Positions 1-64,000 of a stretch of DNA of 64,000 nucleotides are shown here, piece by piece. The stretch lies in contig NZ_VULX01000012.1 in the NCBI RefSeq assembly GCF_009696465.1, forward strand, positions 1 through 64,000, written 5' to 3'. The notes below the pieces were generated by a model. That model did not search any database and was not told the origin of the DNA. It was given only the letters and a program-made list of their open reading frames with translations. Source of the DNA: Inconstantimicrobium porci. Its GTDB lineage: Bacteria; Bacillota; Clostridia; Clostridiales; Clostridiaceae. A program made the position numbers and the translations under genes. The number at the start of each line of letters is the position of its first letter. Positions within the stretch are counted from its first letter, which is position 1.

Positions 1-143
1 GAGATTTATCATATACATAAAATAGATTTATAGGGAAGGGAAAAAATACAATTTATATGTAAAATAATGGATAATTAATAAAAAGTTTAAAAAGATATAT
101 TTTTGCCAACATTTACTTGACACAAACGTAACAAATATCTGAC

Positions 144-172
144 TTGACGAGAAAAATTAAAAGCGTTATAAT
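144..172 (+). promoter_or_regulatory. ssrA promoter
   Basis: TTGACG at 144-149 and a consensus TATAAT at 167-172 are separated by 17 bases. This is a strong sigma-A promoter and should start transcription near base 179, about 70 bases before the mature tmRNA. The bases before it (1-143) hold no gene that I can see. Confidence 0.8.
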
Positions 173-246
173 AACATGAGCTTAGAATTTAAGCTTTTAA
201 AATTGAATATAGATGTTTTATTACATTGGACATCTTACTTAAACAT

Positions 247-600
247 GGGGGCGATTTGGCTTCGACGGGGGTAAGGCTGGTCCGATAAGCGAGCTAGGGA
301 ACGCATGGAACCCTATGAATCTCTATGCATTAAATGTAAACGCAGAAGATAATAATTTTGCATTAGCTGCCTAGGCAGCTCGTTCTACCTGAGAGTCCCA
401 CGACTTAGGATAGGGCGTCGATTAGTGGGGAACCGAGCTTATGAAAGCTTTGACTTAAGAACGGAATTTATGAAGCTACTAAAGTAAGTATCCTGCCTCT
501 GGGAGACTTATGGAGGGAATGTTAAATCAGCAGGCTGTGCTCGGAGAAAGTTGGGTGGGCCTACCTTCGGACACGGGTTCGATACCCGTCACCTCCACCA
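247..600 (+). ncRNA. ssrA: tmRNA (transfer-messenger RNA)
   Basis: This RNA rescues stalled ribosomes and tags the unfinished protein for proteolysis. The 5' end begins GGGGGCGATTTGGCTTCGACG, written here as two conserved blocks (GGGGGCGATTTGG and CTTCGACG). The 3' end has a T-arm (GGGTTCGATACCC) and an encoded CCA at 598-600. The mRNA-like part has a resume codon GCA near 341 and encodes the tag AEDNNFALAA followed by TAG. The hydrophobic FALAA end is the usual degradation signal. The tag is close to the Clostridium-type AEDNFALAA, with one additional Asn. The promoter lies upstream and an intrinsic terminator directly downstream. Confidence 0.97.
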
Positions 601-602
601 CA

Positions 603-650
603 AAACCCACGAAAATCATTTTATTGGATTTTCGTGGGTTTATTTTTTTT
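603..650 (+). terminator. ssrA terminator
   Basis: A 15-base inverted repeat (AAACCCACGAAAATC with its complement) flanks a 9-base loop and is followed by a run of T. A degenerate copy of the same hairpin lies at about 16765-16803. Bases 651-823 hold no gene, only AT-rich upstream sequence of hsdM. Confidence 0.92.
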
Positions 651-823
651 ATAAAATCTAATAATCAGATATAAGGATAGGCAAAGATATTATTATACAA
701 AAAGTTAATACACATAGAAAAAAGTACAGAAGGGTAATAAATAGAGACTTTATATATGATAAAATAGTTATAATAAGATTTGGATAATAAATATAAATAA
801 AAGAAACTAATAGGAGAACAGAT

Positions 824-2845
824 ATGGATAGTAATTTTAATCATGTTTCATTTTTATGGAACATAGCAGAAAGTTTAAGAGGAACATATAAAGAAGAAGA
901 TTACAGAAAAGTAATGCTTCCTATGATAGTTGTAAGAAGATTTGACTGTCTTTTAGATGATTATGATAAGGAAGTAATAAAGGAAGTTTATAATAGTTAT
1001 GATTATCTGCCAGAAGAGGATAAGGATGAAATAGTTCTTGCTGATTTAAAAGAAAATCATAATATGGATATACAGTTTTATAATGTATCAGACTTTACAT
1101 GGAAAAAGATTTTAGATGATAGTGAAAATATCAAGAGTAACTTTGAAGCATATCTTAATGGATTTTCTAATAATGTTAAGGAAATAATAAATAGATTCAA
1201 ATTTAGAAGTGAAATTGAAGTATTAAATAGAAAGAATAAGCTTTATGCAGTTCTTCAAAAGATGTATGAAGTGGATTTACATATAAATAGTATTTCAAAT
1301 AATAAAATGGGTTATATATATGAAGAAATGCTTAGAAGATTTACTGAAAACTCAGCAGCAGGGGAACAGTACACACCAAGAGAAGTAATAAGGCTTTGTA
1401 TGGAAATGCTTTTTCTAGGAAAAGAAGAATTTTTACATGAAGAAGGAAAAGTAATTTCTATAGCAGATTTCTGTTGTGGTACTGGGGGGATGCTTTCTAT
1501 AGGTGAAGCATATATTGAAGCTATTAATGATAAGGCAATTGTTGATGTATATGGACAGGAGCTTCTTGATGAGTCTTTTGCCATATGTCAGGCAGATATG
1601 CTTATGAAAGGGCAGAATCCTGATAATATAAGACTTGGAAATACACTTACAGAAGATAGATTTAGTGGTCAGCACATGAGATTCTTAATATCTAACCCTC
1701 CATTTGGGGTAACTTGGAAGGATGAAGAAAAGAAGGTTAAGGAAGAAAGTGACCTTGGCTTTGATGGAAGATTTGGTGCAGGTACTCCAAGAGTTAGTGA
1801 TGGTTCATTGCTTTTTCTTGAAAATATGATAAGCAAGATGTATGACGATGAAGAAGGAAGTAGAATAGCAATAATATTTAATGGTTCACCATTATTTACT
1901 GGAGATGCAGGTAGTGGAGAATCTAACATAAGAAAATGGATTATAGAAAATGATTTATTAGAAGGAATCATTGCACTTCCTACAGATATGTTCTACAACA
2001 CAGGAATTGCTACATATATATGGGTTCTTACTAATAGAAAATCTAATGAAAGAAAAGGAAAGATTCAGCTTGTAAATGCTGTAGATTATTTTGTGCCAAT
2101 GAGAAAGAGCCTGGGTAATAAAAGAAAAGAAATTTCAGATGAACAAATAGCAGAAATAAAAGAACTATATAAAAATTTTGAACCAAATGAAAAGTGTAAG
2201 ATTTTTGATAATAAGGATTTTGGATATAGAAAAATAACTGTAGAAAGACCTTTAAAATTAAGTTTTTTAGTTAATGATGAAGCTATAGAAAAGGTTAAGG
2301 AAACTAATCAATTTATAAATTTAGCAGTATCTAAAAAGAAAGATGAAGATGTAAAACTTAGTGAAGAAGAAGCAGGCATAAAAGAACAGGATAAAATAAT
2401 AGAAATGCTTCAAGAATTTGATTCTAATAAAAAATACATGAGTAGAGAAGAATTTTTGAAAGATATTAAATCTAAAGCTAAGGAATATAACTTAAAACTT
2501 GGAGCATCGCTTTTAAAAGCTATAGTAAATGCCATAGGTGAAAGAAATGAAGAAGCTGAAATATGCAGAGACAGTAAAGGCAACGTAGAAAGTGATACAA
2601 CACTTAGAGATACTGAAACAATTCCATTAAAAGAAGATATACAAGAGTATTTTGATAGAGAAGTAAAGCCACATATAGAAGATGCATATATGGATGAATC
2701 TACATTTATTAACATTGGTTATGAAATACCATTTACAAGATATTTTTATAAATATGTAGAGTTTAGATCTTTTACAGAAATAATGAAGGAAGTTGCAGAG
2801 CTTGAAGAGAAATTAACACTGGAAATAAAGAAGGTGCTAGAATAA
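824..2845 (+). CDS. hsdM: Type I restriction enzyme, DNA adenine methyltransferase subunit
   Basis: This is the modification subunit of a type I restriction-modification system. With HsdS it N6-methylates adenine in the recognition site. The 673-residue protein has an N-terminal helical region, then the SAM-binding motif FCCGTGG near residue 218 and the catalytic NPPF near residue 290. It is longer than a typical ~500-residue HsdM because of a charged C-terminal extension after about residue 480, a variant seen in several Firmicutes. An upstream AGGAG supports the start. Its stop TAA shares one base with the hsdS ATG (TAATG), which indicates translational coupling. Methylase, specificity and nuclease genes follow in that order. 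Confidence 0.95.
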   Translation: MDSNFNHVSFLWNIAESLRGTYKEEDYRKVMLPMIVVRRFDCLLDDYDKEVIKEVYNSYDYLPEEDKDEIVLADLKENHNMDIQFYNVSDFTWKKILDDSENIKSNFEAYLNGFSNNVKEIINRFKFRSEIEVLNRKNKLYAVLQKMYEVDLHINSISNNKMGYIYEEMLRRFTENSAAGEQYTPREVIRLCMEMLFLGKEEFLHEEGKVISIADFCCGTGGMLSIGEAYIEAINDKAIVDVYGQELLDESFAICQADMLMKGQNPDNIRLGNTLTEDRFSGQHMRFLISNPPFGVTWKDEEKKVKEESDLGFDGRFGAGTPRVSDGSLLFLENMISKMYDDEEGSRIAIIFNGSPLFTGDAGSGESNIRKWIIENDLLEGIIALPTDMFYNTGIATYIWVLTNRKSNERKGKIQLVNAVDYFVPMRKSLGNKRKEISDEQIAEIKELYKNFEPNEKCKIFDNKDFGYRKITVERPLKLSFLVNDEAIEKVKETNQFINLAVSKKKDEDVKLSEEEAGIKEQDKIIEMLQEFDSNKKYMSREEFLKDIKSKAKEYNLKLGASLLKAIVNAIGERNEEAEICRDSKGNVESDTTLRDTETIPLKEDIQEYFDREVKPHIEDAYMDESTFINIGYEIPFTRYFYKYVEFRSFTEIMKEVAELEEKLTLEIKKVLE

Positions 2846-4194
2846 TGAAGTATAGATATAGAACTGATGAGGAAATGAAAGATAGTGGAGTTGAATGGAT
2901 TGGGAAAATTCCTAATTCGTGGAATATAATCAAGGGGAAATATTTATTTTTAAATAGTAAAATAAAAAATACTGGAAAAATAGATAATTTACTTTCGCTA
3001 ACGTTAAAAGGCGTTGTTGACAGAGACATAAATAATGTTGAAGGGCTTCAACCAGAAAACTTTGATGGATACCAAGAATTTTACCCAGATAATTTAGTAT
3101 TTAAACTAATTGATTTAGAAAATATAAGTACAAGTAGAGTTGGATATGTTCATAAAAAGGGGTTAATGAGCCCTGCATATATTAGGTTGGAAAAAATACA
3201 GGATATATATACAAAATTTTATTATTATAATTATTTTTGTTATTACAAAAAAAATATTTTTAATTTTCTTGGAAGTGTAGGAGTTAGGTCGTCACTAAAT
3301 AGTAGCGATTTACTTGAAATGAATGTTGTAGCGAATGAAAAAAAAGAACAAGAAATAATAGCAAATTTTCTTGATGAAAAAGTATCACAATTTGATTCAA
3401 TAATTTTAAAAAAGGAAGCTTTAATAGAAAAATTAGAAGAAGCTAAAAAAAGCCTTATAAGTGAAGTTGTAACTGGTAAGGTTAAGATAGTAAAAACTGA
3501 AGAGGGATATGATGTTGTTCCAAGAAGTAGTGAGGAAATGAAGGATAGTGGAGTTGAGTGGCTGGGATTAGTGCCTAAAGAGTGGGATGTGAAAAGATTA
3601 AGATTTTTAGGTACATTACAGAATGGAATCAGTAAAAGTTCAGAGGAATTTGGATATGGTTTTCCTTTTGTAAGTTATGGAGATGTATATAGAAATATGA
3701 ATTTGCCTGAATCTGTTAGTGGATTAGTAAATTCATCGGTTACTGATCGTAAAATATATTCAGTAAAACAAGGTGATGTATTCTTTACAAGAACATCTGA
3801 AACAATAGATGAAATAGGAATTTCTTCTGTATGTTTAGAAACAATACCAGAAGCAACGTTTGCAGGGTTTTTAATACGATTTAGACCAAATAACAAACTA
3901 CTGTTTAAAGGATTCTCAAAATATTATTTTAGATGTATCTTAAATAGAAATTATTTTGTAAAAGAGATGAATTTAGTTACAAGGGCATCATTATCTCAGA
4001 ATCTTTTGAATAATCTATCAGTAGTGTTACCAACATATGAAGAACAAGAAAACATATATTGGGGGTTGGAATACAAAATAGGCACAATTAATAATATTAT
4101 TGAAAAAATAAAATCTGAAATACAAAAACTAAAAGAAGCCAAACAATCCTTAATTACCGAAGCAGTTACAGGAAAAATTGAAATTTTAGATTAG
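2845..4194 (+). CDS. hsdS: Type I restriction enzyme, specificity subunit
   Basis: HsdS recognises the two halves of the bipartite DNA target for both methylation and cleavage. The 449-residue protein has the expected double layout: a target-recognition domain, a helical spacer ending near EAKKSLISEVVTGK, a second target-recognition domain, and a second helical spacer ending EAKQSLITEAVTGK. Each half starts with almost the same segment (EEMKDSGVEW). The matching DNA repeats, at 2869-2898 and 3532-3561, differ at only two of 30 bases. This internal repeat can support exchange of recognition domains. The gene overlaps hsdM by one base. A hairpin without a T run follows it. Confidence 0.95.
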   Translation: MKYRYRTDEEMKDSGVEWIGKIPNSWNIIKGKYLFLNSKIKNTGKIDNLLSLTLKGVVDRDINNVEGLQPENFDGYQEFYPDNLVFKLIDLENISTSRVGYVHKKGLMSPAYIRLEKIQDIYTKFYYYNYFCYYKKNIFNFLGSVGVRSSLNSSDLLEMNVVANEKKEQEIIANFLDEKVSQFDSIILKKEALIEKLEEAKKSLISEVVTGKVKIVKTEEGYDVVPRSSEEMKDSGVEWLGLVPKEWDVKRLRFLGTLQNGISKSSEEFGYGFPFVSYGDVYRNMNLPESVSGLVNSSVTDRKIYSVKQGDVFFTRTSETIDEIGISSVCLETIPEATFAGFLIRFRPNNKLLFKGFSKYYFRCILNRNYFVKEMNLVTRASLSQNLLNNLSVVLPTYEEQENIYWGLEYKIGTINNIIEKIKSEIQKLKEAKQSLITEAVTGKIEILD

Positions 4195-4198
4195 TTAT

Positions 4199-4232
4199 AA
4201 ATCATCCTGAAGTTTTTTAATCAGGGTGATTT
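4199..4232 (+). terminator. Hairpin between hsdS and hsdR
   Basis: AAATCATCCTGA pairs with TCAGGGTGATTT around a T-rich loop. There is no clear T run after the stem, so it may act as a weak terminator or an RNA-processing site that uncouples hsdR from hsdMS. hsdR has its own ribosome-binding site (GGGGAGGGG) near 4338. Confidence 0.45.
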
Positions 4233-4351
4233 ATCATAAGTTGGAAATATTAAAATGATAGAGTAATAAAGTATATAATATATTAGAAGGAAAGTTATTA
4301 TACTTAAAGCCTTTAAATAGGATAAGCTATTCAAGCTGGGGAGGGGATAAA

Positions 4352-7345
4352 ATGTTACCAAAAGAGATTAATTTAGAGGAAAGCATTGAGAATTTTTTAG
4401 TATCTTCAGGATATGAGCAAGGAGTAAGTCAGGATTTTGACCTGCAATACTGTCTATTTACTGAAGACTTATTTAGATTTTTAGAAGCTACTCAAAAGGA
4501 TAAATTAGATGAGTTTAAAGAAACAAGGGGAGCTTCTTGGAGAAAAGCATTTTTAGATTTAGTTGATTCTAGTGTTAAAAGAAGAGGACTTATTGATGTA
4601 TTAAGGCATGGAATTGAAGATATCATGGTGGATGGTACTTTCAATCTAATATACTATAAGCCTAATTCTAATTTAAATAAAGGTGATTTAGAAAAGTATA
4701 GAGAAAATATATTTAAAGTAACAAGACAGCTTAAATACAGCACTAAAAATAACAATACTTTAGATGTAGTGCTCAGTATAAATGGTTTTCCAGTTGTAGT
4801 TATGGAGCTTAAGAATCCATTTACAAATCAGGATGTATATGATGCAATAAAGCAGTTTAAAGAAGACAGAGATCCAAAGGAAAAGATGTTTGGATTTAAT
4901 ACAAGAGTTCTAACTTATTTTGCTGTTGATACAGATGAAGTTTACATGACTACAGAGCTTAAAAAGAATAAGACTTATTTCCTTCCATTCAATAAAGGAA
5001 ATAAGGGTGGTAAAGGGAATCCAGAAGCACCAGAGGGAAAAGTTAAGACATATTATTTATGGGAAGAAATATTAAGACAGGATAGTCTTTTAGATATTAT
5101 AAAGAGATTTTATTTTATTGATGAAGATAAGAAAAAGAAAAGTAAAAGAGCTATATTCCCAAGATATCATCAATTAGATGCAGTAAGAAAAATGGTTGCA
5201 GATTTAAGAAAAAATAAAGCTGGTCTTAATTATCTTATTCAGCATAGTGCTGGTAGTGGAAAGACTAATACAATAGCATGGACAGCTCATAGAGTTGCTT
5301 CGCTTTATGATGAAAATGACAATCCTATCTTTGATGCAGTTATAGTTGTTACTGATAGAAAGGTTCTTGATAAACAGCTTCAGGATGCAGTATATCAGCT
5401 AGATCATAAAAGTGGTGTAGTTCTTAAAATAGATGATGATAAATCGTCTATAGATCTTGCAAGGGCTATAGAAGGTAACGTAAAGATAATAATTACAACA
5501 ATTCAGAAGTTCCCTTATGCTATTAATCATATAAAAGAACTTGAGCAGAGAAAGTATGCTGTAATTATTGATGAGGCTCATTCATCAACATCTGGTGAAA
5601 ATATGAGCAAATTAAAAGAAACATTAGCAGGAAAGACACTTGAAGAAGCAGCTAAAGAACAGGAAGCTGCTGAAAAGAATGAAAAGTCAAGTATGGATAA
5701 AATGACTGAACTTATTGCAAAGAGAACAGGGCTTAAAAACATAAGTTTCTTTGCTTTTACTGCAACTCCTAAGAATAAGACTATGCAGATATTTGGAAGA
5801 ATGGGAGAAGATAATCTTCCTCATGAATTTCATTTATACTCAATGAAACAGGCGATTGAAGAGGGATTTATATTAGATGTACTTAAAAACTATATGCCAG
5901 TAAGCGTATACTATAAAATAGGTAAGAAGATTGAAGACAATCCTGAATTTGATAAGGGTGAAGCTAAGAGAGCAATAAATAAGTTTTTTAGCTTAAATGA
6001 ATACAATATAAGAACAAAATCTGAAACAATTGTAGAAGATTTTATGGATAACAGAAGCATGTGGATTGAAGGTAATGCAAAAGCTATGGTTGTAACAGCA
6101 AGCAGGCTTCATGCAGTTAGATACAAGCTTGCTATAGATAAGTACATACAGGAAAGGGGATATAATATTAAGACACTTGTGGCATTCTCAGGAACAGTTA
6201 AAGATGATGACAAAGATGTTGAATACACAGAAGTTGAAATGAATAAAAAGGATGCACCAGATATTAAGGAATCAAATCTTTCTGAAATATTTGATAAGGA
6301 TGAATTTAAAATACTTATTGTTGCAGAAAAGTATCAAACAGGATTTGATCAACCAAAATTATGTGCAATGTATGTAGATAAAAAGCTTGATGGTGTAAAG
6401 ACTGTACAAACATTATCAAGACTTAACAGGACTTATCCAAACAAGCAGACTTTTGTATTAGATTTTCAAAATTCAGTTGAAGATATACAAAAAGCATATA
6501 AACCATATTTTGAAATGACTAATATAGATAAGATAACTAACCCTAATGTGGTAAATGATTTATGGTATCAGCTTCATAGTTATGGAATTTATACTGATGA
6601 AGAAATAAATGATTTTGCTATTTTATATTATAAGGATAAAAGAACTAATGCACAGGATGCAAAGATGAGTAATATCATAGATAAGGCTGTGGAGAGATAT
6701 TGCTATTTAGAAGCAAGTAGTGAAGAAGAAGCAGATGAATTCAAGAAAAAATGCCAGAAGTATATAACATTTTATAACTTTTTACTACAGATTTATCCAC
6801 TTAAGAATTTAAATCTTTTAAGACTTCAAATATACCTTGTAGCACTTCTAAAGAAGCTTCCTAAAAAGAGTAAAGACAGAATTGATTTAGATGATATTTT
6901 AACCCTTGATTATTATAAACTTAAGAAGCTTGGAAAAGATGATAAAAAGGGAGTAGATATATCATTATCATCTGGAGATGGAGTTCTTACAGGAATATCA
7001 GAAAATGCTGTAAGTCGTATAAATGAAGAGGATGGAGAGTATCTTGATGATATTATAAGCAGAATAAATGATGTGTTTGGAATTGGTCTTACAGAGGAAG
7101 ATAGAATTCATATAGATGGATTTGAACAAATTTTCAAGCAGAATGATAAGCTTATGGAAGTGGCTAAAAATAACAGCTATGAAGATTTACTTGATGTCTT
7201 TGCCAGAATGTATTTCAAAAGAGGAATAGTTAAAGCTAAGAGTGGAAATGATAGATTAGTTAGAGAAATACTAACCAATAATAATCTTGAAAACTTCATG
7301 ATTAATTATTTTGCAGAAAAGCTTTATAATGAAGCTAAAAAGTAG
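4352..7345 (+). CDS. hsdR: Type I restriction enzyme, endonuclease/translocase subunit
   Basis: This is the ATP-driven motor and nuclease of the type I system. In complex with HsdM and HsdS it translocates unmodified DNA and cuts it away from the site. The 997-residue protein has an N-terminal nuclease domain with the PD-(D/E)xK-type strand VVVMELK near residue 150. Superfamily 2 helicase motifs follow: HSAGSGKT (Walker A, about residue 300), DEAH (about 407), FTATPK (about 469), and later QTLSRLNR. The length is normal and no interruption is visible, so the system looks intact. The 157-base gap to hsdS, with its own strong ribosome-binding site, suggests separate control of the nuclease. Confidence 0.95.
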   Translation: MLPKEINLEESIENFLVSSGYEQGVSQDFDLQYCLFTEDLFRFLEATQKDKLDEFKETRGASWRKAFLDLVDSSVKRRGLIDVLRHGIEDIMVDGTFNLIYYKPNSNLNKGDLEKYRENIFKVTRQLKYSTKNNNTLDVVLSINGFPVVVMELKNPFTNQDVYDAIKQFKEDRDPKEKMFGFNTRVLTYFAVDTDEVYMTTELKKNKTYFLPFNKGNKGGKGNPEAPEGKVKTYYLWEEILRQDSLLDIIKRFYFIDEDKKKKSKRAIFPRYHQLDAVRKMVADLRKNKAGLNYLIQHSAGSGKTNTIAWTAHRVASLYDENDNPIFDAVIVVTDRKVLDKQLQDAVYQLDHKSGVVLKIDDDKSSIDLARAIEGNVKIIITTIQKFPYAINHIKELEQRKYAVIIDEAHSSTSGENMSKLKETLAGKTLEEAAKEQEAAEKNEKSSMDKMTELIAKRTGLKNISFFAFTATPKNKTMQIFGRMGEDNLPHEFHLYSMKQAIEEGFILDVLKNYMPVSVYYKIGKKIEDNPEFDKGEAKRAINKFFSLNEYNIRTKSETIVEDFMDNRSMWIEGNAKAMVVTASRLHAVRYKLAIDKYIQERGYNIKTLVAFSGTVKDDDKDVEYTEVEMNKKDAPDIKESNLSEIFDKDEFKILIVAEKYQTGFDQPKLCAMYVDKKLDGVKTVQTLSRLNRTYPNKQTFVLDFQNSVEDIQKAYKPYFEMTNIDKITNPNVVNDLWYQLHSYGIYTDEEINDFAILYYKDKRTNAQDAKMSNIIDKAVERYCYLEASSEEEADEFKKKCQKYITFYNFLLQIYPLKNLNLLRLQIYLVALLKKLPKKSKDRIDLDDILTLDYYKLKKLGKDDKKGVDISLSSGDGVLTGISENAVSRINEEDGEYLDDIISRINDVFGIGLTEEDRIHIDGFEQIFKQNDKLMEVAKNNSYEDLLDVFARMYFKRGIVKAKSGNDRLVREILTNNNLENFMINYFAEKLYNEAKK

Positions 7346-7461
7346 ATTTATATTGGAATATCTAGTTGTAAGTAAAATACTGAATTTAAAAAGATTATAA
7401 ATGTATATTATTATATTGAAATAGGATATCTATATCGGATAGATAATCCCTATAGGAACAT

Positions 7462-7499
7462 AAAAAGTGATGATGGAGAAAATCTGTCATCACTTTTTC
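7462..7499 (+). terminator. hsdR terminator
   Basis: AAAAAGTGATGA and TCATCACTTTTT form a stem around a 13-base loop, and the T-rich arm ends the signal. It lies 117 bases after hsdR and before the next small gene. Confidence 0.85.
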
Positions 7500-7540
7500 T
7501 ATTATATAAAGAATATTACTAAGAAGGGAGAGCTAATTAG

Positions 7541-7768
7541 ATGGCAAAGCAGCAGAAGAAATTAATACAAGAAGAAAGAAAAATAATAAAAGAAACAAAA
7601 TACTGTGAGGTATATAAAGATACATTCAAAATGCAAAGACAGTTCATACCTAGAAGCTTGGATTTAACTGAAAAGCAACTACTAGAGCTTATTAGGAAAG
7701 CTATTGAGGGAAAGGTATTTTCAGATGAATTTGTAAAGTTACTTAGAGATGAATTAAATAAGCAATAA
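7541..7768 (+). CDS. Small charged protein of unknown function
   Basis: This 75-residue protein follows a good AAGGGAG ribosome-binding site. It is rich in Lys and Glu at the N-terminus (QEERKIIKETKYCEVYKD) and has a helical C-terminal half (SLDLTEKQLLELIRKAIEG) that could bind a partner. I do not recognise the family. Its first 27 residues are clearly repeated in the truncated gene at 8273-8410, so this gene type was duplicated here. It sits between hsdR and a toxin-antitoxin pair and is followed after about 20 bases by a gene broken by a stop codon. A role in the defence block is only a guess. Confidence 0.65.
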   Translation: MAKQQKKLIQEERKIIKETKYCEVYKDTFKMQRQFIPRSLDLTEKQLLELIRKAIEGKVFSDEFVKLLRDELNKQ

Positions 7769-7788
7769 AGATTTAAGGAGTAAATATA

Positions 7789-8142
7789 ATGATAGAATTG
7801 GTAAATGTAAAAGAACTGAAGAAAGTTTCTATGTTCCCTAATGAAGTTCAAAATAATATAAAAGATATATTAACTATACTAGATGAAGCATATGGAGAAG
7901 ATAGAAGTAAGAATGATGATGGATGATACGTAATTGTTGTTGAGAAAAAAGATGATTTTAAAGAAATAGAGAATAGTACAAATATTAATATTGATAATGT
8001 AATAGTGGAATATATAGATTTGATTGAATATAGCAATGGAAAAGTATATACAAATTCATTAGTATTATGCAATAATGATTATTCTATATCATTAATAATA
8101 CCTTTTGAAATTATGACTGAAAATCTATTGAATCAGATGTGA
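7789..8142 (+). pseudogene. Unknown gene interrupted by an in-frame TGA
   Basis: From ATG 7789, with AAGGAG upstream, the frame reads 45 codons to a TGA at 7924-7926. It then continues open for 71 more codons to TGA at 8140. The part after the stop (YVIVVEKKDDFKEIEN, then VYTNSLVLCNNDYSISLIIPFE) has normal coding composition, so the two pieces were one gene of about 117 codons. Loss of a Trp codon (TGG to TGA, after GAT GAT GGA) is the simplest explanation. I see no sign of selenocysteine recoding. The family is not recognised. It probably formed a pair with the 75-residue gene before it. Confidence 0.6.
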
Positions 8143-8171
8143 AAAATAGAATGAAAGAAGAAGCAATAAGT

Positions 8172-8216
8172 AATGACACTTAAAGTCATAATTGAAACTT
8201 TAGATATCATTTTTTC
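8172..8216 (+). terminator. Imperfect terminator hairpin
   Basis: AATGA...TAAAGT pairs imperfectly with AACTTTA...TCATT and is followed by TTTTTT. It would end transcription of the 7541-8142 unit. Confidence 0.45.
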
Positions 8217-8272
8217 TATTATCCGCAAATTGATTTTTAATGAAATCGAAAGTTGAAGGGAGTTTAATTACT

Positions 8273-8410
8273 ATGGCAAAAGGTGAAAAGAAAGTAGTAG
8301 TTAAAGAAGAAAGAAAAGTGATAAAGGAAACTAGATATTGTAAGGTATATAAAGCTGTATCTATATTGATGATTATTATTTCTCTAAAAATACGTATGGT
8401 TAAATTATAA
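8273..8410 (+). pseudogene. Truncated duplicate of the small gene at 7541
   Basis: The frame from ATG 8273 encodes 45 residues. The first 27 (MAKGEKKVVV...ETRYCKVYK) match the start of the 75-residue protein at 7541 almost residue for residue, with conservative changes. After VYK the sequence becomes unrelated and hydrophobic (SILMIIISLKI) and soon ends. The divergence shows an old duplication followed by 3' deletion. It may still be translated, since a GGGAG site lies upstream, but it is unlikely to keep the original function. Confidence 0.6.
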
Positions 8411-8464
8411 TAATAGGCTATAATATAAATAAGAAAATACTTTTATTTATATGGAGGTATAGTA

Positions 8465-8626
8465 ATGGATAATAGTAAAAAGTTATATGATGCTTTTTTA
8501 AATTATTCTTATAGTGATTTATTGGATTTATTAAAGAAAGCAAAAACTAAAGAAGAAAAGGATTTTTATGCAATGTTATCTAATTTAGTACTTAAAAGAG
8601 AAGCTAAAAAGGTTATAGGTAAATAA
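8465..8626 (+). CDS. Probable antitoxin of a zeta-toxin-like pair
   Basis: This 53-residue Lys/Glu-rich helical protein follows a TGGAGG ribosome-binding site. It ends one base before the ATG of the zeta-toxin-like gene, so the two are translationally coupled. The sequence (LYDAFLNYSYSDLLDLLKKAKTKEEKDFYAMLSNLVLKREAKKVIG) predicts two helices and no enzyme motif. A small helical protein encoded just upstream of a zeta-type kinase is the usual antitoxin arrangement in compact chromosomal pairs. It is much shorter than epsilon (about 90 residues) and I do not recognise its family. The assignment rests on context. Confidence 0.7.
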   Translation: MDNSKKLYDAFLNYSYSDLLDLLKKAKTKEEKDFYAMLSNLVLKREAKKVIGK

Positions 8627-8627
8627 C

Positions 8628-9191
8628 ATGGCTACATATACAATATTTGCAGGTGTTAATGGTGCTGGAAAAACTTCAATTTATAAGTCAACTTATTATG
8701 AGCAGAATAAAGATGAAAAAAGAATAAATACTGATGAAATGGTGGCAAGAATAGGGTCATGGAAAGATAACAATTTGCAAATGAAGTGTGCAAGAGAAGC
8801 TGTTAAATTAATAAAAACTTATATTGATGAAGAAATATCATTTAATCAGGAAACTACATTAAGTGGAAGAAGTATTATTAATAATATTAAAAGAGCAAAA
8901 CAAAAAGGATATACTATTATTTTAAATTATATCGGTGTTGATACGCCAGAAATTGCCAAAGAAAGAGTGGATTTAAGAGTGAAAAAAGGTGGACATGGAA
9001 TTCCACATGAAGATATTGATAGAAGATATTTTGAATCATTAGAAAATCTTAATAAGATTATATCAATATGTGATGAAATTAATATTTATGATAATACTGA
9101 TATATTTAAATTATTAGCTTGCGTTGAGCAAGGTAAATTAGTTTGGAAAGAGGAGGTATTGCCAGATTGGATAAAATCAATAATTAGTTAA
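8628..9191 (+). CDS. Zeta-toxin-like P-loop kinase
   Basis: The 187-residue protein begins TIFAGVNGAGKTSIYKS, a Walker A motif placed at the extreme N-terminus as in zeta toxins and related small P-loop kinases. It continues with RINTDEMVARIG and SFNQETTLSGRS, the Asp and Glu/Thr positions typical of substrate binding in this group. Later RVDLRVKKGGHGIPHEDIDRRY is the conserved lid and Arg region. Zeta toxins phosphorylate UDP-N-acetylglucosamine and block cell-wall synthesis; that activity is inferred here from family. The gene is intact, lies one base after its likely antitoxin, and is followed by two hairpins. Confidence 0.85.
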   Translation: MATYTIFAGVNGAGKTSIYKSTYYEQNKDEKRINTDEMVARIGSWKDNNLQMKCAREAVKLIKTYIDEEISFNQETTLSGRSIINNIKRAKQKGYTIILNYIGVDTPEIAKERVDLRVKKGGHGIPHEDIDRRYFESLENLNKIISICDEINIYDNTDIFKLLACVEQGKLVWKEEVLPDWIKSIIS

Positions 9192-9200
9192 TCATAATAT

Positions 9201-9284
9201 ATGGTGGATTTCAAAGGTCGTGCTTCGCCTCCACCATGAAAGCTACGATAATTAATTTGTTTCGTAGCTTATTTTATTTTTATA
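9201..9284 (+). terminator. Twin hairpins after the toxin gene
   Basis: The first stem pairs ATGGTGGA (9201-9208) with TCCACCAT (9230-9237). The second pairs AAGCTACGA (9239-9247) with TCGTAGCTT (9262-9270) and is followed by ATTTTATTTTTAT. The second is a likely terminator. The first is unexplained and could be a remnant of a mobile element, since an endonuclease fragment lies next to it on the other strand. Confidence 0.6.
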
Positions 9285-9541
9285 AAGTTTATTTTATAGC
9301 TATAACAATCCTTATGTTTTTCATTATTGTAATTTTTCTTTTTAGTAATACGTCCATTTCCTACGGTACTCTTTATCCATTGAAATAATTCAAGAGTAGT
9401 TGAAGCAATAGAGACACAAGGAGAAGGATGTTCATTTGAATGAAATTTTTGGAGCATTATACTACCTTCACCATCAACAATTCCAGCAATATAAGCTTTT
9501 TCAATTTGGTTAATATCAATCACCTCCAAACTTATTTTCAC
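9269..9541 (-). pseudogene. LAGLIDADG homing endonuclease, N-terminal fragment
   Basis: The minus-strand frame encodes 90 residues including AYIAGIVDGEGSIML, the first LAGLIDADG helix with its catalytic acidic residue, followed by SIASTTLELFQWIKSTVGNGRI, typical of this family. Single-motif members are normally about 130-170 residues long. Here the frame runs into the hairpin region after YSYKI, so the C-terminal part is missing. GGAGG lies inside the first codons, so translation may begin downstream at a rare ATT codon. No intron structure is evident around it. It is probably a dead remnant. Confidence 0.65.
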
Positions 9542-9581
9542 TATTTTAACCCAAAATATAAATTTTGTGGAGGTAGGATGA

Positions 9582-10027
9582 ATGGTTATAAATGAAAACA
9601 GTATTTTATATTTTTCAGGAACAGGAAATACATTTGAGATAGCGGAAAAGGTAGCACGGAAAATAGAACTTAAATTAATAAGTGTTGTAGATTTACTTGA
9701 AGAAAAAACAATAGAAATTGATTGTGAAGTTGTTGGATTAGTATTTCCTATTTATTTTGGAGGAGTACCTAAGATAATTGGCAGGATAATTGATAAGATG
9801 GTATCTATAAAATTAAAATATACATTTGCATTGGCTACTTATGGGGGCATGCCTGAAAACCCATTTAGAATATTAGAAAACGAATTAAGAAAAAAGAGAT
9901 AAAATTAGATGCAGGATATTTAATTACTATGCCAGATAACTATATTGCTGTGATTGGTGCTAGAAGAAGGTGTATCTTTTAAAGATAAGAATCACGTTGA
10001 CATTAAGAAAAATAAATGGGAGTGTTA
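9582..10027 (+). pseudogene. Flavodoxin-domain protein, frameshifted and truncated
   Basis: The first 106 codons (9582-9902) encode a flavodoxin-like domain. SGTGNTFEIA is the FMN phosphate-binding loop, and LVFPIYFGGVP and ATYGGMPENP are further FMN-contact segments. The frame then stops within a run of six A. Shifting one base gives KKEIKLDAGYLITMPDNYIAVIGARRR, the expected next part of this family. It soon stops again. The family (flavodoxin with C-terminal ferredoxin domains) is normally about 250 residues long, so both a frameshift and a 3' deletion are present. A GGAGG site supports the start. Confidence 0.7.
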
Positions 10028-10043
10028 AAATGTGATTAATTAC

Positions 10044-10065
10044 TTAGTATGTTTAGTAATACTAA
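10044..10065 (+). promoter_or_regulatory. Inverted repeat before the polyamine operon
   Basis: TTAGTAT (10044-10050) and ATACTAA (10059-10065) form an inverted repeat with an 8-base spacer, about 95 bases before the first polyamine gene. It could be an operator or a small hairpin. No matching site was seen in front of other genes. Confidence 0.35.
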
Positions 10066-10157
10066 ATTTTGATTTTAGCATTGCTAATTTTGAAGAAATT
10101 ATATATAATTACCTATGGATATAAAAAAATGGTACTTTATAGTAGGAGGTATGATCA

Positions 10158-11357
10158 TTGGGAAAAGCATTAATAATTGGCGCTGGTGGTGTAGCGAATG
10201 TAGTTATTCACAAGTGTTGTCAAAATCCAGAAGTATTTGAGGAGATATGTATAGCAAGTAGAACGATTTCCAAATGTAATGCAATAAAAGCAAAGCTTGA
10301 AGGTGGACAGACTAAAATACAAACTGCAAAGGTTGATGCAAATAACACAGAAATGTTAATTGAATTAATTAACAACTTCAAACCAGATATAGTAATTAAT
10401 GTGGCATTACCATATCAAGATTTAACTATCATGGATGCTTGTTTAGCAACTGGTGTTAATTACATGGACACAGCTAATTATGAGCCTCTTGATACAGCAA
10501 AATTTGAGTATAAGTGGCAATGGGCTTACAGAGAAAAATTTGAAAAAGCAGGAATAACAGCATTATTAGGAAGTGGATTTGATCCAGGGGTAACAGGAGT
10601 ATTTAGTGCATATGCACAAAAACACTATTTTGATGAAATTCATACTATAGATATAGTAGATGCAAATGCTGGAGACCATGGATATCCATTTGCAACTAAT
10701 TTTAATCCAGAAATAAATATAAGAGAAGTAACAGCTAAAGGAAGTTATTTTGAAGATGGTAAGTTTATAGAAACTGAACCAATGTCAATAAAAAGAGTAT
10801 ATGATTTGCCGGAAATAGGACCAAAGGATATATATCTACTTCATCATGAAGAATTAGAATCTTTAGCATTAAATATAAAAGGCATTAAAAAGATGAGATT
10901 TTGGATGACTTTCTCAGAAAGTTATTTAAATCATTTAAAAGTACTAGAAAACGTAGGAATGACATCTATAGAACCGATAGAATTTGAAGGAAAACAAATA
11001 GTTCCATTACAATTCTTAAAAGCAGTTTTACCAGATCCAGCATCATTAGGTCCTAGAACTAAAGGTAAGACAAACATTGGATGCATATTTACGGGCATTA
11101 AGGATGGTAAGGAAAAGACTTATTATGTCTACAATGTATGTGATCATCAGGAATGTTATAAAGAAGTAGGTTCACAAGCAATTTCTTATACAACTGGAGT
11201 TCCAGCAATGATTGGTGCAATGATGTTAATGACAGGGAAGTGGAACAAACCTGGTGTGCATAATATAGAGGAATTTGATCCTGATCCATTTATGGAGCAA
11301 TTAAATAAGCAAGGATTACCTTGGCAAGAAAGCTTTTCACCAAATTTAATAGATTAG
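10158..11357 (+). CDS. Carboxynorspermidine synthase (saccharopine dehydrogenase family)
   Basis: This enzyme condenses aspartate semialdehyde with a diamine, using NADPH, to give carboxyspermidine (from putrescine) or carboxynorspermidine (from diaminopropane). The 399-residue protein begins with a Rossmann motif, ALIIGAGGVANVV, and continues with the saccharopine-dehydrogenase fold (VINVALPYQDLTIMDACLATGVNYMDTANYE). The start is TTG, 8 bases after AGGAGG. nspC follows after 10 bases, which makes the assignment firm, because the pair forms the aspartate-semialdehyde route to spermidine. The gene opens an operon with the other polyamine genes. It is often called CASDH. Confidence 0.92.
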   Translation: MGKALIIGAGGVANVVIHKCCQNPEVFEEICIASRTISKCNAIKAKLEGGQTKIQTAKVDANNTEMLIELINNFKPDIVINVALPYQDLTIMDACLATGVNYMDTANYEPLDTAKFEYKWQWAYREKFEKAGITALLGSGFDPGVTGVFSAYAQKHYFDEIHTIDIVDANAGDHGYPFATNFNPEINIREVTAKGSYFEDGKFIETEPMSIKRVYDLPEIGPKDIYLLHHEELESLALNIKGIKKMRFWMTFSESYLNHLKVLENVGMTSIEPIEFEGKQIVPLQFLKAVLPDPASLGPRTKGKTNIGCIFTGIKDGKEKTYYVYNVCDHQECYKEVGSQAISYTTGVPAMIGAMMLMTGKWNKPGVHNIEEFDPDPFMEQLNKQGLPWQESFSPNLID

Positions 11358-11367
11358 GTAAAAAGAT

Positions 11368-12498
11368 ATGAGTATAGATTTTAATTCATTAAAGACACCA
11401 TGTTATGTAGTAGACGAGAGTTTATTAATTAAAAATCTTGAACTATTAAAATATGTACAAGATAAAACAGGATGTAGCATTCTTTTAGCTCAAAAAGGAT
11501 TTTCTATGTATTCTGTCTATCCTCTTGTAGGAAAGTATCTAAAAGGTGTTACTTCTAGTTCTCTTTTTGAGGCTAAATTAGGTTATGAAGAGATGGGAAA
11601 GGAAGTACATATTTATGCACCTGCTTATAAAGAAGATGAATTTGATGAAATAATGAAATATTCAGATCATATTGTATTTAATTCTTTCAGTCAGTGGAAT
11701 AAGTTCAAAGATAAGATTAAAAATTCAACGAAACACATAGAATGTGGAATTAGGATTAATCCTGAATATTCAGAAATTGAAACTGATATATATAATCCTT
11801 GTTTTGAAAATTCAAGACTTGGAACAATACTAGATAATTTTAGAGAAGAAGATTTAGAAGGTATAGATGGATTACATTTTCATACTATGTGTGAGCAAAA
11901 TTCAGATACGCTAGAACGTACTTTAAAAGTAGTTGAAGAAAAGTTTGGAGAGTACCTTAAAGGTATGAAATGGCTTAATTTTGGTGGAGGGCACCATATA
12001 ACAAGAACAGATTATGATGTTGAAAAGTTAATAAAATGTATATCATATATGCAAGAGAAGTACGACATTAAAATATATTTAGAACCAGGAGAAGCAGTAG
12101 CTTTAAATACAGGTTTTTTAGTATCTACGGTTTTAGATGTAGTAAAAAATAATATGGATTTAGCGATTATGGATACTTCAGCAGCTTGTCATATGCCAGA
12201 TGTATTAGAGATGCCATATAGACCTAATATTATAAATTCAGGAATGCCTAATGAAAAAAAGTATACTTATAGATTAGGGGGACCAACTTGTCTTGCTGGA
12301 GATATAATTGGAGACTATTCGTTTGAAGAGCCATTAAAACCTGGAGATAAACTAGTATTTTGTGATATGGCTCATTATTCAATGGTTAAGAATAATACTT
12401 TTAATGGAATTAACTTACCTGATATAGTTCTTTGGGGAAAAGATGGAGCTAAGATAATAAAGACTTTTAATTATGAAGATTTTAAAAGACGTTTATAA
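11368..12498 (+). CDS. nspC: Carboxynorspermidine decarboxylase
   Basis: This PLP enzyme of the alanine-racemase-fold decarboxylases removes the carboxyl group from carboxy(nor)spermidine to give (nor)spermidine. The 376-residue protein starts FNSLKTPCYVVDESLL and carries the PLP lysine in ILLAQKGFSMY. GLHFHTMCEQ, LNFGGGHHITR and YLEPGEAV are phosphate- and substrate-binding segments. LAGDIIGDY near the C-terminus is the conserved Asp region. The length is normal. It sits directly after the synthase. A hairpin with a T run follows and separates it from speD, so the two halves of the operon may be expressed at different levels. Confidence 0.93.
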   Translation: MSIDFNSLKTPCYVVDESLLIKNLELLKYVQDKTGCSILLAQKGFSMYSVYPLVGKYLKGVTSSSLFEAKLGYEEMGKEVHIYAPAYKEDEFDEIMKYSDHIVFNSFSQWNKFKDKIKNSTKHIECGIRINPEYSEIETDIYNPCFENSRLGTILDNFREEDLEGIDGLHFHTMCEQNSDTLERTLKVVEEKFGEYLKGMKWLNFGGGHHITRTDYDVEKLIKCISYMQEKYDIKIYLEPGEAVALNTGFLVSTVLDVVKNNMDLAIMDTSAACHMPDVLEMPYRPNIINSGMPNEKKYTYRLGGPTCLAGDIIGDYSFEEPLKPGDKLVFCDMAHYSMVKNNTFNGINLPDIVLWGKDGAKIIKTFNYEDFKRRL

Positions 12499-12540
12499 AA
12501 ATAAGGATAAATAATTATAGGGAAATATAGATAAATTAAG

Positions 12541-12586
12541 GTGGGTAAAAGTAATTTTAATAGTAAAAAGGTTTTACCCACTTTTT
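12541..12586 (+). terminator. Terminator or attenuator between nspC and speD
   Basis: GTGGGTAAAA (12541-12550) pairs with TTTTACCCAC (12572-12581) and is followed by TTTTT. It lies inside the polyamine gene cluster, directly before the speD ribosome-binding site. It could end a first transcript or attenuate the second. The A-rich loop has no recognised ligand-binding fold. Confidence 0.7.
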
Positions 12587-12619
12587 ACAATGTATAAAAG
12601 TAAAAAGGAGGTCAGAGAT

Positions 12620-13459
12620 TTGGGTGATAAATTAAAACTATATGGATTTAATAATCTTACAAAAACTCTTAGTTTTAATATTTATGATGTTTGTTATGCA
12701 AAAAGTGAGAGGGAGCAAAAGGATTATATAGCTTATATAGATGAACAATATAATTCGGACAGATTAACAAAGATATTATGTAAAGTTACTGAAATGGTAG
12801 GAGCTCATGTTCTTAATATTTCAAAACAGGATTATGATCCTCAAGGTGCTAGTGTAACTCTTTTAATAACAGAAAAAGCATTACCAGCAAAACTTATAGA
12901 TAAGTCATGTAATCTTGGAAAGTATTCAGGTGCAGATGATGGAACAGAGGCAGAAGCTAAGATTATATCAACTAGAGATTCTATAGTGGGACATTTAGAT
13001 AAAAGTCATGTAACAGTACATACTTATCCAGAGTATCATCCAGGTAATTCTATTGCCACCTTTAGAGTAGATATTGATGTAGCTACTTGTGGAGAAATTT
13101 CTCCTTTAAATGTACTAGATTATTTAATTGGAAGTTTTGATTCAGATATTATAACTATTGATTATAGAGTAAGAGGATTTACTAGAAGTATTGATGGTCA
13201 TAAACTTTTTATTGATCATAAAATAACCTCTATTCAAGATTATATATCTGATGAAACATTAAAGAAGTATGATGCTGTTGATATTAATGTATACGAGGCT
13301 AACATGTTTCATACAAAGATGCTTATTAAAGAGATAGATTTACAAAATTATTTGTTTAATACGGATGTTTATGAAATAAATCCAAAGACAAGACTCGCGA
13401 TATCTACTAATTTAAGAAGAGAAATGATAGAGATATTTAGTGGGAGAAATATTTATTAA
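12620..13459 (+). CDS. speD: S-adenosylmethionine decarboxylase proenzyme
   Basis: This enzyme supplies decarboxylated SAM, the aminopropyl donor for SpeE. It is the long Enterobacteria-type Spe[57 protein letters not shown] and FHTKMLIKE all match that type closely. The proenzyme cleaves itself before Ser129 in HLDKSH, which becomes the pyruvoyl group. I chose the TTG at 12620, because AAAGGAGG lies 8 bases before it and the protein then aligns with the known N-terminus. An upstream ATG at 12590 lies before the ribosome-binding site. An insert of about 15 residues ([12 protein letters not shown]) precedes the cleavage site. Confidence 0.93.
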
Positions 13460-13474
13460 TAAAGGAGGCTTAAG

Positions 13475-14926
13475 ATGAAAGACTTGAGGAATGAAGATGC
13501 ACCTATATTAGAAGCATTAAATAGATATAAGTCTATGAGGGTGCTTCCTTTTGATGTGCCAGGTCATAAAAGGGGAAAGGGAAATCCAGAACTTACAGAG
13601 TTTTTAGGTGAAAAGTGTTTAACTATTGATGTAAACTCTATGAAACCTTTAGATAATTTATGTCATCCTGTATCTGTAATTAAGGATGCTGAGGAGCTAG
13701 CAGCAAAGGCTTTTGGCGCTAAGCATGCTTTTTTTATGGTAAATGGTACAACTTCTGCTGTACAGGCAATGGTAATGAGTGTTTGTAAAAAAGGTGAAAA
13801 GATAATTATGCCAAGAAATGTACACAGAAGTGCAATAAATACACTAATATTAAGTGGAGCTACACCTGTATATGTTAATCCGGGAACTAATAAAGAAATT
13901 GGAATTCCACTTGGTATGTCAGTTAAAGATGTAGAAAAGGCTATCTTAGAAAATAGAGATGCTAAAGCTGTTTTAATAAACAATCCAACTTATTATGGAA
14001 TATGTTCAAATTTAAAAGCTATAACAGATCTTGCTCATAAATATGGAATGAAGGTGTTAGTAGATGAAGCACATGGAACACACTTTTATTTTAGTGATAA
14101 GCTTCCTATGTCTGCTATGGAAGCAGGAGCTGACATGGCTGCTGTAAGTATGCATAAAACTGGTGGTTCTCTAACTCAAAGCTCTTTACTATTAATAAAT
14201 AATGATATTAATAAGGGATATGTTCATCAAATAATTAATTTAACGCAGACAACAAGTGCCTCTTATCTTTTACTTTCATCTTTAGATATATCTAGGCGAA
14301 ACTTAGCATTAAATGGAGATAAAATAGTAGATAGAATAATAGAACTTGCAGAATATGCAAGAGAAGAGGTAAATAAGCTTGGTGGATATTATGCTTATTC
14401 TAAAGAACTTATAGATAATGATGCTGTATATGACTTTGATATTACAAAGTTATCAATTTGTACTTTAGGAATAGGTTTAGCTGGTATAGAGGTATATTCA
14501 ATACTTAGAGATGATTATGATATACAAATAGAGTTTGGAGATTTAGGTAATATTCTTGCAATAATATCTGTAGGTGATGAAGATTTAGCTATAGAAAGAT
14601 TAGTGTCTTCATTATATGATGTTAAGCGTTTATATGCCAAGGATGGAGCAGGAATGCTTGATCATGAATATATAAATCCAGAGGTAGTACTAACTCCTCA
14701 GGAAGCATTTTACAGTGAAAAAGAGTCTATACCAATAGAAAAAAGTGAAGGTAATATATGTAGTGAATTTGTTATGTGCTATCCTCCTGGAATACCTATA
14801 CTTGCTCCAGGTGAAAGAATAACTAAAGAAATTCTAGAATATATAGATTATGCAAAACTTAAGGGATGTTCTCTTACAGGAACTGAGGATGAAAAAATTG
14901 AATTTATTAATGTTGTGAAAGGATAG
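13475..14926 (+). CDS. speA: PLP-dependent arginine (Orn/Lys/Arg) decarboxylase
   Basis: This fold-type I decarboxylase of 483 residues probably converts arginine to agmatine. PFDVPGHKRGKGNP, FFMVNGTTSAVQAM, VDEAHGTHFYF and SMHKTGGSLTQSS, which carries the PLP lysine, place it in the short group of basic amino-acid decarboxylases found in Bacillus and Clostridium. The arginine preference is inferred from the agmatinase gene in the same operon; lysine or ornithine cannot be excluded from sequence alone. Near the C-terminus CYPPGIPILAPGERIT is the family signature. AAAGGAGG precedes the ATG, and speE follows after 5 bases. Confidence 0.88.
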   Translation: MKDLRNEDAPILEALNRYKSMRVLPFDVPGHKRGKGNPELTEFLGEKCLTIDVNSMKPLDNLCHPVSVIKDAEELAAKAFGAKHAFFMVNGTTSAVQAMVMSVCKKGEKIIMPRNVHRSAINTLILSGATPVYVNPGTNKEIGIPLGMSVKDVEKAILENRDAKAVLINNPTYYGICSNLKAITDLAHKYGMKVLVDEAHGTHFYFSDKLPMSAMEAGADMAAVSMHKTGGSLTQSSLLLINNDINKGYVHQIINLTQTTSASYLLLSSLDISRRNLALNGDKIVDRIIELAEYAREEVNKLGGYYAYSKELIDNDAVYDFDITKLSICTLGIGLAGIEVYSILRDDYDIQIEFGDLGNILAIISVGDEDLAIERLVSSLYDVKRLYAKDGAGMLDHEYINPEVVLTPQEAFYSEKESIPIEKSEGNICSEFVMCYPPGIPILAPGERITKEILEYIDYAKLKGCSLTGTEDEKIEFINVVKG

Positions 14927-14931
14927 AGATT

Positions 14932-15789
14932 ATGGATTTATGGTATACAGAAGAACATTCAAAAGATGTTCGTTTTTCTATAAAGGTAAATAAACAAATT
15001 TATACTAAAGAAAGTAAGTTTCAAAGGATAGATATATTGGAAAGTGAAGAGTTTGGTAAAATATTAACTCTAGATGGATTAATTATGGTTACTGAAAAAG
15101 ATGAGTTTATTTATCATGAGATGATAACTCATATTCCTATGGCTGTTAATCTTAATATAAAAAAGGTTTTAGTTATAGGTGGCGGTGATGGAGGATGTGT
15201 TCGTGAGCTTACTAGATATAAAACTATTGAAGAAATTCATATGGTTGAAATTGATGAAGAGGTAGTAAAAGCTTGCAAAGAATTTATTCCTAAAACAGCA
15301 TGCAAACTTAATGATGAAAGAGTGAAAATATTTTATCAGGATGGTTTGAGATTTGTTAGAACAAAAGAAAATGAATATGATTTAATCATAGTTGATTCAA
15401 CAGATCCATTTGGGCCAGGAGAAGGTTTATTTACAAAAGAGTTTTATGGAAACTGCTATAAAGCATTAACTGAAGATGGTATTTTAGTAAATCAACATGA
15501 AAGTGACTATTATACTGATTATGCAAATTCTATGAAAAGAGCGCATAAAAGAATACAAGAAATTTTTCCAGTTTGTCAAATATATCAAGCACATATTCCA
15601 ACTTATCCTTCAGGACATTGGCTTTTTGGGTTTGCTTCAAAGAAATTTAATCCATTAAGAGATTTTAAAGAAGAGGAATGGAATAAACTTAATTTGCAGA
15701 CAAAGTACTATAATACAAAATTACACAGAGGTGCTTTTGCTCTACCAAATTACGTGAATGAAATGATGGTGATTAATGAAGATGAATAA
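14932..15789 (+). CDS. speE: Spermidine synthase
   Basis: SpeE transfers an aminopropyl group from decarboxylated SAM to putrescine. The 285-residue protein begins LWYTEEHSKDVRFSIKVNK and has LDGLIMVTEKDEFIYHEM, then the nucleotide-binding VLVIGGGDGGCVRELTRY with the downstream acidic VEIDEEVV. The catalytic DSTDPFGPGEGLFTKEFY follows. All are the standard SpeE segments, at normal length. It overlaps the next gene (speB) by 14 bases, which indicates tight coupling. Together with SpeD it makes one of two spermidine routes in this operon. Confidence 0.96.
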   Translation: MDLWYTEEHSKDVRFSIKVNKQIYTKESKFQRIDILESEEFGKILTLDGLIMVTEKDEFIYHEMITHIPMAVNLNIKKVLVIGGGDGGCVRELTRYKTIEEIHMVEIDEEVVKACKEFIPKTACKLNDERVKIFYQDGLRFVRTKENEYDLIIVDSTDPFGPGEGLFTKEFYGNCYKALTEDGILVNQHESDYYTDYANSMKRAHKRIQEIFPVCQIYQAHIPTYPSGHWLFGFASKKFNPLRDFKEEEWNKLNLQTKYYNTKLHRGAFALPNYVNEMMVINEDE

Positions 15790-16627
15790 TAATGTAGAAG
15801 TATTTATTGGATGTGAAAGTAATTATGAAGATTCAAATGTAGTTTTATTTGGAGCACCTTTCGATGGAACTACTTCTTATAGACCAGGAACTAGATTTGG
15901 AAGTAAGGCTATTAGAAGTGAATCTTTTGGGATAGAAACTTATAGCCCTTATCAAGATAAGGATTTAGAAGATTATAAGATTTTTGATTATGGGGACTTA
16001 GAGCTATGTTTTGGAAATACAGAAAGAGTTTTGAAAGATATAGAAGAACAAGCAGATACTATATTTAATGATGAAAAGATACCTGGAATGATGGGGGGAG
16101 AACATTTAGTTACTCTTGGAGCAGTACGTGCAGCAGTTAAAAAGTATCCAGATTTAAATATTATACACTTTGATGCACATACAGATTTAAGAGAAGAATA
16201 CTTAGGAGAAACTTTATCTCATGCAACAGTTATGAGAAGAATACATGATATAGTTGGAGATAATAAAATACATCAATTTGGAATTCGTTCTGGAGAAAGA
16301 AAAGAATTTTACTGGGCAAAGGAACATACTAATTTAAATAAGTTTAATTTTAATGGTTTGGAAGAAGCAGTAAAATTATTACAGGGAAAACCAGTTTATT
16401 TTACTATAGATTTAGATGTTTTAGACCCATCAGAGTTTTGTGGAACAGGAACTCCAGAAGCAGGAGGAGTAAGTTTTACAGAATTACTTAATGCTATAAT
16501 TGAAGTAGGAAAGTTAAATATAGTTGGTTTTGATATGGTTGAATTAAGTCCAATATATGATCAAAGTGGAGCATCAACGGCAATAGCTTGTAAAATTCTT
16601 AGAGAATTATTATTAAGCATTCAATAA
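15776..16627 (+). CDS. speB: Agmatinase (ureohydrolase family)
   Basis: SpeB hydrolyses agmatine to putrescine and urea, using two manganese ions. The 283-residue protein carries the metal-binding motifs GGEHLVTLG, HFDAHTDLR and TIDLDVLDPSE in the expected order, and begins with VVLFGAPFDGTTSYRPGTRFG, typical of agmatinases rather than arginases. The start may be ATG 15776 or, with better spacing from GGTGA, ATG 15782. It closes the operon: arginine to agmatine (SpeA), to putrescine (SpeB), to spermidine (SpeE, or synthase plus NspC). Confidence 0.95.
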   Translation: MKMNNNVEVFIGCESNYEDSNVVLFGAPFDGTTSYRPGTRFGSKAIRSESFGIETYSPYQDKDLEDYKIFDYGDLELCFGNTERVLKDIEEQADTIFNDEKIPGMMGGEHLVTLGAVRAAVKKYPDLNIIHFDAHTDLREEYLGETLSHATVMRRIHDIVGDNKIHQFGIRSGERKEFYWAKEHTNLNKFNFNGLEEAVKLLQGKPVYFTIDLDVLDPSEFCGTGTPEAGGVSFTELLNAIIEVGKLNIVGFDMVELSPIYDQSGASTAIACKILRELLLSIQ

Positions 16628-17051
16628 TATAAATCTATATTTCTATATACTAAGACAATATGAAATTCTATACGTATGGAGGTAAAAGAATTTGGAAATG
16701 AAGAAATAGCGTATCTTATTGGATATAATGAATGTAGTTCTTGTGGATTTAAAAGTACATGTATCAAAACCCACGAAAATCATTATTTTGGTATTCATGG
16801 GTCTATATAATTGGGATATAAAAGAAATGGTGGCCATTTATGAAAATAATGGGTAACTTATGGTTGTAGATGCAGTAGAGTCTAAAGTTGTACTTAGTGG
16901 TAACGAATTTAAAAGTAGAGCAGGGGAATCTATAGGATATTCTATATAAAAAGTTGACAACCTTTGCGAATTAATGCATATTTAAAATAGAACTTAAAAA
17001 AGATAAAATATATTGTAAGTATATGTATATAAAATCAAAGGAGGAACTGAC
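16628..17051. other. Non-coding gap with gene remnants
   Basis: No intact gene is visible here. A 44-codon frame from ATG 16676 to 16810 contains EEIAYLIGYNECSS, which resembles a helix-turn-helix segment of AraC regulators. It runs through a degenerate copy of the ssrA terminator (16765-16803, AAACCCACGAAAATC then an altered arm). A further short open stretch near 16860-16950 (VVLSGNEFKSRAGES) also looks like decayed coding DNA. The pflB promoter lies at the end of the gap. Confidence 0.4.
16954..16982 (+). promoter_or_regulatory. Probable pflB promoter
   Basis: TTGACA (16954-16959) is followed after 17 bases by CATATT (16977-16982). The -35 is a perfect match and the -10 is moderate. The ribosome-binding site AAAGGAGG is at about 17037. 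Confidence 0.55.
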
Positions 17052-19304
17052 ATGTTTCAGAAAGAACAATGGGCCAGCTTCGAAGGAAGACTATGGAAAG
17101 AAGAGATTAATGTTAGAGATTTCATCCAGAAAAACTATAAACCGTATGATGGTGATGCAAGTTTCCTAGCAGCTCCAACAGATGCTACAAATAAGCTTTG
17201 GGGAAGATTACAAGAATTACAGAAGCAAGAAAGAGCTAAAGGCGGCGTACTTGACATGGAAACAGAAGTAGTTGCAGGTCTTACTGCTTATGGCCCTGGT
17301 TATATTGATGAAGAGCTGAAAGATCTTGAAAAAGTTGTAGGTCTTCAAACAGACAAACCTCTTAAAAGAGCATTCATGCCTTATGGTGGAATTAAGATGG
17401 CTGAAGAATCATGTAGAAACTATGGATATGAGCCAAATCCAGAATTACATAAGATATTCACAGAATATCATAAGACTCATAATCAGGGAGTTTTTGATGC
17501 TTATACACCAGAAATGAGAGCGGCTCGTCGTAGTCATATAATTACAGGACTTCCTGATACATATGGACGTGGACGTATAGTTGGCGACTACAGAAGAGTA
17601 GCTCTTTATGGTATAGATATACTTATGGAGGAAAAATTAAAAGACTTCAATAACTGTGGCGACGGAACCATGGTAGATGAAGTTATTCGTCAAAGAGAAG
17701 AAATTACTGAGCAATACAGAGCATTAGCAGGTATGAAAAAAATGGCTGAAAGCTATGGTTTTGATATATCTCAGCCAGCTAAGAACGCTACAGAAGCCTG
17801 CCAATGGTTATACTTTGGATATCTTGCAGCAATAAAGACACAAAATGGTGCAGCTATGTCAGTAGGACGTATTTCGACTTTCCTTGACATCTATATACAA
17901 AGAGATCTTGACAATGGAACACTTACAGAAGAACAAGCTCAGGAATTAATTGACCATATGACAATGAAATTCAGAATGGTTAAGTTCGCAAGAGTAACTT
18001 CTTACAACGAATTATTCTCAGGAGATCCAACTTGGGCAACTCTTGAAGTTGCTGGAATTGGTGTTGATGGACGTCACATGGTAACAAAGAATGATTTTCG
18101 TTTCTTACATACATTAGAGAACATGGGGCCATCACCAGAACCAAACCTTACAGTACTGTATTCTTCTGCACTTCCAGAAAACTTCAAGGAATATGCAGCT
18201 AAGATTTCAGTTACTACAAGCTCAATTCAATATGAAAATGATGATGTAATGAAGCCAGTATGGGGAGATGATTATTCAATCTGCTGCTGTGTATCAGCAA
18301 CTCAGACAGGTAAGGAAATGCAGTTCTTTGGAGCTAGAGCTAACCTTGCTAAGTGTTTACTTTATGCTATTAATGGTGGGGTAGATGAAAAGTCAGGCGT
18401 ACAAGTTGCACCTGAATTTAAAGGAATTACTTCTGAATATCTTGATTATGATGAAGTTATTGCAAAATATGAAGTTATGAGTGACTGGTTAGCTGGTCTT
18501 TACGTAAATATACTAAACTTAATTCAGTATATGCATGATAAGTATTACTATGAGGCAGCAGAAATGGCTCTTATAGATACTGAAGTAAGACGTACATTTG
18601 CAACAGGTATTGCAGGTTTCTCACATGTTGTAGATTCACTTTCTGCTATCAAATATGCAAAAGTTAAGACAATTAGAAATGAAGCAGGTATTGTAGTAGA
18701 TTACGAAGTTGAAGGAGAGTTCCCTAAATACGGTAACGATGATGATAGAGCTGATAACATTGCTGTATATGTTCTTAAGTCATTCCTTGACAAGATTAAG
18801 AAGAGACATACATACAGAAATTCAGAAGCTACAACTTCAATTCTTACTATTACTTCAAATGTAGTATACGGTAAATATACAGGAGCTATGCCAGATGGAC
18901 GTAAAGCTTGGACTCCGCTTGCACCAGGTGGTAACCCATCATATGGAGCTGAACAGAACGGATTATTAGCTTCATTAAACTCATTAACTAAGCTTCCATA
19001 TGAATGGGCTCTAGATGGTATTTCAAATACACAGACAATCAATCCAGGATCATTAGGACATAATGATGAAGAAAGAGTAGATAAGCTTGTACAAGTTTTA
19101 GATGGTTACTTTGATCAAGGAGCACATCATTTAAATGTTAATGTATTTGGTATTGAAAAATTAAAGGATGCTATGGAACATCCAGAAAAAGAAGAGTATG
19201 CTAACTTTACTATCCGTGTATCAGGATATGCTGTTAAGTTTATTGATTTAACAAGAGAACAGCAGCTTGATGTTATCGCAAGAACTTGTCATGACAGAAT
19301 GTAA
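17052..19304 (+). CDS. pflB: Pyruvate formate-lyase (formate C-acetyltransferase)
   Basis: PFL is a glycyl-radical enzyme that splits pyruvate with CoA into acetyl-CoA and formate in the anaerobic cytoplasm. The 750-residue length is normal. The adjacent catalytic cysteines are in [10 protein letters not shown] near residue 411. The radical glycine is in RVSGYAVKF near residue 725, close to the C-terminus. [26 protein letters not shown] and [20 protein letters not shown] are PFL-specific stretches that separate it from glycerol or choline lyases. Many of its codons differ in style from the neighbouring genes (more C at third positions), as expected for a highly expressed gene. The activase gene overlaps its end. 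Confidence 0.97.
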
Positions 19305-20064
19305 GTCAAACAGAAATATAGGTAGAATCCATTCTACAGAGAGTTTTGGATCTGTTGATGGACCAGGGATTCGTTTTGTGACATTTTTAAAGGGCTGTCA
19401 TATGAGATGCCAGTTCTGTCACAATCCTGATACCTGGGACATGACTGGAGGAGAGACAAAAACTGCAGATGAGCTTTTGTCTCAGGCTTTAAAATATAAA
19501 GCTTACTGGAAAAAGGGAGGCGGCATCACTGTAAGTGGTGGTGAGCCCCTTCTTCAGTTAGATTTTTTGATTGAATATTTTACAAAAGCGAAAGCTAAAG
19601 GTGTTCATACTACTCTTGATACTTCTGGAAATTCATTTACAAGAGATGAACCGTTTATTAGTAAATTTAATGAGCTTATGAAGGTGACTGATCTTGTAAT
19701 GCTTGATATTAAGCAGATTGATGATGAAGAACATAAAATACTTACTGGTTGGAGTAATGTTTATATTCTTGATATGGCTAGGTATTTATCAGAAATCAAC
19801 AAACCTGTATGGATTCGTCATGTGCTTGTACCAGGTAGAACTGATAATGATAAACAACTTATTAAGCTTGATGAATTCATCAAGACTTTAAATAATGTAG
19901 AACGTGTTGAAGTGCTTCCTTATCATTCTTTTGGAACTTTTAAATGGGAACAGCTTGGTAAGGAATATCCTTTAAAGGATGTTGAACCTCCTACTAAGGA
20001 AAGAATAGAAAATGCCAATAGACTTCTTCATACAAGTGAATATAATAGATATCTATTACAATAA
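19291..20064 (+). CDS. pflA: Pyruvate formate-lyase activating enzyme
   Basis: This radical-SAM protein installs the glycyl radical in PFL. The iron-sulfur cluster motif is CHMRCQFC, and [20 protein letters not shown] before it and [11 protein letters not shown] after it are characteristic. I chose ATG 19291, which gives a normal N-terminus ([15 protein letters not shown]) and overlaps pflB by 14 bases. A TTG at 19267 in the same frame is possible but would add residues unlike the family. The coupling to pflB ensures joint expression. A terminator follows at 20073. Confidence 0.95.
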
Positions 20065-20072
20065 TTATATAG

Positions 20073-20111
20073 AAACTCAGCATTACAGAAGTGTTTTGCT
20101 GAGTTTTTTTA
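20073..20111 (+). terminator. pflBA terminator
   Basis: AAACTCAGCA pairs with TGCTGAGTTT across a 14-base loop and is followed by a T run. It closes the pfl operon. Confidence 0.88.
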
Positions 20112-20233
20112 AATTCATTTTTTTTGCATACATCATCGTGTTTATAAATACAGAATTCAATATATTATGCATAAAAATCAAATTGATGTTTTTATATCAA
20201 TTTTATTATAGTTCAGATTGGAGCAGATATAGA

Positions 20234-21811
20234 ATGAGTGAATTTTTATGTAGCAGATATGATAATTTAGGACCTTATGTACCAGGAGAACAGCCAAAAG
20301 ATAAGCAATATATAAAGCTTAACGCTAATGAAACATCAATGCTTCCTTCACCAAATGTAATGAAAGTGTTAAAAAGTAGTAGAATGGACAGGCTTGGCTT
20401 TTACGGAGACCCTGATGCAATAGAGCTTAGAAAAGCACTTGCAGAAAGATATGATGTAGATATAGATGAAGTGTTTGTAGGAAACGGATCAGATGCAGTT
20501 TTATCAGTGATTTTCCTTGCATTTTTTGATGATAAAGAGAAGATAGCTTTTCCTGATATAACATATGGATTTTATAGAACTTTTTCAAAGTCATTTGCTA
20601 TTGATGCAATGGAGATGCCATTAAAAGACGATTTTACAGTTGATGTAGATGGATATATAGAAAGTGGAAGACACATTGTTTTAGCTAATCCAAATGCACC
20701 AACAGGTTATTCAATTCCTGTTTCTGAAATTGAAAGAATGCTTAAATCAGACAGCAAAAGGCTTGTAGTAATAGATGAGGCTTATATTGATTATGATATT
20801 GAAAATGAGTCATGCGTACCATTAATCAAGAAATATAAAAATCTTATAGTAGTACATACAATGTCTAAGTCAAGGAACTTAGCAGGAGCTCATATTGGTT
20901 ACTGCATAGCAGATAAAGCTTTAATAGAAGATTTGAATGAAATAGACTTATGTGAAAAGATTAAAGAATTTGATGTATTATTAACAGCGTTTATTCCTAT
21001 TAATAAGAAAGTTTTAGATTGTGCATTAAATCTTAAGTGCATATCAGTAAATGCAACTGGTTATGGAAATATTGATGTTGATGAAGCTACAAAAAGGAAT
21101 ATCGCAGTATGTAATGTTAAAGAATACTGCACTAAAGAAGTAGCAGAACACACAATGGCATTAATGTTGTCAATGCTAAGGATGTTAAAGCATTATGGTA
21201 AAGAAGTAGACGAGGGCATATGGAATTATCAAAGTGCATCAGAAATTGAACGTATTTCAGGAAAGACTTTGGCTATATTTGGTTTTGGAAGAATTGGACA
21301 GGCAGTAGCAAAGAGGGCAAAAGCATTTGATATTAATGTAATCACTGTAGATCCATATATACCTAAAGAAATACCTGATAGTCTTGGATTTACTCTTGTA
21401 TCTAAGGAACAGGCCTTAAAAACAGCAGATATAATCAGTAATCACATGAATCAGACAATGGAGAACAAAAGCTACTTTTCTTTTGATGAGTTTAAGATGA
21501 TGGAAAGAAAACCATATTTCTTGAATATAGCAAGAGGAGAATGTGTAGACGAAGATGCTCTAGTAATGGCCCTTGATAACGGATTTATAAAGGGCGCTGC
21601 GTTAGATGTTTTGAGGGAAGAAAACCCTGATTTGAAAAATAACATTCTTACAAAGTATGAAAATGTCTACCTTACACCTCATGCTGCATTTTACTCAAAA
21701 ACATCAATTAAAGAATTGCAGAGAATTTCATGTGAAAACATTATTTGTTATATGACAAAGAATTATGAAAAAGTTTTTGGAATAGTAAATAAAGGAGTAT
21801 GTGATAGGTGA
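20234..21811 (+). pseudogene. Chimera: HisC-like aminotransferase fused to a D-2-hydroxyacid dehydrogenase
   Basis: The frame from ATG 20234 encodes 525 residues. The first ~240 are a HisC-type PLP aminotransferase: YIKLNANETSMLPSP, GNGSDAVLSVI, LANPNAPTGY, VIDEAYIDY and the PLP lysine region TMSKSRNLAGAHIGY. At about residue 244 (after IEDLNEI, near base 20944) it changes in frame to a D-isomer-specific 2-hydroxyacid dehydrogenase: NIDVDEATKRNIAVCN, the NAD motif GFGRIGQAV, IARGECVDEDAL (catalytic Arg) and LTPHAAFY (catalytic His). HisC lacks its last third and the dehydrogenase its first ~40 residues. This is no known domain architecture; an in-frame deletion joining two genes explains it. 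The open frame extends upstream to 20012, but without coding character. Confidence 0.75.
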
Positions 21812-22350
21812 TGAATAAAGCTTTATCAATGGAGATGGAACAGCTTACAAAAGATTTAGTTTCAATCAGCAGTGTTAATGGAACTAGTGGAGAGAAAAAA
21901 ATAGCTGAATTTATTGAAAGCTATTTAAGAGAAATTCCTTATTTTAAGCAACACAGTAACAATGTAATAATTCAGAGCCTTAAAGATGATAAATTAGACC
22001 GTAGAAATGTATTTGCTTATATTAAAGGTGAAAACAATAATACAGGAAAAACAATAATGTTACATGGCCATATGGATACTGTTGGGGTTGATGACTTTGG
22101 AGGATTAAAGGAATTTGCATCAATTGCTACAGCAGAGACTACTGATGAGGCACTTACAATAGCTATGGAAAAATTAGTTAAATTTTTCTGTGATAATGAT
22201 GATATGGATTTCTATGACGCTGGTTTCTTATGTGGGTTGTATGCAAACCTTGAAATAAGTCAGGTAGTAGATCCTTTAAAAACTGCAAGAATGGCTATTG
22301 ATGAAGAGATTGTAAACCCCATATTAAAAAAAATATTAAAAAAATATTAA
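21808..22350 (+). pseudogene. Chimera: RocB-like M20 peptidase N-terminus with an unrelated tail
   Basis: The first ~105 of 180 residues match the start of the RocB-like M20 metallopeptidases (DLVSISSVNGTSGEKKIAEFIESYL, then the metal-binding LHGHMDTVGVDDFGGLKEFA). A RocB protein would continue for over 400 more residues. Instead the sequence changes abruptly to SIATAETTDEALTIAMEKLVKFFCDNDDMDFYDAGF..., which I cannot assign to a family. It has normal coding composition and ends in an A-rich run (ILKKILKKY). The missing M20 metal ligands mean it cannot be an active peptidase. It overlaps the preceding chimera by 4 bases, so both chimeras share one transcript. Confidence 0.7.
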
Positions 22351-22377
22351 AAAACTCTTTAAAATTTTTTAAGAAAA

Positions 22378-22386
22378 TGTTATAAT
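22378..22386 (+). promoter_or_regulatory. Candidate promoter of the mannose PTS operon
   Basis: TGTTATAAT is an extended -10 element with a perfect TATAAT at 22381-22386. The -35 region (TTTAAA) is poor. It lies about 70 bases before the RNA antiterminator. Confidence 0.45.
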
Positions 22387-22454
22387 GAAAACGTAGTCAG
22401 ATGGAAAACAAGAAAGATTTCCTAAAATGATTATTAAAGATAAAAATATTTAGC

Positions 22455-22481
22455 GTGTTACTGATTCAATTAGGCATGAGC
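22455..22481 (+). promoter_or_regulatory. GlcT-type ribonucleic antiterminator (RAT) before manL
   Basis: The sequence starts GTGTTACTGATTC and ends AGGCATGAGC, closely like the Bacillus ptsG antiterminator recognised by GlcT of the BglG family. It overlaps the left arm of the terminator at 22472, as the mechanism requires. When bound by the antiterminator protein this RNA hairpin prevents formation of the terminator. No antiterminator gene is in the window. A second RAT is found before the EIICB gene at 60101. Confidence 0.7.
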
Positions 22482-22626
22482 TTTGAAAGATAACTATATA
22501 ATTGTTTTATTAGTATTGCATTGTACAGATTTATAAGAAATTATATTATTTTAAAATCTAATTTTTGTACAAGCTATATCTAGTAAGCAAAGTATATTGT
22601 ATTGTTTCAAGCTCGTGCCTTTTATA
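22472..22626 (+). terminator. Long-loop terminator in the manL leader
   Basis: AGGCATGAGCTTTGAAA (22472-22488) pairs with TTTCAAGCTCGTGCCT (22605-22620), followed by TTTATATTT. The 116-base loop contains a second inverted repeat (TTGTACAGATTT at 22521-22532 with AAATCT and TTGTACAA at 22554-22572). Together with the overlapping antiterminator this forms a conditional terminator. The loop is much longer than in ptsG leaders. Confidence 0.6.
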
Positions 22627-22658
22627 TTTGTAACAAATAAAAAATAGGAGGTATAAAA

Positions 22659-23636
22659 ATGGTAGGAATTATACTTGCTAGTCACGGAGAATTTGCTAAA
22701 GGTATTATGCAGTCAGGTTCAATGATTTTCGGAGAACAAGAAAATGTTGCAGCTGTTACACTTATGCCAAGCGAAGGACCTGATGATTTTAGAGCAAAAC
22801 TAAAAGAAGCAATTGCATCATTTGACAGCCAGGAAGAAGTATTAATCTTAGCTGATCTTTGGGGCGGTACACCATTTAATCAATCAAATACTTTATTTGA
22901 AGAACATAAAGACAAATGGGCAATAGTATCTGGCATGAATTTACCAATGCTTATCGAAGCTTATGGTGCTAGACTTGCTACAGAATCTGCACAGGAAATT
23001 GCAGCACAGATTTTAAACTCAGGAAGAGAAGGAGTTAAAGTAAAACCTGAAACATTAGAACCAGAAACTACTGGCAATACTCCATCAGCATCAGATAATG
23101 TGTCTAATGCAGGAACTCCTGGATCATTTGAATATGTTTTAGCTCGTATTGATTCACGTTTACTTCATGGACAGGTTGCAACAGCTTGGACAAAGACTGT
23201 ACAGCCAACAAGAATAATCGTAGTATCAGATGATGTTGCAAAAGATAAGTTACGTAAGAACTTAATTCAGCAGGCAGCTCCTCCAGGAGTTAAAGCTCAT
23301 GTTGTTCCGGTTGACCACATGATTAAACTTGCAAAGGATAACCAGCATTTTGGTGGACAACGTGCACTTTTACTTTTTGAAAATCCACAGGACGTTCTAA
23401 GAGCAGTTGAAGGTGGTGTTCCACTAAAGACTATTAATGTTGGTTCTATGGCTCATTCTATAGGAAAAGTACAGCCAAATAAGGTTCTTGCTTTTGATCA
23501 AAACGATATTGACACATTTAAGAAACTTGAAAAAGCAGGACTTACTTTTGATGTTCGTAAAGTACCAAGCGATTCAAAGGGAAATATGGATGAAATATTA
23601 AATAAAGCTCAACAAGAATTAAACAAAGTAAAATAA
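22659..23636 (+). CDS. manL: Mannose-type PTS enzyme IIAB
   Basis: This cytoplasmic phosphocarrier takes phosphate from HPr and passes it to incoming sugar. The 325-residue protein joins a IIA domain (residues 1-~125; phosphorylated His in LASHGEFA) through a Pro/Ser/Thr linker (PETTGNTPSASDN) to a IIB domain (from ~160; phosphorylated His in RIDSRLLHGQVA). The IIC and IID genes follow directly. Mannose-family permeases take up glucose, mannose and related sugars. The ribosome-binding site is AGGAGG. Expression is probably conditional on the RNA antiterminator in the leader. Confidence 0.96.
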   Translation: MVGIILASHGEFAKGIMQSGSMIFGEQENVAAVTLMPSEGPDDFRAKLKEAIASFDSQEEVLILADLWGGTPFNQSNTLFEEHKDKWAIVSGMNLPMLIEAYGARLATESAQEIAAQILNSGREGVKVKPETLEPETTGNTPSASDNVSNAGTPGSFEYVLARIDSRLLHGQVATAWTKTVQPTRIIVVSDDVAKDKLRKNLIQQAAPPGVKAHVVPVDHMIKLAKDNQHFGGQRALLLFENPQDVLRAVEGGVPLKTINVGSMAHSIGKVQPNKVLAFDQNDIDTFKKLEKAGLTFDVRKVPSDSKGNMDEILNKAQQELNKVK

Positions 23637-23670
23637 TTTAAGTATTAGATAAAAAAGGAGGATTAATATC

Positions 23671-24477
23671 ATGACTTTAAATATAGTTCAAATTATATTA
23701 GTCATTATTGTAGCATTTTTAGCTGGTGTAGAAGGTATACTAGATGAATTCCAGTTCCATCAACCGCTAATAGCTTGTACATTAATCGGCTTAGTTACTG
23801 GTAATTTAGTACCATGTTTAATCTTAGGTGGTACTCTTCAATTAATGGCTTTAGGCTGGGCAAATATTGGTGCTGCCGTAGCACCAGATGCAGCGTTAGC
23901 ATCTGTAGCATCTGCTATTATCCTAGTTCTTGGAGGACAAGGTAAAGCAGGAGTTACTTCAGCAATTGCTATTGCAGTTCCACTAGCTGTTGCAGGTTTA
24001 TTATTAACTATAATCTGTCGTACAATAGCTACAGCATTCGTTCACTTTATGGATTCAGCAGCAAAAGAAGGAAATCTTAGAGCTGTTGAAGCCTGGCAGC
24101 TAGCTGCTATATGCTTACAAGGTATTCGTATAGCACTTCCTGCAGCATTAATATTAGCAATAGGAGCAGGTCCAATTGGATCATTACTTAACTCTATGCC
24201 AGCATGGTTAACAGATGGTTTAGCAATTGGTGGTGGAATGGTAGTAGCTGTTGGTTATGCAATGGTAATCAATATGATGGCTACAAAAGAAGTATGGCCA
24301 TTCTTTGCAATTGGATTTGTATTAGCAACTGTTACACAGATTACACTTATAGGACTTGGAGCAATAGGTTTAGCTTTAGCATTCATTTACTTAACTCTTT
24401 CTAAAAAAGGCGGAGCAGGTAATGGCGGAAGCTCAAATGTTGGAGATCCTGTAGGCGATATTATTGATAGATATTAA
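23671..24477 (+). CDS. manM: Mannose-type PTS enzyme IIC
   Basis: This is the membrane channel subunit of the mannose permease, 268 residues with several hydrophobic helices (IVQIILVIIVAFLAGVEGILDEFQFHQPLIACTLIG is the family start). The segment LGGTLQLMALGWANIGAAVAPDAALASV is diagnostic of IIC(Man). It ends in a Gly/Ser-rich cytoplasmic tail. GGAGG precedes the ATG and manN follows after 18 bases. In related bacteria this IIC-IID pair is also the receptor for class IIa bacteriocins. Confidence 0.96.
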   Translation: MTLNIVQIILVIIVAFLAGVEGILDEFQFHQPLIACTLIGLVTGNLVPCLILGGTLQLMALGWANIGAAVAPDAALASVASAIILVLGGQGKAGVTSAIAIAVPLAVAGLLLTIICRTIATAFVHFMDSAAKEGNLRAVEAWQLAAICLQGIRIALPAALILAIGAGPIGSLLNSMPAWLTDGLAIGGGMVVAVGYAMVINMMATKEVWPFFAIGFVLATVTQITLIGLGAIGLALAFIYLTLSKKGGAGNGGSSNVGDPVGDIIDRY

Positions 24478-24495
24478 GAAAGGAGAGGATATATA

Positions 24496-25410
24496 ATGGC
24501 TAATCAAGATATAAAATTAAGTAAAAAGGATCGTCTTTCTGTTTGGTGGCGTTCAACTTTTCTTCAAGGTTCTTGGAACTATGAAAGAATGCAGAACGGT
24601 GGCTGGGCTTATGCAATGATACCAGCAATCAAAAAGTTATACAAGACTAAAGAAGATAGAGCTGAAGCTTTAAAGCGTCACTTAGAATTCTTCAATACTC
24701 ATCCATATGTAGCATCACCAGTACTTGGCGTTACTTTAGCATTAGAAGAAGAACGTGCTAATGGTGCATCTGTAGATGATGTAACTATACAAGGTGTTAA
24801 GGTTGGTATGATGGGACCTTTAGCAGGTATAGGAGATCCAGTATTCTGGTTCACTGTTAGACCAATACTTGGAGCATTAGGTGCTTCTCTTGCAATGACA
24901 GGAAATATTCTTGGTCCGATTATCTTCTTCCTTGCTTGGAATGCAATTCGTATGGCATTTACATGGTATACTCAGGAATTTGGTTACAAAGCAGGATCTC
25001 GTATCAGTGATGATTTATCAGGCAGTATGTTACAGGATATTACAAAAGGTGCATCTATCCTTGGTATGTTCATACTAGGTTCTCTAGTTAACAGATGGGT
25101 ATCTGTAAACTTTGCACCAAAGGTATCTGAAGTTGCTTTAGCAAAAGGAGCATATATAGACTGGGCTAGTCTTCCTGCTGGAGCAGAAGGAATCAAGTCA
25201 GCTTTACAGCAACAAGCTGCTGGATTATCATTAACTCCTACAAAAGTTACAACATTACAGAACAACTTAGATTCATTAATACCTGGACTTGCAGGATTAA
25301 TAATTACATTTATCTGTATGTGGTTATTAAAGAAAAAGGTATCTCCAATAGTTATTATACTTGGATTATTTGCATTAGGTATCGTATTCCACTTAATTGG
25401 ATTAATGTAA
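24496..25410 (+). CDS. manN: Mannose-type PTS enzyme IID
   Basis: IID is the second membrane subunit, found only in the mannose PTS family. The 304-residue protein has the characteristic N-terminal WRSTFLQGSWNYERMQNGGWAYAMIPAIKKLY, then EEERANGASVDDVTIQGVKVGMMGPLAGIGDPVFWF. Hydrophobic helices follow, up to a C-terminal segment ending in VFHLIGLM. It has a strong GGAGAGG ribosome-binding site. A small hairpin separates it from manO. Confidence 0.96.
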   Translation: MANQDIKLSKKDRLSVWWRSTFLQGSWNYERMQNGGWAYAMIPAIKKLYKTKEDRAEALKRHLEFFNTHPYVASPVLGVTLALEEERANGASVDDVTIQGVKVGMMGPLAGIGDPVFWFTVRPILGALGASLAMTGNILGPIIFFLAWNAIRMAFTWYTQEFGYKAGSRISDDLSGSMLQDITKGASILGMFILGSLVNRWVSVNFAPKVSEVALAKGAYIDWASLPAGAEGIKSALQQQAAGLSLTPTKVTTLQNNLDSLIPGLAGLIITFICMWLLKKKVSPIVIILGLFALGIVFHLIGLM

Positions 25411-25421
25411 TTTTATAAATT

Positions 25422-25447
25422 AGCTCAGGCTTATGCCTGGGCTTTTG
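25422..25447 (+). terminator. Hairpin between manN and manO
   Basis: AGCTCAGGC pairs with GCCTGGGCT around TTAT, followed by TTTTGC. The short T run suggests partial termination, so manO may be made at a lower level than manLMN. Confidence 0.6.
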
Positions 25448-25566
25448 CTAAAGATCGACTAAAGTAAGAATAATGATTGATTGGTGATGTTTGTTTAAGA
25501 ATTGCAAGAGAGAAGTTTTAAATATATAATTAGTGAGTATATAGAGAGAGAACGGAGGTAGATTAA

Positions 25567-25944
25567 ATGGTTCAGTCACTTAATACACATGTGGATTTAG
25601 CAATAGATGCAACAGCTTTTACTGGACTTACTGATTACGGAAAGATAATGATTGGTGATAAAAGTTTTGAATTTTATAATACTAAGGATCCCCGTAAGAA
25701 TATTCAGATTCCATGGGAAGAAGTTGATTGCGTTATAGTATCAGTATTATTTAAAGGTAAATGGATTCCACGTTATGCAATAAAAACAAAGAGAAATGGT
25801 ACATATATTTTTGCTTCTAAAGATGCAAAAAGAGTACTTCGTGCTATTAGGAATTATATTGATCCAGATCGTATCGTTCGTTCTTTAGGTTTCTTCGAAG
25901 TATTAAATCGATCATTAAAATCAATTTTTAAAAAGAATAAATAA
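25567..25944 (+). CDS. manO: ManO-like DUF956 regulator of the mannose PTS
   Basis: This 125-residue cytoplasmic protein belongs to the DUF956 family, which nearly always follows manLMN in Firmicutes. Typical segments are MVQSLNTHVDLAIDATAFTGLTDYGKIMIGDKSFEFYN, IPWEEVDCVIVSVLFKGKWIPRYAIKTK and FASKDAKRVLRAIR. The fold is probably PH-like. Its role is thought to be regulatory, but the mechanism is not established. It has an ACGGAGG ribosome-binding site and is followed by an intrinsic terminator, so it ends the operon. Confidence 0.9.
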   Translation: MVQSLNTHVDLAIDATAFTGLTDYGKIMIGDKSFEFYNTKDPRKNIQIPWEEVDCVIVSVLFKGKWIPRYAIKTKRNGTYIFASKDAKRVLRAIRNYIDPDRIVRSLGFFEVLNRSLKSIFKKNK

Positions 25945-25957
25945 ACCTGCAAATTCT

Positions 25958-26003
25958 AGGGCTAGGGTTTCTGATTTGTTGTCAAAAACTCAGCCCTTTT
26001 TTG
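25958..26003 (+). terminator. Mannose operon terminator
   Basis: AGGGCT...GTTT pairs with AAAACTCAGCCCT across a loop of about 20 bases, and TTTTTT follows. Confidence 0.8.
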
Positions 26004-26126
26004 GTTGCTGTAACATAGTTGAAAAATGTATATGAAAGAAATAGCAGATACATTAGTAGAACTTGTTAAAGTATCAAAAGAATAATCTGATTCTTAATGG
26101 TAACTATAATTACTGAGGTGATCAGT

Positions 26127-26273
26127 ATGTCTACTAAGTTTAAAAATACTAAAAAGAAAATGGCATCATTAGGATTAAGAAAAGATGCAAATGGAGATTA
26201 TATCTTGATTGATCCTGAAGATCCAACTTCAGAATTTGTACCAGTAAGAAAAAAATCAGAGAAGAAAAGCTGA
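26127..26273 (+). CDS. 48-residue basic protein of unknown function
   Basis: From ATG 26127, with a GAGGTG ribosome-binding site 7 bases before, the frame encodes a small protein with a Lys-rich N-terminus (STKFKNTKKKMASLGLRKDANGDY), an acidic middle (ILIDPEDPTSEFVPV) and a basic tail (RKKSEKKS). A palindromic hairpin overlaps its stop codon and a terminator follows. Start, composition and terminator support a real gene. The family is not recognised. It may bind nucleic acid given its charge, but that is a guess. Confidence 0.6.
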   Translation: MSTKFKNTKKKMASLGLRKDANGDYILIDPEDPTSEFVPVRKKSEKKS

Positions 26274-26312
26274 TATCAGCTTTGATTAAAAACAGCCATG
26301 CATGTTGTTTTT
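26267..26312 (+). terminator. Hairpins after the 48-residue gene
   Basis: AAAGCTGATATCAGCTTT (26267-26284) is a perfect palindrome covering the stop codon. AACAGCCATG and CATGTTGTT (26289-26307) form a second stem followed by a T run. The second is a likely terminator. Confidence 0.65.
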
Positions 26313-26646
26313 TTGTGATTAATTGCAATATGTTACAATATTAGGATGAATAGTACTATTTTGATTGTTTGATACTTATATTGTTAGGGAGATGGGTATA
26401 TTAAATGACCAAAGTTAATATAAAGAAGGTAGGAAAAGTTTTTGTTGTGTATTGATACTGAACCTGATTTCTGTATGATTATTCATTATCACACCTCGCT
26501 TAAATCATTTTTTTATTTTAGTATTTGTTCATTCGAATTATTAAATACATATTAAGAATGTATTACGATAGTAATATAGTTGAGCCTTATTCATATAATT
26601 TATAATGGCAAACTTGAAATATATGTGATAAGGAAGCGATATTAAT
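26313..26646. other. Gap with no recognised gene
   Basis: This is AT-rich sequence. A 16-codon frame starts at ATG 26405 without homology that I can recognise. No RNA fold or promoter stands out, apart from the AAGGAAG ribosome-binding site of the next gene near 26630. Confidence 0.4.
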
Positions 26647-27654
26647 ATGATGAGTGTGATAAAAACAGCAATAATAACTATAATAATTTCATTTATATCA
26701 GGAGTACTACTTGATTATTATAAGAATTATGCACCAAGAATACTTTGTACAATTATGAGAATTAAATCAAAGACATATAACAATAAAAATATTAAAGTAT
26801 ATAGTCTTATAATAAAAAATACCTCAAATAAAACTCTTCATAATCTTAATGTTAATCTGCAGGGAGATTCTGATAACTTAAAAATAGATAATATGAGAAT
26901 TACAAAAGGGTTAAAATATGATATTGAGCATGAAGGAAAAGAATATGATATAAGCATACCTTTTTTAAGCAGGGATGATGAATTTAAAGCAAAGATATTT
27001 CTACCTATAACAGGCAGCGAGGCAAAAAAGCCTGTTATAACTTTAAGATCTCCTGAAAACTTTAAGGAAATAGGTTCTTATAAAGATAACAGTCCATTAT
27101 CAGAGATGCTGAATTCGCTATTTAATCATAAGAAGACTATTATATCAATAATTTCTATATTGATTGTTGTATATATAGGAATTTTAGGTGGTGAATATTA
27201 TGTAAAGAAAGCAGATGCAAAGATAAATACAGACAATAGTAATAAAGCAGGTGTGATTCAGAATACAGTTTCTCAGCCTAAACAGGAAACAAAGATAAAG
27301 TCAGCAGAAAATAAATCACCAGTTAATTCAAAAAATAATAATAAACAGGCTGATAATACTAAGAATACGTCAGCAAGCCAGAACACAAAAAACAATGGCA
27401 GCAGTTCAGAAAGTAAAAATGTTGGCAGCAGCAAAAGTGAGAGTAGTAGGAGTAAGCAGGAAGAAAGTACTACTGGTGACAGTAACAAAAATACTGGAGA
27501 TGAGAAAGGTAGTAATGAAAGCAGTAAAAATCAACCAGCATCTGGCGGAAATACTGAACCATCACAGAATAAATCTAGTGAACCAGGTTCGGGTACAGGC
27601 AGTAATCAGAATCCAGGAAGCAGTGAAAAACCTGCAGATAATAGTAATAAGTAA
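26647..27654 (+). CDS. Membrane protein with a long low-complexity C-terminal tail
   Basis: The family of this 335-residue protein is not recognised. Residues ~5-24 (IKTAIITIIISFISGVLLDY) form a first membrane helix. A soluble region of ~140 residues follows, with a beta-rich pattern (YSLIIKNTSNKTLHNLNVNLQGDSDNLKI) like an immunoglobulin-type fold. A second helix (TIISIISILIVVYIGILGGEY) lies at ~163-184. The last ~135 residues are almost only Ser, Asn, Lys, Gly, Glu and Pro and should be disordered. If both helices span, the tail is on the same side as the N-terminus. The gene stands alone before a terminator. Confidence 0.75.
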   Translation: MMSVIKTAIITIIISFISGVLLDYYKNYAPRILCTIMRIKSKTYNNKNIKVYSLIIKNTSNKTLHNLNVNLQGDSDNLKIDNMRITKGLKYDIEHEGKEYDISIPFLSRDDEFKAKIFLPITGSEAKKPVITLRSPENFKEIGSYKDNSPLSEMLNSLFNHKKTIISIISILIVVYIGILGGEYYVKKADAKINTDNSNKAGVIQNTVSQPKQETKIKSAENKSPVNSKNNNKQADNTKNTSASQNTKNNGSSSESKNVGSSKSESSRSKQEESTTGDSNKNTGDEKGSNESSKNQPASGGNTEPSQNKSSEPGSGTGSNQNPGSSEKPADNSNK

Positions 27655-27677
27655 TAAATCTAGTATAAAAGTTGAGC

Positions 27678-27709
27678 AAAAGCCATGATGTAATGTCGTG
27701 GCTTTTTTA
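27678..27709 (+). terminator. Terminator after the tailed membrane protein
   Basis: AAAAGCCATGA pairs with TCGTGGCTTTT around a 6-7 base loop, followed by T residues. Confidence 0.88.
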
Positions 27710-27721
27710 TATAATTTTTTG

Positions 27722-27750
27722 TTGACATTATACTTAGTATAATGTTTATA
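27722..27750 (+). promoter_or_regulatory. MATE gene promoter with internal operator palindrome
   Basis: TTGACA (27722-27727) and TTTATA (27745-27750) are 17 bases apart. The spacer is occupied by ATTATACTTAGTATAAT (27727-27743), a perfect inverted repeat with a single central base. A repressor bound there would block RNA polymerase. The size suits a MarR- or TetR-type dimer, but no such gene is adjacent. Confidence 0.7.
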
Positions 27751-27788
27751 CTTATTAAAGTGAAAATAAGTTCATAAGGAGATTACAA

Positions 27789-29093
27789 ATGACGAAAAAG
27801 TTTTTAGGATATGCAATACCTTCAGCACTTGCCATGTTTGTTTCATCACTATACACAATTATCGATGGCATATTTGTAGGACAGGGTGTTGGAGATAGTG
27901 CACTTGCTGCAGTTACAATAGTTATGCCGCTTACAATAATGCTGTTTGGTATAGCAATGATGTTTGCAGTAGGAGGAGGAGCACTTGTTTCAAAGAATTT
28001 TGGAGCAGGAGAAGATGAGAAAGGTTTAAATGTATTCAGACAGGTGTTTAAATTCCTGTTGATAATAAGTATATCAATAAGTTTAGTGCTGGCACTTTTT
28101 GCAGATACTATAGTAATAAATTTAGGAGCAACGGAAAGCATAAAATATTTAGCAGGAGAGTACTTAAGATTTTATGCTATATTCTGCGTACCTAATTTAA
28201 TAGGTATATCATTAAACAGTTTTGTAAGAAATGACAACCGGCCAAAACTTGCGATGGTGTCTACTATTACAGGTTCTGTGACAAACATAATATTAGATTA
28301 TGTTTTCATTTTTCCTTTAGGAATGGGTATAAAGGGTGCTGCAATTGCAACAGGGCTTGGACAGATAGTAACTGTATTAGTAGTACTGCCACACTTTATA
28401 TTAAAGAAGGGTAAGTTGAGCTTTGGAAATGTATCACTTGATAAGGAACTAATAAGGAAGTTTTCTAATATAGGACTGCCTTCATTTTTTGCTGAAGCAG
28501 CATTCTCAGTTATAGTATTTGTTCAGAACATAGCAGTCGTAAATATTATGGGAGAAGCAGGACTGTCTGCATACAGCATAATAAACTACATAACAACAAA
28601 CATCTACATGGTGTTGTTAGGAGTGACATTTGGAGCACAGCCGCTAATAAGCTATAATTTTGGTGCTAAGAATGTTAAGAATATTTTAGATGTTTATAGG
28701 ATTTCTAATATAGTTTCTATAATTATAAATATTGTTTTTACAGATATATGTTTCATTTTTGGAAGAACACTGATAGGCATATTTACATCAAATGCAGAGA
28801 TTTTAGAGATAGCATATAATGGTCTTAACATAACTAACATAGGATTTTTTATTGTGGGACTTAATTTGACAACTACAGTATATTATCAGGCTGTTGAGGA
28901 TCCAAAGTATTCTAATTTATTGTGTGTATTAAGGTCAGTGATATTTTTACCTATAAGTGTTTTTGTGTTAGTAAAACTTATGGGGGTTAATGGTGTATGG
29001 ATAAGCTTGCTATCATCAGAATTTTTATCATTAATCGTAGTAAAGTTTGTAGCTGATGTAAAGTCATACACGAAATCTAATGTTGCTGTTTAA
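27789..29093 (+). CDS. MATE family multidrug/cation exporter
   Basis: This 434-residue membrane protein has about 12 hydrophobic helices and the paired six-helix layout of the MATE family. Typical segments are YAIPSALAMFVSSLYTIIDGIFVGQGVGDSALAAVTIVMPL, GGGALVSKNFGAGEDEKG and GVTFGAQPLISYNFGAKN. MATE proteins expel drugs or metabolites in exchange for Na+ or H+. Closest in style are the clostridial MepA-like members. The substrate cannot be read from sequence. AAGGAG precedes the ATG. The operator in its promoter suggests induction by a ligand. Confidence 0.92.
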   Translation: MTKKFLGYAIPSALAMFVSSLYTIIDGIFVGQGVGDSALAAVTIVMPLTIMLFGIAMMFAVGGGALVSKNFGAGEDEKGLNVFRQVFKFLLIISISISLVLALFADTIVINLGATESIKYLAGEYLRFYAIFCVPNLIGISLNSFVRNDNRPKLAMVSTITGSVTNIILDYVFIFPLGMGIKGAAIATGLGQIVTVLVVLPHFILKKGKLSFGNVSLDKELIRKFSNIGLPSFFAEAAFSVIVFVQNIAVVNIMGEAGLSAYSIINYITTNIYMVLLGVTFGAQPLISYNFGAKNVKNILDVYRISNIVSIIINIVFTDICFIFGRTLIGIFTSNAEILEIAYNGLNITNIGFFIVGLNLTTTVYYQAVEDPKYSNLLCVLRSVIFLPISVFVLVKLMGVNGVWISLLSSEFLSLIVVKFVADVKSYTKSNVAV

Positions 29094-29277
29094 AGGATAA
29101 AAGCCATACTTTTAAGAGTAAATAAAGAAGGTGATGAAATGACACTTGTAAAACTTGAAATACTGTGTGAATAATTTGGTGAGTATAGTATATCATTGAT
29201 TTAGTGTTAATAAATAAACTATAATTATATCTAGAAATATCATTTAACTAATAATGAAAGAAGACGAGGAAATTATT

Positions 29278-30168
29278 ATGAAGAAAATTGGAATACATAA
29301 TGGAACTTTTCATGCAGATGATGTATTCTGCATTGCACTTATGCAGTCATTATATGGAGAAGTTGAGGTTATAAGAACAAGAGATCAGAAATTGCTTGAT
29401 GAATGCGATATAGTAGCAGATGTAGGTAACGGAAAGTATGATCATCATGATGTAGAAAAGAAATTAAGAGAAAATGGTATTCCTTACTGCGCATTTGGGC
29501 TGTTATGGCAGGATTATGGAGTTGAGTATGTAAAAACACAGTTTCCGTCAGTAACTGATGAAAGTGAGCAAAAGGAGATTGCAGATAAAATAGACAGCAA
29601 TTTTATACAACAGATAGATGCTAATGATAATGGTGTTGATGTAATGCAGAGCGAAGTGCCTATTACTACATTATCAGAAATAATCAAAAGCTATGTACCA
29701 TTTGGTGGAACTGAAGAGGACGTTGAGAAGTCATTTTTTGAAGCAGTAGATTTTGCAAAGATGATTTTATTTAGAAAAACTAAAAAGTACGCAGAACATT
29801 ACAATAATTTAAGACTGATACAGGCTGAAATCGAAAAGCAGGATGTGGATAATACTCATATGCTTGTACTTGAAAATTCAGTTCCATGGAAAGATGCAGT
29901 TCTTGAATTTGATAAAGAAGAAAAAATTCTTTTTGTAGTCTATCCCAATATAACTGGATCATGGTGTGTACAGACAACTTTAAAAGATAAGGACAGTTTT
30001 GCAGCAAGAAAGGATCTTCCTAAGTCATGGGGAGGACTTAGGGATGATGATTTAAGCAGAGAAACAGGAATTAATGACTGTGTATTCTGTCATCCGGCAT
30101 TATTTATATGTGGGAATAAAACAAAGGAAGGTGCTATAAAGATGGCACAGGCTGCTGTTTTAAATTAG
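29278..30168 (+). CDS. MYG1 family protein (DHH-like phosphoesterase fold)
   Basis: The 296-residue protein has GIHNGTFHADDVFCIALMQ, VADVGNGKYDHHDV, AFGLLWQDYG and QIDANDNGVD, the conserved metal-binding motifs of the MYG1/UPF0160 family. Members are related to DHH phosphoesterases. Eukaryotic MYG1 is a 3'-5' RNA exonuclease, while the bacterial role is not settled. I chose ATG 29278 with GAGGAAA upstream; an ATG at 29254 in frame would place the ribosome-binding site inside the coding region. The gene stands alone and ends at a bidirectional terminator. A remnant of 11 codons with a good ribosome-binding site lies before it at 29139. Confidence 0.9.
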   Translation: MKKIGIHNGTFHADDVFCIALMQSLYGEVEVIRTRDQKLLDECDIVADVGNGKYDHHDVEKKLRENGIPYCAFGLLWQDYGVEYVKTQFPSVTDESEQKEIADKIDSNFIQQIDANDNGVDVMQSEVPITTLSEIIKSYVPFGGTEEDVEKSFFEAVDFAKMILFRKTKKYAEHYNNLRLIQAEIEKQDVDNTHMLVLENSVPWKDAVLEFDKEEKILFVVYPNITGSWCVQTTLKDKDSFAARKDLPKSWGGLRDDDLSRETGINDCVFCHPALFICGNKTKEGAIKMAQAAVLN

Positions 30169-30198
30169 CAGAGTTAAAAAGTAATATAGAAATGTAAA

Positions 30199-30246
30199 AA
30201 AAACAAGCAGTTACAATAATATATTATTGGACTGCTTGTTTTTATT
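30199..30246. terminator. Bidirectional terminator
   Basis: AAACAAGCAGT pairs with ACTGCTTGTTT across a loop of about 20 bases, with A residues before and T residues after, so it can work in both directions. It ends the MYG1 gene on the plus strand. Confidence 0.85.
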
Positions 30247-30378
30247 TTAAAAATTAAATGAATCTATGTCTGTATTAACATCAACTTTAGAAAAGATTAT
30301 GTGTGTTGATGTTGTTGCATTCATATTCTCTGCATTCTTCGTTCTGCTTTCTGAACTAATTTCAAAATTAACAGTTAA
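30247..30378 (-). pseudogene. Short decayed coding remnant
   Basis: On the minus strand about 43 codons are open to the TAA at 30247-30249 (VNFEISSESRTKNAENMNATTSTHIIFSKVDVNTDIDSFNF). There is no start codon, and an in-frame TAG lies just before. The composition looks like the C-terminal end of a lost gene. The family is not recognised. Confidence 0.3.
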
Positions 30379-30429
30379 CTAGATGTTTATTTATAGCGTA
30401 AGAAAAATATTTTAACTATAATGAATATT

Positions 30430-31746
30430 TTAAAGTACAGTGTTTACGCCATTTACGTTTGCTTGTTCGTCTTCATCCATTGGGATTACGATGCATTTCT
30501 TTCCGTCTATTACCTGAGATTTTATTTCGGAAAGTTTTTGAGGTTTTACTTTAACTACAACATCATAATTTAATGCAGAAGTATCAGTGTTTTCATTTTC
30601 ACCATTTACATCTTCTTGAATTGAAACTTCATTCTCAATCTTTGCAGCAGCTTCCATATGCTCCTTAGCTTCAATGGCTGTTTTTTCTAGTTTGTCTTGT
30701 AGGATTTGAACCTGTTGAACAAGATGTTGCTCTTTTTTCTTCTGTTCATTTGCAGCAAGCGCTTTTGAATCAATTAAGTGCTCTGCTACTGGTGGCATTT
30801 CACCAAACTTTTCTGTGTAGCTCTTTTCAATTTTATCACTTATTTCCTCAGGAAGTCCCGCATCAGTAAGGATGCTTGTTATTTTGTCATTAGTAAGTAC
30901 TGCTGGTTCACTATCTTTATCATGACATGTATTATGCTCATCAATTAAGTTGCTGATATTTTCCTGAATCTCCATTAGGACTTTTTCTGTCTGCTTTTCA
31001 TCTCCGCCAACAGCAGTACGTACTATGTTGCTAAATGTTTCTTTTTGTTCAGTTGCAGTTTGTCTTGATATGCAGCCAAGGCCTTCTTCCATAAATTCAG
31101 GATGTGAGTCTTTTGCATTTTTTGTGTAATACATAACAGAATGAATATCTGCACTTCTATCTGTGAATGCAGGGAATAAGAATCCATTAACAGGGGCATC
31201 GACTACCCAGTCTCTTACACGTGCACCTATTCTGTTATCATCTTCAAAGTAGCTAAGACCAGGCTTTGAAAGTTCTACAGGGCATATTGCACAAAGTATA
31301 TATTCAAATATTTCTTCAGATTCATCAAGTTTTGAGTTATCACTTGTCTTTGTCATTACATCATAAACATCATGGAATAATACTATAAGATAGTTGCCAG
31401 CATAGTCGTAACTATCTATTATTGTTTGATAAAAACTGTCTAGGAGAGCTTCATTTTTTAGAGCACTTCTTTTTAATGCCATAAGTGAATGCTGTCTTCC
31501 GCCTTCAGCTTCCTCAGAGTTAGGGAATTCAAGTTCAAGAAGGTTATTGCCAACAGTACCTGATAAAACTTTTTTAGCTATTTCAAGGTATTTGAAATAT
31601 TCATCTTCATCAAGATTTAAAAAAGTTCTATTAAAATTTAATAATATATGTTTTTCGCCACTTACATAACATCCAGACATTCTTGTAAAAGTACAATCGT
31701 CTTTTTTAAAACGTTTTTTTAGTTCCATTACTTCTCTTTTATTCAT
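30430..31746 (-). CDS. DUF4317 family protein
   Basis: This 438-residue cytoplasmic protein of unknown function is common in Clostridia. Family segments are MNKREVMELKKRFKKDDCTFTRMSGCYVSG, LMALKRSALKNEALLDSFYQTII, YLIVLFHDVYDVMTK, GLSYFEDDNRIG and DWVVDAPVNGFLFPAFTDRS. A coiled coil rich in Gln, Lys and Glu (ANEQKKKEQHLVQQVQILQDKLEKTAIEAKEHMEA) lies near residues 330-370. I chose the ATG at 31746, 8 bases after AGAGGT, rather than the in-frame one at 31761. It is a single-gene unit, divergent from the riboswitch-controlled purine operon. Confidence 0.88.
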   Translation of the reverse strand: MNKREVMELKKRFKKDDCTFTRMSGCYVSGEKHILLNFNRTFLNLDEDEYFKYLEIAKKVLSGTVGNNLLELEFPNSEEAEGGRQHSLMALKRSALKNEALLDSFYQTIIDSYDYAGNYLIVLFHDVYDVMTKTSDNSKLDESEEIFEYILCAICPVELSKPGLSYFEDDNRIGARVRDWVVDAPVNGFLFPAFTDRSADIHSVMYYTKNAKDSHPEFMEEGLGCISRQTATEQKETFSNIVRTAVGGDEKQTEKVLMEIQENISNLIDEHNTCHDKDSEPAVLTNDKITSILTDAGLPEEISDKIEKSYTEKFGEMPPVAEHLIDSKALAANEQKKKEQHLVQQVQILQDKLEKTAIEAKEHMEAAAKIENEVSIQEDVNGENENTDTSALNYDVVVKVKPQKLSEIKSQVIDGKKCIVIPMDEDEQANVNGVNTVL

Positions 31747-31914
31747 ATTTAGACCTCTCATTTTATGAGTATTTTCACTAAATATAAGTATATTATTTTA
31801 ATGAATTTTAATCAATGGTAAGCAGTTTTTTATTTTGAACTCCTTGAAAAATTATTTTTGAGTATAAGCTGTGCTTAAGATTTATTGTAATTTTTTGAAG
31901 TGCTACAGTTATGT

Positions 31915-31943
31915 TTTACAAATAAAAATTACAATGGTATAAT
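31915..31943 (+). promoter_or_regulatory. Promoter of the xanthine permease operon
   Basis: TTTACA (31915-31920) and a perfect TATAAT (31938-31943) are 17 bases apart. Transcription would start about 10 bases before the riboswitch aptamer. The rest of the gap 31747-31914 shows no other feature. Confidence 0.75.
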
Positions 31944-31961
31944 TGCATTAACATAATAAAA

Positions 31962-32030
31962 CTTCGTATATATTCCGATTCAATGGCTCGGAAAGTTTCT
32001 ACCTGCTAGCCACAATAGCAGACTATGAGG
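31962..32030 (+). promoter_or_regulatory. Guanine/xanthine-type purine riboswitch
   Basis: The aptamer has the full purine fold: P1 CTTCGTA with TATGAGG, P2 closed by TTCCGA and TCGGAA, the conserved J2/3 GTTTCTACC, and P3 CTGCTA with TAGCAG. The J3/1 reads GACTATG, with C at the ligand-pairing position, so it should bind guanine (or hypoxanthine/xanthine), not adenine. A terminator follows 40 bases later. Binding of guanine would lower expression of the permease and xpt. Confidence 0.93.
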
Positions 32031-32068
32031 AAATCGATATAGTAGATAATTAAAAGATTATTTATTGA

Positions 32069-32097
32069 TAGCACCTCAGGAATGAGGTGCTTTTTTA
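32069..32097 (+). terminator. Riboswitch expression-platform terminator
   Basis: AGCACCTCA and TGAGGTGCT form a tight stem followed by TTTTTTA. It lies between the guanine aptamer and the permease gene. Confidence 0.9.
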
Positions 32098-32183
32098 TTA
32101 CATAGGAAAGTGCATTGAAAAAGGTGAAATTTTAATAATTAGTGAAAGTTTTTTATGTAATATAAAATGTAGGAGACTTAGAA

Positions 32184-33506
32184 ATGGAATCAGAATTAAA
32201 ACCAAGAATCCCTAAAGATGAAATCAAACTTATGTATGGTATTGATGATAAGCCAGGTTTATCAATGCTTATCTTACTTGGAATGCAGCATATTTTTGCA
32301 GCTTTTGGAGGAATAATTGTAGTTCCAATTGTTATAGGAAGTACATTAAAATTTGACATTGCAACATCAACTGCACTTATGAGTGCAACAATACTTGCTG
32401 CAGGTATTGCAACTGTTATACAAGCTAGAGGTATAGGAAGGGTAGGCTCAAGGCTTGCATGTATTATGGGAACAGACTTTACGTTTGTATCTCCAAGCAT
32501 TGCCGTTGGACAAGCAGCAGGACTTCCGGGAATTTTAGGTGCTACGATTTTAGGATCATTTATAGAAATTATATTAAGCTTCTTTATCAAACCATTAATG
32601 AAGCTATTCCCATCATTAGTTACTGGTACAGTAGTAACCCTTATAGGCCTTACACTTATTCCTGTGTCTATTGACTGGGCAGCAGGTGGAAGTGGTGCAG
32701 CTGATTATGGCAGTATGATGAATATTTTGATAGCTATTGGAGTTATGATTTTTACACTTTTGCTTAATCATTATTCAAAGGGAATAACAAGTACAGCATC
32801 AATACTTATAGGAATGGTTGTTGGATACATAGTATGTATACCTCTTGGTATCGTTGATTTTTCAGCTGTCAAGAATGCAGCATGGTTTTCAATGCCAAAA
32901 ATCTTTGGACATGGTGTAAATTTTAATCCAAAGTATGTTATTCCATTTATTCCTGCATATCTTGTTACAACAATTGAGACAGTAGGATGTCTTAAGGCTG
33001 TTTGTCAGGTATCAAAGGTAGAACACAATGATGATATTATTGGACGAGGAGTTCTTGCAGATGGTATAGGAAGTCTTCTTGCTGGATGTGTTGGAACATT
33101 TCCAAATACTTCATTCAGTCAAAATGTAGGAGTAATACCACTTACAAAGGTAGCAAGCAGAGCTGTTGCTGTAATGGCTGGTATTATATTAATAATTCTA
33201 GGATTCTTCCCTAAGTTCAGTGCATTAATAACTATAATGCCAAATCCAGTACTTGGAGGAGTAGGTGTTGTTATGTTTGGAACTGTTGCAGCAGCAGGAA
33301 TACACACATTAAGTAAAGTAAAGATGACAAATCGTAATATGCTTATTATTGCAACTGCAATTGGATTGGGTTTAGGCGTAACATTTAGGCCTGAAATCTT
33401 AAATGGGCTTCCAGAAGGAATAAAAATGATTTTCTCGTCTGGAATATCAACAGGTACTATTGTAGCTTTAGTTTTAAATCTTGTATTAAAGGATAAAGAA
33501 AAGTAG
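32184..33506 (+). CDS. pbuX: Xanthine permease (NCS2 family)
   Basis: This 440-residue membrane protein imports xanthine or a related oxidised purine with a cation. Family segments are GLQ/GMQHIFAAFGGIIVVPIVIG, GLGVGSRLACIMGTDFTFVSP-like text (GRVGSRLACIMGTDFTF), and the NCS2 signature GRGVLADGIGSLLAGCVGTFPNTSFSQNVGVI. About 12-14 helices are present. The xanthine assignment rests on the xpt gene 13 bases downstream and on the guanine riboswitch; uric acid permeases share the family. AGGAG precedes the ATG. Confidence 0.92.
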   Translation: MESELKPRIPKDEIKLMYGIDDKPGLSMLILLGMQHIFAAFGGIIVVPIVIGSTLKFDIATSTALMSATILAAGIATVIQARGIGRVGSRLACIMGTDFTFVSPSIAVGQAAGLPGILGATILGSFIEIILSFFIKPLMKLFPSLVTGTVVTLIGLTLIPVSIDWAAGGSGAADYGSMMNILIAIGVMIFTLLLNHYSKGITSTASILIGMVVGYIVCIPLGIVDFSAVKNAAWFSMPKIFGHGVNFNPKYVIPFIPAYLVTTIETVGCLKAVCQVSKVEHNDDIIGRGVLADGIGSLLAGCVGTFPNTSFSQNVGVIPLTKVASRAVAVMAGIILIILGFFPKFSALITIMPNPVLGGVGVVMFGTVAAAGIHTLSKVKMTNRNMLIIATAIGLGLGVTFRPEILNGLPEGIKMIFSSGISTGTIVALVLNLVLKDKEK

Positions 33507-33518
33507 GAGGAATTACTG

Positions 33519-34094
33519 ATGAAAAAGTTAGAAGAAAGAATATTAAAAGAGGGACGTGCTCTTTCAAAAGAAGTTCTAAAAGTTGATTCTTTTTTAAATC
33601 ATGCGGTAGATACAAAGCTTATGTATGATATAGGAGAGGAATTTAAGAAATACTTTGAAAATCATAATATAACAAAAATATTTACTATTGAAAGTTCTGG
33701 TATTGCACCAGCAGTTATGACAGCATTTTTGATGGATTTACCAATGGTTACTTTAAAAAAGAAGACTTCAAAAATACTTAATGGTGAAGTTTATCAGACT
33801 ACAGTACATTCATTTACTAAGGATAGTGATTATGAGCTTACACTTTCAAAAGATTATATAAATAGCAATGATAAGGTGCTTATTATAGATGACTTTTTAG
33901 CAAATGGAGAAGCAGCAAAAGGTGCTGCAAGGCTAGTTGAGGAAGCTGGAGCTAAGGTATCTGGCATTGGTATAGTAATAGAAAAGTCATTTCAGCCAGG
34001 AAGAGAAATACTTGAAGAAAAGGGATATGATATATGTTCCCTTGCTAGAATTTCTAAGCTTGATAAAGATGTAATTGAATTTATAGAAGAGTAA
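33519..34094 (+). CDS. xpt: Xanthine phosphoribosyltransferase
   Basis: Xpt converts xanthine and PRPP into XMP, salvaging the purine imported by PbuX. The 191-residue protein has the normal length and features [42 protein letters not shown], and the PRPP-binding loop [23 protein letters not shown]. It shares the riboswitch-controlled transcript with pbuX, and AGGAGG lies before its ATG. A terminator follows. Confidence 0.95.
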
Positions 34095-34135
34095 GTTATT
34101 TTAGTTATTTTAAGAAAAGTATATAATTATAAGAG

Positions 34136-34168
34136 GGGTATTTTAATTGACATTAAAATACCCTTTAA
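34136..34168 (+). terminator. pbuX-xpt terminator
   Basis: GGGTATTTTAA and TTAAAATACCC form an 11-base stem with a 6-base loop, followed by TTTAAT. The T run is short, but the position after xpt fits a terminator. Confidence 0.75.
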
Positions 34169-34226
34169 TCTATAATTTATATATTCCATTGTTTGGATTT
34201 TGAGAATAAAAAAGGGGGCTGATAAC

Positions 34227-37139
34227 ATGGAATATACTATAGGAAATTTATATCATGGATTTAAATTATTAAGAAAAGAAAAAATTGATGAAATAAAATC
34301 AACTGTAAAAATATTTGAACACTTAAAGAGTGGTGCTAGACTGATAAATTTGGCTAACAGCGATGATGATAAGCTATTTTCAATAGGATTCAGGACAACA
34401 CCTTTTGACAGCACAGGAGTTGCACATATCCTTGAACATTCAGTGCTATGTGGTTCAAGAAAATTTAGGACAAGTGACCCGTTTAGTGATGTAGCTAAGA
34501 GTTCACTACATACATTTATGAACGCTATGACTTATACTGATAAGACAATTTATCCAGTAGGCAGCAGAAACCACAAGGATTTTATGAATCTTATGGATGT
34601 TTATCTTGATGCAGTGCTTCATCCAAAAATATACGAAAATCACAACATACTTAAGCAGGAAGGCTGGAGATATGAATTAAATGATGATAATACACTTTCA
34701 TACAAAGGAGTTGTTTATAGTGAGATGATGGGAGCACTTTCTTCTCCAGAAGAAACAATCATCAATAATATTTATTCAAGCCTCTTCCCTGGAACTACTT
34801 ATGACAATATTTCTGGTGGAGATCCTAATATAATACCACAGCTTACACAGGAAAACTTTGAAAAATTCCACAGCAGATTTTATCATCCATCAAACAGCTA
34901 TATTTATTTGTATGGTGATATGAATCTTGATAAATGTCTGAAGTTTATAAATGAGGAATACCTTGATGAATTTGACAAAATAGAAGTGTCTTCAGCTATA
35001 GATGATGCAGAAGCATGTGATAAGATGGTTGTTTTGAGAAACTCATATTCAATAAATGAAGATGAAGAAGATGATAATAAGGAATTCTTAGCATTAAACT
35101 TTGCTTATGGCAAGAGCTGCAATCCTTTAGAATATCTTACTCATAAGATTTTATACAATATGTTCATTGAATCACCTGCTTCACCAATAAAAAGGGCACT
35201 TCTTGATGCAGGAATAGGTGAATCACTAGTTACAGGCGATGATATGAACATGGATCCAACTAAACAGCTTTTAATGCCTATAGTTGTTAAGAATTCAGCT
35301 AAAGGAAATGAAGAGAAGTTTAAGAAAGTTATATTAAGCACTTTAGAAAAGCTTGTAATGGATGGGATAGATAGAGACTTATTATCTTCATGTATAAATA
35401 CTATTGAGTTTAGATTAAGAGAAATTACTCCATACAAGGGACTTCAATATAATGAACTTGTGCTTGAAAGCTGGCTTTATGATGGTGATCCAACAGCACT
35501 TCTTAAATATGACAGCGTAATTAATCATCTTAAAGAAGAAGTTAAGAATGGATATTTTGAAGATTTCATTAAGAAAAATATGCTTCAAAATAAACACTGC
35601 TCACTTGTTGTATTAAGTGCTAAAAAAGGACTAGCTGCTAAAAACGCAAAAAGGCTTGCAGATAAACTTGAAGCATATAAGAACAGCCTATCTGAAGAAG
35701 AATTGAACAAGATAAAGCTTCAGAATGAAACTTTAAGAAAAGAGCAGAGTAGAAAAGATAGTGAAGAAGATAAAAAGACTTTGCCAAAACTTGATTTAAG
35801 TGAAGTAGATAAGAATATTGAAAAACTTCCTCAGAGTATTTTTAAGAAGGATGATATTACATTCTTAAGTCATGATTTATTTACTGGTAAGATTGAATAT
35901 ATTGACTTCTTGTTTGATATAAGCGGCTTTTCTGAAGATGATGTAAAGTATATTGCTTTATTATGTAATGTACTTGGAGAACTAGATACTGAAAACAAGA
36001 ATTACTCTAAGCTATCCGCTGAAGTGGCGGAAGTTACAGGTGGTATAGAATCATATGTAGATGTATATATGAAGCATGATAGCTATACAGAGTATATTCC
36101 AAAGCTTATAGTAAGAGCCAAAACAATAAGCAGCAACATTGATAAAACATTAAATCTTGTTAATGAAATAATAACATTAACTAAATTTGATAATGAAGTA
36201 AGACTTAAGGAAGTTTTAAGAGAAATTAAATCTAAGCTTGAGTTAAGTGTAATTGAGAACGGAAATTTATTTGGAATCAAGAGAATATGTTCAATGGTAA
36301 GCTTAGGATCACAGTTTGTAGAAGAAACTCAAGGAATGACTTATTTTAATTTTATATCTGATATTGTCAAGAATTATGAAACAAGTGGTAAGGATGTAAT
36401 AAATAAACTTTCTTCAATCTTTGAAAAAGTGTTTAATAAAAAGAATCTCATAGTTTCTGTATGCGGTGAAAAGGAAGATAATAAGGCTGTTATTGATAAC
36501 ATAGATTCTGCACTTACAGGTTTACAATCTAGTGAGTTAAAAGATGATTTAATAAAGAAGACAGGCAAAGCAGGTTCTCATGCTGTGATTACACAAAGCA
36601 GTCTTCAGTATGTAGTTAAAGGTTATAATATAGTTAAGCTTGGTAGAAAATACTGTGGTAGTATGCGTGTATTATGCAATATATTAAATAGTGAATATTA
36701 TTATCCAAAGGTTCGTCGTGAAGGGGGGGCTTATGGATGCTATACTTTCCTAAGTAGAAATGGTAACATAGGTGTTACTTCATATAGGGATCCTAATTTA
36801 AAGAAGACTTTTGAAGTTTATAATGAAACTTATAAATTCCTTGAAAACCTTGAGCTTTCTAAAGATGATATGGATAACTTCATTATTGGAACTATTGGAA
36901 GTAACTATAAACCACTTACTCCTGAAATGAAAGCTTTAGCAGCAGTAACAGATTATATAACAGGAATAACTGATGAATATAAGCAAAAAGAAAAAGATGA
37001 AATATTAAGTACTACACTTGCAGAAATAAAAAGCTATGCGCCTATGATGAAAGAAATTATGGATAAAAATATATGTTGCGTAGTAGGAAATGAAGAAAAT
37101 ATCAAGAAAAATAATAATTTGTTTAATGAAGTATTATAA
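34227..37139 (+). CDS. M16C insulinase-family metalloprotease (PreP/Hyp1-like)
   Basis: This large zinc protease of 970 residues has the inverted zinc motif HILEH (His67, Glu70, His71) inside STGVAHILEHSVLCGSRKF, and downstream VYSEMMGALSSPEE, which supplies the third ligand region. The single-chain two-half structure and HSVLCGS/TYPDKTIYPVGS-like text (MTYTDKTIYPVGSRN) match the presequence-protease type, which degrades peptides inside a closed chamber. The C-terminal half keeps the conserved VRREGGAYG. I chose ATG 34227, 8 bases after GGGGG. No signal peptide is seen, so it should be cytoplasmic. It is a single-gene unit ended by a terminator. Confidence 0.94.
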   Translation: MEYTIGNLYHGFKLLRKEKIDEIKSTVKIFEHLKSGARLINLANSDDDKLFSIGFRTTPFDSTGVAHILEHSVLCGSRKFRTSDPFSDVAKSSLHTFMNAMTYTDKTIYPVGSRNHKDFMNLMDVYLDAVLHPKIYENHNILKQEGWRYELNDDNTLSYKGVVYSEMMGALSSPEETIINNIYSSLFPGTTYDNISGGDPNIIPQLTQENFEKFHSRFYHPSNSYIYLYGDMNLDKCLKFINEEYLDEFDKIEVSSAIDDAEACDKMVVLRNSYSINEDEEDDNKEFLALNFAYGKSCNPLEYLTHKILYNMFIESPASPIKRALLDAGIGESLVTGDDMNMDPTKQLLMPIVVKNSAKGNEEKFKKVILSTLEKLVMDGIDRDLLSSCINTIEFRLREITPYKGLQYNELVLESWLYDGDPTALLKYDSVINHLKEEVKNGYFEDFIKKNMLQNKHCSLVVLSAKKGLAAKNAKRLADKLEAYKNSLSEEELNKIKLQNETLRKEQSRKDSEEDKKTLPKLDLSEVDKNIEKLPQSIFKKDDITFLSHDLFTGKIEYIDFLFDISGFSEDDVKYIALLCNVLGELDTENKNYSKLSAEVAEVTGGIESYVDVYMKHDSYTEYIPKLIVRAKTISSNIDKTLNLVNEIITLTKFDNEVRLKEVLREIKSKLELSVIENGNLFGIKRICSMVSLGSQFVEETQGMTYFNFISDIVKNYETSGKDVINKLSSIFEKVFNKKNLIVSVCGEKEDNKAVIDNIDSALTGLQSSELKDDLIKKTGKAGSHAVITQSSLQYVVKGYNIVKLGRKYCGSMRVLCNILNSEYYYPKVRREGGAYGCYTFLSRNGNIGVTSYRDPNLKKTFEVYNETYKFLENLELSKDDMDNFIIGTIGSNYKPLTPEMKALAAVTDYITGITDEYKQKEKDEILSTTLAEIKSYAPMMKEIMDKNICCVVGNEENIKKNNNLFNEVL

Positions 37140-37172
37140 AATAACATCATAAAAATATTAAATATATAATTA

Positions 37173-37214
37173 AGCCGTCAGCTGATTTGTAATAGTTAGC
37201 TGATGACTTTTATT
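37173..37214 (+). terminator. Terminator after the M16 protease
   Basis: GTCAGCT pairs with AGCTGATGAC (one bulge) and is followed by TTTTATTTT. Confidence 0.7.
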
Positions 37215-37334
37215 TTACGATATTATGTTGTAAAATTTTAGTTGAAGTTATATTGAAGTATTTATGAAAAATTCAATATTTTTCTTTTCATAAAATAAAA
37301 GATTTATTCTTCACAAGAAGGGATAGGGATACAA

Positions 37335-37988
37335 ATGAACAAAGATATATTGATTAGAAAAGAAGTTTGTCCAATTTGTGGACAAGAAACAGAAGAACCT
37401 TATTACAAAGCATCATCGTTTAGAGTGAGTAAAGTAGATTATGATTTATATAGACATTATAAAACGATAAATCCATTACTTTATGAAGCAAGATTTTGCA
37501 ACCACTGCGGATATGCAAATACAGTACAGTTATTTAATAAGCCTACAGAAAATGAAGCCTTTTATGAAGCTCTTTATAAACTAAACTGGAAAGGTTGGGA
37601 AATACCTGAGGAGTATTCGCCAGAATTTGCAATCAGAGTGCATAAGCTGATTCTTCTAAATAAGAAATGCATAAACAGCAAGAAGTATGGGGAAATTGCT
37701 ATTATTGCATTAAGGTTATATTGGCTGTACAAGCTGGTTGGGAATGAAGAGGAAATGTCAAGATTCAGGAGAATGTTTATTGAATATATTGATATTGCCT
37801 ATAATAATGAAGAATTTCCAGTTGGCAACAGTCTTGAACTGCAGACTGCATGCTATCTTATGGGAGTATTTCTGCAGGATGAAGGTGAAACTGCTAAAAG
37901 CAGGAGGTGGCTGGGATATGCACTTCAGTGCCCAGATTTAAAACCTTATATGAGAGAAAGAATTATAGAGTTTAATAGTATTAAATAA
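37335..37988 (+). CDS. DUF2225 zinc-ribbon protein
   Basis: This 217-residue cytoplasmic protein has two CxxC pairs near the N-terminus: CPICG at ~13 and CNHCG at ~57, forming a probable zinc site. The rest is helical and tetratricopeptide-like (KYGEIAIIALRLYWLYKLVGNEEEMSRFRRMFIEYIDIAY). DUF2225 proteins are widespread in Clostridia and Bacillus and have no established function. AAGGGAT precedes the ATG. A terminator follows, so this is a single-gene unit. Confidence 0.85.
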   Translation: MNKDILIRKEVCPICGQETEEPYYKASSFRVSKVDYDLYRHYKTINPLLYEARFCNHCGYANTVQLFNKPTENEAFYEALYKLNWKGWEIPEEYSPEFAIRVHKLILLNKKCINSKKYGEIAIIALRLYWLYKLVGNEEEMSRFRRMFIEYIDIAYNNEEFPVGNSLELQTACYLMGVFLQDEGETAKSRRWLGYALQCPDLKPYMRERIIEFNSIK

Positions 37989-38005
37989 ACATAATAAATT
38001 TTGAT

Positions 38006-38035
38006 TCCAGAGTATTAGTTTACTCTGGATTTTTT
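38006..38035 (+). terminator. DUF2225 gene terminator
   Basis: TCCAGAGTA and TACTCTGGA form a 9-base stem with a 6-base loop and a TTTTTT tail. It directly abuts the operator palindrome of the next transcription unit. Confidence 0.92.
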
Positions 38036-38082
38036 CTTACGATATTGTAAGCTTGTAGAAAGTAAAATCGATATGTATTGAT
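38036..38082 (+). promoter_or_regulatory. Palindromic operator and promoter before the Cpr-like module
   Basis: CTTAC-GATATT-GTAAG (38036-38051) is followed by TTGTAG (38053-38058) and, after 17 bases, TATTGA (38076-38081). The same palindrome, with similar following sequence and identical 40-base spacing to the -10, stands before the Bce-type transporter (55992). A site immediately upstream of a weak -35 is where response regulators of the OmpR family activate transcription. Confidence 0.65.
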
Positions 38083-38149
38083 AACATGGAGCTCTAAAAT
38101 TAATTGTATAAGGAGAGAGTCTTTATATTAATTAATAAAGGAGTAAAAA

Positions 38150-38853
38150 ATGAGTGATTTTAGTCATGTGATTAATAAAATGCTGGACAAATCAATTAAA
38201 TTTATTTTGTATCAGTGATTTTAAAGATTATATGGAATATAAATACATGTAGTTATCCTAATTCAGATTTCAAGGTGATGTACGATATAGCTGGTGATAT
38301 GATTAAAGGAGATTTTTCTGGTATGAAGGGGTTAGGGTATATAGCAAGATTTCCTCATCTTACTTTTACTGTCAAGTATATGTTGTTTATTAAATTTCTT
38401 GCACCATATCATAATATTCTAATAATGAAAATGATCAATATATCATTTAGTACAGTAACAGTTTTTATAGTATATTTAATAGCTGATATTTTGTTTGAAA
38501 ATAAGAAAAAATCTATGGCGGCTTTGATAATTGCAAGTTTGTTTCCAACTTTTATAACATATACAGCTGTTTTTTGCGGTGAAAATATAGCCATGATATT
38601 TTATGTTTTAAGTATTTATCTTTATTTACTTATCATAATTATTATAAGCAGTAGCCTTCAGAAATGCAGGGTGACTGAGAGACCTTTATGGAGTGGCAGT
38701 GAACCAAAGATAACCAATATATTAAAAGGAACTAATTTTGAGAGTCTGGGAATGTGGAATGAAAGAGATGCTCAGTTTGTTGAGAAAAATCTGGGCAATT
38801 ATACTAAACTTATAGTTCAGTGTAGAAATAAAATCCTTATAAAATCCTTATAA
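38150..38853 (+). pseudogene. Glycosyltransferase family 39-like gene, frameshifted and internally deleted
   Basis: ATG 38150 opens a 22-codon frame (MSDFSHVINKMLDKSIKFILYQ), and the coding signal then shifts to the frame of 38215-38853. That part has PNSDFKVMYDIAGDMIKGDFSG, then membrane helices and LFENKKKSMAALIIASLFPTFITYTAVFCGENIAMIFYVLSIYL, as in membrane glycosyltransferases of the GT39 type. It then jumps to what looks like the C-terminal end (SLGMWNERDAQFVEKNLGNYTKL). About 300 residues, including most helices, are missing. It lies between the operator at 38036 and the ABC transporter genes and cannot be functional. Confidence 0.75.
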
Positions 38854-38896
38854 TTTAGTTTTACCATTTAAACATAAGTTATGAGGAGGATACAAA

Positions 38897-39601
38897 ATGA
38901 GTGATATTATTTTAGAAACAAGAGATTTATGTAAGAGATTTAAAGGACAGGATGCCAATAAAGATGTATCTATCCATGTTAGGAGAAATTCTATTTATGG
39001 ACTTTTAGGACCTAATGGCGCTGGTAAGTCCACACTTCTTAAAATGCTTACTGGCATGTTCAGACCAACATCTGGAGAAATTATCTTTGATGGACATAAA
39101 TGGAGCAGAGATGATCTTAGAAACATCGGATCATTAATTGAGGAAGCTCCATTATATGATAATCTGACAGCAAGAGAAAACCTTAAAATAAGGACAATCG
39201 TCCTTGACCTTCCAGACTTAAGAATAGATGAAGTGCTTGAAATTGTGAACCTCACAAATACAGGAAAGAAGAAAGCAGGACAGTTTTCGATGGGAATGAA
39301 GCAGAGACTTGGAATTGCTATAGCACTTTTAAGCAGTCCTAAACTGCTGATTCTCGATGAGCCTACAAATGGACTAGATCCATTTGGGATAGAGGAGCTT
39401 AGAGAACTTATACGTTCTTTTCCTAAGAAAGGAATAACAGTAATCTTATCAAGTCATATTTTAGGTGAAGTAGAACAGGTTGCAGACCATATCGGCATAA
39501 TTTCTGGCGGAGTATTAGGCTATGAATCTGAACTAAGAAAAGGTGAAAACCTTGAAGAAACATTTATGAGCGTAGCAAAGAAGTACAGGAAGGAGGCATA
39601 G
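38897..39601 (+). CDS. Lantibiotic-protection ABC transporter, ATPase
   Basis: This 234-residue ATPase has Walker A GPNGAGKST, Q-loop region EEAPLYDNLTARENL, signature FSMGMKQR, and Walker B LLILDEPTNGLDP. The glutamate in place of Gln in the Q-loop (IEEAPLY) is typical of the NisF/EpiF/CprA group that exports lantibiotics and related cationic peptides from the membrane. It has an AGGAGG site and is followed after 2 bases by its first permease. With the two permeases and the two-component system downstream it resembles the cprABC locus of Clostridioides difficile. Confidence 0.92.
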   Translation: MSDIILETRDLCKRFKGQDANKDVSIHVRRNSIYGLLGPNGAGKSTLLKMLTGMFRPTSGEIIFDGHKWSRDDLRNIGSLIEEAPLYDNLTARENLKIRTIVLDLPDLRIDEVLEIVNLTNTGKKKAGQFSMGMKQRLGIAIALLSSPKLLILDEPTNGLDPFGIEELRELIRSFPKKGITVILSSHILGEVEQVADHIGIISGGVLGYESELRKGENLEETFMSVAKKYRKEA

Positions 39602-39603
39602 TC

Positions 39604-40353
39604 ATGTATAAGTATTTCAAGTCAGAGAATTTAAAGACAAAACGTACATTTATTAATAAGATGACTTATTTAGCACCTATAATTATAATAGTATTATCAA
39701 TTTTTCTTTGTGTTGATTATTTTCAGGTAGATATATATAACTGGTGGTATACTACCGGCATAACCGCTGTACTTTCTATAGGCTGCTGTCTACTTGTGAG
39801 AATAGATGTTCTAAAGAAAAACAGGGCGGTGCTTGGACTTCCTGTTGACCTTAAAAAAGTCTGGATGTCAAAGATATTAGTAGAAATAAAAAATCTCGCA
39901 GCAGCATGCTTTATAATTTTCTTATTTGGCCAGCTATCAAGAACGCTGCTTCCGTTTAAATCAGCATCTGACATTCCACTATTATCTGGATTTGCATCAG
40001 CAGTAATTATGATTATAACAACTATGTGGCAGATACCAGTATTAATGTTTGCAGGTAAAAAGATTGGTATGTTTCCTACTATACTTATCAGTTTTGCTCT
40101 TGATGTTGTATCTATAATAATTGCAGTAAAAAAAACATGGTGTTTTCTGCCTACATCTTATACAGCAAGACTTATGTGTCCAGTTATCAAAATATTACCT
40201 AATGGACTGTTGGCAGTGCCTGAAAGTGCTACATTTTCGCAGGAACTATTAAATAAAGATGCAATTTTTCTTGGCATAACAGTATCAATTATACTATTTG
40301 TTCTATTTTCATTTTTAACAGCAAAGTGGTATGAGAACCAGGAGGCTAGATAA
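39604..40353 (+). CDS. Lantibiotic-protection ABC transporter, permease 1
   Basis: This 249-residue membrane protein with about six helices (YLAPIIIIVLSIFLCVDYFQ, TAVLSIGCCLLVRIDVLKK) belongs to the MutE/EpiE (CprB-like) permease family. The first helix follows a short N-terminal YKYFKSENLKTKRTFINKM, as usual for this group. It overlaps the next permease by 23 bases if that begins at the upstream start, or by 20 bases from ATG 40355 context, and is tightly coupled to the ATPase. The two permeases and the ATPase should form one exporter protecting the membrane. Confidence 0.88.
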   Translation: MYKYFKSENLKTKRTFINKMTYLAPIIIIVLSIFLCVDYFQVDIYNWWYTTGITAVLSIGCCLLVRIDVLKKNRAVLGLPVDLKKVWMSKILVEIKNLAAACFIIFLFGQLSRTLLPFKSASDIPLLSGFASAVIMIITTMWQIPVLMFAGKKIGMFPTILISFALDVVSIIIAVKKTWCFLPTSYTARLMCPVIKILPNGLLAVPESATFSQELLNKDAIFLGITVSIILFVLFSFLTAKWYENQEAR

Positions 40354-40354
40354 T

Positions 40355-41125
40355 ATGGATTTAATTAGATTGATGAGAGCTGATCTCTTGAAAGTTAAAA
40401 ATACATCTTATTATTATATTCATGCTCTTGTACCTGTAGTGGTAGCAACTATGTTAGTAATTTATTATGGAACAAAGCCTAATGATGGCGTTGGATCAGC
40501 AATTGGTTTTTTAGAAACAATATCAATGGGGTTTCCACTGATTATAGGAGTTGTATGTTCATTAGTTATTGAGAAAGAAGTAGCAGCTGGAAGGTTTAAA
40601 GAAATGCTTTCTTCAAAGTATGGAAAGTTTAAATGCCTTTTAAGTAAGCTGCTTGTTTTAGTAAGTTGCGGTTTTATTTCTTTTTATCTTTCTGTATTTG
40701 TTTTTTATACTGGACTTAAGTATGTATATAAAAAGGTAATTATAAACCTTGGATTATTTATGAAAGTATCTTTAATTGTATTTGCAGTTATGATATTTTT
40801 CTATATTTTTCACTTATGGCTCAGCATCAAGTTTGGAGTCGGTGCTTCAGTTGGAATGGGTGTATTTGAAAGTCTTTTTGCAACACTGCTTGATACAGGA
40901 CTTGGTGAAGGAATCTGGCAGTATATACCCTGCGGGTTCGCGTCAAGACTTGTTAAAAACTATTTTATTATTAATTATCCTAGTAAGTATACGGTAAAAC
41001 TTAATTTAAGAAGCATCATAAGTGTAAATAATACTGCAGTTATTAATTGTGTTATATTTACAATTGTTGTTGGAATTTTCCTGGCTATATGGTTTAATTA
41101 TTTTGAAGGAAGAGGAGAAGTTTAA
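40355..41125 (+). CDS. Lantibiotic-protection ABC transporter, permease 2
   Basis: This second permease is of the MutG/EpiG (CprC-like) type, with about six helices. It begins MDLIRLMRADLLKVKNTSYYYIHALVPVV from the ATG at 40355, which follows GGAGG (40342) and the end of permease 1. An in-frame upstream start at 40331 lies inside permease 1, before the ribosome-binding site. WQYIPCGFASRLVKNYF near the C-terminus is typical. The three genes are followed after 23 bases by the response regulator gene, so all five are probably co-transcribed. Confidence 0.88.
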   Translation: MDLIRLMRADLLKVKNTSYYYIHALVPVVVATMLVIYYGTKPNDGVGSAIGFLETISMGFPLIIGVVCSLVIEKEVAAGRFKEMLSSKYGKFKCLLSKLLVLVSCGFISFYLSVFVFYTGLKYVYKKVIINLGLFMKVSLIVFAVMIFFYIFHLWLSIKFGVGASVGMGVFESLFATLLDTGLGEGIWQYIPCGFASRLVKNYFIINYPSKYTVKLNLRSIISVNNTAVINCVIFTIVVGIFLAIWFNYFEGRGEV

Positions 41126-41148
41126 CTGTAAAATATGAGGTGATTAAA

Positions 41149-41811
41149 TTGGCAGATATTCTTGCTATAGATGATGAAAAAGGAATACTTACTATTATAA
41201 AACATGCACTGGAAAGAGAAGGACACAAAGTTACATGTGTTACTGATCCATTAACTATTGATGAAGGAAAGTATTTAAAATATGATCTTATCCTGCTTGA
41301 TGTGATGATGCCTGGAATTGACGGTTATTCAGTATGTAGAAAAATAAGAAATATTGTAGACTGTCCGATTATATTCCTAACAGCAAAGACAATGGAAGAG
41401 GATATAGTTACAGGTCTCAGCATAGGTGGAGATGACTATATTTCAAAGCCATTTGGTATTAATGAATTAAGAGCAAGAGTAAATGCACATTTAAGACGTG
41501 AACATAGAGAAAAGCAGAATGTCTTTTTATCATGCGGAGTTAAGTTTAACTTATTAGCTAAGGAAGCGTATTATAATGATAAACTTTTGCCATTTACTAA
41601 AAGTGAATATATTATTTGTGAACTTCTTGCTATAAATCATGGGCAGGTCTTTTCAAAAGACAGAATTTACGAGAAGGTTTATGGATTTGATGGAGAAAGT
41701 GATATTTCTGCCATTGTTGAGCATATCAAAAATATCAGAAGCAAGCTAAAGAGTGTGTGTATAAATCCAATAGAAACTGTATGGGGAATAGGATACAAAT
41801 GGCAGGAATAA
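41149..41811 (+). CDS. OmpR-family response regulator (CprR/NisR-like)
   Basis: The 220-residue protein has a receiver domain (acidic pair in AIDDEKG, phosphorylated Asp in LLDVMMPGIDGY, Thr/Lys switch in FLTAKT and YISKPFG) and a C-terminal winged helix (FTKSEYIICELLAINHGQVFSKDRIYEKVYGFDGESDISAIVEHIKNIRSKL). I chose the TTG at 41149, about 6 bases after GAGGTG; a GTG at 41140 overlaps that site. It probably activates the transporter operon through the CTTAC-N6-GTAAG palindrome. It overlaps the kinase gene by 13 bases. Confidence 0.92.
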   Translation: MADILAIDDEKGILTIIKHALEREGHKVTCVTDPLTIDEGKYLKYDLILLDVMMPGIDGYSVCRKIRNIVDCPIIFLTAKTMEEDIVTGLSIGGDDYISKPFGINELRARVNAHLRREHREKQNVFLSCGVKFNLLAKEAYYNDKLLPFTKSEYIICELLAINHGQVFSKDRIYEKVYGFDGESDISAIVEHIKNIRSKLKSVCINPIETVWGIGYKWQE

Positions 41812-43160
41812 GAAAGCAGAAAAGTATTTCTAAAATATTTGCAGGATATATTATCTTGTTCTGTGTTATTACAGCTGTTTTAGTTGGCTTTTATTCTATT
41901 ATGTTTATAATGTTTATCAATTCAGGATTGATACTTCCAGCTAATTATTACGAACGTAGCATTGAGACTCAGCGTGAGGCTATTTCAAAGGCTGATAAGG
42001 TTAGTGATGTAATGCCTAGTGGTTGTAGTTATGCTGTATATGATGCAAAAGGAAAACTTATGGAAACAAATGTATCAGATGATAAAGCTACTGATATGAT
42101 GAACAGGATTAAAAACAATAAGACAATTGATGGCAAGAAGCTTTATAAATACATTGAAAGAAAAGACGGCATTTGTATTGTTCAGTACAGACTTAATGCA
42201 GAGTTTGCTAATGAGACACTGCGCAGATATCTGCCAAATTGTGAAGTTATGTATAATTATAGTTTTATAGTTGTATTTATTATAGAAATATTTATTATAT
42301 CAAGACTATTCAGGAAAAGACTTAATAAAGAAATGGATATTTTAAAACAGACTACAGCAAAAGTAGCTATGGAAAACCTTGATTTTAACGTGCAGTACTC
42401 AGGTATTACAGAAATCAACGACGTTATTTCTGCACTTGATAAGATGAAGGAAGAGCTTAGCGATTCGCTTAAAAAACAGTGGAAAATAGAAGAGGCTAGA
42501 AAGAGTCAGATTTCAGCACTGGCTCATGATATAAAAACACCGCTTACTATAATCAAAGGAAATTCAGAACTGTTAAATGAACTTGATCTTACTGAGACAC
42601 AGAAGGAATTTAATGATTCTATATTAAAAGAGTCAGGCAATATAGAATTTTACATTAAATTGCTGATTGATATTAATAAATCACAGCAGTCACAGTCTAT
42701 TGTTAAAGAAAGTATAAATTCGTATGAATTCATCAATGACATTATAAAGCAGGGAGAGTTCCTGTGCCTTAACAAAAATGTAAAGTTTGCAAGTGATGTT
42801 AAAGAAGTATCTGAAACATTTAATGGAGACATTTCATGTGTCAAGAGAGCTGTCATGAATGTGTTATCAAATGCAGTGCAGTATACTCCAAAGAGAGGCA
42901 GAATTCTTTTTTCTGTATATAATGATGATAAATATATGCATTTTATAATCGAAGATTCAGGAAGAGGATTCTCGAAAGAAGAACTGACTATGGCAACTGA
43001 AGAGTTCTATCAGGGAGATAAAAGCAGAAATTCTAGAGACCATTATGGTATGGGACTTTACATAGCACAGACTTTTGTGAATAAGCATGGTGGAATTATT
43101 AATCTGTCAAACTCAGAGTATCTTGGAGGGGCTAGGGTAGAACTGACAATACTAAAATAA
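41799..43160 (+). CDS. Sensor histidine kinase (CprK/NisK-like)
   Basis: The 453-residue membrane kinase starts at ATG 41799, inside the end of the regulator gene, with GGGGAATAGGA upstream. It has a first helix (IFAGYIILFCVITAVLVGFYSIMFIMF), an extracellular domain of ~100 residues, a second helix (YNYSFIVVFIIEIFIISRL), a HAMP-like linker, the phosphorylated His in ALAHDIKTPLTIIKGN, and ATPase boxes NVLSNAVQYTP and EDSGRGFSKEEL with GMGLYIAQ. Members of this group sense lantibiotics or cationic peptides. A terminator follows. Confidence 0.92.
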   Translation: MAGIRKQKSISKIFAGYIILFCVITAVLVGFYSIMFIMFINSGLILPANYYERSIETQREAISKADKVSDVMPSGCSYAVYDAKGKLMETNVSDDKATDMMNRIKNNKTIDGKKLYKYIERKDGICIVQYRLNAEFANETLRRYLPNCEVMYNYSFIVVFIIEIFIISRLFRKRLNKEMDILKQTTAKVAMENLDFNVQYSGITEINDVISALDKMKEELSDSLKKQWKIEEARKSQISALAHDIKTPLTIIKGNSELLNELDLTETQKEFNDSILKESGNIEFYIKLLIDINKSQQSQSIVKESINSYEFINDIIKQGEFLCLNKNVKFASDVKEVSETFNGDISCVKRAVMNVLSNAVQYTPKRGRILFSVYNDDKYMHFIIEDSGRGFSKEELTMATEEFYQGDKSRNSRDHYGMGLYIAQTFVNKHGGIINLSNSEYLGGARVELTILK

Positions 43161-43174
43161 AAAATAATTTTTTT

Positions 43175-43210
43175 AATGCAGAAACTTTGAATTTTCTGCA
43201 TTTTTTATTT
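43175..43210 (+). terminator. Terminator of the Cpr-like operon
   Basis: AATGCAGA and TCTGCATT form a stem with a 12-base loop, followed by TTTTTATTTTTT. Confidence 0.85.
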
Positions 43211-43327
43211 TTTACAGGAACATATTAATGAAATAATAATGTAATATATGGATGTTTTTTGCTTGAGAGGTTAAAAAGAGAATGATATACTAATTTAGCC
43301 GGTATTTTAAAGGGGGGAACTTAAAAA

Positions 43328-44410
43328 ATGAAAATTACTAAAAAAATAGTAGCAGTTTTATCTGTAGTAATATTTACAGTAATGCTTGCAGGATGCGGGA
43401 CACTTAGTCCTAAGAGAGTAGTTGATAAAAGGCTAAAAAGTATTCAGAAATTAAAGAAAGAAAATATTACAGAAATTCTTGGTTCTAATAATTATAAGGA
43501 TTCAAAGGGAAGTGAATTCGTAGATAAATATAAAGAATCATCAGTAAAACTTGTACAAACAGTTAATAAAATAACTTACAAAATTAATTCAGAAACTATT
43601 GATGGGGATAATGCTAAAGTTAATGTTACGATAAAAGGACCAGATTTAGAAAATATGTTATCTAAGTTTATTGAAAAGATGCTTTCTGAGGCTTTATCTA
43701 TGCAAATACTTGGTAAAAACATGACAATATCAGAAAAAAATGAAAAGTTTGATGAAGTTTTTGCTGAAGTTATAGGGGAAGCGAAATTTAAAGAAAGAAC
43801 AATGGATATTAATTTAATAAAGAATGGCAAGAAATGGGAGATAAAGGATAATGATGAGCTTACTAAATTAGTATTAAATTTTGATTCATCTAGTATAGAA
43901 AAGTTAGAAGATTCAATTAAAAGTAAAACAAGATCAGGATTAAGTAGTTCTTATGGAAATTCAAATAGGAATAGTACTTTTTCTAATGATTATTCTCAGA
44001 CTCCAATGACTGAAATATCATTAAAAAAGCCTTTTGCGGTAATAACTAAGTATGGTGTTTATAACCTCACTCTTGATGGTGTGCGAACTACTGAAGAAAG
44101 AAACAAATTCAGCAAGAAAAATGTAAAAAAGGTTATTTATTTTGATTATACTTATGAAAACAAAAGTTATGATATGTCAGGAAGAGATTTATACGTAGGT
44201 TCAAGCGCTTTTCAGATTATGGACGATGAAGGAAATATTTTGGATACATACCCTATATCAGATACCAATAGACATATGAAAGGAATTCCTGTTGGTGGTA
44301 AATGTCAGGCTTCACAGGCTTATGGAATTACAACAGATAGTAAAAACATTAAGGTTATAGTTAAGAACAACGGGCAAAAAGTTGGCAAAATAACAATACC
44401 TTTAAATTAA
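43328..44410 (+). CDS. Lipoprotein of the DUF5105/DUF4352 type
   Basis: The 360-residue precursor has a basic start, a hydrophobic stretch (IVAVLSVVIFTVM) and the lipobox LAGC with lipidated Cys23, so it should be anchored outside the membrane. Residues ~30-190 resemble the clostridial DUF5105 family. A Ser/Asn-rich linker (~205-225) follows. The rest (AVITKYGVYNLTLDGVRTTEERNKF, VGGKCQASQAYGI) is a beta-sandwich like DUF4352. Function unknown; such lipoproteins often bind peptides or envelope components. GGGGGG precedes the ATG. It is a single-gene unit. Confidence 0.8.
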   Translation: MKITKKIVAVLSVVIFTVMLAGCGTLSPKRVVDKRLKSIQKLKKENITEILGSNNYKDSKGSEFVDKYKESSVKLVQTVNKITYKINSETIDGDNAKVNVTIKGPDLENMLSKFIEKMLSEALSMQILGKNMTISEKNEKFDEVFAEVIGEAKFKERTMDINLIKNGKKWEIKDNDELTKLVLNFDSSSIEKLEDSIKSKTRSGLSSSYGNSNRNSTFSNDYSQTPMTEISLKKPFAVITKYGVYNLTLDGVRTTEERNKFSKKNVKKVIYFDYTYENKSYDMSGRDLYVGSSAFQIMDDEGNILDTYPISDTNRHMKGIPVGGKCQASQAYGITTDSKNIKVIVKNNGQKVGKITIPLN

Positions 44411-44424
44411 TATATCTATATTAT

Positions 44425-44456
44425 AAAAAGACTCCTTGTATGAGGAGCCTTTTTTA
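44425..44456. terminator. Bidirectional terminator between lipoprotein and pepF-like genes
   Basis: AAAAAG...CTCCT and AGGAGCCTTTTT form a stem with A residues before and T residues after. It serves the convergent genes on both sides. Confidence 0.85.
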
Positions 44457-46139
44457 TTTTATATTTTTTTCTAATACTGAAATTATATTTTTAATGTAGT
44501 TTTCATCAAACGGGCTATTAAGTCCTACGTTACGAAGCATGTTCTGAAGGCTGTCTTTTGCAGATTCCTTACAGAATGCAAGATATTTTGCCCATGCATC
44601 TTCATAATTTTCATCCATTTTGATTTTGAATTGCAGTGCACAAGTTTGGGCAATTGCATAATCAATGTAATAGAATGGTGACATAAATATATGTGTCTGA
44701 AGCTGCCATCTTCTGCCTTCCCCAGAGAATGTATCATGTTCAAAGTTTAAATATGGACGATACTGTCTTTCAAGGTCCTGCCATACAGATCTTCTTTCTT
44801 CCTTAGTAAGCTCAGGCTTAGAATAGATTGTTTCTTGGAATTCATCTACCATACAGCCATATGGAATAAATGTAATAGAATCTTCAAAGTGAAGTTTTAC
44901 AAAGTCATTAGCTTTGTCTTTAAAGAACAGTTCAGCCCACTTATCAGTAAAGAATTCCATTGACATTGAGTGTATTTCTGCAGTTTCCATTTTAATATTG
45001 TTATGTTCCATGATTTCATCATTTCTAGTGATATAACCCTGGAAAGCATGGCCGCTTTCATGAGTTATAACATGTACATCATGATTTGTACCATTGAAGT
45101 TAGCAAAGATTATAGGAGCTTTATATGTGAAAAGCATATCCATATATCCACCAGCAGCTTTGTTTGTCCTGCCAAGCACATCAAAAAGCTCATGATCTAA
45201 CATGAAATTGAAAAATTCATTAGTTTCAGGAGACAATTCGCTGTACATTTTCTTTCCTGCTTTGAATATATCATCTGCAGTACCATAGGGAGCTGGATTA
45301 CCCTCCTTAAAGTATATTCCTTCATCTATAGCATCAAGTTTGTTAAGTCCAAGTCTCTTTTTTCTTTCTTCATGAATTTTGTCTGCAAATGGAACAAGAT
45401 ATTTTTTTACCTGGTCTCTTAATTTGCGAACTTCATTGATGCCGTAAGTAGTTCTACCCATGTTATAATAGCCAAGTTCTACATAGTTTTTGTATCCAAG
45501 CATTTGAGCTTGTTTTGTTCTGTTTTTTACAAGTTTGTCATAAATGTCATCAAACTTATCCTTAATTTCTGATAAAGCTTTGTTTCTGGCTTCAGTTGCT
45601 TCTATTCTTACATTTCTATCTTTTGAAGTTTTATATTTTGAAAGAAGAGATAGATTTAAATTTTCACCTCTAAAATCGATTTTTATCTGAGCTATTAATT
45701 TTGCATACTGAGATGTAAGAGAGTTTTCTTCCTGCTTTAAAGAGATAATTGAGTCATTGAATGATTTTAAATTAAATTCTATATCTTTAAAAGCAATGCT
45801 GCCTATCTTTTCTTCAAGATATGGTCTGAATTTTGAATTGTAAAGTTGCTTTTTATATTCAGTATCAAATGATTCGACCTTTGGAGAGATCTCATCATAG
45901 TAGTCCTGTTCTTCTTCATAGAACTTATCAGTAACATCACCGTCATGTCTAAGTTGTACAAGTATCTTAGTTGTCATCATTTCCTGAATCAGTTGATAGT
46001 ATTTCTTGTGAACTGAAAATTGTTCTTCGCCAGATGAAGCTTCCTTAAATTCCTTAAGAATCTCTCTGCCTCTTTTTTTAAATTCTTCTATAGTAAATCT
46101 TTTATAAGGAATAGTGCTGAGTTTAAAATTATTATCCAA
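44454..46139 (-). CDS. M3 family oligoendopeptidase (PepF-like)
   Basis: This zinc metallopeptidase of 561 residues degrades short peptides in the cytoplasm. The active-site motif is HESGH in HVITHESGHAFQGYITRNDE near residue 358, and HSMSMEFFTDKW carries the third ligand. YYIDYAIAQTCALQF near the C-terminus is typical of PepF. The start is TTG, 9 bases after AGGAGG, and gives a normal N-terminus (FKLSTIPYKRFTIEEF). It is a single-gene unit on the minus strand, ended by the shared bidirectional terminator. Confidence 0.94.
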   Translation of the reverse strand: MDNNFKLSTIPYKRFTIEEFKKRGREILKEFKEASSGEEQFSVHKKYYQLIQEMMTTKILVQLRHDGDVTDKFYEEEQDYYDEISPKVESFDTEYKKQLYNSKFRPYLEEKIGSIAFKDIEFNLKSFNDSIISLKQEENSLTSQYAKLIAQIKIDFRGENLNLSLLSKYKTSKDRNVRIEATEARNKALSEIKDKFDDIYDKLVKNRTKQAQMLGYKNYVELGYYNMGRTTYGINEVRKLRDQVKKYLVPFADKIHEERKKRLGLNKLDAIDEGIYFKEGNPAPYGTADDIFKAGKKMYSELSPETNEFFNFMLDHELFDVLGRTNKAAGGYMDMLFTYKAPIIFANFNGTNHDVHVITHESGHAFQGYITRNDEIMEHNNIKMETAEIHSMSMEFFTDKWAELFFKDKANDFVKLHFEDSITFIPYGCMVDEFQETIYSKPELTKEERRSVWQDLERQYRPYLNFEHDTFSGEGRRWQLQTHIFMSPFYYIDYAIAQTCALQFKIKMDENYEDAWAKYLAFCKESAKDSLQNMLRNVGLNSPFDENYIKNIISVLEKNIK

Positions 46140-46588
46140 AATGAACTACCTCCTAAAATTATGTATTTTAACAACATTATTATATATTAATGAAAATATT
46201 GCTGCAAACCTATTTGGAATCATCTGAATATTGTTAAAAATGAATTGCTTTATTTTTAAATTAATTTTCACTGTTGAATTATATTAGAAGGTAGAGAAAA
46301 TAAATAAGTATAAAATATTAAGAGCTTAAGCCGTACTAAAAAGTACTACATTTGAGTTTTTACAAAATAATTGTTGTATAAGAGTATAATCTATGCAAAA
46401 ATCATAGCAGCAAATAATGCGAATGTTAAGCTTTATAAAATTAATAATTATCGTAAATATAAATAAGCAATACGTAATATCTATAAAAATATTTACTGTA
46501 AAAAATTAAAAAAAAGCAAAAACACGAACGTTATATAGGAAGTTATTTTTCTTTCTCATTATTTGATTTTAATCCATTAAATTCGTCA
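46140..46588. other. Long AT-rich gap before the adenine deaminase genes
   Basis: No gene is visible. A small hairpin GTACT-AAAA-AGTAC lies near 46333. A perfect TATAAT at 46385 has no good -35 at standard distance. Near 46523 CACGAACGTT weakly resembles half of a purine-repressor box. None of these is strong. The structured element at 46589 follows. Confidence 0.4.
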
Positions 46589-46644
46589 GGATACAAACTG
46601 CAGGACGGGAAACCTGGTTCGCTATTAAATTAGCCGGGGTATCT
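46589..46644 (+). ncRNA. Compact structured leader before the first ade gene (possible riboswitch)
   Basis: Three short helices can form a three-way junction: GATAC (46590-46594) with GTATC (46639-46643), CAGG (46601-46604) with CCTG (46613-46616), and GCTA (46621-46624) with TAGC (46631-46634). The loop ACGGGAAA and the junction GGGG are G-rich, which is striking in such AT-rich surroundings. It ends about 16 bases before the ribosome-binding site GGAGG. It does not match the purine riboswitch. Fragments resemble the c-di-GMP-I core (GACG..AAACC, AGCCGGG), but a helix is missing. Identity unresolved. Confidence 0.4.
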
Positions 46645-46670
46645 AATTACATATTTATTGGAGGAAAAAA

Positions 46671-48452
46671 ATGAAACAAACAATGACTAATCTAAAACAA
46701 CTTATCCGTGCTGGAAGAGGAATCGTTCCGGCTCATACTGTAATAGTAAATGGTAATCTAGTAAATGTTATGACAAGCGAAATCTATAAAGCTGATGTTG
46801 CTATCTATGAAGATACAATCGTAGCTGTAGGAGAAGTCAAAGATTATATTGGTGAAGATACAAAAGTTATCGATGCAGATAATAAGTATCTTGTTCCTGG
46901 GCTTATCGATGGTCACATACACAGCGAATGCAGTAAACTTAGCATAACAAGCTTTGCAAAGGCAGTAGTTCCATGTGGAACAACAAGCATGATATCAGAT
47001 CTTGATGAATACATATCAGTATCAGGTCTAGAAGGGCTTAACGAAATATTCGAAGAAGTCAAAGCAAGTCCACTTAAAGTATTCTGGGGTGCTCCTTACA
47101 AAACTCCATATACATTTCCACAATCAACAGTATCATATAATTTTACAAAAGAAGTTCATGAAAATGTCCAGAAATGGCCAGAGTGTTTCGGGGTATGGGA
47201 AACAGTGCGTGAAGCAGTAACTGAAGAAGATGAAAATACATTAGGTGCAATTGTAGAAGCTTCAAAAAACCGTCTGCCAGTGTTTGGATGTGCACCAATG
47301 GCAAGAGGTAAAGAATTAAATGGCTACCTTTGTTCAGGTGTAAGACTTGATCATGAAAGCTATGATCATGAAGAAGTAGTGGAGAAGATGCGTAAAGGAA
47401 TGCATATGCTTATCCGTGAATCTTCAGTAACACATTTCCTTAAAGAAAATATAAGAGCGGTTACAGAGGTGAATCCTTATCTGGCAAGACGTGTAAGCTT
47501 CTGTACAGATGATGTGACTGCAACAGATGTTTTAGAAAAAGGTCATTTAGATAATCTTGTAAGATTAGCTATAAAAGAAGGCGTAGAGCCGATGACTGCA
47601 ATCCAGATGGCAACTATTAATAGTGCTGAAGCATATAGAATAGACCACTTAGTAGGTTCTATATCACCTGGAAGAATAGCAGATATACTTTTTGTTGATG
47701 ACATAAATACATTTAATGTAGAAAAAGTAATCACAAACGGAAAACTTGTAGCTGAAAATGGCAGATTAAGTTACGAACTGAGAGCTCCTAAGAGAAGCAG
47801 TGTTTTAACTAGCCAGCTTAAATGCAAGAAGACTACTAAGGAAGACTTTGAATACAAGGTAGACATTAAAGATGGTAAAGCTAAAGTATTATCAATGAAC
47901 GTAAAGGGACCATTTGTGCGTAAGAGAAGAGATGTTGTACTTGATGTTAAGGATGGAATTGTTCAGCCTGATATTAATAAAGATGTGTTAATGGTTTCTG
48001 TTTTAGAACGTTTTGGACGTAATGGTAACAAGTCTTTAGCATTCTGCTCAGGATGGAAGCTTAAAAAAGGTGCTATGGCATCATCAGCTGCTCCTGATGA
48101 TAACAACATTATCGTAATGGGCGCAGATGCAGAAGATATGTCAATAGCAGTAAATCACCTTATTGAAAATGGTGGTGGACAGGTTGTTGTTGCAGATGGA
48201 AAAGTTATGGAGTTTTTACCACTGCCAGTTGGGGGAATTGCCAGTGACCTTGAACCAGCAGAAATTGCAAGATTAGAAAATATTATTAATAAGGCGGCAA
48301 ACGAACTTGGCTGTGAACTGCCAGAACCATTAATGTACATGTTCTTTTTACCTATTACAGCTATACCAGACTATGCAATTACAGATGTAGGACCAGTAGA
48401 CTGTATAGCACTTGATACATTTGATCCTATTTTAGAACTTATGGAAAATTAG
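46671..48452 (+). CDS. Adenine deaminase paralogue with altered active site
   Basis: This 593-residue amidohydrolase is closely related to the adenine deaminase encoded next to it. It keeps the first metal motif (DGHIHSE) but differs at several positions that are constant in Ade. SDLDEYI replaces ADPHEIANV, GVWETVREA replaces GEFMNFPGV, and GCAPMARGKELNGY replaces DGHSPGLSGNELNAY, losing the His. VRLDHE, CTDDV and GHLDNLVRLAI are kept. The C-terminal domain is complete. The changes suggest another purine or cyclic-amide substrate, or loss of activity. It has a GGAGG site and forms a two-gene operon with ade, 23 bases apart. Confidence 0.85.
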   Translation: MKQTMTNLKQLIRAGRGIVPAHTVIVNGNLVNVMTSEIYKADVAIYEDTIVAVGEVKDYIGEDTKVIDADNKYLVPGLIDGHIHSECSKLSITSFAKAVVPCGTTSMISDLDEYISVSGLEGLNEIFEEVKASPLKVFWGAPYKTPYTFPQSTVSYNFTKEVHENVQKWPECFGVWETVREAVTEEDENTLGAIVEASKNRLPVFGCAPMARGKELNGYLCSGVRLDHESYDHEEVVEKMRKGMHMLIRESSVTHFLKENIRAVTEVNPYLARRVSFCTDDVTATDVLEKGHLDNLVRLAIKEGVEPMTAIQMATINSAEAYRIDHLVGSISPGRIADILFVDDINTFNVEKVITNGKLVAENGRLSYELRAPKRSSVLTSQLKCKKTTKEDFEYKVDIKDGKAKVLSMNVKGPFVRKRRDVVLDVKDGIVQPDINKDVLMVSVLERFGRNGNKSLAFCSGWKLKKGAMASSAAPDDNNIIVMGADAEDMSIAVNHLIENGGGQVVVADGKVMEFLPLPVGGIASDLEPAEIARLENIINKAANELGCELPEPLMYMFFLPITAIPDYAITDVGPVDCIALDTFDPILELMEN

Positions 48453-48475
48453 TTATTTAGGGGGAAAGAGTTAAC

Positions 48476-50209
48476 ATGGAAAAAAACAAGCTTAAGAAGT
48501 TAATAGATGTATCAGCAGGAAGAATTCCTGCTGATGTAGTCATAAAAAACTGCAAAGTTATTGATGTATACAGCGGTACAGTATCTGAAGGAGATATCGC
48601 AATAAGTGATGACTTAATAGCTGGTGTTGGAAAGTACCATGGTAATAAGGAAGTTGATGGATGCGGAAGATACGCTGCACCAGGTTTTATCGATAGTCAT
48701 ATACACATAGAATCTTCTTATGTAAGTCCTGAAGAACTTGGAAGATTAATCGTGCCACATGGTACTACAACGATAATCGCCGATCCTCATGAAATAGCAA
48801 ATGTATGTGGTTTTAGAGGTATTGATTATATGGTTAATGCAGCTAAAGGAACAGCACTTGATATCAAGATGATGCTTCCATCATGTGTTCCAGCTACACC
48901 ATTTGAACATTCAGGAGCGGTGATAAGTTCAGAAGATATGAAGGAGCCACTACGAACAGGCAAACTTCATGGTCTTGGCGAATTTATGAATTTTCCTGGA
49001 GTTGTTGGTGCTGATGATGAAGTTTTAAATAAACTTCTGGCGGCTAAAAATGAAGACAGAGTTATTGATGGACATAGTCCTGGACTTTCTGGAAATGAAC
49101 TTAATGCATATGCAGCAGCTAGAATAAGAACTGATCATGAATGTGCAACAGTGGAGGATATGCATAACAGAATTGCCAGAGGACTATATGTTATGCTTCG
49201 TCAGGGTTCAGCATGCCATGATCTTAGAAATCTTGCTAAAGGTGTAACTCCATCTAATAGCAGAAGATGTCTTCTTTGTGCTGATGACTGTCAGCCAAAG
49301 ACCATCTTAAGCGTGGGACATTTAGATAATAGCTTAAGAATGTGTGTTGAAGAAAATATAGATGCTATTGCTGCAGTTCAGATGGCAACTTTAAATGCAG
49401 CTGAATGTTATGAACTTAAGGACAGGGGAGCTATAGCACCAGGGTTAAGAGCTGATATAGTACTTCTAGATGATCTTAAAGACTTTAATGTAAGCAGTGT
49501 ATTTATTGAAGGAAAGCTTGCAGCTGAAAATGGTGAGTATAGATTACCAATAAATAAGTATGATATCTCATCTACTAAGGGAAGTTTCCATGTGAAGGAT
49601 TTTTCTAAGGAAAAGCTTAAGTTAACTATCAATTCAGATAAAGCTTATGCTATTAATATTCTTCCAGGCGGTGTTGTTACAAGCAAGGAAGTTGTTACAG
49701 TTAAGAGAGATGAAGATAATAACTATATTTACAATCGGGAAGAAGATGTTGTAAAGGTGGCTGTTGTTGAACGTCATCAGAATACAGGTAATGTTGCCTG
49801 TGCACTTCTTAAGGGATATGGAATCAAGGAAGGAGCAGTAGCGCTTTCAATAGCTCATGATTCTCACAACATAATTGTTGTTGGTGTAAATGATGATGAT
49901 ATGGAGTTTGCTGTAAATGAACTCATAAATCAGAGCGGCGGAATGATACTTGTTAAAGATAAGGAAGTATTAGAAAGTATGCCGATGCCAATAGGTGGAC
50001 TTATGAGTGACCAAAGTGGTGAATATGTAGATGAGAAGCTTAGAAACATCCATAAAATAGCTCATGAAGTACTTAAAGTTAATTTAAGTGTTGAACCTGT
50101 GATGACTCTATGTTTTATGTCACTTGCTGTAATTCCAGAACTTAAACTTACTGACATGGGACTATTTGATGTAACACAGTTTAAATTTATTTCAATTGAA
50201 GCAGAATAA
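48476..50209 (+). CDS. ade: Adenine deaminase
   Basis: Ade converts adenine to hypoxanthine and ammonia in purine salvage. The 577-residue protein has all constant motifs of the family: PGFIDSHIHIESSYVSPEEL, TTTIIADPHEIANVCG, LHGLGEFMNFPGVVGAD, DGHSPGLSGNELNAYAAA, RTDHECAT, LCADDCQPKTI and GHLDNSLRMCV. The C-terminal domain (HDSHNIIVVGVNDDDM, MPIGGLMSD) is also normal. It is the second gene after a structured leader. An insertion sequence has landed 13 bases after its stop codon, so its natural terminator is not visible. Confidence 0.95.
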   Translation: MEKNKLKKLIDVSAGRIPADVVIKNCKVIDVYSGTVSEGDIAISDDLIAGVGKYHGNKEVDGCGRYAAPGFIDSHIHIESSYVSPEELGRLIVPHGTTTIIADPHEIANVCGFRGIDYMVNAAKGTALDIKMMLPSCVPATPFEHSGAVISSEDMKEPLRTGKLHGLGEFMNFPGVVGADDEVLNKLLAAKNEDRVIDGHSPGLSGNELNAYAAARIRTDHECATVEDMHNRIARGLYVMLRQGSACHDLRNLAKGVTPSNSRRCLLCADDCQPKTILSVGHLDNSLRMCVEENIDAIAAVQMATLNAAECYELKDRGAIAPGLRADIVLLDDLKDFNVSSVFIEGKLAAENGEYRLPINKYDISSTKGSFHVKDFSKEKLKLTINSDKAYAINILPGGVVTSKEVVTVKRDEDNNYIYNREEDVVKVAVVERHQNTGNVACALLKGYGIKEGAVALSIAHDSHNIIVVGVNDDDMEFAVNELINQSGGMILVKDKEVLESMPMPIGGLMSDQSGEYVDEKLRNIHKIAHEVLKVNLSVEPVMTLCFMSLAVIPELKLTDMGLFDVTQFKFISIEAE

Positions 50210-50221
50210 TAAAAGATATGA

Positions 50222-51862
50222 TAGTGTAAAGTTTCGTATGAAAAAATAAAGAAGAAATATTTCTTACTTATTTTAGAAATATGAACTTAATCTTTCATTT
50301 GAAGAATTGTCTGTTGACCTAAGCTAATGAGTATCTGCCATTTAGCAGGCATGTTTTCGGCAAACTCTAATTCTTTAAGCTCATTTAAGGGCTTCCAGTA
50401 ATTATAAGGATGAGGTCTTAAAAAGTTGTAATACGCAGTCCATAAAGAAAAACCGTAAAGGGCACCGTCATCACTGCTGTATCCGCAAGTAACACGACAG
50501 GATGATTTGAAAGTTCTGTTTAGGCGTTCTACAACTTGTTTTACCCATCTGAATTCTGTTGAAACAGGATCGTCATTTGTTAATCCAATGACTTGAGTTA
50601 AGTCGAAGAATTTCTCTTCTTCTAATTCAAATTGCTGTTTTGCAAGTGGATATGCACTATAACCATCAGCAATGAACTTAAGAGTTTTGTTTGGGAAGTT
50701 TTTAAACTTGTCAAAAGCCATACGCATAGCAAGAATACACGGCCCTACGGCACGTGTGTCCGATACTTGGTATCCAAGAATAGATTTCTTACAAGCATCC
50801 ATTACAATCCACACATAGTGCTTAATACCTTTAACTTTGATATAGGTTTCATCGGCAGATAGAATCTTTGATGGTTTGTAGTCAAAAGTATCTACAAACG
50901 GCTTTATAACAGCAGCAGCTGTTAATGCATAATTGGCAACCATGGTGTGAGATATATCTATGCCGTGAACTTCTTTTAGAGCATGAGCAGTCTGTCTTGT
51001 AGAAAGTTTTAAATTCACATGATAAGTAAGGCACAAGCCCATTATATGAGGATTAAACTTCTTAAAGCTAAAGTTTGTAGCACGCTTAGGTAGTGAGTAT
51101 AAATCCATCTTAAAGAAGTTGATAGTAAACTCTCTGTAAATATAACGAAGCTTATATTGTGACTTTTCAGCATGACTTATATTTTTATCAAGTTTCTTTA
51201 AATTTGAAAGATAATATGAGCACTTATCATTAGTGCACTTATGCACTTTAAAGTGTTTTCGTTCCTTACGTTCCGTAAGTGTCGAACCACAGTATGGGCA
51301 TTTAAAAACTAATGGTTTTGTAACAAAATTAGACTCTTGAAATGAAGTGCCACAGACTTTACATTGATACTGGTCTTTACTACCATTGTTATTATAGATG
51401 TATTCATGAGTGGCACCACATTTAGGGCAGATAATTTTGTCTGGAATAGTTTTACCGTTACATCTTTGGACGGGCTTGATAATTTTATTATATTTATGCT
51501 TGTAATACGCTAAAAGCAGTTTGTAATCAACCTGCTCAAAACGCTTGATTATAGGCAGTTTATCAACTTTAAACTTTTGATATAGGACTGTTTGAATCAT
51601 CAAATTGCATTTGCTTAAGAGGAATATGTTGAGCAATAAATCCTATAAGCTGATAAATAGTTTTAATTAAATATTGATTATATAGTAGTAAATAAGTTAT
51701 AATTGAATCCACAATAACGACATCCTTTCATGTTGGATTTTGGTTGTAGCGATTCAATTGTAACATGAAATTAGGGGGTCGTTGTTTTTTTGCAAAAAAA
51801 CTTCCGAAACCTTGATTAATAAATAGATTTTAAAATAAAAAGTGTGAAGAAACTTTACACTA
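50222..51862 (-). mobile_element. Insertion sequence with a DDE transposase
   Basis: The ends are inverted repeats of 14 bases: TAGTGTAAAGTTTC at 50222-50235 and its complement at 51849-51862. Between them is one transposase gene on the minus strand and a 225-base non-coding stretch (51637-51862). That stretch contains a hairpin built from TTTCATGTT and AACATGAAA, with GTCGTTG/CAATAACGAC and a T run. Such hairpins shield transposase genes from outside transcription. AGATATGA occurs at 50214-50221, directly before the left end, and at 51868-51875, 5 bases after the right end; this may be the target duplication with an inexact right boundary. The element appears intact. Confidence 0.8.
50287..51636 (-). 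CDS. DDE-type transposase with N-terminal zinc ribbons
   Basis: The 449-residue protein starts with two zinc-ribbon segments (CPKCGATHEY...CKVCGTSF and CPYCGSTL...CTNDKC) and a helix-turn-helix region, LKLSTRQTAHALKEVHGIDISHTMVANY. The integrase-like catalytic domain follows: first Asp in SADETYIKVKGIKHYVWIVMDA, second Asp in FIADGYSAYPLA, and Glu in VVERLNRTFKSSCR. The layout resembles the IS6-like/rve group seen in Clostridia. I cannot name the exact IS family. The reading frame is unbroken, so the element may still move. Confidence 0.88.
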   Translation of the reverse strand: MLNIFLLSKCNLMIQTVLYQKFKVDKLPIIKRFEQVDYKLLLAYYKHKYNKIIKPVQRCNGKTIPDKIICPKCGATHEYIYNNNGSKDQYQCKVCGTSFQESNFVTKPLVFKCPYCGSTLTERKERKHFKVHKCTNDKCSYYLSNLKKLDKNISHAEKSQYKLRYIYREFTINFFKMDLYSLPKRATNFSFKKFNPHIMGLCLTYHVNLKLSTRQTAHALKEVHGIDISHTMVANYALTAAAVIKPFVDTFDYKPSKILSADETYIKVKGIKHYVWIVMDACKKSILGYQVSDTRAVGPCILAMRMAFDKFKNFPNKTLKFIADGYSAYPLAKQQFELEEEKFFDLTQVIGLTNDDPVSTEFRWVKQVVERLNRTFKSSCRVTCGYSSDDGALYGFSLWTAYYNFLRPHPYNYWKPLNELKELEFAENMPAKWQILISLGQQTILQMKD

Positions 51863-51887
51863 ACAGCAGATATGAGGGGGAGATATT

Positions 51888-52577
51888 ATGGAGTTAGAGA
51901 TAAAAAATATTACAAAGAAGTTTAAGGACAAGACAGCAGTAAATAATTTTAATGTTACACTTTTTGAAGGAATATATGGGCTTTTAGGACCAAATGGTTC
52001 TGGTAAGACAACTCTTATGAGAATGATTGCTGATGTTGTTAAGCCTACTGAAGGGATAATAATGATTAATGGCAGGAATAGAAAAATCAAAGGTTTTTCA
52101 GAAGGAATGAAAGAAAGACTTGGAATAGCACAGGCACTTTTAAATGATCCTAAAATACTTATTCTTGATGAGCCTACAGCTGGCCTTGATCCTAATGAGC
52201 GCATAAGGTTTAAGAATATGATTGCAAGGCTGTCTAAGGATAAGATAGTTATACTTTCAACTCATATAGTTTCTGATGTAGAATTTCTTGCTAATGAAAT
52301 CGTTATCATGAAGCAGGGCAGTCTCGTTGAGAAAAATACTACTTCTGGTATTACTGATAAAATGCGTGGGAAGGTATGGTCATTAATAGTGGATGAACAA
52401 AAGTATGGCGATATTATGGATAAATATAAAATATCTAAAACATCAATGGATAATGGCTTTGTGACAGTTAGAATTGTAAGTGATGAAAAGCCTGCTGCAT
52501 CAGCTGTAGAACAGAAACCAACTTTAGAAGATATGTTTTTATATTACTTTGGAGAGGTAGCTGAGAAACTGCGATAG
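51888..52577 (+). pseudogene. ABC transporter ATPase with the Q-loop region deleted
   Basis: The 229-residue frame has Walker A GPNGSGKTT, then MINGRN, and jumps directly to RKIKGFSEGMKERLG (signature) and LILDEPTAGLDP (Walker B). In related ATPases 55-65 residues, including the Q-loop that contacts the permease, stand between these points. The loss is in frame and close to residue 65, with similar codons (AGG AAT AGA AAA) at the joint. The signature reads SEGMK in place of the usual SGGMK. The protein can be made but is unlikely to couple ATP hydrolysis to transport. Its permease gene downstream is also broken. Confidence 0.7.
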
Positions 52578-53283
52578 ATCTAATAAAGTTTGAACTTAAA
52601 AAGATATTCAGCAATAAGCTTATTTATATAGTCATGGCAGCACTCTGTGTAACAATATTGATTAATCTTTATCAGGACAACAATAAAATAAATGAGTATT
52701 TCGGCAGTAAGGATACATTTTTGTCTGTTGTTGAAAAGTATAAGAATAGTGCATATTCACCAGCGCAGAGTCAGGAATTGTTAGAGTCAGCACAGGAAAA
52801 AAGGCTAAATGAGGATAAGTTAAGCAGAGATGAAAAATTTGTTATTGATTATATCTTGTATTAGGACTAGCGTCAATATATTCAAAGGAATATACGACTA
52901 GAGTATCATATTTGAATTTGAGTACCAAAAAAGGAAGAACATCATTAAATACAGCGAAAATAATAGCAGCGCTTTTATATACGATAATTATCTTTGCTTT
53001 CGTAACTGTAATAAATAGGATAAGTACAATGATTCTTGGACTGCCTAATGGTGGTGCCGCCATGAACAGTTTTGGTGAATATAATATTTTTAATATGAGT
53101 GTGAATCAGTATTATGGATATACACTAGCACTAAGTCTACTAAATATTTAGAGGTTATCTTTCATTTGCTGTTTTTGGAAAAGCAGTCATCTATCCTTAT
53201 ATAATAATAACATTTGCAGTTGTTGCAATAATTATAATGTTAGTATTATGTCATGTTTTCAATAAGAAACAGGTAATTGCATA
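52568..53283 (+). pseudogene. ABC permease remnant in three pieces
   Basis: Three stretches of the same permease can be read. 52571-52862 begins IDLIKFELKKIFSNKLIYIVMAALCVTILINLY without a start codon. About 52866-53150 has IYSKEYTT...STKKGRTSLNTAKIIAALLYTIIIFAFVTVINR. About 53155-53283 has LSFAVFGKAVIYPYIIITFAVVAIIIMLVLCHVFNKKQ. Stops and deletions separate them, and most of the membrane helices of a normal ~400-residue permease are gone. It is the partner of the damaged ATPase just upstream. Both lie behind the insertion sequence, which separates them from any earlier promoter. Confidence 0.75.
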
Positions 53284-53374
53284 AATTTAGTGTTGATAGT
53301 AAGCTCCCTCTTTCTTAAGTCTATTGCGCATATAGCAATTAGATGGTAAAATATAGGAAAAAGGGGGCGGCTTT

Positions 53375-54178
53375 GTGAAGTTAATAAATAATTTAAGAAA
53401 GAATCACAGCATAGTATTCTGTGTATTATTTGCATTTGTTTATATGGTACTTTTTAATTTAGTGGGCTTGGCAGTAGCTTTTCTAAAGCTTGATAGCATG
53501 ATGTCACAATCCCTTGTAGAACTGATATGTATTGGATTTGCTGTGTTTATTATGTATAAACTTAAAATGAAAAATTTTTTAAAAGAAAAAGGAACTGGGT
53601 TCTTTAAAGGTTTGTTTACAGGTATGTTTTTGCTTTGTTTATCATTATATGTATTTGCAATTGGACTTATAATGAGTGTGTTTTCAGATAAAATAGGAAT
53701 TACAGAGATATTTAATATTTTAATTATGTCTGTATCTGTGGGGTTATGTGAAGAATTTGTTTTCAGAGGTATAGTTGTAAACATACTCAAAGAAAAGTAT
53801 GGGGATAGTAAGAAGGAAATTTATATTACTGTATTTACAGCAGGTATTATTTTTGGACTAATACATCTTACTAATATATTAGCAGGAGCGTCTTTTCAAG
53901 GAACAATAGTGCAGGTAATTTGTGTAATGGCATTAGGATCATATTTGGCAGCTGTATATGTAAGATGCAGAAATATATGGTCAATGGCTTTCTTGCATGG
54001 ATTAAATGATTTCGCAGCCTTTCTTGTGGCAGGAGCATCTACAATGCAGTCAGTTACAGGGTCTATATCATCATATGGACTAATAAAGCTTATTACTATT
54101 CCTATATATTTAATTCCTACTTTTATACTTCTTAGAGAGAGTAAAATAACAAAAATTATAGGTAATCAAGATAAATAA
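53375..54178 (+). CDS. CPBP/CAAX-type intramembrane metalloprotease
   Basis: This 267-residue membrane protein with about eight helices has the three motifs of the CPBP family: the glutamate pair EEFVFRG (near residue 128), FGLIHLTNI, and HGLNDF. In bacteria these proteases are linked to bacteriocin self-immunity and peptide-stress resistance. The start is GTG, after GGGGGCGG. It lies directly before a Bce-type two-component system, 25 bases away, so a role in antimicrobial-peptide defence is a reasonable inference. Confidence 0.88.
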   Translation: MKLINNLRKNHSIVFCVLFAFVYMVLFNLVGLAVAFLKLDSMMSQSLVELICIGFAVFIMYKLKMKNFLKEKGTGFFKGLFTGMFLLCLSLYVFAIGLIMSVFSDKIGITEIFNILIMSVSVGLCEEFVFRGIVVNILKEKYGDSKKEIYITVFTAGIIFGLIHLTNILAGASFQGTIVQVICVMALGSYLAAVYVRCRNIWSMAFLHGLNDFAAFLVAGASTMQSVTGSISSYGLIKLITIPIYLIPTFILLRESKITKIIGNQDK

Positions 54179-54203
54179 ATTTAATATACGAAGGAAATGC
54201 GGT

Positions 54204-54881
54204 GTGCTAATGGTTAAAATAGTTATTGTTGAAGATGATAAAAATATAAGAAATGAATTATATACTTTTTTAAAAAGAAATGGCTATGATGTTGAAAAAC
54301 CAGATGATTTCAGCAGTATTATTGATTATATAAAAGAAGCTGATGCCGATTTGATATTGCTTGATATAAATCTTCCTATGTTTGATGGATATTATGTATG
54401 CAGGGAAGTAAGAAAGATTTCAGATGTGCCAATAATAGTCGTTACAAGTAGAGATAGCGATCTTGATGAACTGATGAGCATGAATATTGGTGCAGATGAT
54501 TTTATAACCAAGCCTTATAATTTGCAGATCCTCTTAGCAAGGATATCAGCAGTACTTAAGAGATGTAAAAGAAGCAATATGCAGAGTGACGTTATTACAT
54601 ATAATGGTATAAAGGTTAATGTACTTAACGGCACTGTATCATTTAATGATAAAAGTATTGAAGTAACAAAGAATGAACTTAAGATATTATCATATATGAT
54701 TAAAAACAAAGGGAAAATAGTTTCAAGAGAATCTCTGATGACGTATTTATGGGATTGTGAGATGTTTGTTGATGATAACACTCTATCTGTGAATATGACA
54801 AGAATTAGAAAGAAACTTGAAAGCATTGGTGTAAGCAATATCATTGATACAAGAAGAGGACTGGGGTACATTATATCATGA
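54204..54881 (+). CDS. BceR-like response regulator
   Basis: The 225-residue OmpR-type regulator has the receiver acidic pair in VEDDKN, phosphorylated Asp in LLDINLPMFDGYYVCREVR, switch residues VVTSR and FITKPYN, and a winged-helix output domain (VTKNELKILSYMIKNKGKIVSRESLMTYLWDCEMFVDDNTLSVNMTRIRKKL). The DGY..CR text and the output domain are typical of the BceR group. The start is GTG 54204, 9 bases after AAGGA; ATG 54210 is an alternative. It overlaps the kinase gene by 4 bases (ATGA). Confidence 0.93.
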   Translation: MLMVKIVIVEDDKNIRNELYTFLKRNGYDVEKPDDFSSIIDYIKEADADLILLDINLPMFDGYYVCREVRKISDVPIIVVTSRDSDLDELMSMNIGADDFITKPYNLQILLARISAVLKRCKRSNMQSDVITYNGIKVNVLNGTVSFNDKSIEVTKNELKILSYMIKNKGKIVSRESLMTYLWDCEMFVDDNTLSVNMTRIRKKLESIGVSNIIDTRRGLGYIIS

Positions 54882-55900
54882 GTATAAATAGATATTTTAA
54901 AGAAAGGCTGCCTTTTATAATTCTTAATGTTGTACTATGCATAATTGTTTCAGCAACGATGATTATTGCAGGGTTTTCTTATTTTGCTGTAGTTTCTCTA
55001 GTTTGTGCCTGGTTTATACCGCTGATTACATACATGATTTATCAGTGCTTAAAGTTTAAGAGGTATATTGATAATATTGTTGCAGTCAGCGAAGATCTTG
55101 ATAGAAAATATCTTCTTCCTGAGATTATAGATGAAGAAGATTTTATGGAAGCAGAGGTAATATGCAGCATTTTAAGAGATGCTGACAAGTCTATGCATCA
55201 AGAAGTGAAAATATATGAAAATGAGCAGAAGGAATACAAAGAGTATATAGAGACATGGATTCATGAGATAAAAACACCTATTTCATCAATAGAGCTGATT
55301 GTTGCTAACAGTGATGATAATCCTTACAATTTAAAGATAAGTTATGAAATAAAGCGTATAGAAAGATATGTTGAGCAGGTACTTTATTATGCCAAGAGCA
55401 GTGATACCGAGAAAGACTATGTTGTAAGAAAGTTTGATTTACGCAGTTCAGTTATGAAATGCATAAAAAGTAATTCGCTATATTTTATTAATAAAAGGAT
55501 AAAGCTGGACTTTGGTGAAATTAGTGAGCAGATATATAGTGATGAAAAATGGATAATATTTATCATTAATCAGATACTTGTTAATGCAGTAAAGTACTCT
55601 CATGAAGATGATGGGATTATAAAGATATATTCTCATAAGAAGAAAGACAGCGTTGAACTTATAATTGAAGATAACGGTATAGGCATAAATGAAAAGGATA
55701 TAGATAGAGTATTTGAAAAAGGCTTTACAGGGGATAATGGCAGAAAGACAGGAAAGTCTACAGGAATAGGTCTTTATTTATGCAGGAAGCTATGTGATAA
55801 GCTCGGACTTAATATAATGATTTCATCTGAAGAAAACAGAGGAACCAGGGTAGTGGTTATCTTTCCAAAGTCATGTTTAATAGATGAGATATTTTCATAA
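54878..55900 (+). CDS. BceS-like intramembrane-sensing histidine kinase
   Basis: This 340-residue kinase has two closely spaced membrane helices (FIILNVVLCIIVSATMIIAGF and YFAVVSLVCAWFIPLITYMIY) with almost no outside loop, the hallmark of BceS-type kinases, which receive their signal from the partner transporter. The phosphorylated His is in WIHEIKTPISSIEL. ATPase boxes are NQILVNAVKYS, EDNGIGINEKDIDRVFEKGFTG and GIGLYLCRKL. It overlaps the regulator gene, and a terminator follows before the transporter genes. Confidence 0.94.
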   Translation: MSINRYFKERLPFIILNVVLCIIVSATMIIAGFSYFAVVSLVCAWFIPLITYMIYQCLKFKRYIDNIVAVSEDLDRKYLLPEIIDEEDFMEAEVICSILRDADKSMHQEVKIYENEQKEYKEYIETWIHEIKTPISSIELIVANSDDNPYNLKISYEIKRIERYVEQVLYYAKSSDTEKDYVVRKFDLRSSVMKCIKSNSLYFINKRIKLDFGEISEQIYSDEKWIIFIINQILVNAVKYSHEDDGIIKIYSHKKKDSVELIIEDNGIGINEKDIDRVFEKGFTGDNGRKTGKSTGIGLYLCRKLCDKLGLNIMISSEENRGTRVVVIFPKSCLIDEIFS

Positions 55901-55930
55901 AAGCTGATACATTTTATGTATCGGCTTTTA
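55899..55930 (+). terminator. Terminator of the BceRS-like operon
   Basis: AAAAGCTGATACAT pairs with ATGTATCGGCTTTT around a 3-base loop, followed by ATAATT. The A- and T-rich stem ends supply the terminator tail. The transporter genes therefore need their own promoter. Confidence 0.8.
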
Positions 55931-55991
55931 TAATTAATAAGAAAAATATGAGAGTTTTATGCTTATGACATAAGTATATTTTGTATTCAAA

Positions 55992-56037
55992 CTTACAAAT
56001 TCGTAAGTTTACAGAAAGTTAAATCAATATGTAATAT
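55992..56037 (+). promoter_or_regulatory. Palindromic operator and promoter before the Bce-like transporter
   Basis: CTTAC-AAATTC-GTAAG (55992-56007) is followed by TTACAG (56009-56014) and, after 17 bases, TAATAT (56032-56037). The palindrome, the following GAAAGT.AAATC.ATATGTA text and the 40-base distance to the -10 are shared with the site before the Cpr-like module at 38036. It is the likely binding site of the BceR-like regulator, and perhaps of both regulators. Confidence 0.7.
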
Positions 56038-56098
56038 GAACCTATTCTGTTAAAATTATAAAGGAAAATGATAAAAGACATGTGATGGAGGAAAAATA

Positions 56099-56869
56099 AT
56101 GAATGATAATATATTAAAAGTAGAAAATTTAGATAAGTATTATGGTAATAAAGGGTCTATAACAAAGGCAATCAACAATATTAGTTTTAATGTGCGCAAA
56201 GGGGAGTTTGTTGGGATAATGGGGCCTTCAGGAAGCGGCAAGACAACTCTTTTAAACTGTATATCAACTATAGACAAAGTAACAACAGGCAGCATTAATA
56301 TAAATGGTTCTGATATTACTAAAATGAAAGCTAAACAGATTGAAAAATTCAGGAGAGATGAGCTTGGATTTGTGTTTCAGGATTTTAACCTCCTTGATAC
56401 TTTAACATCATATGAAAATATAGCTTTAGCACTTACTATAAAAGGTGAGCAGCACTCAGAGATAGACAAAAAAGTTAAGAGAGTTGCTTTAAGGCTTGGC
56501 ATAGAAGATATTTTAGAAAAATATCCATACCAGATTTCTGGAGGCCAGAAACAGAAGGTAGCATGTGCCAGAGCAATAGTAACATCACCTTCACTTATTC
56601 TTGCAGATGAACCTACAGGAGCACTTGATTCCAAATCATCAAGAATGCTGCTTGAGTCATTTGAGAAACTTAATAAGGAATTATCAGCAACTATCTTAAT
56701 GGTTACACATGATGCATTTACTGCAAGCTATGCTCACAGAATACTATTTATTAAAGATGGCAGAATATTTAATGAAGTAGTAAGAGGCAATGACTTAAGA
56801 AAAGAATTCTTTGACAGGATTATCGAAGTGGTAACCCTTCTTGGAGGTGACTCAGAAAATGTACTATAA
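56099..56869 (+). CDS. BceA-like ABC transporter ATPase
   Basis: The 256-residue ATPase of the MacB/LolD type has Walker A GPSGSGKTT, Q-loop FVFQDFNLLDTLTSYENIALAL, signature ISGGQKQK, Walker B LILADEPTGALDSKSS and the switch His in MVTHDAF. These are all typical of BceA, which drives removal of bacitracin-like peptides from their lipid target. GGAGG precedes the ATG. It overlaps the permease gene by 11 bases. Confidence 0.94.
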   Translation: MNDNILKVENLDKYYGNKGSITKAINNISFNVRKGEFVGIMGPSGSGKTTLLNCISTIDKVTTGSININGSDITKMKAKQIEKFRRDELGFVFQDFNLLDTLTSYENIALALTIKGEQHSEIDKKVKRVALRLGIEDILEKYPYQISGGQKQKVACARAIVTSPSLILADEPTGALDSKSSRMLLESFEKLNKELSATILMVTHDAFTASYAHRILFIKDGRIFNEVVRGNDLRKEFFDRIIEVVTLLGGDSENVL

Positions 56870-58871
56870 AATAGCATTGAGTAATGTTAAAAAGAGTTTT
56901 AAGGATTATGCAATATATTTTCTGACACTTTCATTTGCAGTCTGTATCTTTTACAGCTTTAATTCTATTGAAGCGCAGAAAGCGTTCATTGAACTTGGTA
57001 AAAGCCAAAACAAGATAATGCAGAGCATGATGAGTATCATAGATATTGTATCTGTATTTGTATCAATAATCTTAGGCTGCCTGATAATTTATGCTAACAA
57101 CTTCCTCATTAAAAAGCGCAAAAAGGAATTTGGTATATATTTTACTTTAGGGATGCCAAAGAAAAAGATATCCATTATACTTTTTATGGAGACATTTCTT
57201 GTAGGTATCTTATCGCTGGTAGCAGGACTAGCTATAGGCATATTTATCTCACAGGGGCTTTCAGCTTTTACAATCAAGATGTTTCAGATTGATATGAGTG
57301 CGTATAAATTTGTATTTTCTATAAAAGCACTTATCAAGACTTCACTGTACTTTGCTATCATTTTCATACTTGTAATAATCTTTAATTCATTTATGATATC
57401 AAAATACAAACTTATAGATATGATTAATGCTTCAAGAAAAAATGAGGAAATGAAGATTAAAAAAAATGCTGTTTCATTTATCATTTTTATTCTCGGCATA
57501 GCATTTATAGCAACTGAATGTTACCTGGTAAAGATAACAGGCAGAGATATGCAGAGTAAGAATTTAAAGATTGCAGCTGCTTTGGCAATAATATCAATTT
57601 TCCTTATTTTTTATGGTTTAAGCGGCTTATGTATTAATCTTATTAAGAAAAATAGAAAGGTGTATTTTAAAAATCTTAATATTTTTGTAGCAAGACAGAT
57701 TTACAGTAAAATTAATACTAATTTTATATCAATGTCAATAATATGTATCATGCTTTCGTTAACTGTTATAGTTCTATCTACAGGGCTTAGCTTTAAACAG
57801 ATTCTTGAGAATAGTTTAAGAGAAAATACTTCGTTTGATGCCTCTGCAAGAATGTATATTGATAATAAGACACCTGTGAAAAGTATTGAAGATGCTTTCA
57901 AAAAGATGAATGTTACTTTTAAAGATAATGTAGAATGCAGATATTTAAATGTGTATGGACTGAATACACCTGTAGAAGATATTATTGGAAAGTATGCGGA
58001 TGATAAAAAAGATGTCAGTGATTATAAATATACACCAGCTATCAGAATTTCTGATTATAATAATATGCAGAAACTTAGGGGAGAAAAAACAATTGATCTT
58101 AAAGATAATCAGGTTATTGTAACATCTAATCATGGGACAATGTCTAGTGCAGCAGATAAGATGGTAAACTCAGGAGATAGTATTATTTTAAGAAATGAAA
58201 AGTTTACTATAGCCAACAAAGAAGTTATGCATGAACTTTATTATACAGCATTAGTTAATTACAATTATTTTACACTTATCGTACCTGATAAACTAGCAGA
58301 TGGCTGTGATGTAATTGAGTCTGTTGTTAATATGGAGTATAAAGGTGATAAGGAGAAAACAGAAGAGGAATATGTGAAACTTTTAAGAGATATTACACTA
58401 TCAAGAAACTCATATAAGCTGGATGGAGTATATATAAGCGGTGATACAAGAGAAAGGGTAATAGAATCAAATAAAGGATTTTATACAACATTGCTTTTTG
58501 TTGGAGTATACCTGGGAATAATTTTTCTGCTAGCCAGTGCAGCAGTTCTTGCTCTGCAACAGCTTTCTGAAGCAAGCGACAGCAGTGAAAGATATGTATC
58601 GCTAAAAAGAATAGGTGCATCTAAAAGTATTATTAATAAAAGCATTTTTATTCAAATACTGATATATTTTATTTTTCCACTCATTTTATCAATAGTTCAT
58701 TCAGTAATCGCTATTCTTTATATAAGTGATTACCTGAATTCTTTTGGCAAAGGATATATACTGCCTTCAGCGCTTTTCACAGCTGGTGTTATCATACTAA
58801 TTTATGGTGGATACTTCTATGTGACATACAATGGCTATAAGGCAGTAGTCAAAGGATATAATCATAATTAA
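56859..58871 (+). CDS. BceB-like ABC transporter permease
   Basis: This 670-residue permease has the BceB layout: ten membrane helices, FtsX-like domains at both ends, and a large extracellular domain (about residues 310-530) that recognises the peptide. The start MYYKIALSNVKKSFKDYAIYFLTLSFAVCIFYSFNSI is typical. I chose ATG 56859, 12 bases after GGAGG; the frame is open further upstream, inside the ATPase gene. It senses the peptide and signals to the BceS-like kinase while also conferring resistance. Confidence 0.94.
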   Translation: MYYKIALSNVKKSFKDYAIYFLTLSFAVCIFYSFNSIEAQKAFIELGKSQNKIMQSMMSIIDIVSVFVSIILGCLIIYANNFLIKKRKKEFGIYFTLGMPKKKISIILFMETFLVGILSLVAGLAIGIFISQGLSAFTIKMFQIDMSAYKFVFSIKALIKTSLYFAIIFILVIIFNSFMISKYKLIDMINASRKNEEMKIKKNAVSFIIFILGIAFIATECYLVKITGRDMQSKNLKIAAALAIISIFLIFYGLSGLCINLIKKNRKVYFKNLNIFVARQIYSKINTNFISMSIICIMLSLTVIVLSTGLSFKQILENSLRENTSFDASARMYIDNKTPVKSIEDAFKKMNVTFKDNVECRYLNVYGLNTPVEDIIGKYADDKKDVSDYKYTPAIRISDYNNMQKLRGEKTIDLKDNQVIVTSNHGTMSSAADKMVNSGDSIILRNEKFTIANKEVMHELYYTALVNYNYFTLIVPDKLADGCDVIESVVNMEYKGDKEKTEEEYVKLLRDITLSRNSYKLDGVYISGDTRERVIESNKGFYTTLLFVGVYLGIIFLLASAAVLALQQLSEASDSSERYVSLKRIGASKSIINKSIFIQILIYFIFPLILSIVHSVIAILYISDYLNSFGKGYILPSALFTAGVIILIYGGYFYVTYNGYKAVVKGYNHN

Positions 58872-59734
58872 GAGCAGTAATTTCTTTTAAAAGCATCAAT
58901 AACTTTTAATATCTTGTTATCTGGCTGTTCAGTCATTGAAGAAACATAATCATTTAATGCATTATAGGTTTTTACAGCCAGATATTTTACTTCATTCATG
59001 TATATTTCATACTGATTCATTTTATTTAGCATTGTAATTAAAGATTTAATAGATGATATTTTTTCATATATCTGAACCTCTATATCTTCACAGCCTGAAA
59101 TTGAAGTAGATGTATCTCTGTAGTTATAAAGTACAGAATTAATAGCACCTATATTGTTACAGCAGAGCATCACATTTCTTATAAAATCTATATCTTCATA
59201 GGCAGTATTTTCTCTAAAAAGTATATTGTTGTCTATGATAATTTCTCTTTTAATTATTTTGCTCCAGATAAAACCGCCATGTAGCATGAGATCTTTTCTT
59301 TTTGCAATATCAAGCGTACCACAGGCTGCTTCCGAAGTAGTTAAGAAATCCTCTTCTAGCGCTTCATAATAAAATGCAGAATCAATCATATCATAATCAT
59401 TCTTTACCGCTTTTTCGTAAAGTTCTTCATACATCGTATAAAAGACATCATCATCACTGTCAACAAATCCTATGTATTTCCCATTGGCAGCTTTAATGCC
59501 TGCATTTCTTGCTCCACCAGGGCCTCTTCTTGTTTCATTGTTTATTAATTTTATGAGATGACTGTATTTATTTTTATATTCTTCTGCAATAGAAAGGCTG
59601 TTATCAATTGAACAGTCATTGACAAGGATTATTTCAATTTCCTTTAAAGACTGATGTATAAGCGATTCTATGCAGCGTGAGAGATAATTTTCTGAATTAA
59701 ATATTGGAACAATTATCGAAATCTTAATATCCAT
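58868..59734 (-). CDS. Family 2 glycosyltransferase
   Basis: The 288-residue protein begins ISIIVPIFNSENYLSRCIESLIHQSLKEIEIILVNDCSIDNS, the GT2 nucleotide-sugar fold, with the metal-binding VDSDDDV and ARNAGIKAANGKYIGF. The C-terminal part (NTAYEDIDFIRNVML) carries the ED motif of inverting transferases. No membrane helix is seen. It probably adds sugar to a cell-surface glycan or teichoic acid. Its end overlaps the BceB-like gene by 4 bases on the opposite strand. Confidence 0.9.
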   Translation of the reverse strand: MDIKISIIVPIFNSENYLSRCIESLIHQSLKEIEIILVNDCSIDNSLSIAEEYKNKYSHLIKLINNETRRGPGGARNAGIKAANGKYIGFVDSDDDVFYTMYEELYEKAVKNDYDMIDSAFYYEALEEDFLTTSEAACGTLDIAKRKDLMLHGGFIWSKIIKREIIIDNNILFRENTAYEDIDFIRNVMLCCNNIGAINSVLYNYRDTSTSISGCEDIEVQIYEKISSIKSLITMLNKMNQYEIYMNEVKYLAVKTYNALNDYVSSMTEQPDNKILKVIDAFKRNYCS

Positions 59735-59926
59735 TTTTACCTCGCAATTCTAAGGTTAGTATACTATGTTATTCTAATTTTATCATCATTTATTGTAAAG
59801 AGGATAAAAGAGCAATACTATCAATATATTCGAATGTTTTTATAGAAATTATCAATTTTATTATTTACTATTTCAAAGGAAAATGGTTGTAGGAAAAAGT
59901 CGAAATAGGAACTCTAAAAGAAAACG
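59735..59926. other. Intergenic gap before the EIICB gene
   Basis: The bases up to the promoter at 59927 are AT-rich and hold no gene or clear structure. They contain the divergent start region of the glycosyltransferase gene. Confidence 0.4.
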
Positions 59927-59955
59927 TTGACGAATAAAAAAATAAGTGCTAATAT
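59927..59955 (+). promoter_or_regulatory. Promoter of the glucose-type PTS gene
   Basis: TTGACG (59927-59932) and TAATAT (59950-59955) are separated by 17 bases, about 17 bases before the RNA antiterminator. Confidence 0.75.
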
Positions 59956-59972
59956 AGGAGTGTAAATATAGT

Positions 59973-59997
59973 GTGTAACTGATATTCAGGCATTAAC
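59973..59997 (+). promoter_or_regulatory. GlcT-type ribonucleic antiterminator (RAT) before the EIICB gene
   Basis: GTGTAACTGATATTCAGGCATTAAC follows the GlcT antiterminator pattern; its first block is GTGTAACTGA and its second TCAGGCATTAAC. It overlaps the left arm of the terminator at 59988. An antiterminator protein of the BglG/GlcT family, controlled by PTS phosphorylation, would stabilise it and allow transcription of the PTS gene. Confidence 0.8.
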
Positions 59998-60038
59998 TAT
60001 TCGTAACACTTATGGTTAGATTAGGTAATGCCTTTTTT
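59988..60038 (+). terminator. Conditional terminator in the EIICB leader
   Basis: AGGCATTA (59988-59995) pairs with TAATGCCT (60026-60033), followed by TTTTTTG. The overlap with the antiterminator makes the two structures mutually exclusive. Confidence 0.8.
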
Positions 60039-60100
60039 GCGCGCAAAAGGAATAGATTAAAACCATTTGATGTTAAATAATAAACTAAGGAGTAAAAGTT

Positions 60101-61696
60101 ATGAAAGACAAAATATTTGGTGTTTTACAACGTGTGGGTAGATCATTTATGCTTCCAATAGCATTGCTTCCAGTAGCAGGTCTATTTTTAGGACTTGGCG
60201 GTTCATTTACAAATAAAACAATGCTTGAAGCTTACGGACTTATGGGTATTATGGGTCCTGGAACAGTAATTAATGCTATATTAACAGTAATGAATGATGC
60301 TGGAAATATTGTTTTCTCAAATCTTCCAATATTATTTGCAATGGGTGTTGCAATTGGTATGGCTAAGAAAGAAAAAGAAGTTGCTGCACTTTCAGCAGCT
60401 ATAGCATTCTTTATCATGCATGCATCAATAGGTGCAATGATAAATATAAATGGTGGAACAGAAGCTTTATTAGAAGGAGCATCTACATCAGTTTTAGGAA
60501 TTACATCATTACAGATGGGTGTTTTTGGTGGTATTATTGTAGGTCTTGGAGTAGCAGCACTACATAATAGATTTTATAAGATACAATTACCACAAGTGTT
60601 ATCATTTTTTGGTGGTTCAAGATTCGTGCCAATAATAAGTGCAGTTGTATACTTAATAGTAGGTATAGCAATGTTCTTTATATGGCCTCCAGTTCAGAAG
60701 GGTATATATGCAGTTGGTGATGTCGTATTAAAATCAGGATATGCAGGTACTTGGTTATATGGATTAATGGAACGTGCTCTTATTCCATTTGGACTACATC
60801 ACGTATTTTATTTACCATTCTGGCAGACAGCACTTGGTGGAACTTTAGAAGTTGGTGGAAAACTTATAGAAGGAGCTCAGAATATATTCTTTGCTGAACT
60901 TGCTACACCTGGAATAACTAAATTCAGCGTTTCTGCTACTAGATTTATGGCTGGTAAGTTCCCACTTATGATGTTTGGTTTACCTGGTGCAGCTCTTGCT
61001 ATGTACAAATGTGCAAAGCCAGGAAAGAGAAAGGTTGTTGGTGGACTTTTATTATCAGCTGCCTTAACTTCAGCAGTAACAGGAATAACTGAACCAATTG
61101 AGTTTACATTCTTATTTGTTGCTCCACTTTTATATGCAATACACTGCGTATTTGCTGGCGTTGCATATATGCTTATGCACATTATGAATGTAACAATAGG
61201 TATGACATTCTCTGGTGGTTTTATTGATTTCTTCTTATTTGGTATTTTACAAGGTAATGCTAAAACAAACTGGTTAATTGTATTACCTGTAGGAATAGCT
61301 TATTTTGTAGTTTACTATTTCATTTTCTCAATATTAATTAAGAAGATGAATCTAAAGACTCCTGGTAGAGAAGACGACAATGAAGAAACTAAACTTTACA
61401 CTAGAAAAGATGTTGAAGCAAGAAAGAACGGAGAAAATGGTTCAGAAGCTAATACTTCAGAAGATTCACTTTCAGCTGCTATAGTTGAAGGACTTGGTGG
61501 AAAAGAAAATATATCAGATGTAGATTGCTGTGCTACAAGATTACGTTGTACTGTATACAAATCAGAACTTGTAAAAGATGATGTGTTAAAGCAGACAGGT
61601 GCATCTGGAGTTGTTCATAAAGGGCAAGGTGTTCAGATAATATATGGACCAAGAGTTACAGTAATTAAATCAAACTTAGAAGATTATTTAGCGTAG
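60101..61696 (+). CDS. ptsG: PTS glucose-type enzyme IICB
   Basis: This 531-residue sugar permease has an N-terminal IIC membrane domain (VLQRVGRSFMLPIALLPVAGLFLGLG start, MERALIPFGLHHVFYLPFWQTALGG and TGITEPIEFTFLFVAPLLYAIH as sugar-binding signatures) and a C-terminal IIB domain with the phosphorylated Cys in DVDCCATRLRC. A linker of ~50 charged residues joins them. No IIA domain is attached, so a separate IIA must supply phosphate. Glucose as substrate is inferred from the GlcT-type leader; maltose or other glucosides are possible within this superfamily. Confidence 0.9.
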   Translation: MKDKIFGVLQRVGRSFMLPIALLPVAGLFLGLGGSFTNKTMLEAYGLMGIMGPGTVINAILTVMNDAGNIVFSNLPILFAMGVAIGMAKKEKEVAALSAAIAFFIMHASIGAMININGGTEALLEGASTSVLGITSLQMGVFGGIIVGLGVAALHNRFYKIQLPQVLSFFGGSRFVPIISAVVYLIVGIAMFFIWPPVQKGIYAVGDVVLKSGYAGTWLYGLMERALIPFGLHHVFYLPFWQTALGGTLEVGGKLIEGAQNIFFAELATPGITKFSVSATRFMAGKFPLMMFGLPGAALAMYKCAKPGKRKVVGGLLLSAALTSAVTGITEPIEFTFLFVAPLLYAIHCVFAGVAYMLMHIMNVTIGMTFSGGFIDFFLFGILQGNAKTNWLIVLPVGIAYFVVYYFIFSILIKKMNLKTPGREDDNEETKLYTRKDVEARKNGENGSEANTSEDSLSAAIVEGLGGKENISDVDCCATRLRCTVYKSELVKDDVLKQTGASGVVHKGQGVQIIYGPRVTVIKSNLEDYLA

Positions 61697-61722
61697 TTTA
61701 TTATATGATAGTATAAGAAAAT

Positions 61723-62182
61723 GGGGCTGTCGCACAACTAATTAGAAATTAGTTGTGTAGCGGCTCTTTTTTTATGCAAAAAAAACAAATCCTAAACTCA
61801 AAGAGAATAGGATTTATCAGATTTATATATGACTTATTCCAAAGTTAAGGAAAATCAAGCTTTGCCACGAAAGTTACTAAAAATCATATTATATGGATAT
61901 ATGAACGGACTTTATTCATCAAGAGATATTGAAAAAGCCTGCTACAGAGATATTAATTTTATCTTTTTACTAGAAGGATCAAAAGCCCCAGATCATTCAA
62001 CTATCGCAAGATTTAGGACTCTTCATTTTGCACCTTATGCTGAACAGATTCTTGCTCAAACAACTAATTCCCTTTATGAAATTGGTGAAATTTCAGGTGA
62101 GTCAATATTTATAGATGGAACAAAAATAGAGGCTAGTTCCAATAAATTCACATTTGTTTGGAAGAGAGCTGTTACTAAAAAT
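61723..62182 (+). mobile_element. IS1182-family element, left-end fragment
   Basis: GGGGCTGTCGCAC at 61723 is a typical IS1182 terminal sequence. It forms a large hairpin with the complement ending GTGTAGCGGCTC (61753-61772) and a T run. A small hairpin (AAATCCT/AGGATTT) follows. From 61829 the transposase N-terminal region is readable (YSKVKENQALPRKLLKIILYGYMNGLYSSRDIEKACYRDINFIFLLEGSKAPDHSTIARFR). The usual first ~45 residues are absent, and the element stops at about 62182, where PTS sequence begins. The right end and catalytic region are gone. Confidence 0.8.
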
Positions 62183-63658
62183 ATGCTTAAAGCATATGGA
62201 TTGTTAAATATAATGGGACCAGGAACAGCTGTTAATTCAATTCTTCTGATAATGAATGATGCAGGAAATATTATTTTTAATAATCTACCGATACTTTTTG
62301 CAATGGGTGTTGCTATAGGTATGTCAAAGAAGGAAAAGGAAGTTGCAGCTCTTTCTGCAGCTATAGCATTTTTTGTGATGTATGCATCAATAGGCTCGAT
62401 GATTAAAATCAGCGGCGGAGCTAAAGTGTTTATGAATGGTGCAACTACTTCTGTAGTTGGAATTACATCATTACAGATGGGGGTGTTTGGTGGAATTATA
62501 GTTGGACTTGGAGTTGCTGTATTACATAATAGATTTTATAAAGTAGAACTTCCGGAGGTGCTATCATTTTTTGCTGGTACAAGGTTTGTGCCAATAATAA
62601 GTGCGATAGTGTATATAATTATTGGGATAGTAATGTTCTTTATTTGGCCGCCTGTTCAGACTGCAATCAATGCACTAGGTAGGTTTGTTATAGCATCAGG
62701 ATATGCAGGTACATGGTTTTATGGTTTTGTGGAACGTGCACTTATTCCATTTGGTCTTCATCATGTATTTTATCTGCCATTTTGGCAGACAGCAGTTGGA
62801 GGAACGGCTGTAGTAGCAGGTAAAACTATAGAGGGAGCACAGAATATATTCTTTGCCCAGCTTGTTCAACCGGGAATTCATCATTTTAGTGTTTTAGCAA
62901 CAAGATTTATGTCAGGCAAGTTTCCACTAATGATATTTGCATTGCCAGGAGCCGCTCTTGCAATGTATAGAAGCGCAAAGCCACAAAAGAGAAAGATTGT
63001 AGGAGGATTACTTCTATCAGCAGCTTTAACATCAATGCTGACAGGTATTACAGAACCAATTGAATTCACTTTTTTGTTTGTAGCACCCAAATTATATATA
63101 GTACACTGTGTGTTTGCAGGTCTATCTTACATGATAATGCACATACTGAATGTAGGTGTAGGAATGACGTTTTCAGGTGGCTTTATTGATATGTTCTTGT
63201 TTGGAATATTACAGGGAAATGCAAAAACAAATTGGATTAGAATTGTATTAGTGGGGATTGTTTACTTTATAATTTATTATTTCTTATTCAGCTTTTTCAT
63301 TAAAAAGTATAATATTAAAACTCCTGGACGTGAAGATGAAGAGAAGGTAAAGCTTTATAGGAGAAAGGATAATTACTCAAAAGAGAAATTATCTAAAAAT
63401 GAATCATTAGCGATAATTGTAGAAGGATTTGGCGGCAAGGATAATATAATTGATGTTGACTGTTGCGTAACTAGATTAAGATGTACAGTGAAAGATTATA
63501 ATCTTGTTAATGAAGATATATTAGAGAATTCAGGAGCAGTAGGAGTTATTCATAGAGGTAATGGAGTTCAGGCTATTTATGGGCCAAGAGCTACAGTAAT
63601 AAAATCTGATCTTGAAGATTATCTTGATGATTATCATAAAAATGCTGGGATTAACTGA
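61829..63658 (+). pseudogene. In-frame chimera of IS1182 transposase and a second PTS EIICB
   Basis: One unbroken frame encodes 609 residues. Residues 1-118 are transposase, ending ESIFIDGTKIEASSNKFTFVWKRAVTKN. From residue 119 (MLKAYGLLNIMGPGTAVNSIL) the sequence is a PTS EIICB highly similar to the gene at 60101, matching it from its residue 41 to the end, with the IIB Cys in DVDCCVTRLRC. The first 40 residues of the EIICB, with its first membrane helix, have been replaced. A deletion starting in the IS and ending in a tandem ptsG paralogue explains this. Whether a protein is made and works is open; Met119 could serve as an internal start but has no clear ribosome-binding site. Confidence 0.82.
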
Positions 63659-63672
63659 CTAAAAAATTTAAT

Positions 63673-63912
63673 ATGAACAGAACAACGCTTTCTGAAAAGT
63701 TTAACAGACTTGTGGGAGAAACTATAATAACTTATATCAATAAACTGAGAGTAAATATAGCAACCACTCTTTTAAGAGATACAAGAGTTCCAATTTCTGA
63801 AATAATGGAAATAGTAGGTTTTAATGATTCATCATATTTCTTTAGGACATTTAAAATATACAAAGGCCAATCACCTAAAGAGTATAGAGATGAGTACTGC
63901 TGTGTTGATTGA
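63673..63912 (+). pseudogene. AraC-family regulator, C-terminal fragment
   Basis: The 79 residues contain the double helix-turn-helix of AraC regulators: MNRTTLSEKFNRLVGETIITYINKLRVNIATTLLRDT and VPISEIMEIVGFNDSSYFFRTFKIYKGQSPKEYRDEY, the second being the family signature. The ligand-binding N-terminal domain is absent, and no ribosome-binding site precedes the ATG. It starts 15 bases after the chimeric PTS gene, so it is most likely the remaining end of a deleted regulator gene. Confidence 0.75.
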
Positions 63913-64000
63913 ATCAATTGCTTTATCAGCCATTATATATTGACAAGCAATGTTATAGATGATAGCATAAAGACAATCCCTTTAAATTGATTCGAGAAAT
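63913..64000. other. End of window, no gene seen
   Basis: TTGAATCAATTG (63909-63920) and AAATTGATTCGA near 63984 form an imperfect inverted repeat enclosing about 65 bases. No coding frame is supported. It may belong to a feature continuing beyond the window. Confidence 0.3.

Follow-up and report, generated by a model that had tools for sequence, protein, structure and literature searches.

Two adjoining gene chimeras in Inconstantimicrobium porci as probable remains of a five-gene operon

New open reading frames (ORFs) may form when loss of the intervening DNA brings the start of one ORF into line with the end of a second, a process termed deletion-born fusion (Kaul, Rossine, Brinda and Baym, bioRxiv; Kaul et al. 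2026, PMC12803068), and a literature search for this term returned that preprint only. In the part of the preprint drawn on here, relatives are reported to retain the split form, the fusions recovered by screening share at least 80% identity with the split ancestor, and one example, narX, is a composite of genes from a single operon. The same part reports fusions that lack catalytic domains and have no clear beneficial function, and describes how fusions spread by hitch-hiking when the deletion is itself beneficial.

Here we consider two adjoining ORFs of Inconstantimicrobium porci, located in a window that comprises the whole stretch of 64,000 nucleotides analysed (contig NZ_VULX01000012.1 of assembly GCF_009696465.1, positions 1 to 64,000 of the forward strand). 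A first-pass annotation had described the ORF at 20234-21811 (chimera 1) as a chimera of HisC and a 2-hydroxyacid dehydrogenase, and this description holds: the ORF is an uninterrupted frame of 525 aa that begins as a HisC-like aminotransferase and continues as a D-2-hydroxyacid dehydrogenase (Table 1). A program-made ORF list begins the same frame further upstream, at an ATG at 20012 (599 aa), yet in alignments the homologues begin at the position equivalent to 20234. Among Pfam families, Aminotran_1_2 matches residues 25-237 (profile positions 2-244 of 361) and 2-Hacid_dh_C (PF02826) matches residues 308-485 (profile positions 1-178 of 178), so that the NAD-binding domain is complete, while the match to 2-Hacid_dh (PF00389) begins at profile position 27 of 134, leaving the substrate-binding (catalytic) domain incomplete. 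The closest relatives of both halves in a search of 206 genomes of the family are two separate ORFs of G189, a genome of the same family but another genus, and the 75% amino acid identity of each half to them excludes a chance origin of the match. The genome of I. porci itself contains 12 further matches to chimera 1 (22-36% identity, in frames of 315-617 aa), all of them paralogous aminotransferases or dehydrogenases.

The residues singled out by the first-pass annotation are in place. The aminotransferase part keeps the PLP lysine (K212, within SMSKS) and, as had been stated, is without its C-terminal third (the homologue at locus L035 runs to 358 aa, of which the match covers up to ~238), and the dehydrogenase part retains the NAD motif GFGRIG together with the equivalents of R434, E463 and H483, as read from alignments; K212 and these last three we take, from their families, to be catalytic. 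Chimera 1 has residues 11-237 and the PLP lysine in common with HisC (TIGR01141), but it lacks the C-terminal small domain and scores 180.8 bits against this model, below the curated cut-off of 276.55. Similarly, the NAD-binding domain and the Arg-Glu-His set are those of D-isomer-specific 2-hydroxyacid dehydrogenases (PF02826/PF00389; phosphoglycerate dehydrogenase and glyoxylate reductase types), whereas the substrate domain has lost its first ~43-48 residues, with two-thirds of an aminotransferase in their place, and the score falls under the D-2-hydroxyacid dehydrogenase equivalog cut-offs examined.

The suspicion that the adjacent gene is a second chimera (chimera 2) proved correct, since it joins the start of an M20/RocB-like metallohydrolase to the end of an acetamidase/formamidase. 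A 4-base overlap between the two genes, as previously claimed, exists if translation begins at the GTG at 21808, but shrinks to 1 base if it begins at the ATG at 21811. The last ~70-78 residues of chimera 2 match the C-terminus of acetamidase/formamidase proteins of ~300 aa; the ORF matches no Pfam family at E 0.001, and its NCBIfam matches lie far under the cut-offs.

Table 1 Coordinates of the two chimeras and their junctions in the window, and of the five full-length genes at locus L070 of G189
Feature	Position	Strand	Amino acid identity	Remarks
HisC-like PLP aminotransferase, N-terminal ~235 of ~358 residues	20234..20935	+	76% to L070 8047-9123; 63% to L035 5899-6975	5' part of chimera 1
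Junction 1	20936..20945	+		exact breakpoint cannot be fixed, AATG being present in both G189 parental proxies
D-2-hydroxyacid dehydrogenase minus first ~43-48 residues	20946..21811	+	75% to L070 9143-10147	3' part of chimera 1
M20/RocB-like metallohydrolase, N-terminal ~102 of ~551 residues	21811..22110	+	76% to L070 10168-11823	5' part of chimera 2; alternative start GTG 21808
Junction 2	22111..22119	+		parental proxies have TGCTT and 10 of 17 bases in common
Acetamidase/formamidase (FmdA_AmdA), C-terminal part	22120..22350	+	76-78% to L070 12662-13579, a protein matching PF03069	3' part of chimera 2
hisC-like	L070 8047-9123	same as other four		G189 operon gene 1
Dehydrogenase	L070 9143-10147	same as other four		G189 operon gene 2
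M20	L070 10168-11823	same as other four		G189 operon gene 3
DDAH-like	L070 11842-12675	same as other four		G189 operon gene 4; Pfam match DDAH/ADI
FmdA	L070 12662-13579	same as other four		G189 operon gene 5; Pfam match FmdA_AmdA

At locus L070 of G189, all five genes from which the chimeras are composed, or which would have stood between them, are present at full length, in the order seen in the window. The DNA of the window aligns with L070 in three blocks, which contain the start of the hisC-like gene (75% identity over 716 bases), the dehydrogenase and the start of the M20 gene (74% over 1180 bases), and the end of FmdA (80% over 194 bases). Judging by the alignment offsets, ~523 bases (8749 to 9272 of L070) and ~2884 bases (10477 to 13361) are absent, and these missing segments are the ordinary remainder of the five genes, with no mobile element or prophage inserted in a gene. 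The lost pieces are found nowhere else in the I. porci genome at E <= 1, except that the C-terminal piece of HisC matches a paralogue at 33%, and both junctions leave the reading frame open.

We consider it very probable that the two chimeras are left over from a five-gene operon of catabolic type that underwent two separate internal deletions. If the five-gene form is ancestral, the operon would have run from the hisC-like gene through the D-2-hydroxyacid dehydrogenase, the M20/RocB-like and the DDAH-like genes to the acetamidase/formamidase. One deletion of ~0.52 kb (with G189 as proxy) would have fused gene 1 with gene 2, and another of ~2.88 kb (same proxy) gene 3 with gene 5, removing gene 4 altogether; with both joins in frame, two ORFs would be left, headed by the beginning of gene 1 and that of gene 3, respectively. 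The earlier proposal that the chimeras are organised as an operon should consequently be turned around, as the genes already stand side by side in G189 and the present arrangement is rather the leftover of their operon.

The distribution of these genes is compatible with a split ancestor. A hisC-like gene and a dehydrogenase gene lie within ~2.1 kb of one another, on the same strand and as separate ORFs, in 8 of the 206 family genomes (E <= 1e-60), and with the fused form present in one genome, parsimony on these counts favours the split form as the probable ancestor, though the sister species G001 has no such operon. The complete five-gene order occurs in one genome only (G189) and most of it in a second, G136, where locus L035 carries the hisC-like, dehydrogenase, M20 and DDAH-like genes in the same order and the contig ends soon afterwards; at five loci of other relatives (L036, L040, L043, L071 and L073) M20 is located on the opposite side of hisC. 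In G001, neither half of chimera 1 has a match above 37% identity and M20 has none, and without a close relative of the operon genes there, no parent is seen within the genus. The PTS operon that adjoins the chimeras in the window is also present in G001 (84% identity), with other genes around it, and of the ORFs of at least 100 aa in 12 kb of that region, none is from the hisC operon.

From its gene content, the cluster of HisC-like, dehydrogenase, M20 and DDAH-like genes at L035, L070 and L071 (with FmdA also present at L070) may perhaps serve guanidino or amino acid catabolism; a literature search on the gene set of the operon yielded nothing useful. Next to the G189 operon, on the minus strand, a regulator that we name PucR-like from reading its sequence (L070 6795-7756) consists of two overlapping ORFs of 190 and 130 aa and looks frameshifted, its counterpart at L035 being a single ORF of 395 aa. 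No remnants of a PucR-type regulator or of the DDAH-like gene were detected in the window, and the weak matches elsewhere reached E values of 0.12 and 0.059 at best.

The first-pass annotation had proposed looking for short shared sequence at the first junction, and such sequence is present at both. We compared each junction, without gaps, with both G189 parents, using 20,000 random position pairs each and windows of 17 bases that were placed only after the junctions had been inspected. At junction 1 the longest run common to the parents is AATG, of 4 bases (chance 0.08-0.11), and 8 of 17 bases are alike (chance 0.11-0.15), neither of which is significant; at junction 2, the corresponding probabilities for TGCTT and for 10 of 17 bases are 0.014-0.036. 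Short shared bases of this kind would fit deletion between short direct repeats, probably through slippage or end joining, while amounting to proof at neither junction. Promoter-like sites were no more frequent than in shuffled sequence (18 vs 16.5), and no terminator-like site was reported.

A third in-frame fusion lies in the same window, ~40 kb from the chimeras, at 61829-63658, where an IS transposase (DUF772), of which the first ~116 residues are kept, is joined to a glucose-type PTS EIIC/EIIB protein without its first ~40 residues. A transposase copy of 95% identity (L084) elsewhere in the genome serves as reference for this junction, and the window departs from it right after ATGC (62183-62186), and an EIIC paralogue at 60101-61696 (73% amino acid identity) also has ATGC at the equivalent position. 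Counting against our proposal, two joins would both be in frame by chance in ~1/9 of such pairs, or ~1/27 for all three with the transposase junction, a figure unadjusted for open fusions being the ones that are noticed. A Pfam scan covered 38 ORFs of the window besides the two chimeras (8 and 30; seven main ORFs at 51888-59734 lay outside it), and among the 30 no other join of two families is obvious, 4 of them being without a match at E 1e-5. Elsewhere in the window, an ORF of 212 aa at 38215-38853 has a weak, partial match below the cut-off to the PMT_2 membrane glycosyltransferases and a different-looking tail, and may be a gene that was truncated or has lost an internal piece; an ORF of 106 aa at 9582-9902, with a partial flavodoxin match below the cut-off, may likewise be truncated.

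A potential alternative explanation is that the chimeras are selected new genes, chimera 1 being a dehydrogenase or NAD-binding protein with a cap derived from an aminotransferase, and chimera 2 a small regulator or partner. Both of the two joins are in frame, and neither stop nor frameshift interrupts the 1578 and 540 bases of the two ORFs, although a random substitution would produce a stop in ~5.5% of cases for chimera 1 and ~5.3% for chimera 2, and 50 neutral substitutions would leave chimera 1 open in only 6% of cases. Between the window and G189, dN/dS (NG86) is 0.105, 0.112, 0.102 and 0.100 for the four segments, ratios that are rough given a dS of ~1.5, near saturation. Additionally, residue change is not accelerated when the hisC, dehydrogenase (HADH) and M20 parts are pooled (the FmdA part, with one relative only, was left out of this count), as residues unique to the window and to G189 number from 27:42 to 19:19 over nine outgroups and the window is never higher. 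Taken singly, the parts give an excess in the window with some outgroups, namely 18:14 (L072), 16:13 (L073) and 15:11 (L040) for hisC, 19:18 (L042) for HADH, and 6:5 (L036) and 5:4 (L035) for M20. Where all other rows of the alignment agree, the window differs at 2/80, 3/76 and 0/31 columns, inside the range of intact genes. Low dN/dS, the lack of pooled acceleration and the open frames together imply that the chimeras are either young or selected, and a young deletion explains the same data; with no second copy of the fusion known, these data do not separate the two, of which selection is the less likely reading.

What remains of the proteins argues against selected function. In chimera 1 both the HisC small domain and the first part of the substrate domain of the dehydrogenase are missing, and a fold model of it reaches a pTM of 0.56, with mean pLDDT of 36-51 over residues 1-60 (six blocks) and low confidence in the loop of the PLP lysine (212-219). 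The NAD domain, by contrast, is whole and mostly modelled well, 12 of its 18 ten-residue blocks having a mean pLDDT above 90. The alignment behind the model has 28 rows, in which MAFFT set the first ~20-30 dehydrogenase residues against the aminotransferase part, and low confidence there may thus be partly an effect of this misplacement. In aminotransferases of fold type I, the small domain bears substrate-binding residues and the enzyme acts as a dimer; consequently, transamination is not expected of chimera 1 once this domain is lost, and dehydrogenase activity is unlikely. If made, the products would not be working aminotransferases and would be poor dehydrogenases at most, and the first-pass label of "bifunctional-looking" is not supported, given the missing small domain, the score under the HisC cut-off and the low-confidence regions of the model. 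Chimera 2, moreover, retains ~102 of ~551 residues of an M20 enzyme and matches no Pfam family at E 0.001. We therefore regard selected new genes as improbable, and the more specific scenario of two tandem deletion fusions both kept by selection as new genes, one a dehydrogenase capped by aminotransferase sequence and the other a small hydrolase-amidase hybrid, in an operon rebuilt by deletion, as slightly more improbable again.

An assembly artefact, in which an operon still whole in the true genome was collapsed by the assembler, appears very improbable. The genome is assembled in 74 contigs and was judged at the contig level, but the window is free of N, the lost pieces lie on no other contig, and the proxies share just 4-5 identical bases at the junctions, offering an assembler little to join on. 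Two independent collapses would also be needed, each of them keeping the frame, and as far as the contigs tell there is no sign of such an error. A conserved family of bifunctional HisC-dehydrogenase fusions is the least credible explanation of all, for although the two genes are neighbours in the eight family genomes noted above, the usual setting for fusions, and an open frame of 704 aa is listed over both in G167 (L071 5985-8081), the DNA of G167 has an in-frame TGA and then TAA between the genes and this candidate was rejected; a single ORF over both halves occurs in none of 224 other genomes of the order (225 searched, E <= 1e-75), in the I. porci genome alone at the family level (206 genomes, E <= 1e-60, overlapping the order set), at none of the 8 loci found by a pattern scan of genome contigs (close relatives only; all HisC part alone), and in no viral contig. 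Within the scope covered, neither of the two refutations named in the first-pass annotation, a conserved fusion family or an assembly error at the junction, applies.

The two chimeras thus look like recent gene debris, not like a conserved enzyme with two functions, and the deletions themselves would be recent. Overall, this is a case of operon decay by two frame-keeping deletions, real, explained and of modest interest. It offers a clear example of such decay, in which the parents, their order and both junctions are legible, and it warns that automatic annotation might otherwise list a "bifunctional" enzyme that never existed. Were the products in use, the locus would show functional genes born through deletion, something rarely met in nature.

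Set beside deletion-born fusions as described in the part of the preprint considered here (PMC12803068), the locus differs in that the nearest split relative found, G189, shares 74, 75 and 80% DNA identity over the three blocks, against at least 80% in that set, which is a feature of the data set and not of the process. It differs further from the cases in that part in having two fusions adjoining in one operon and in occurring in one known genome only. In the remaining respects covered there, the resemblance is close: both ORFs begin as one gene and end as a second, relatives keep the full-length genes in order (five at L070 and four at L035), and, as with narX, the chimeras are composites of genes from one operon. 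As far as our searches extend, the locus is consequently a new instance of the known process of deletion-born fusion, with the occurrence of two such fusions in tandem being unusual.
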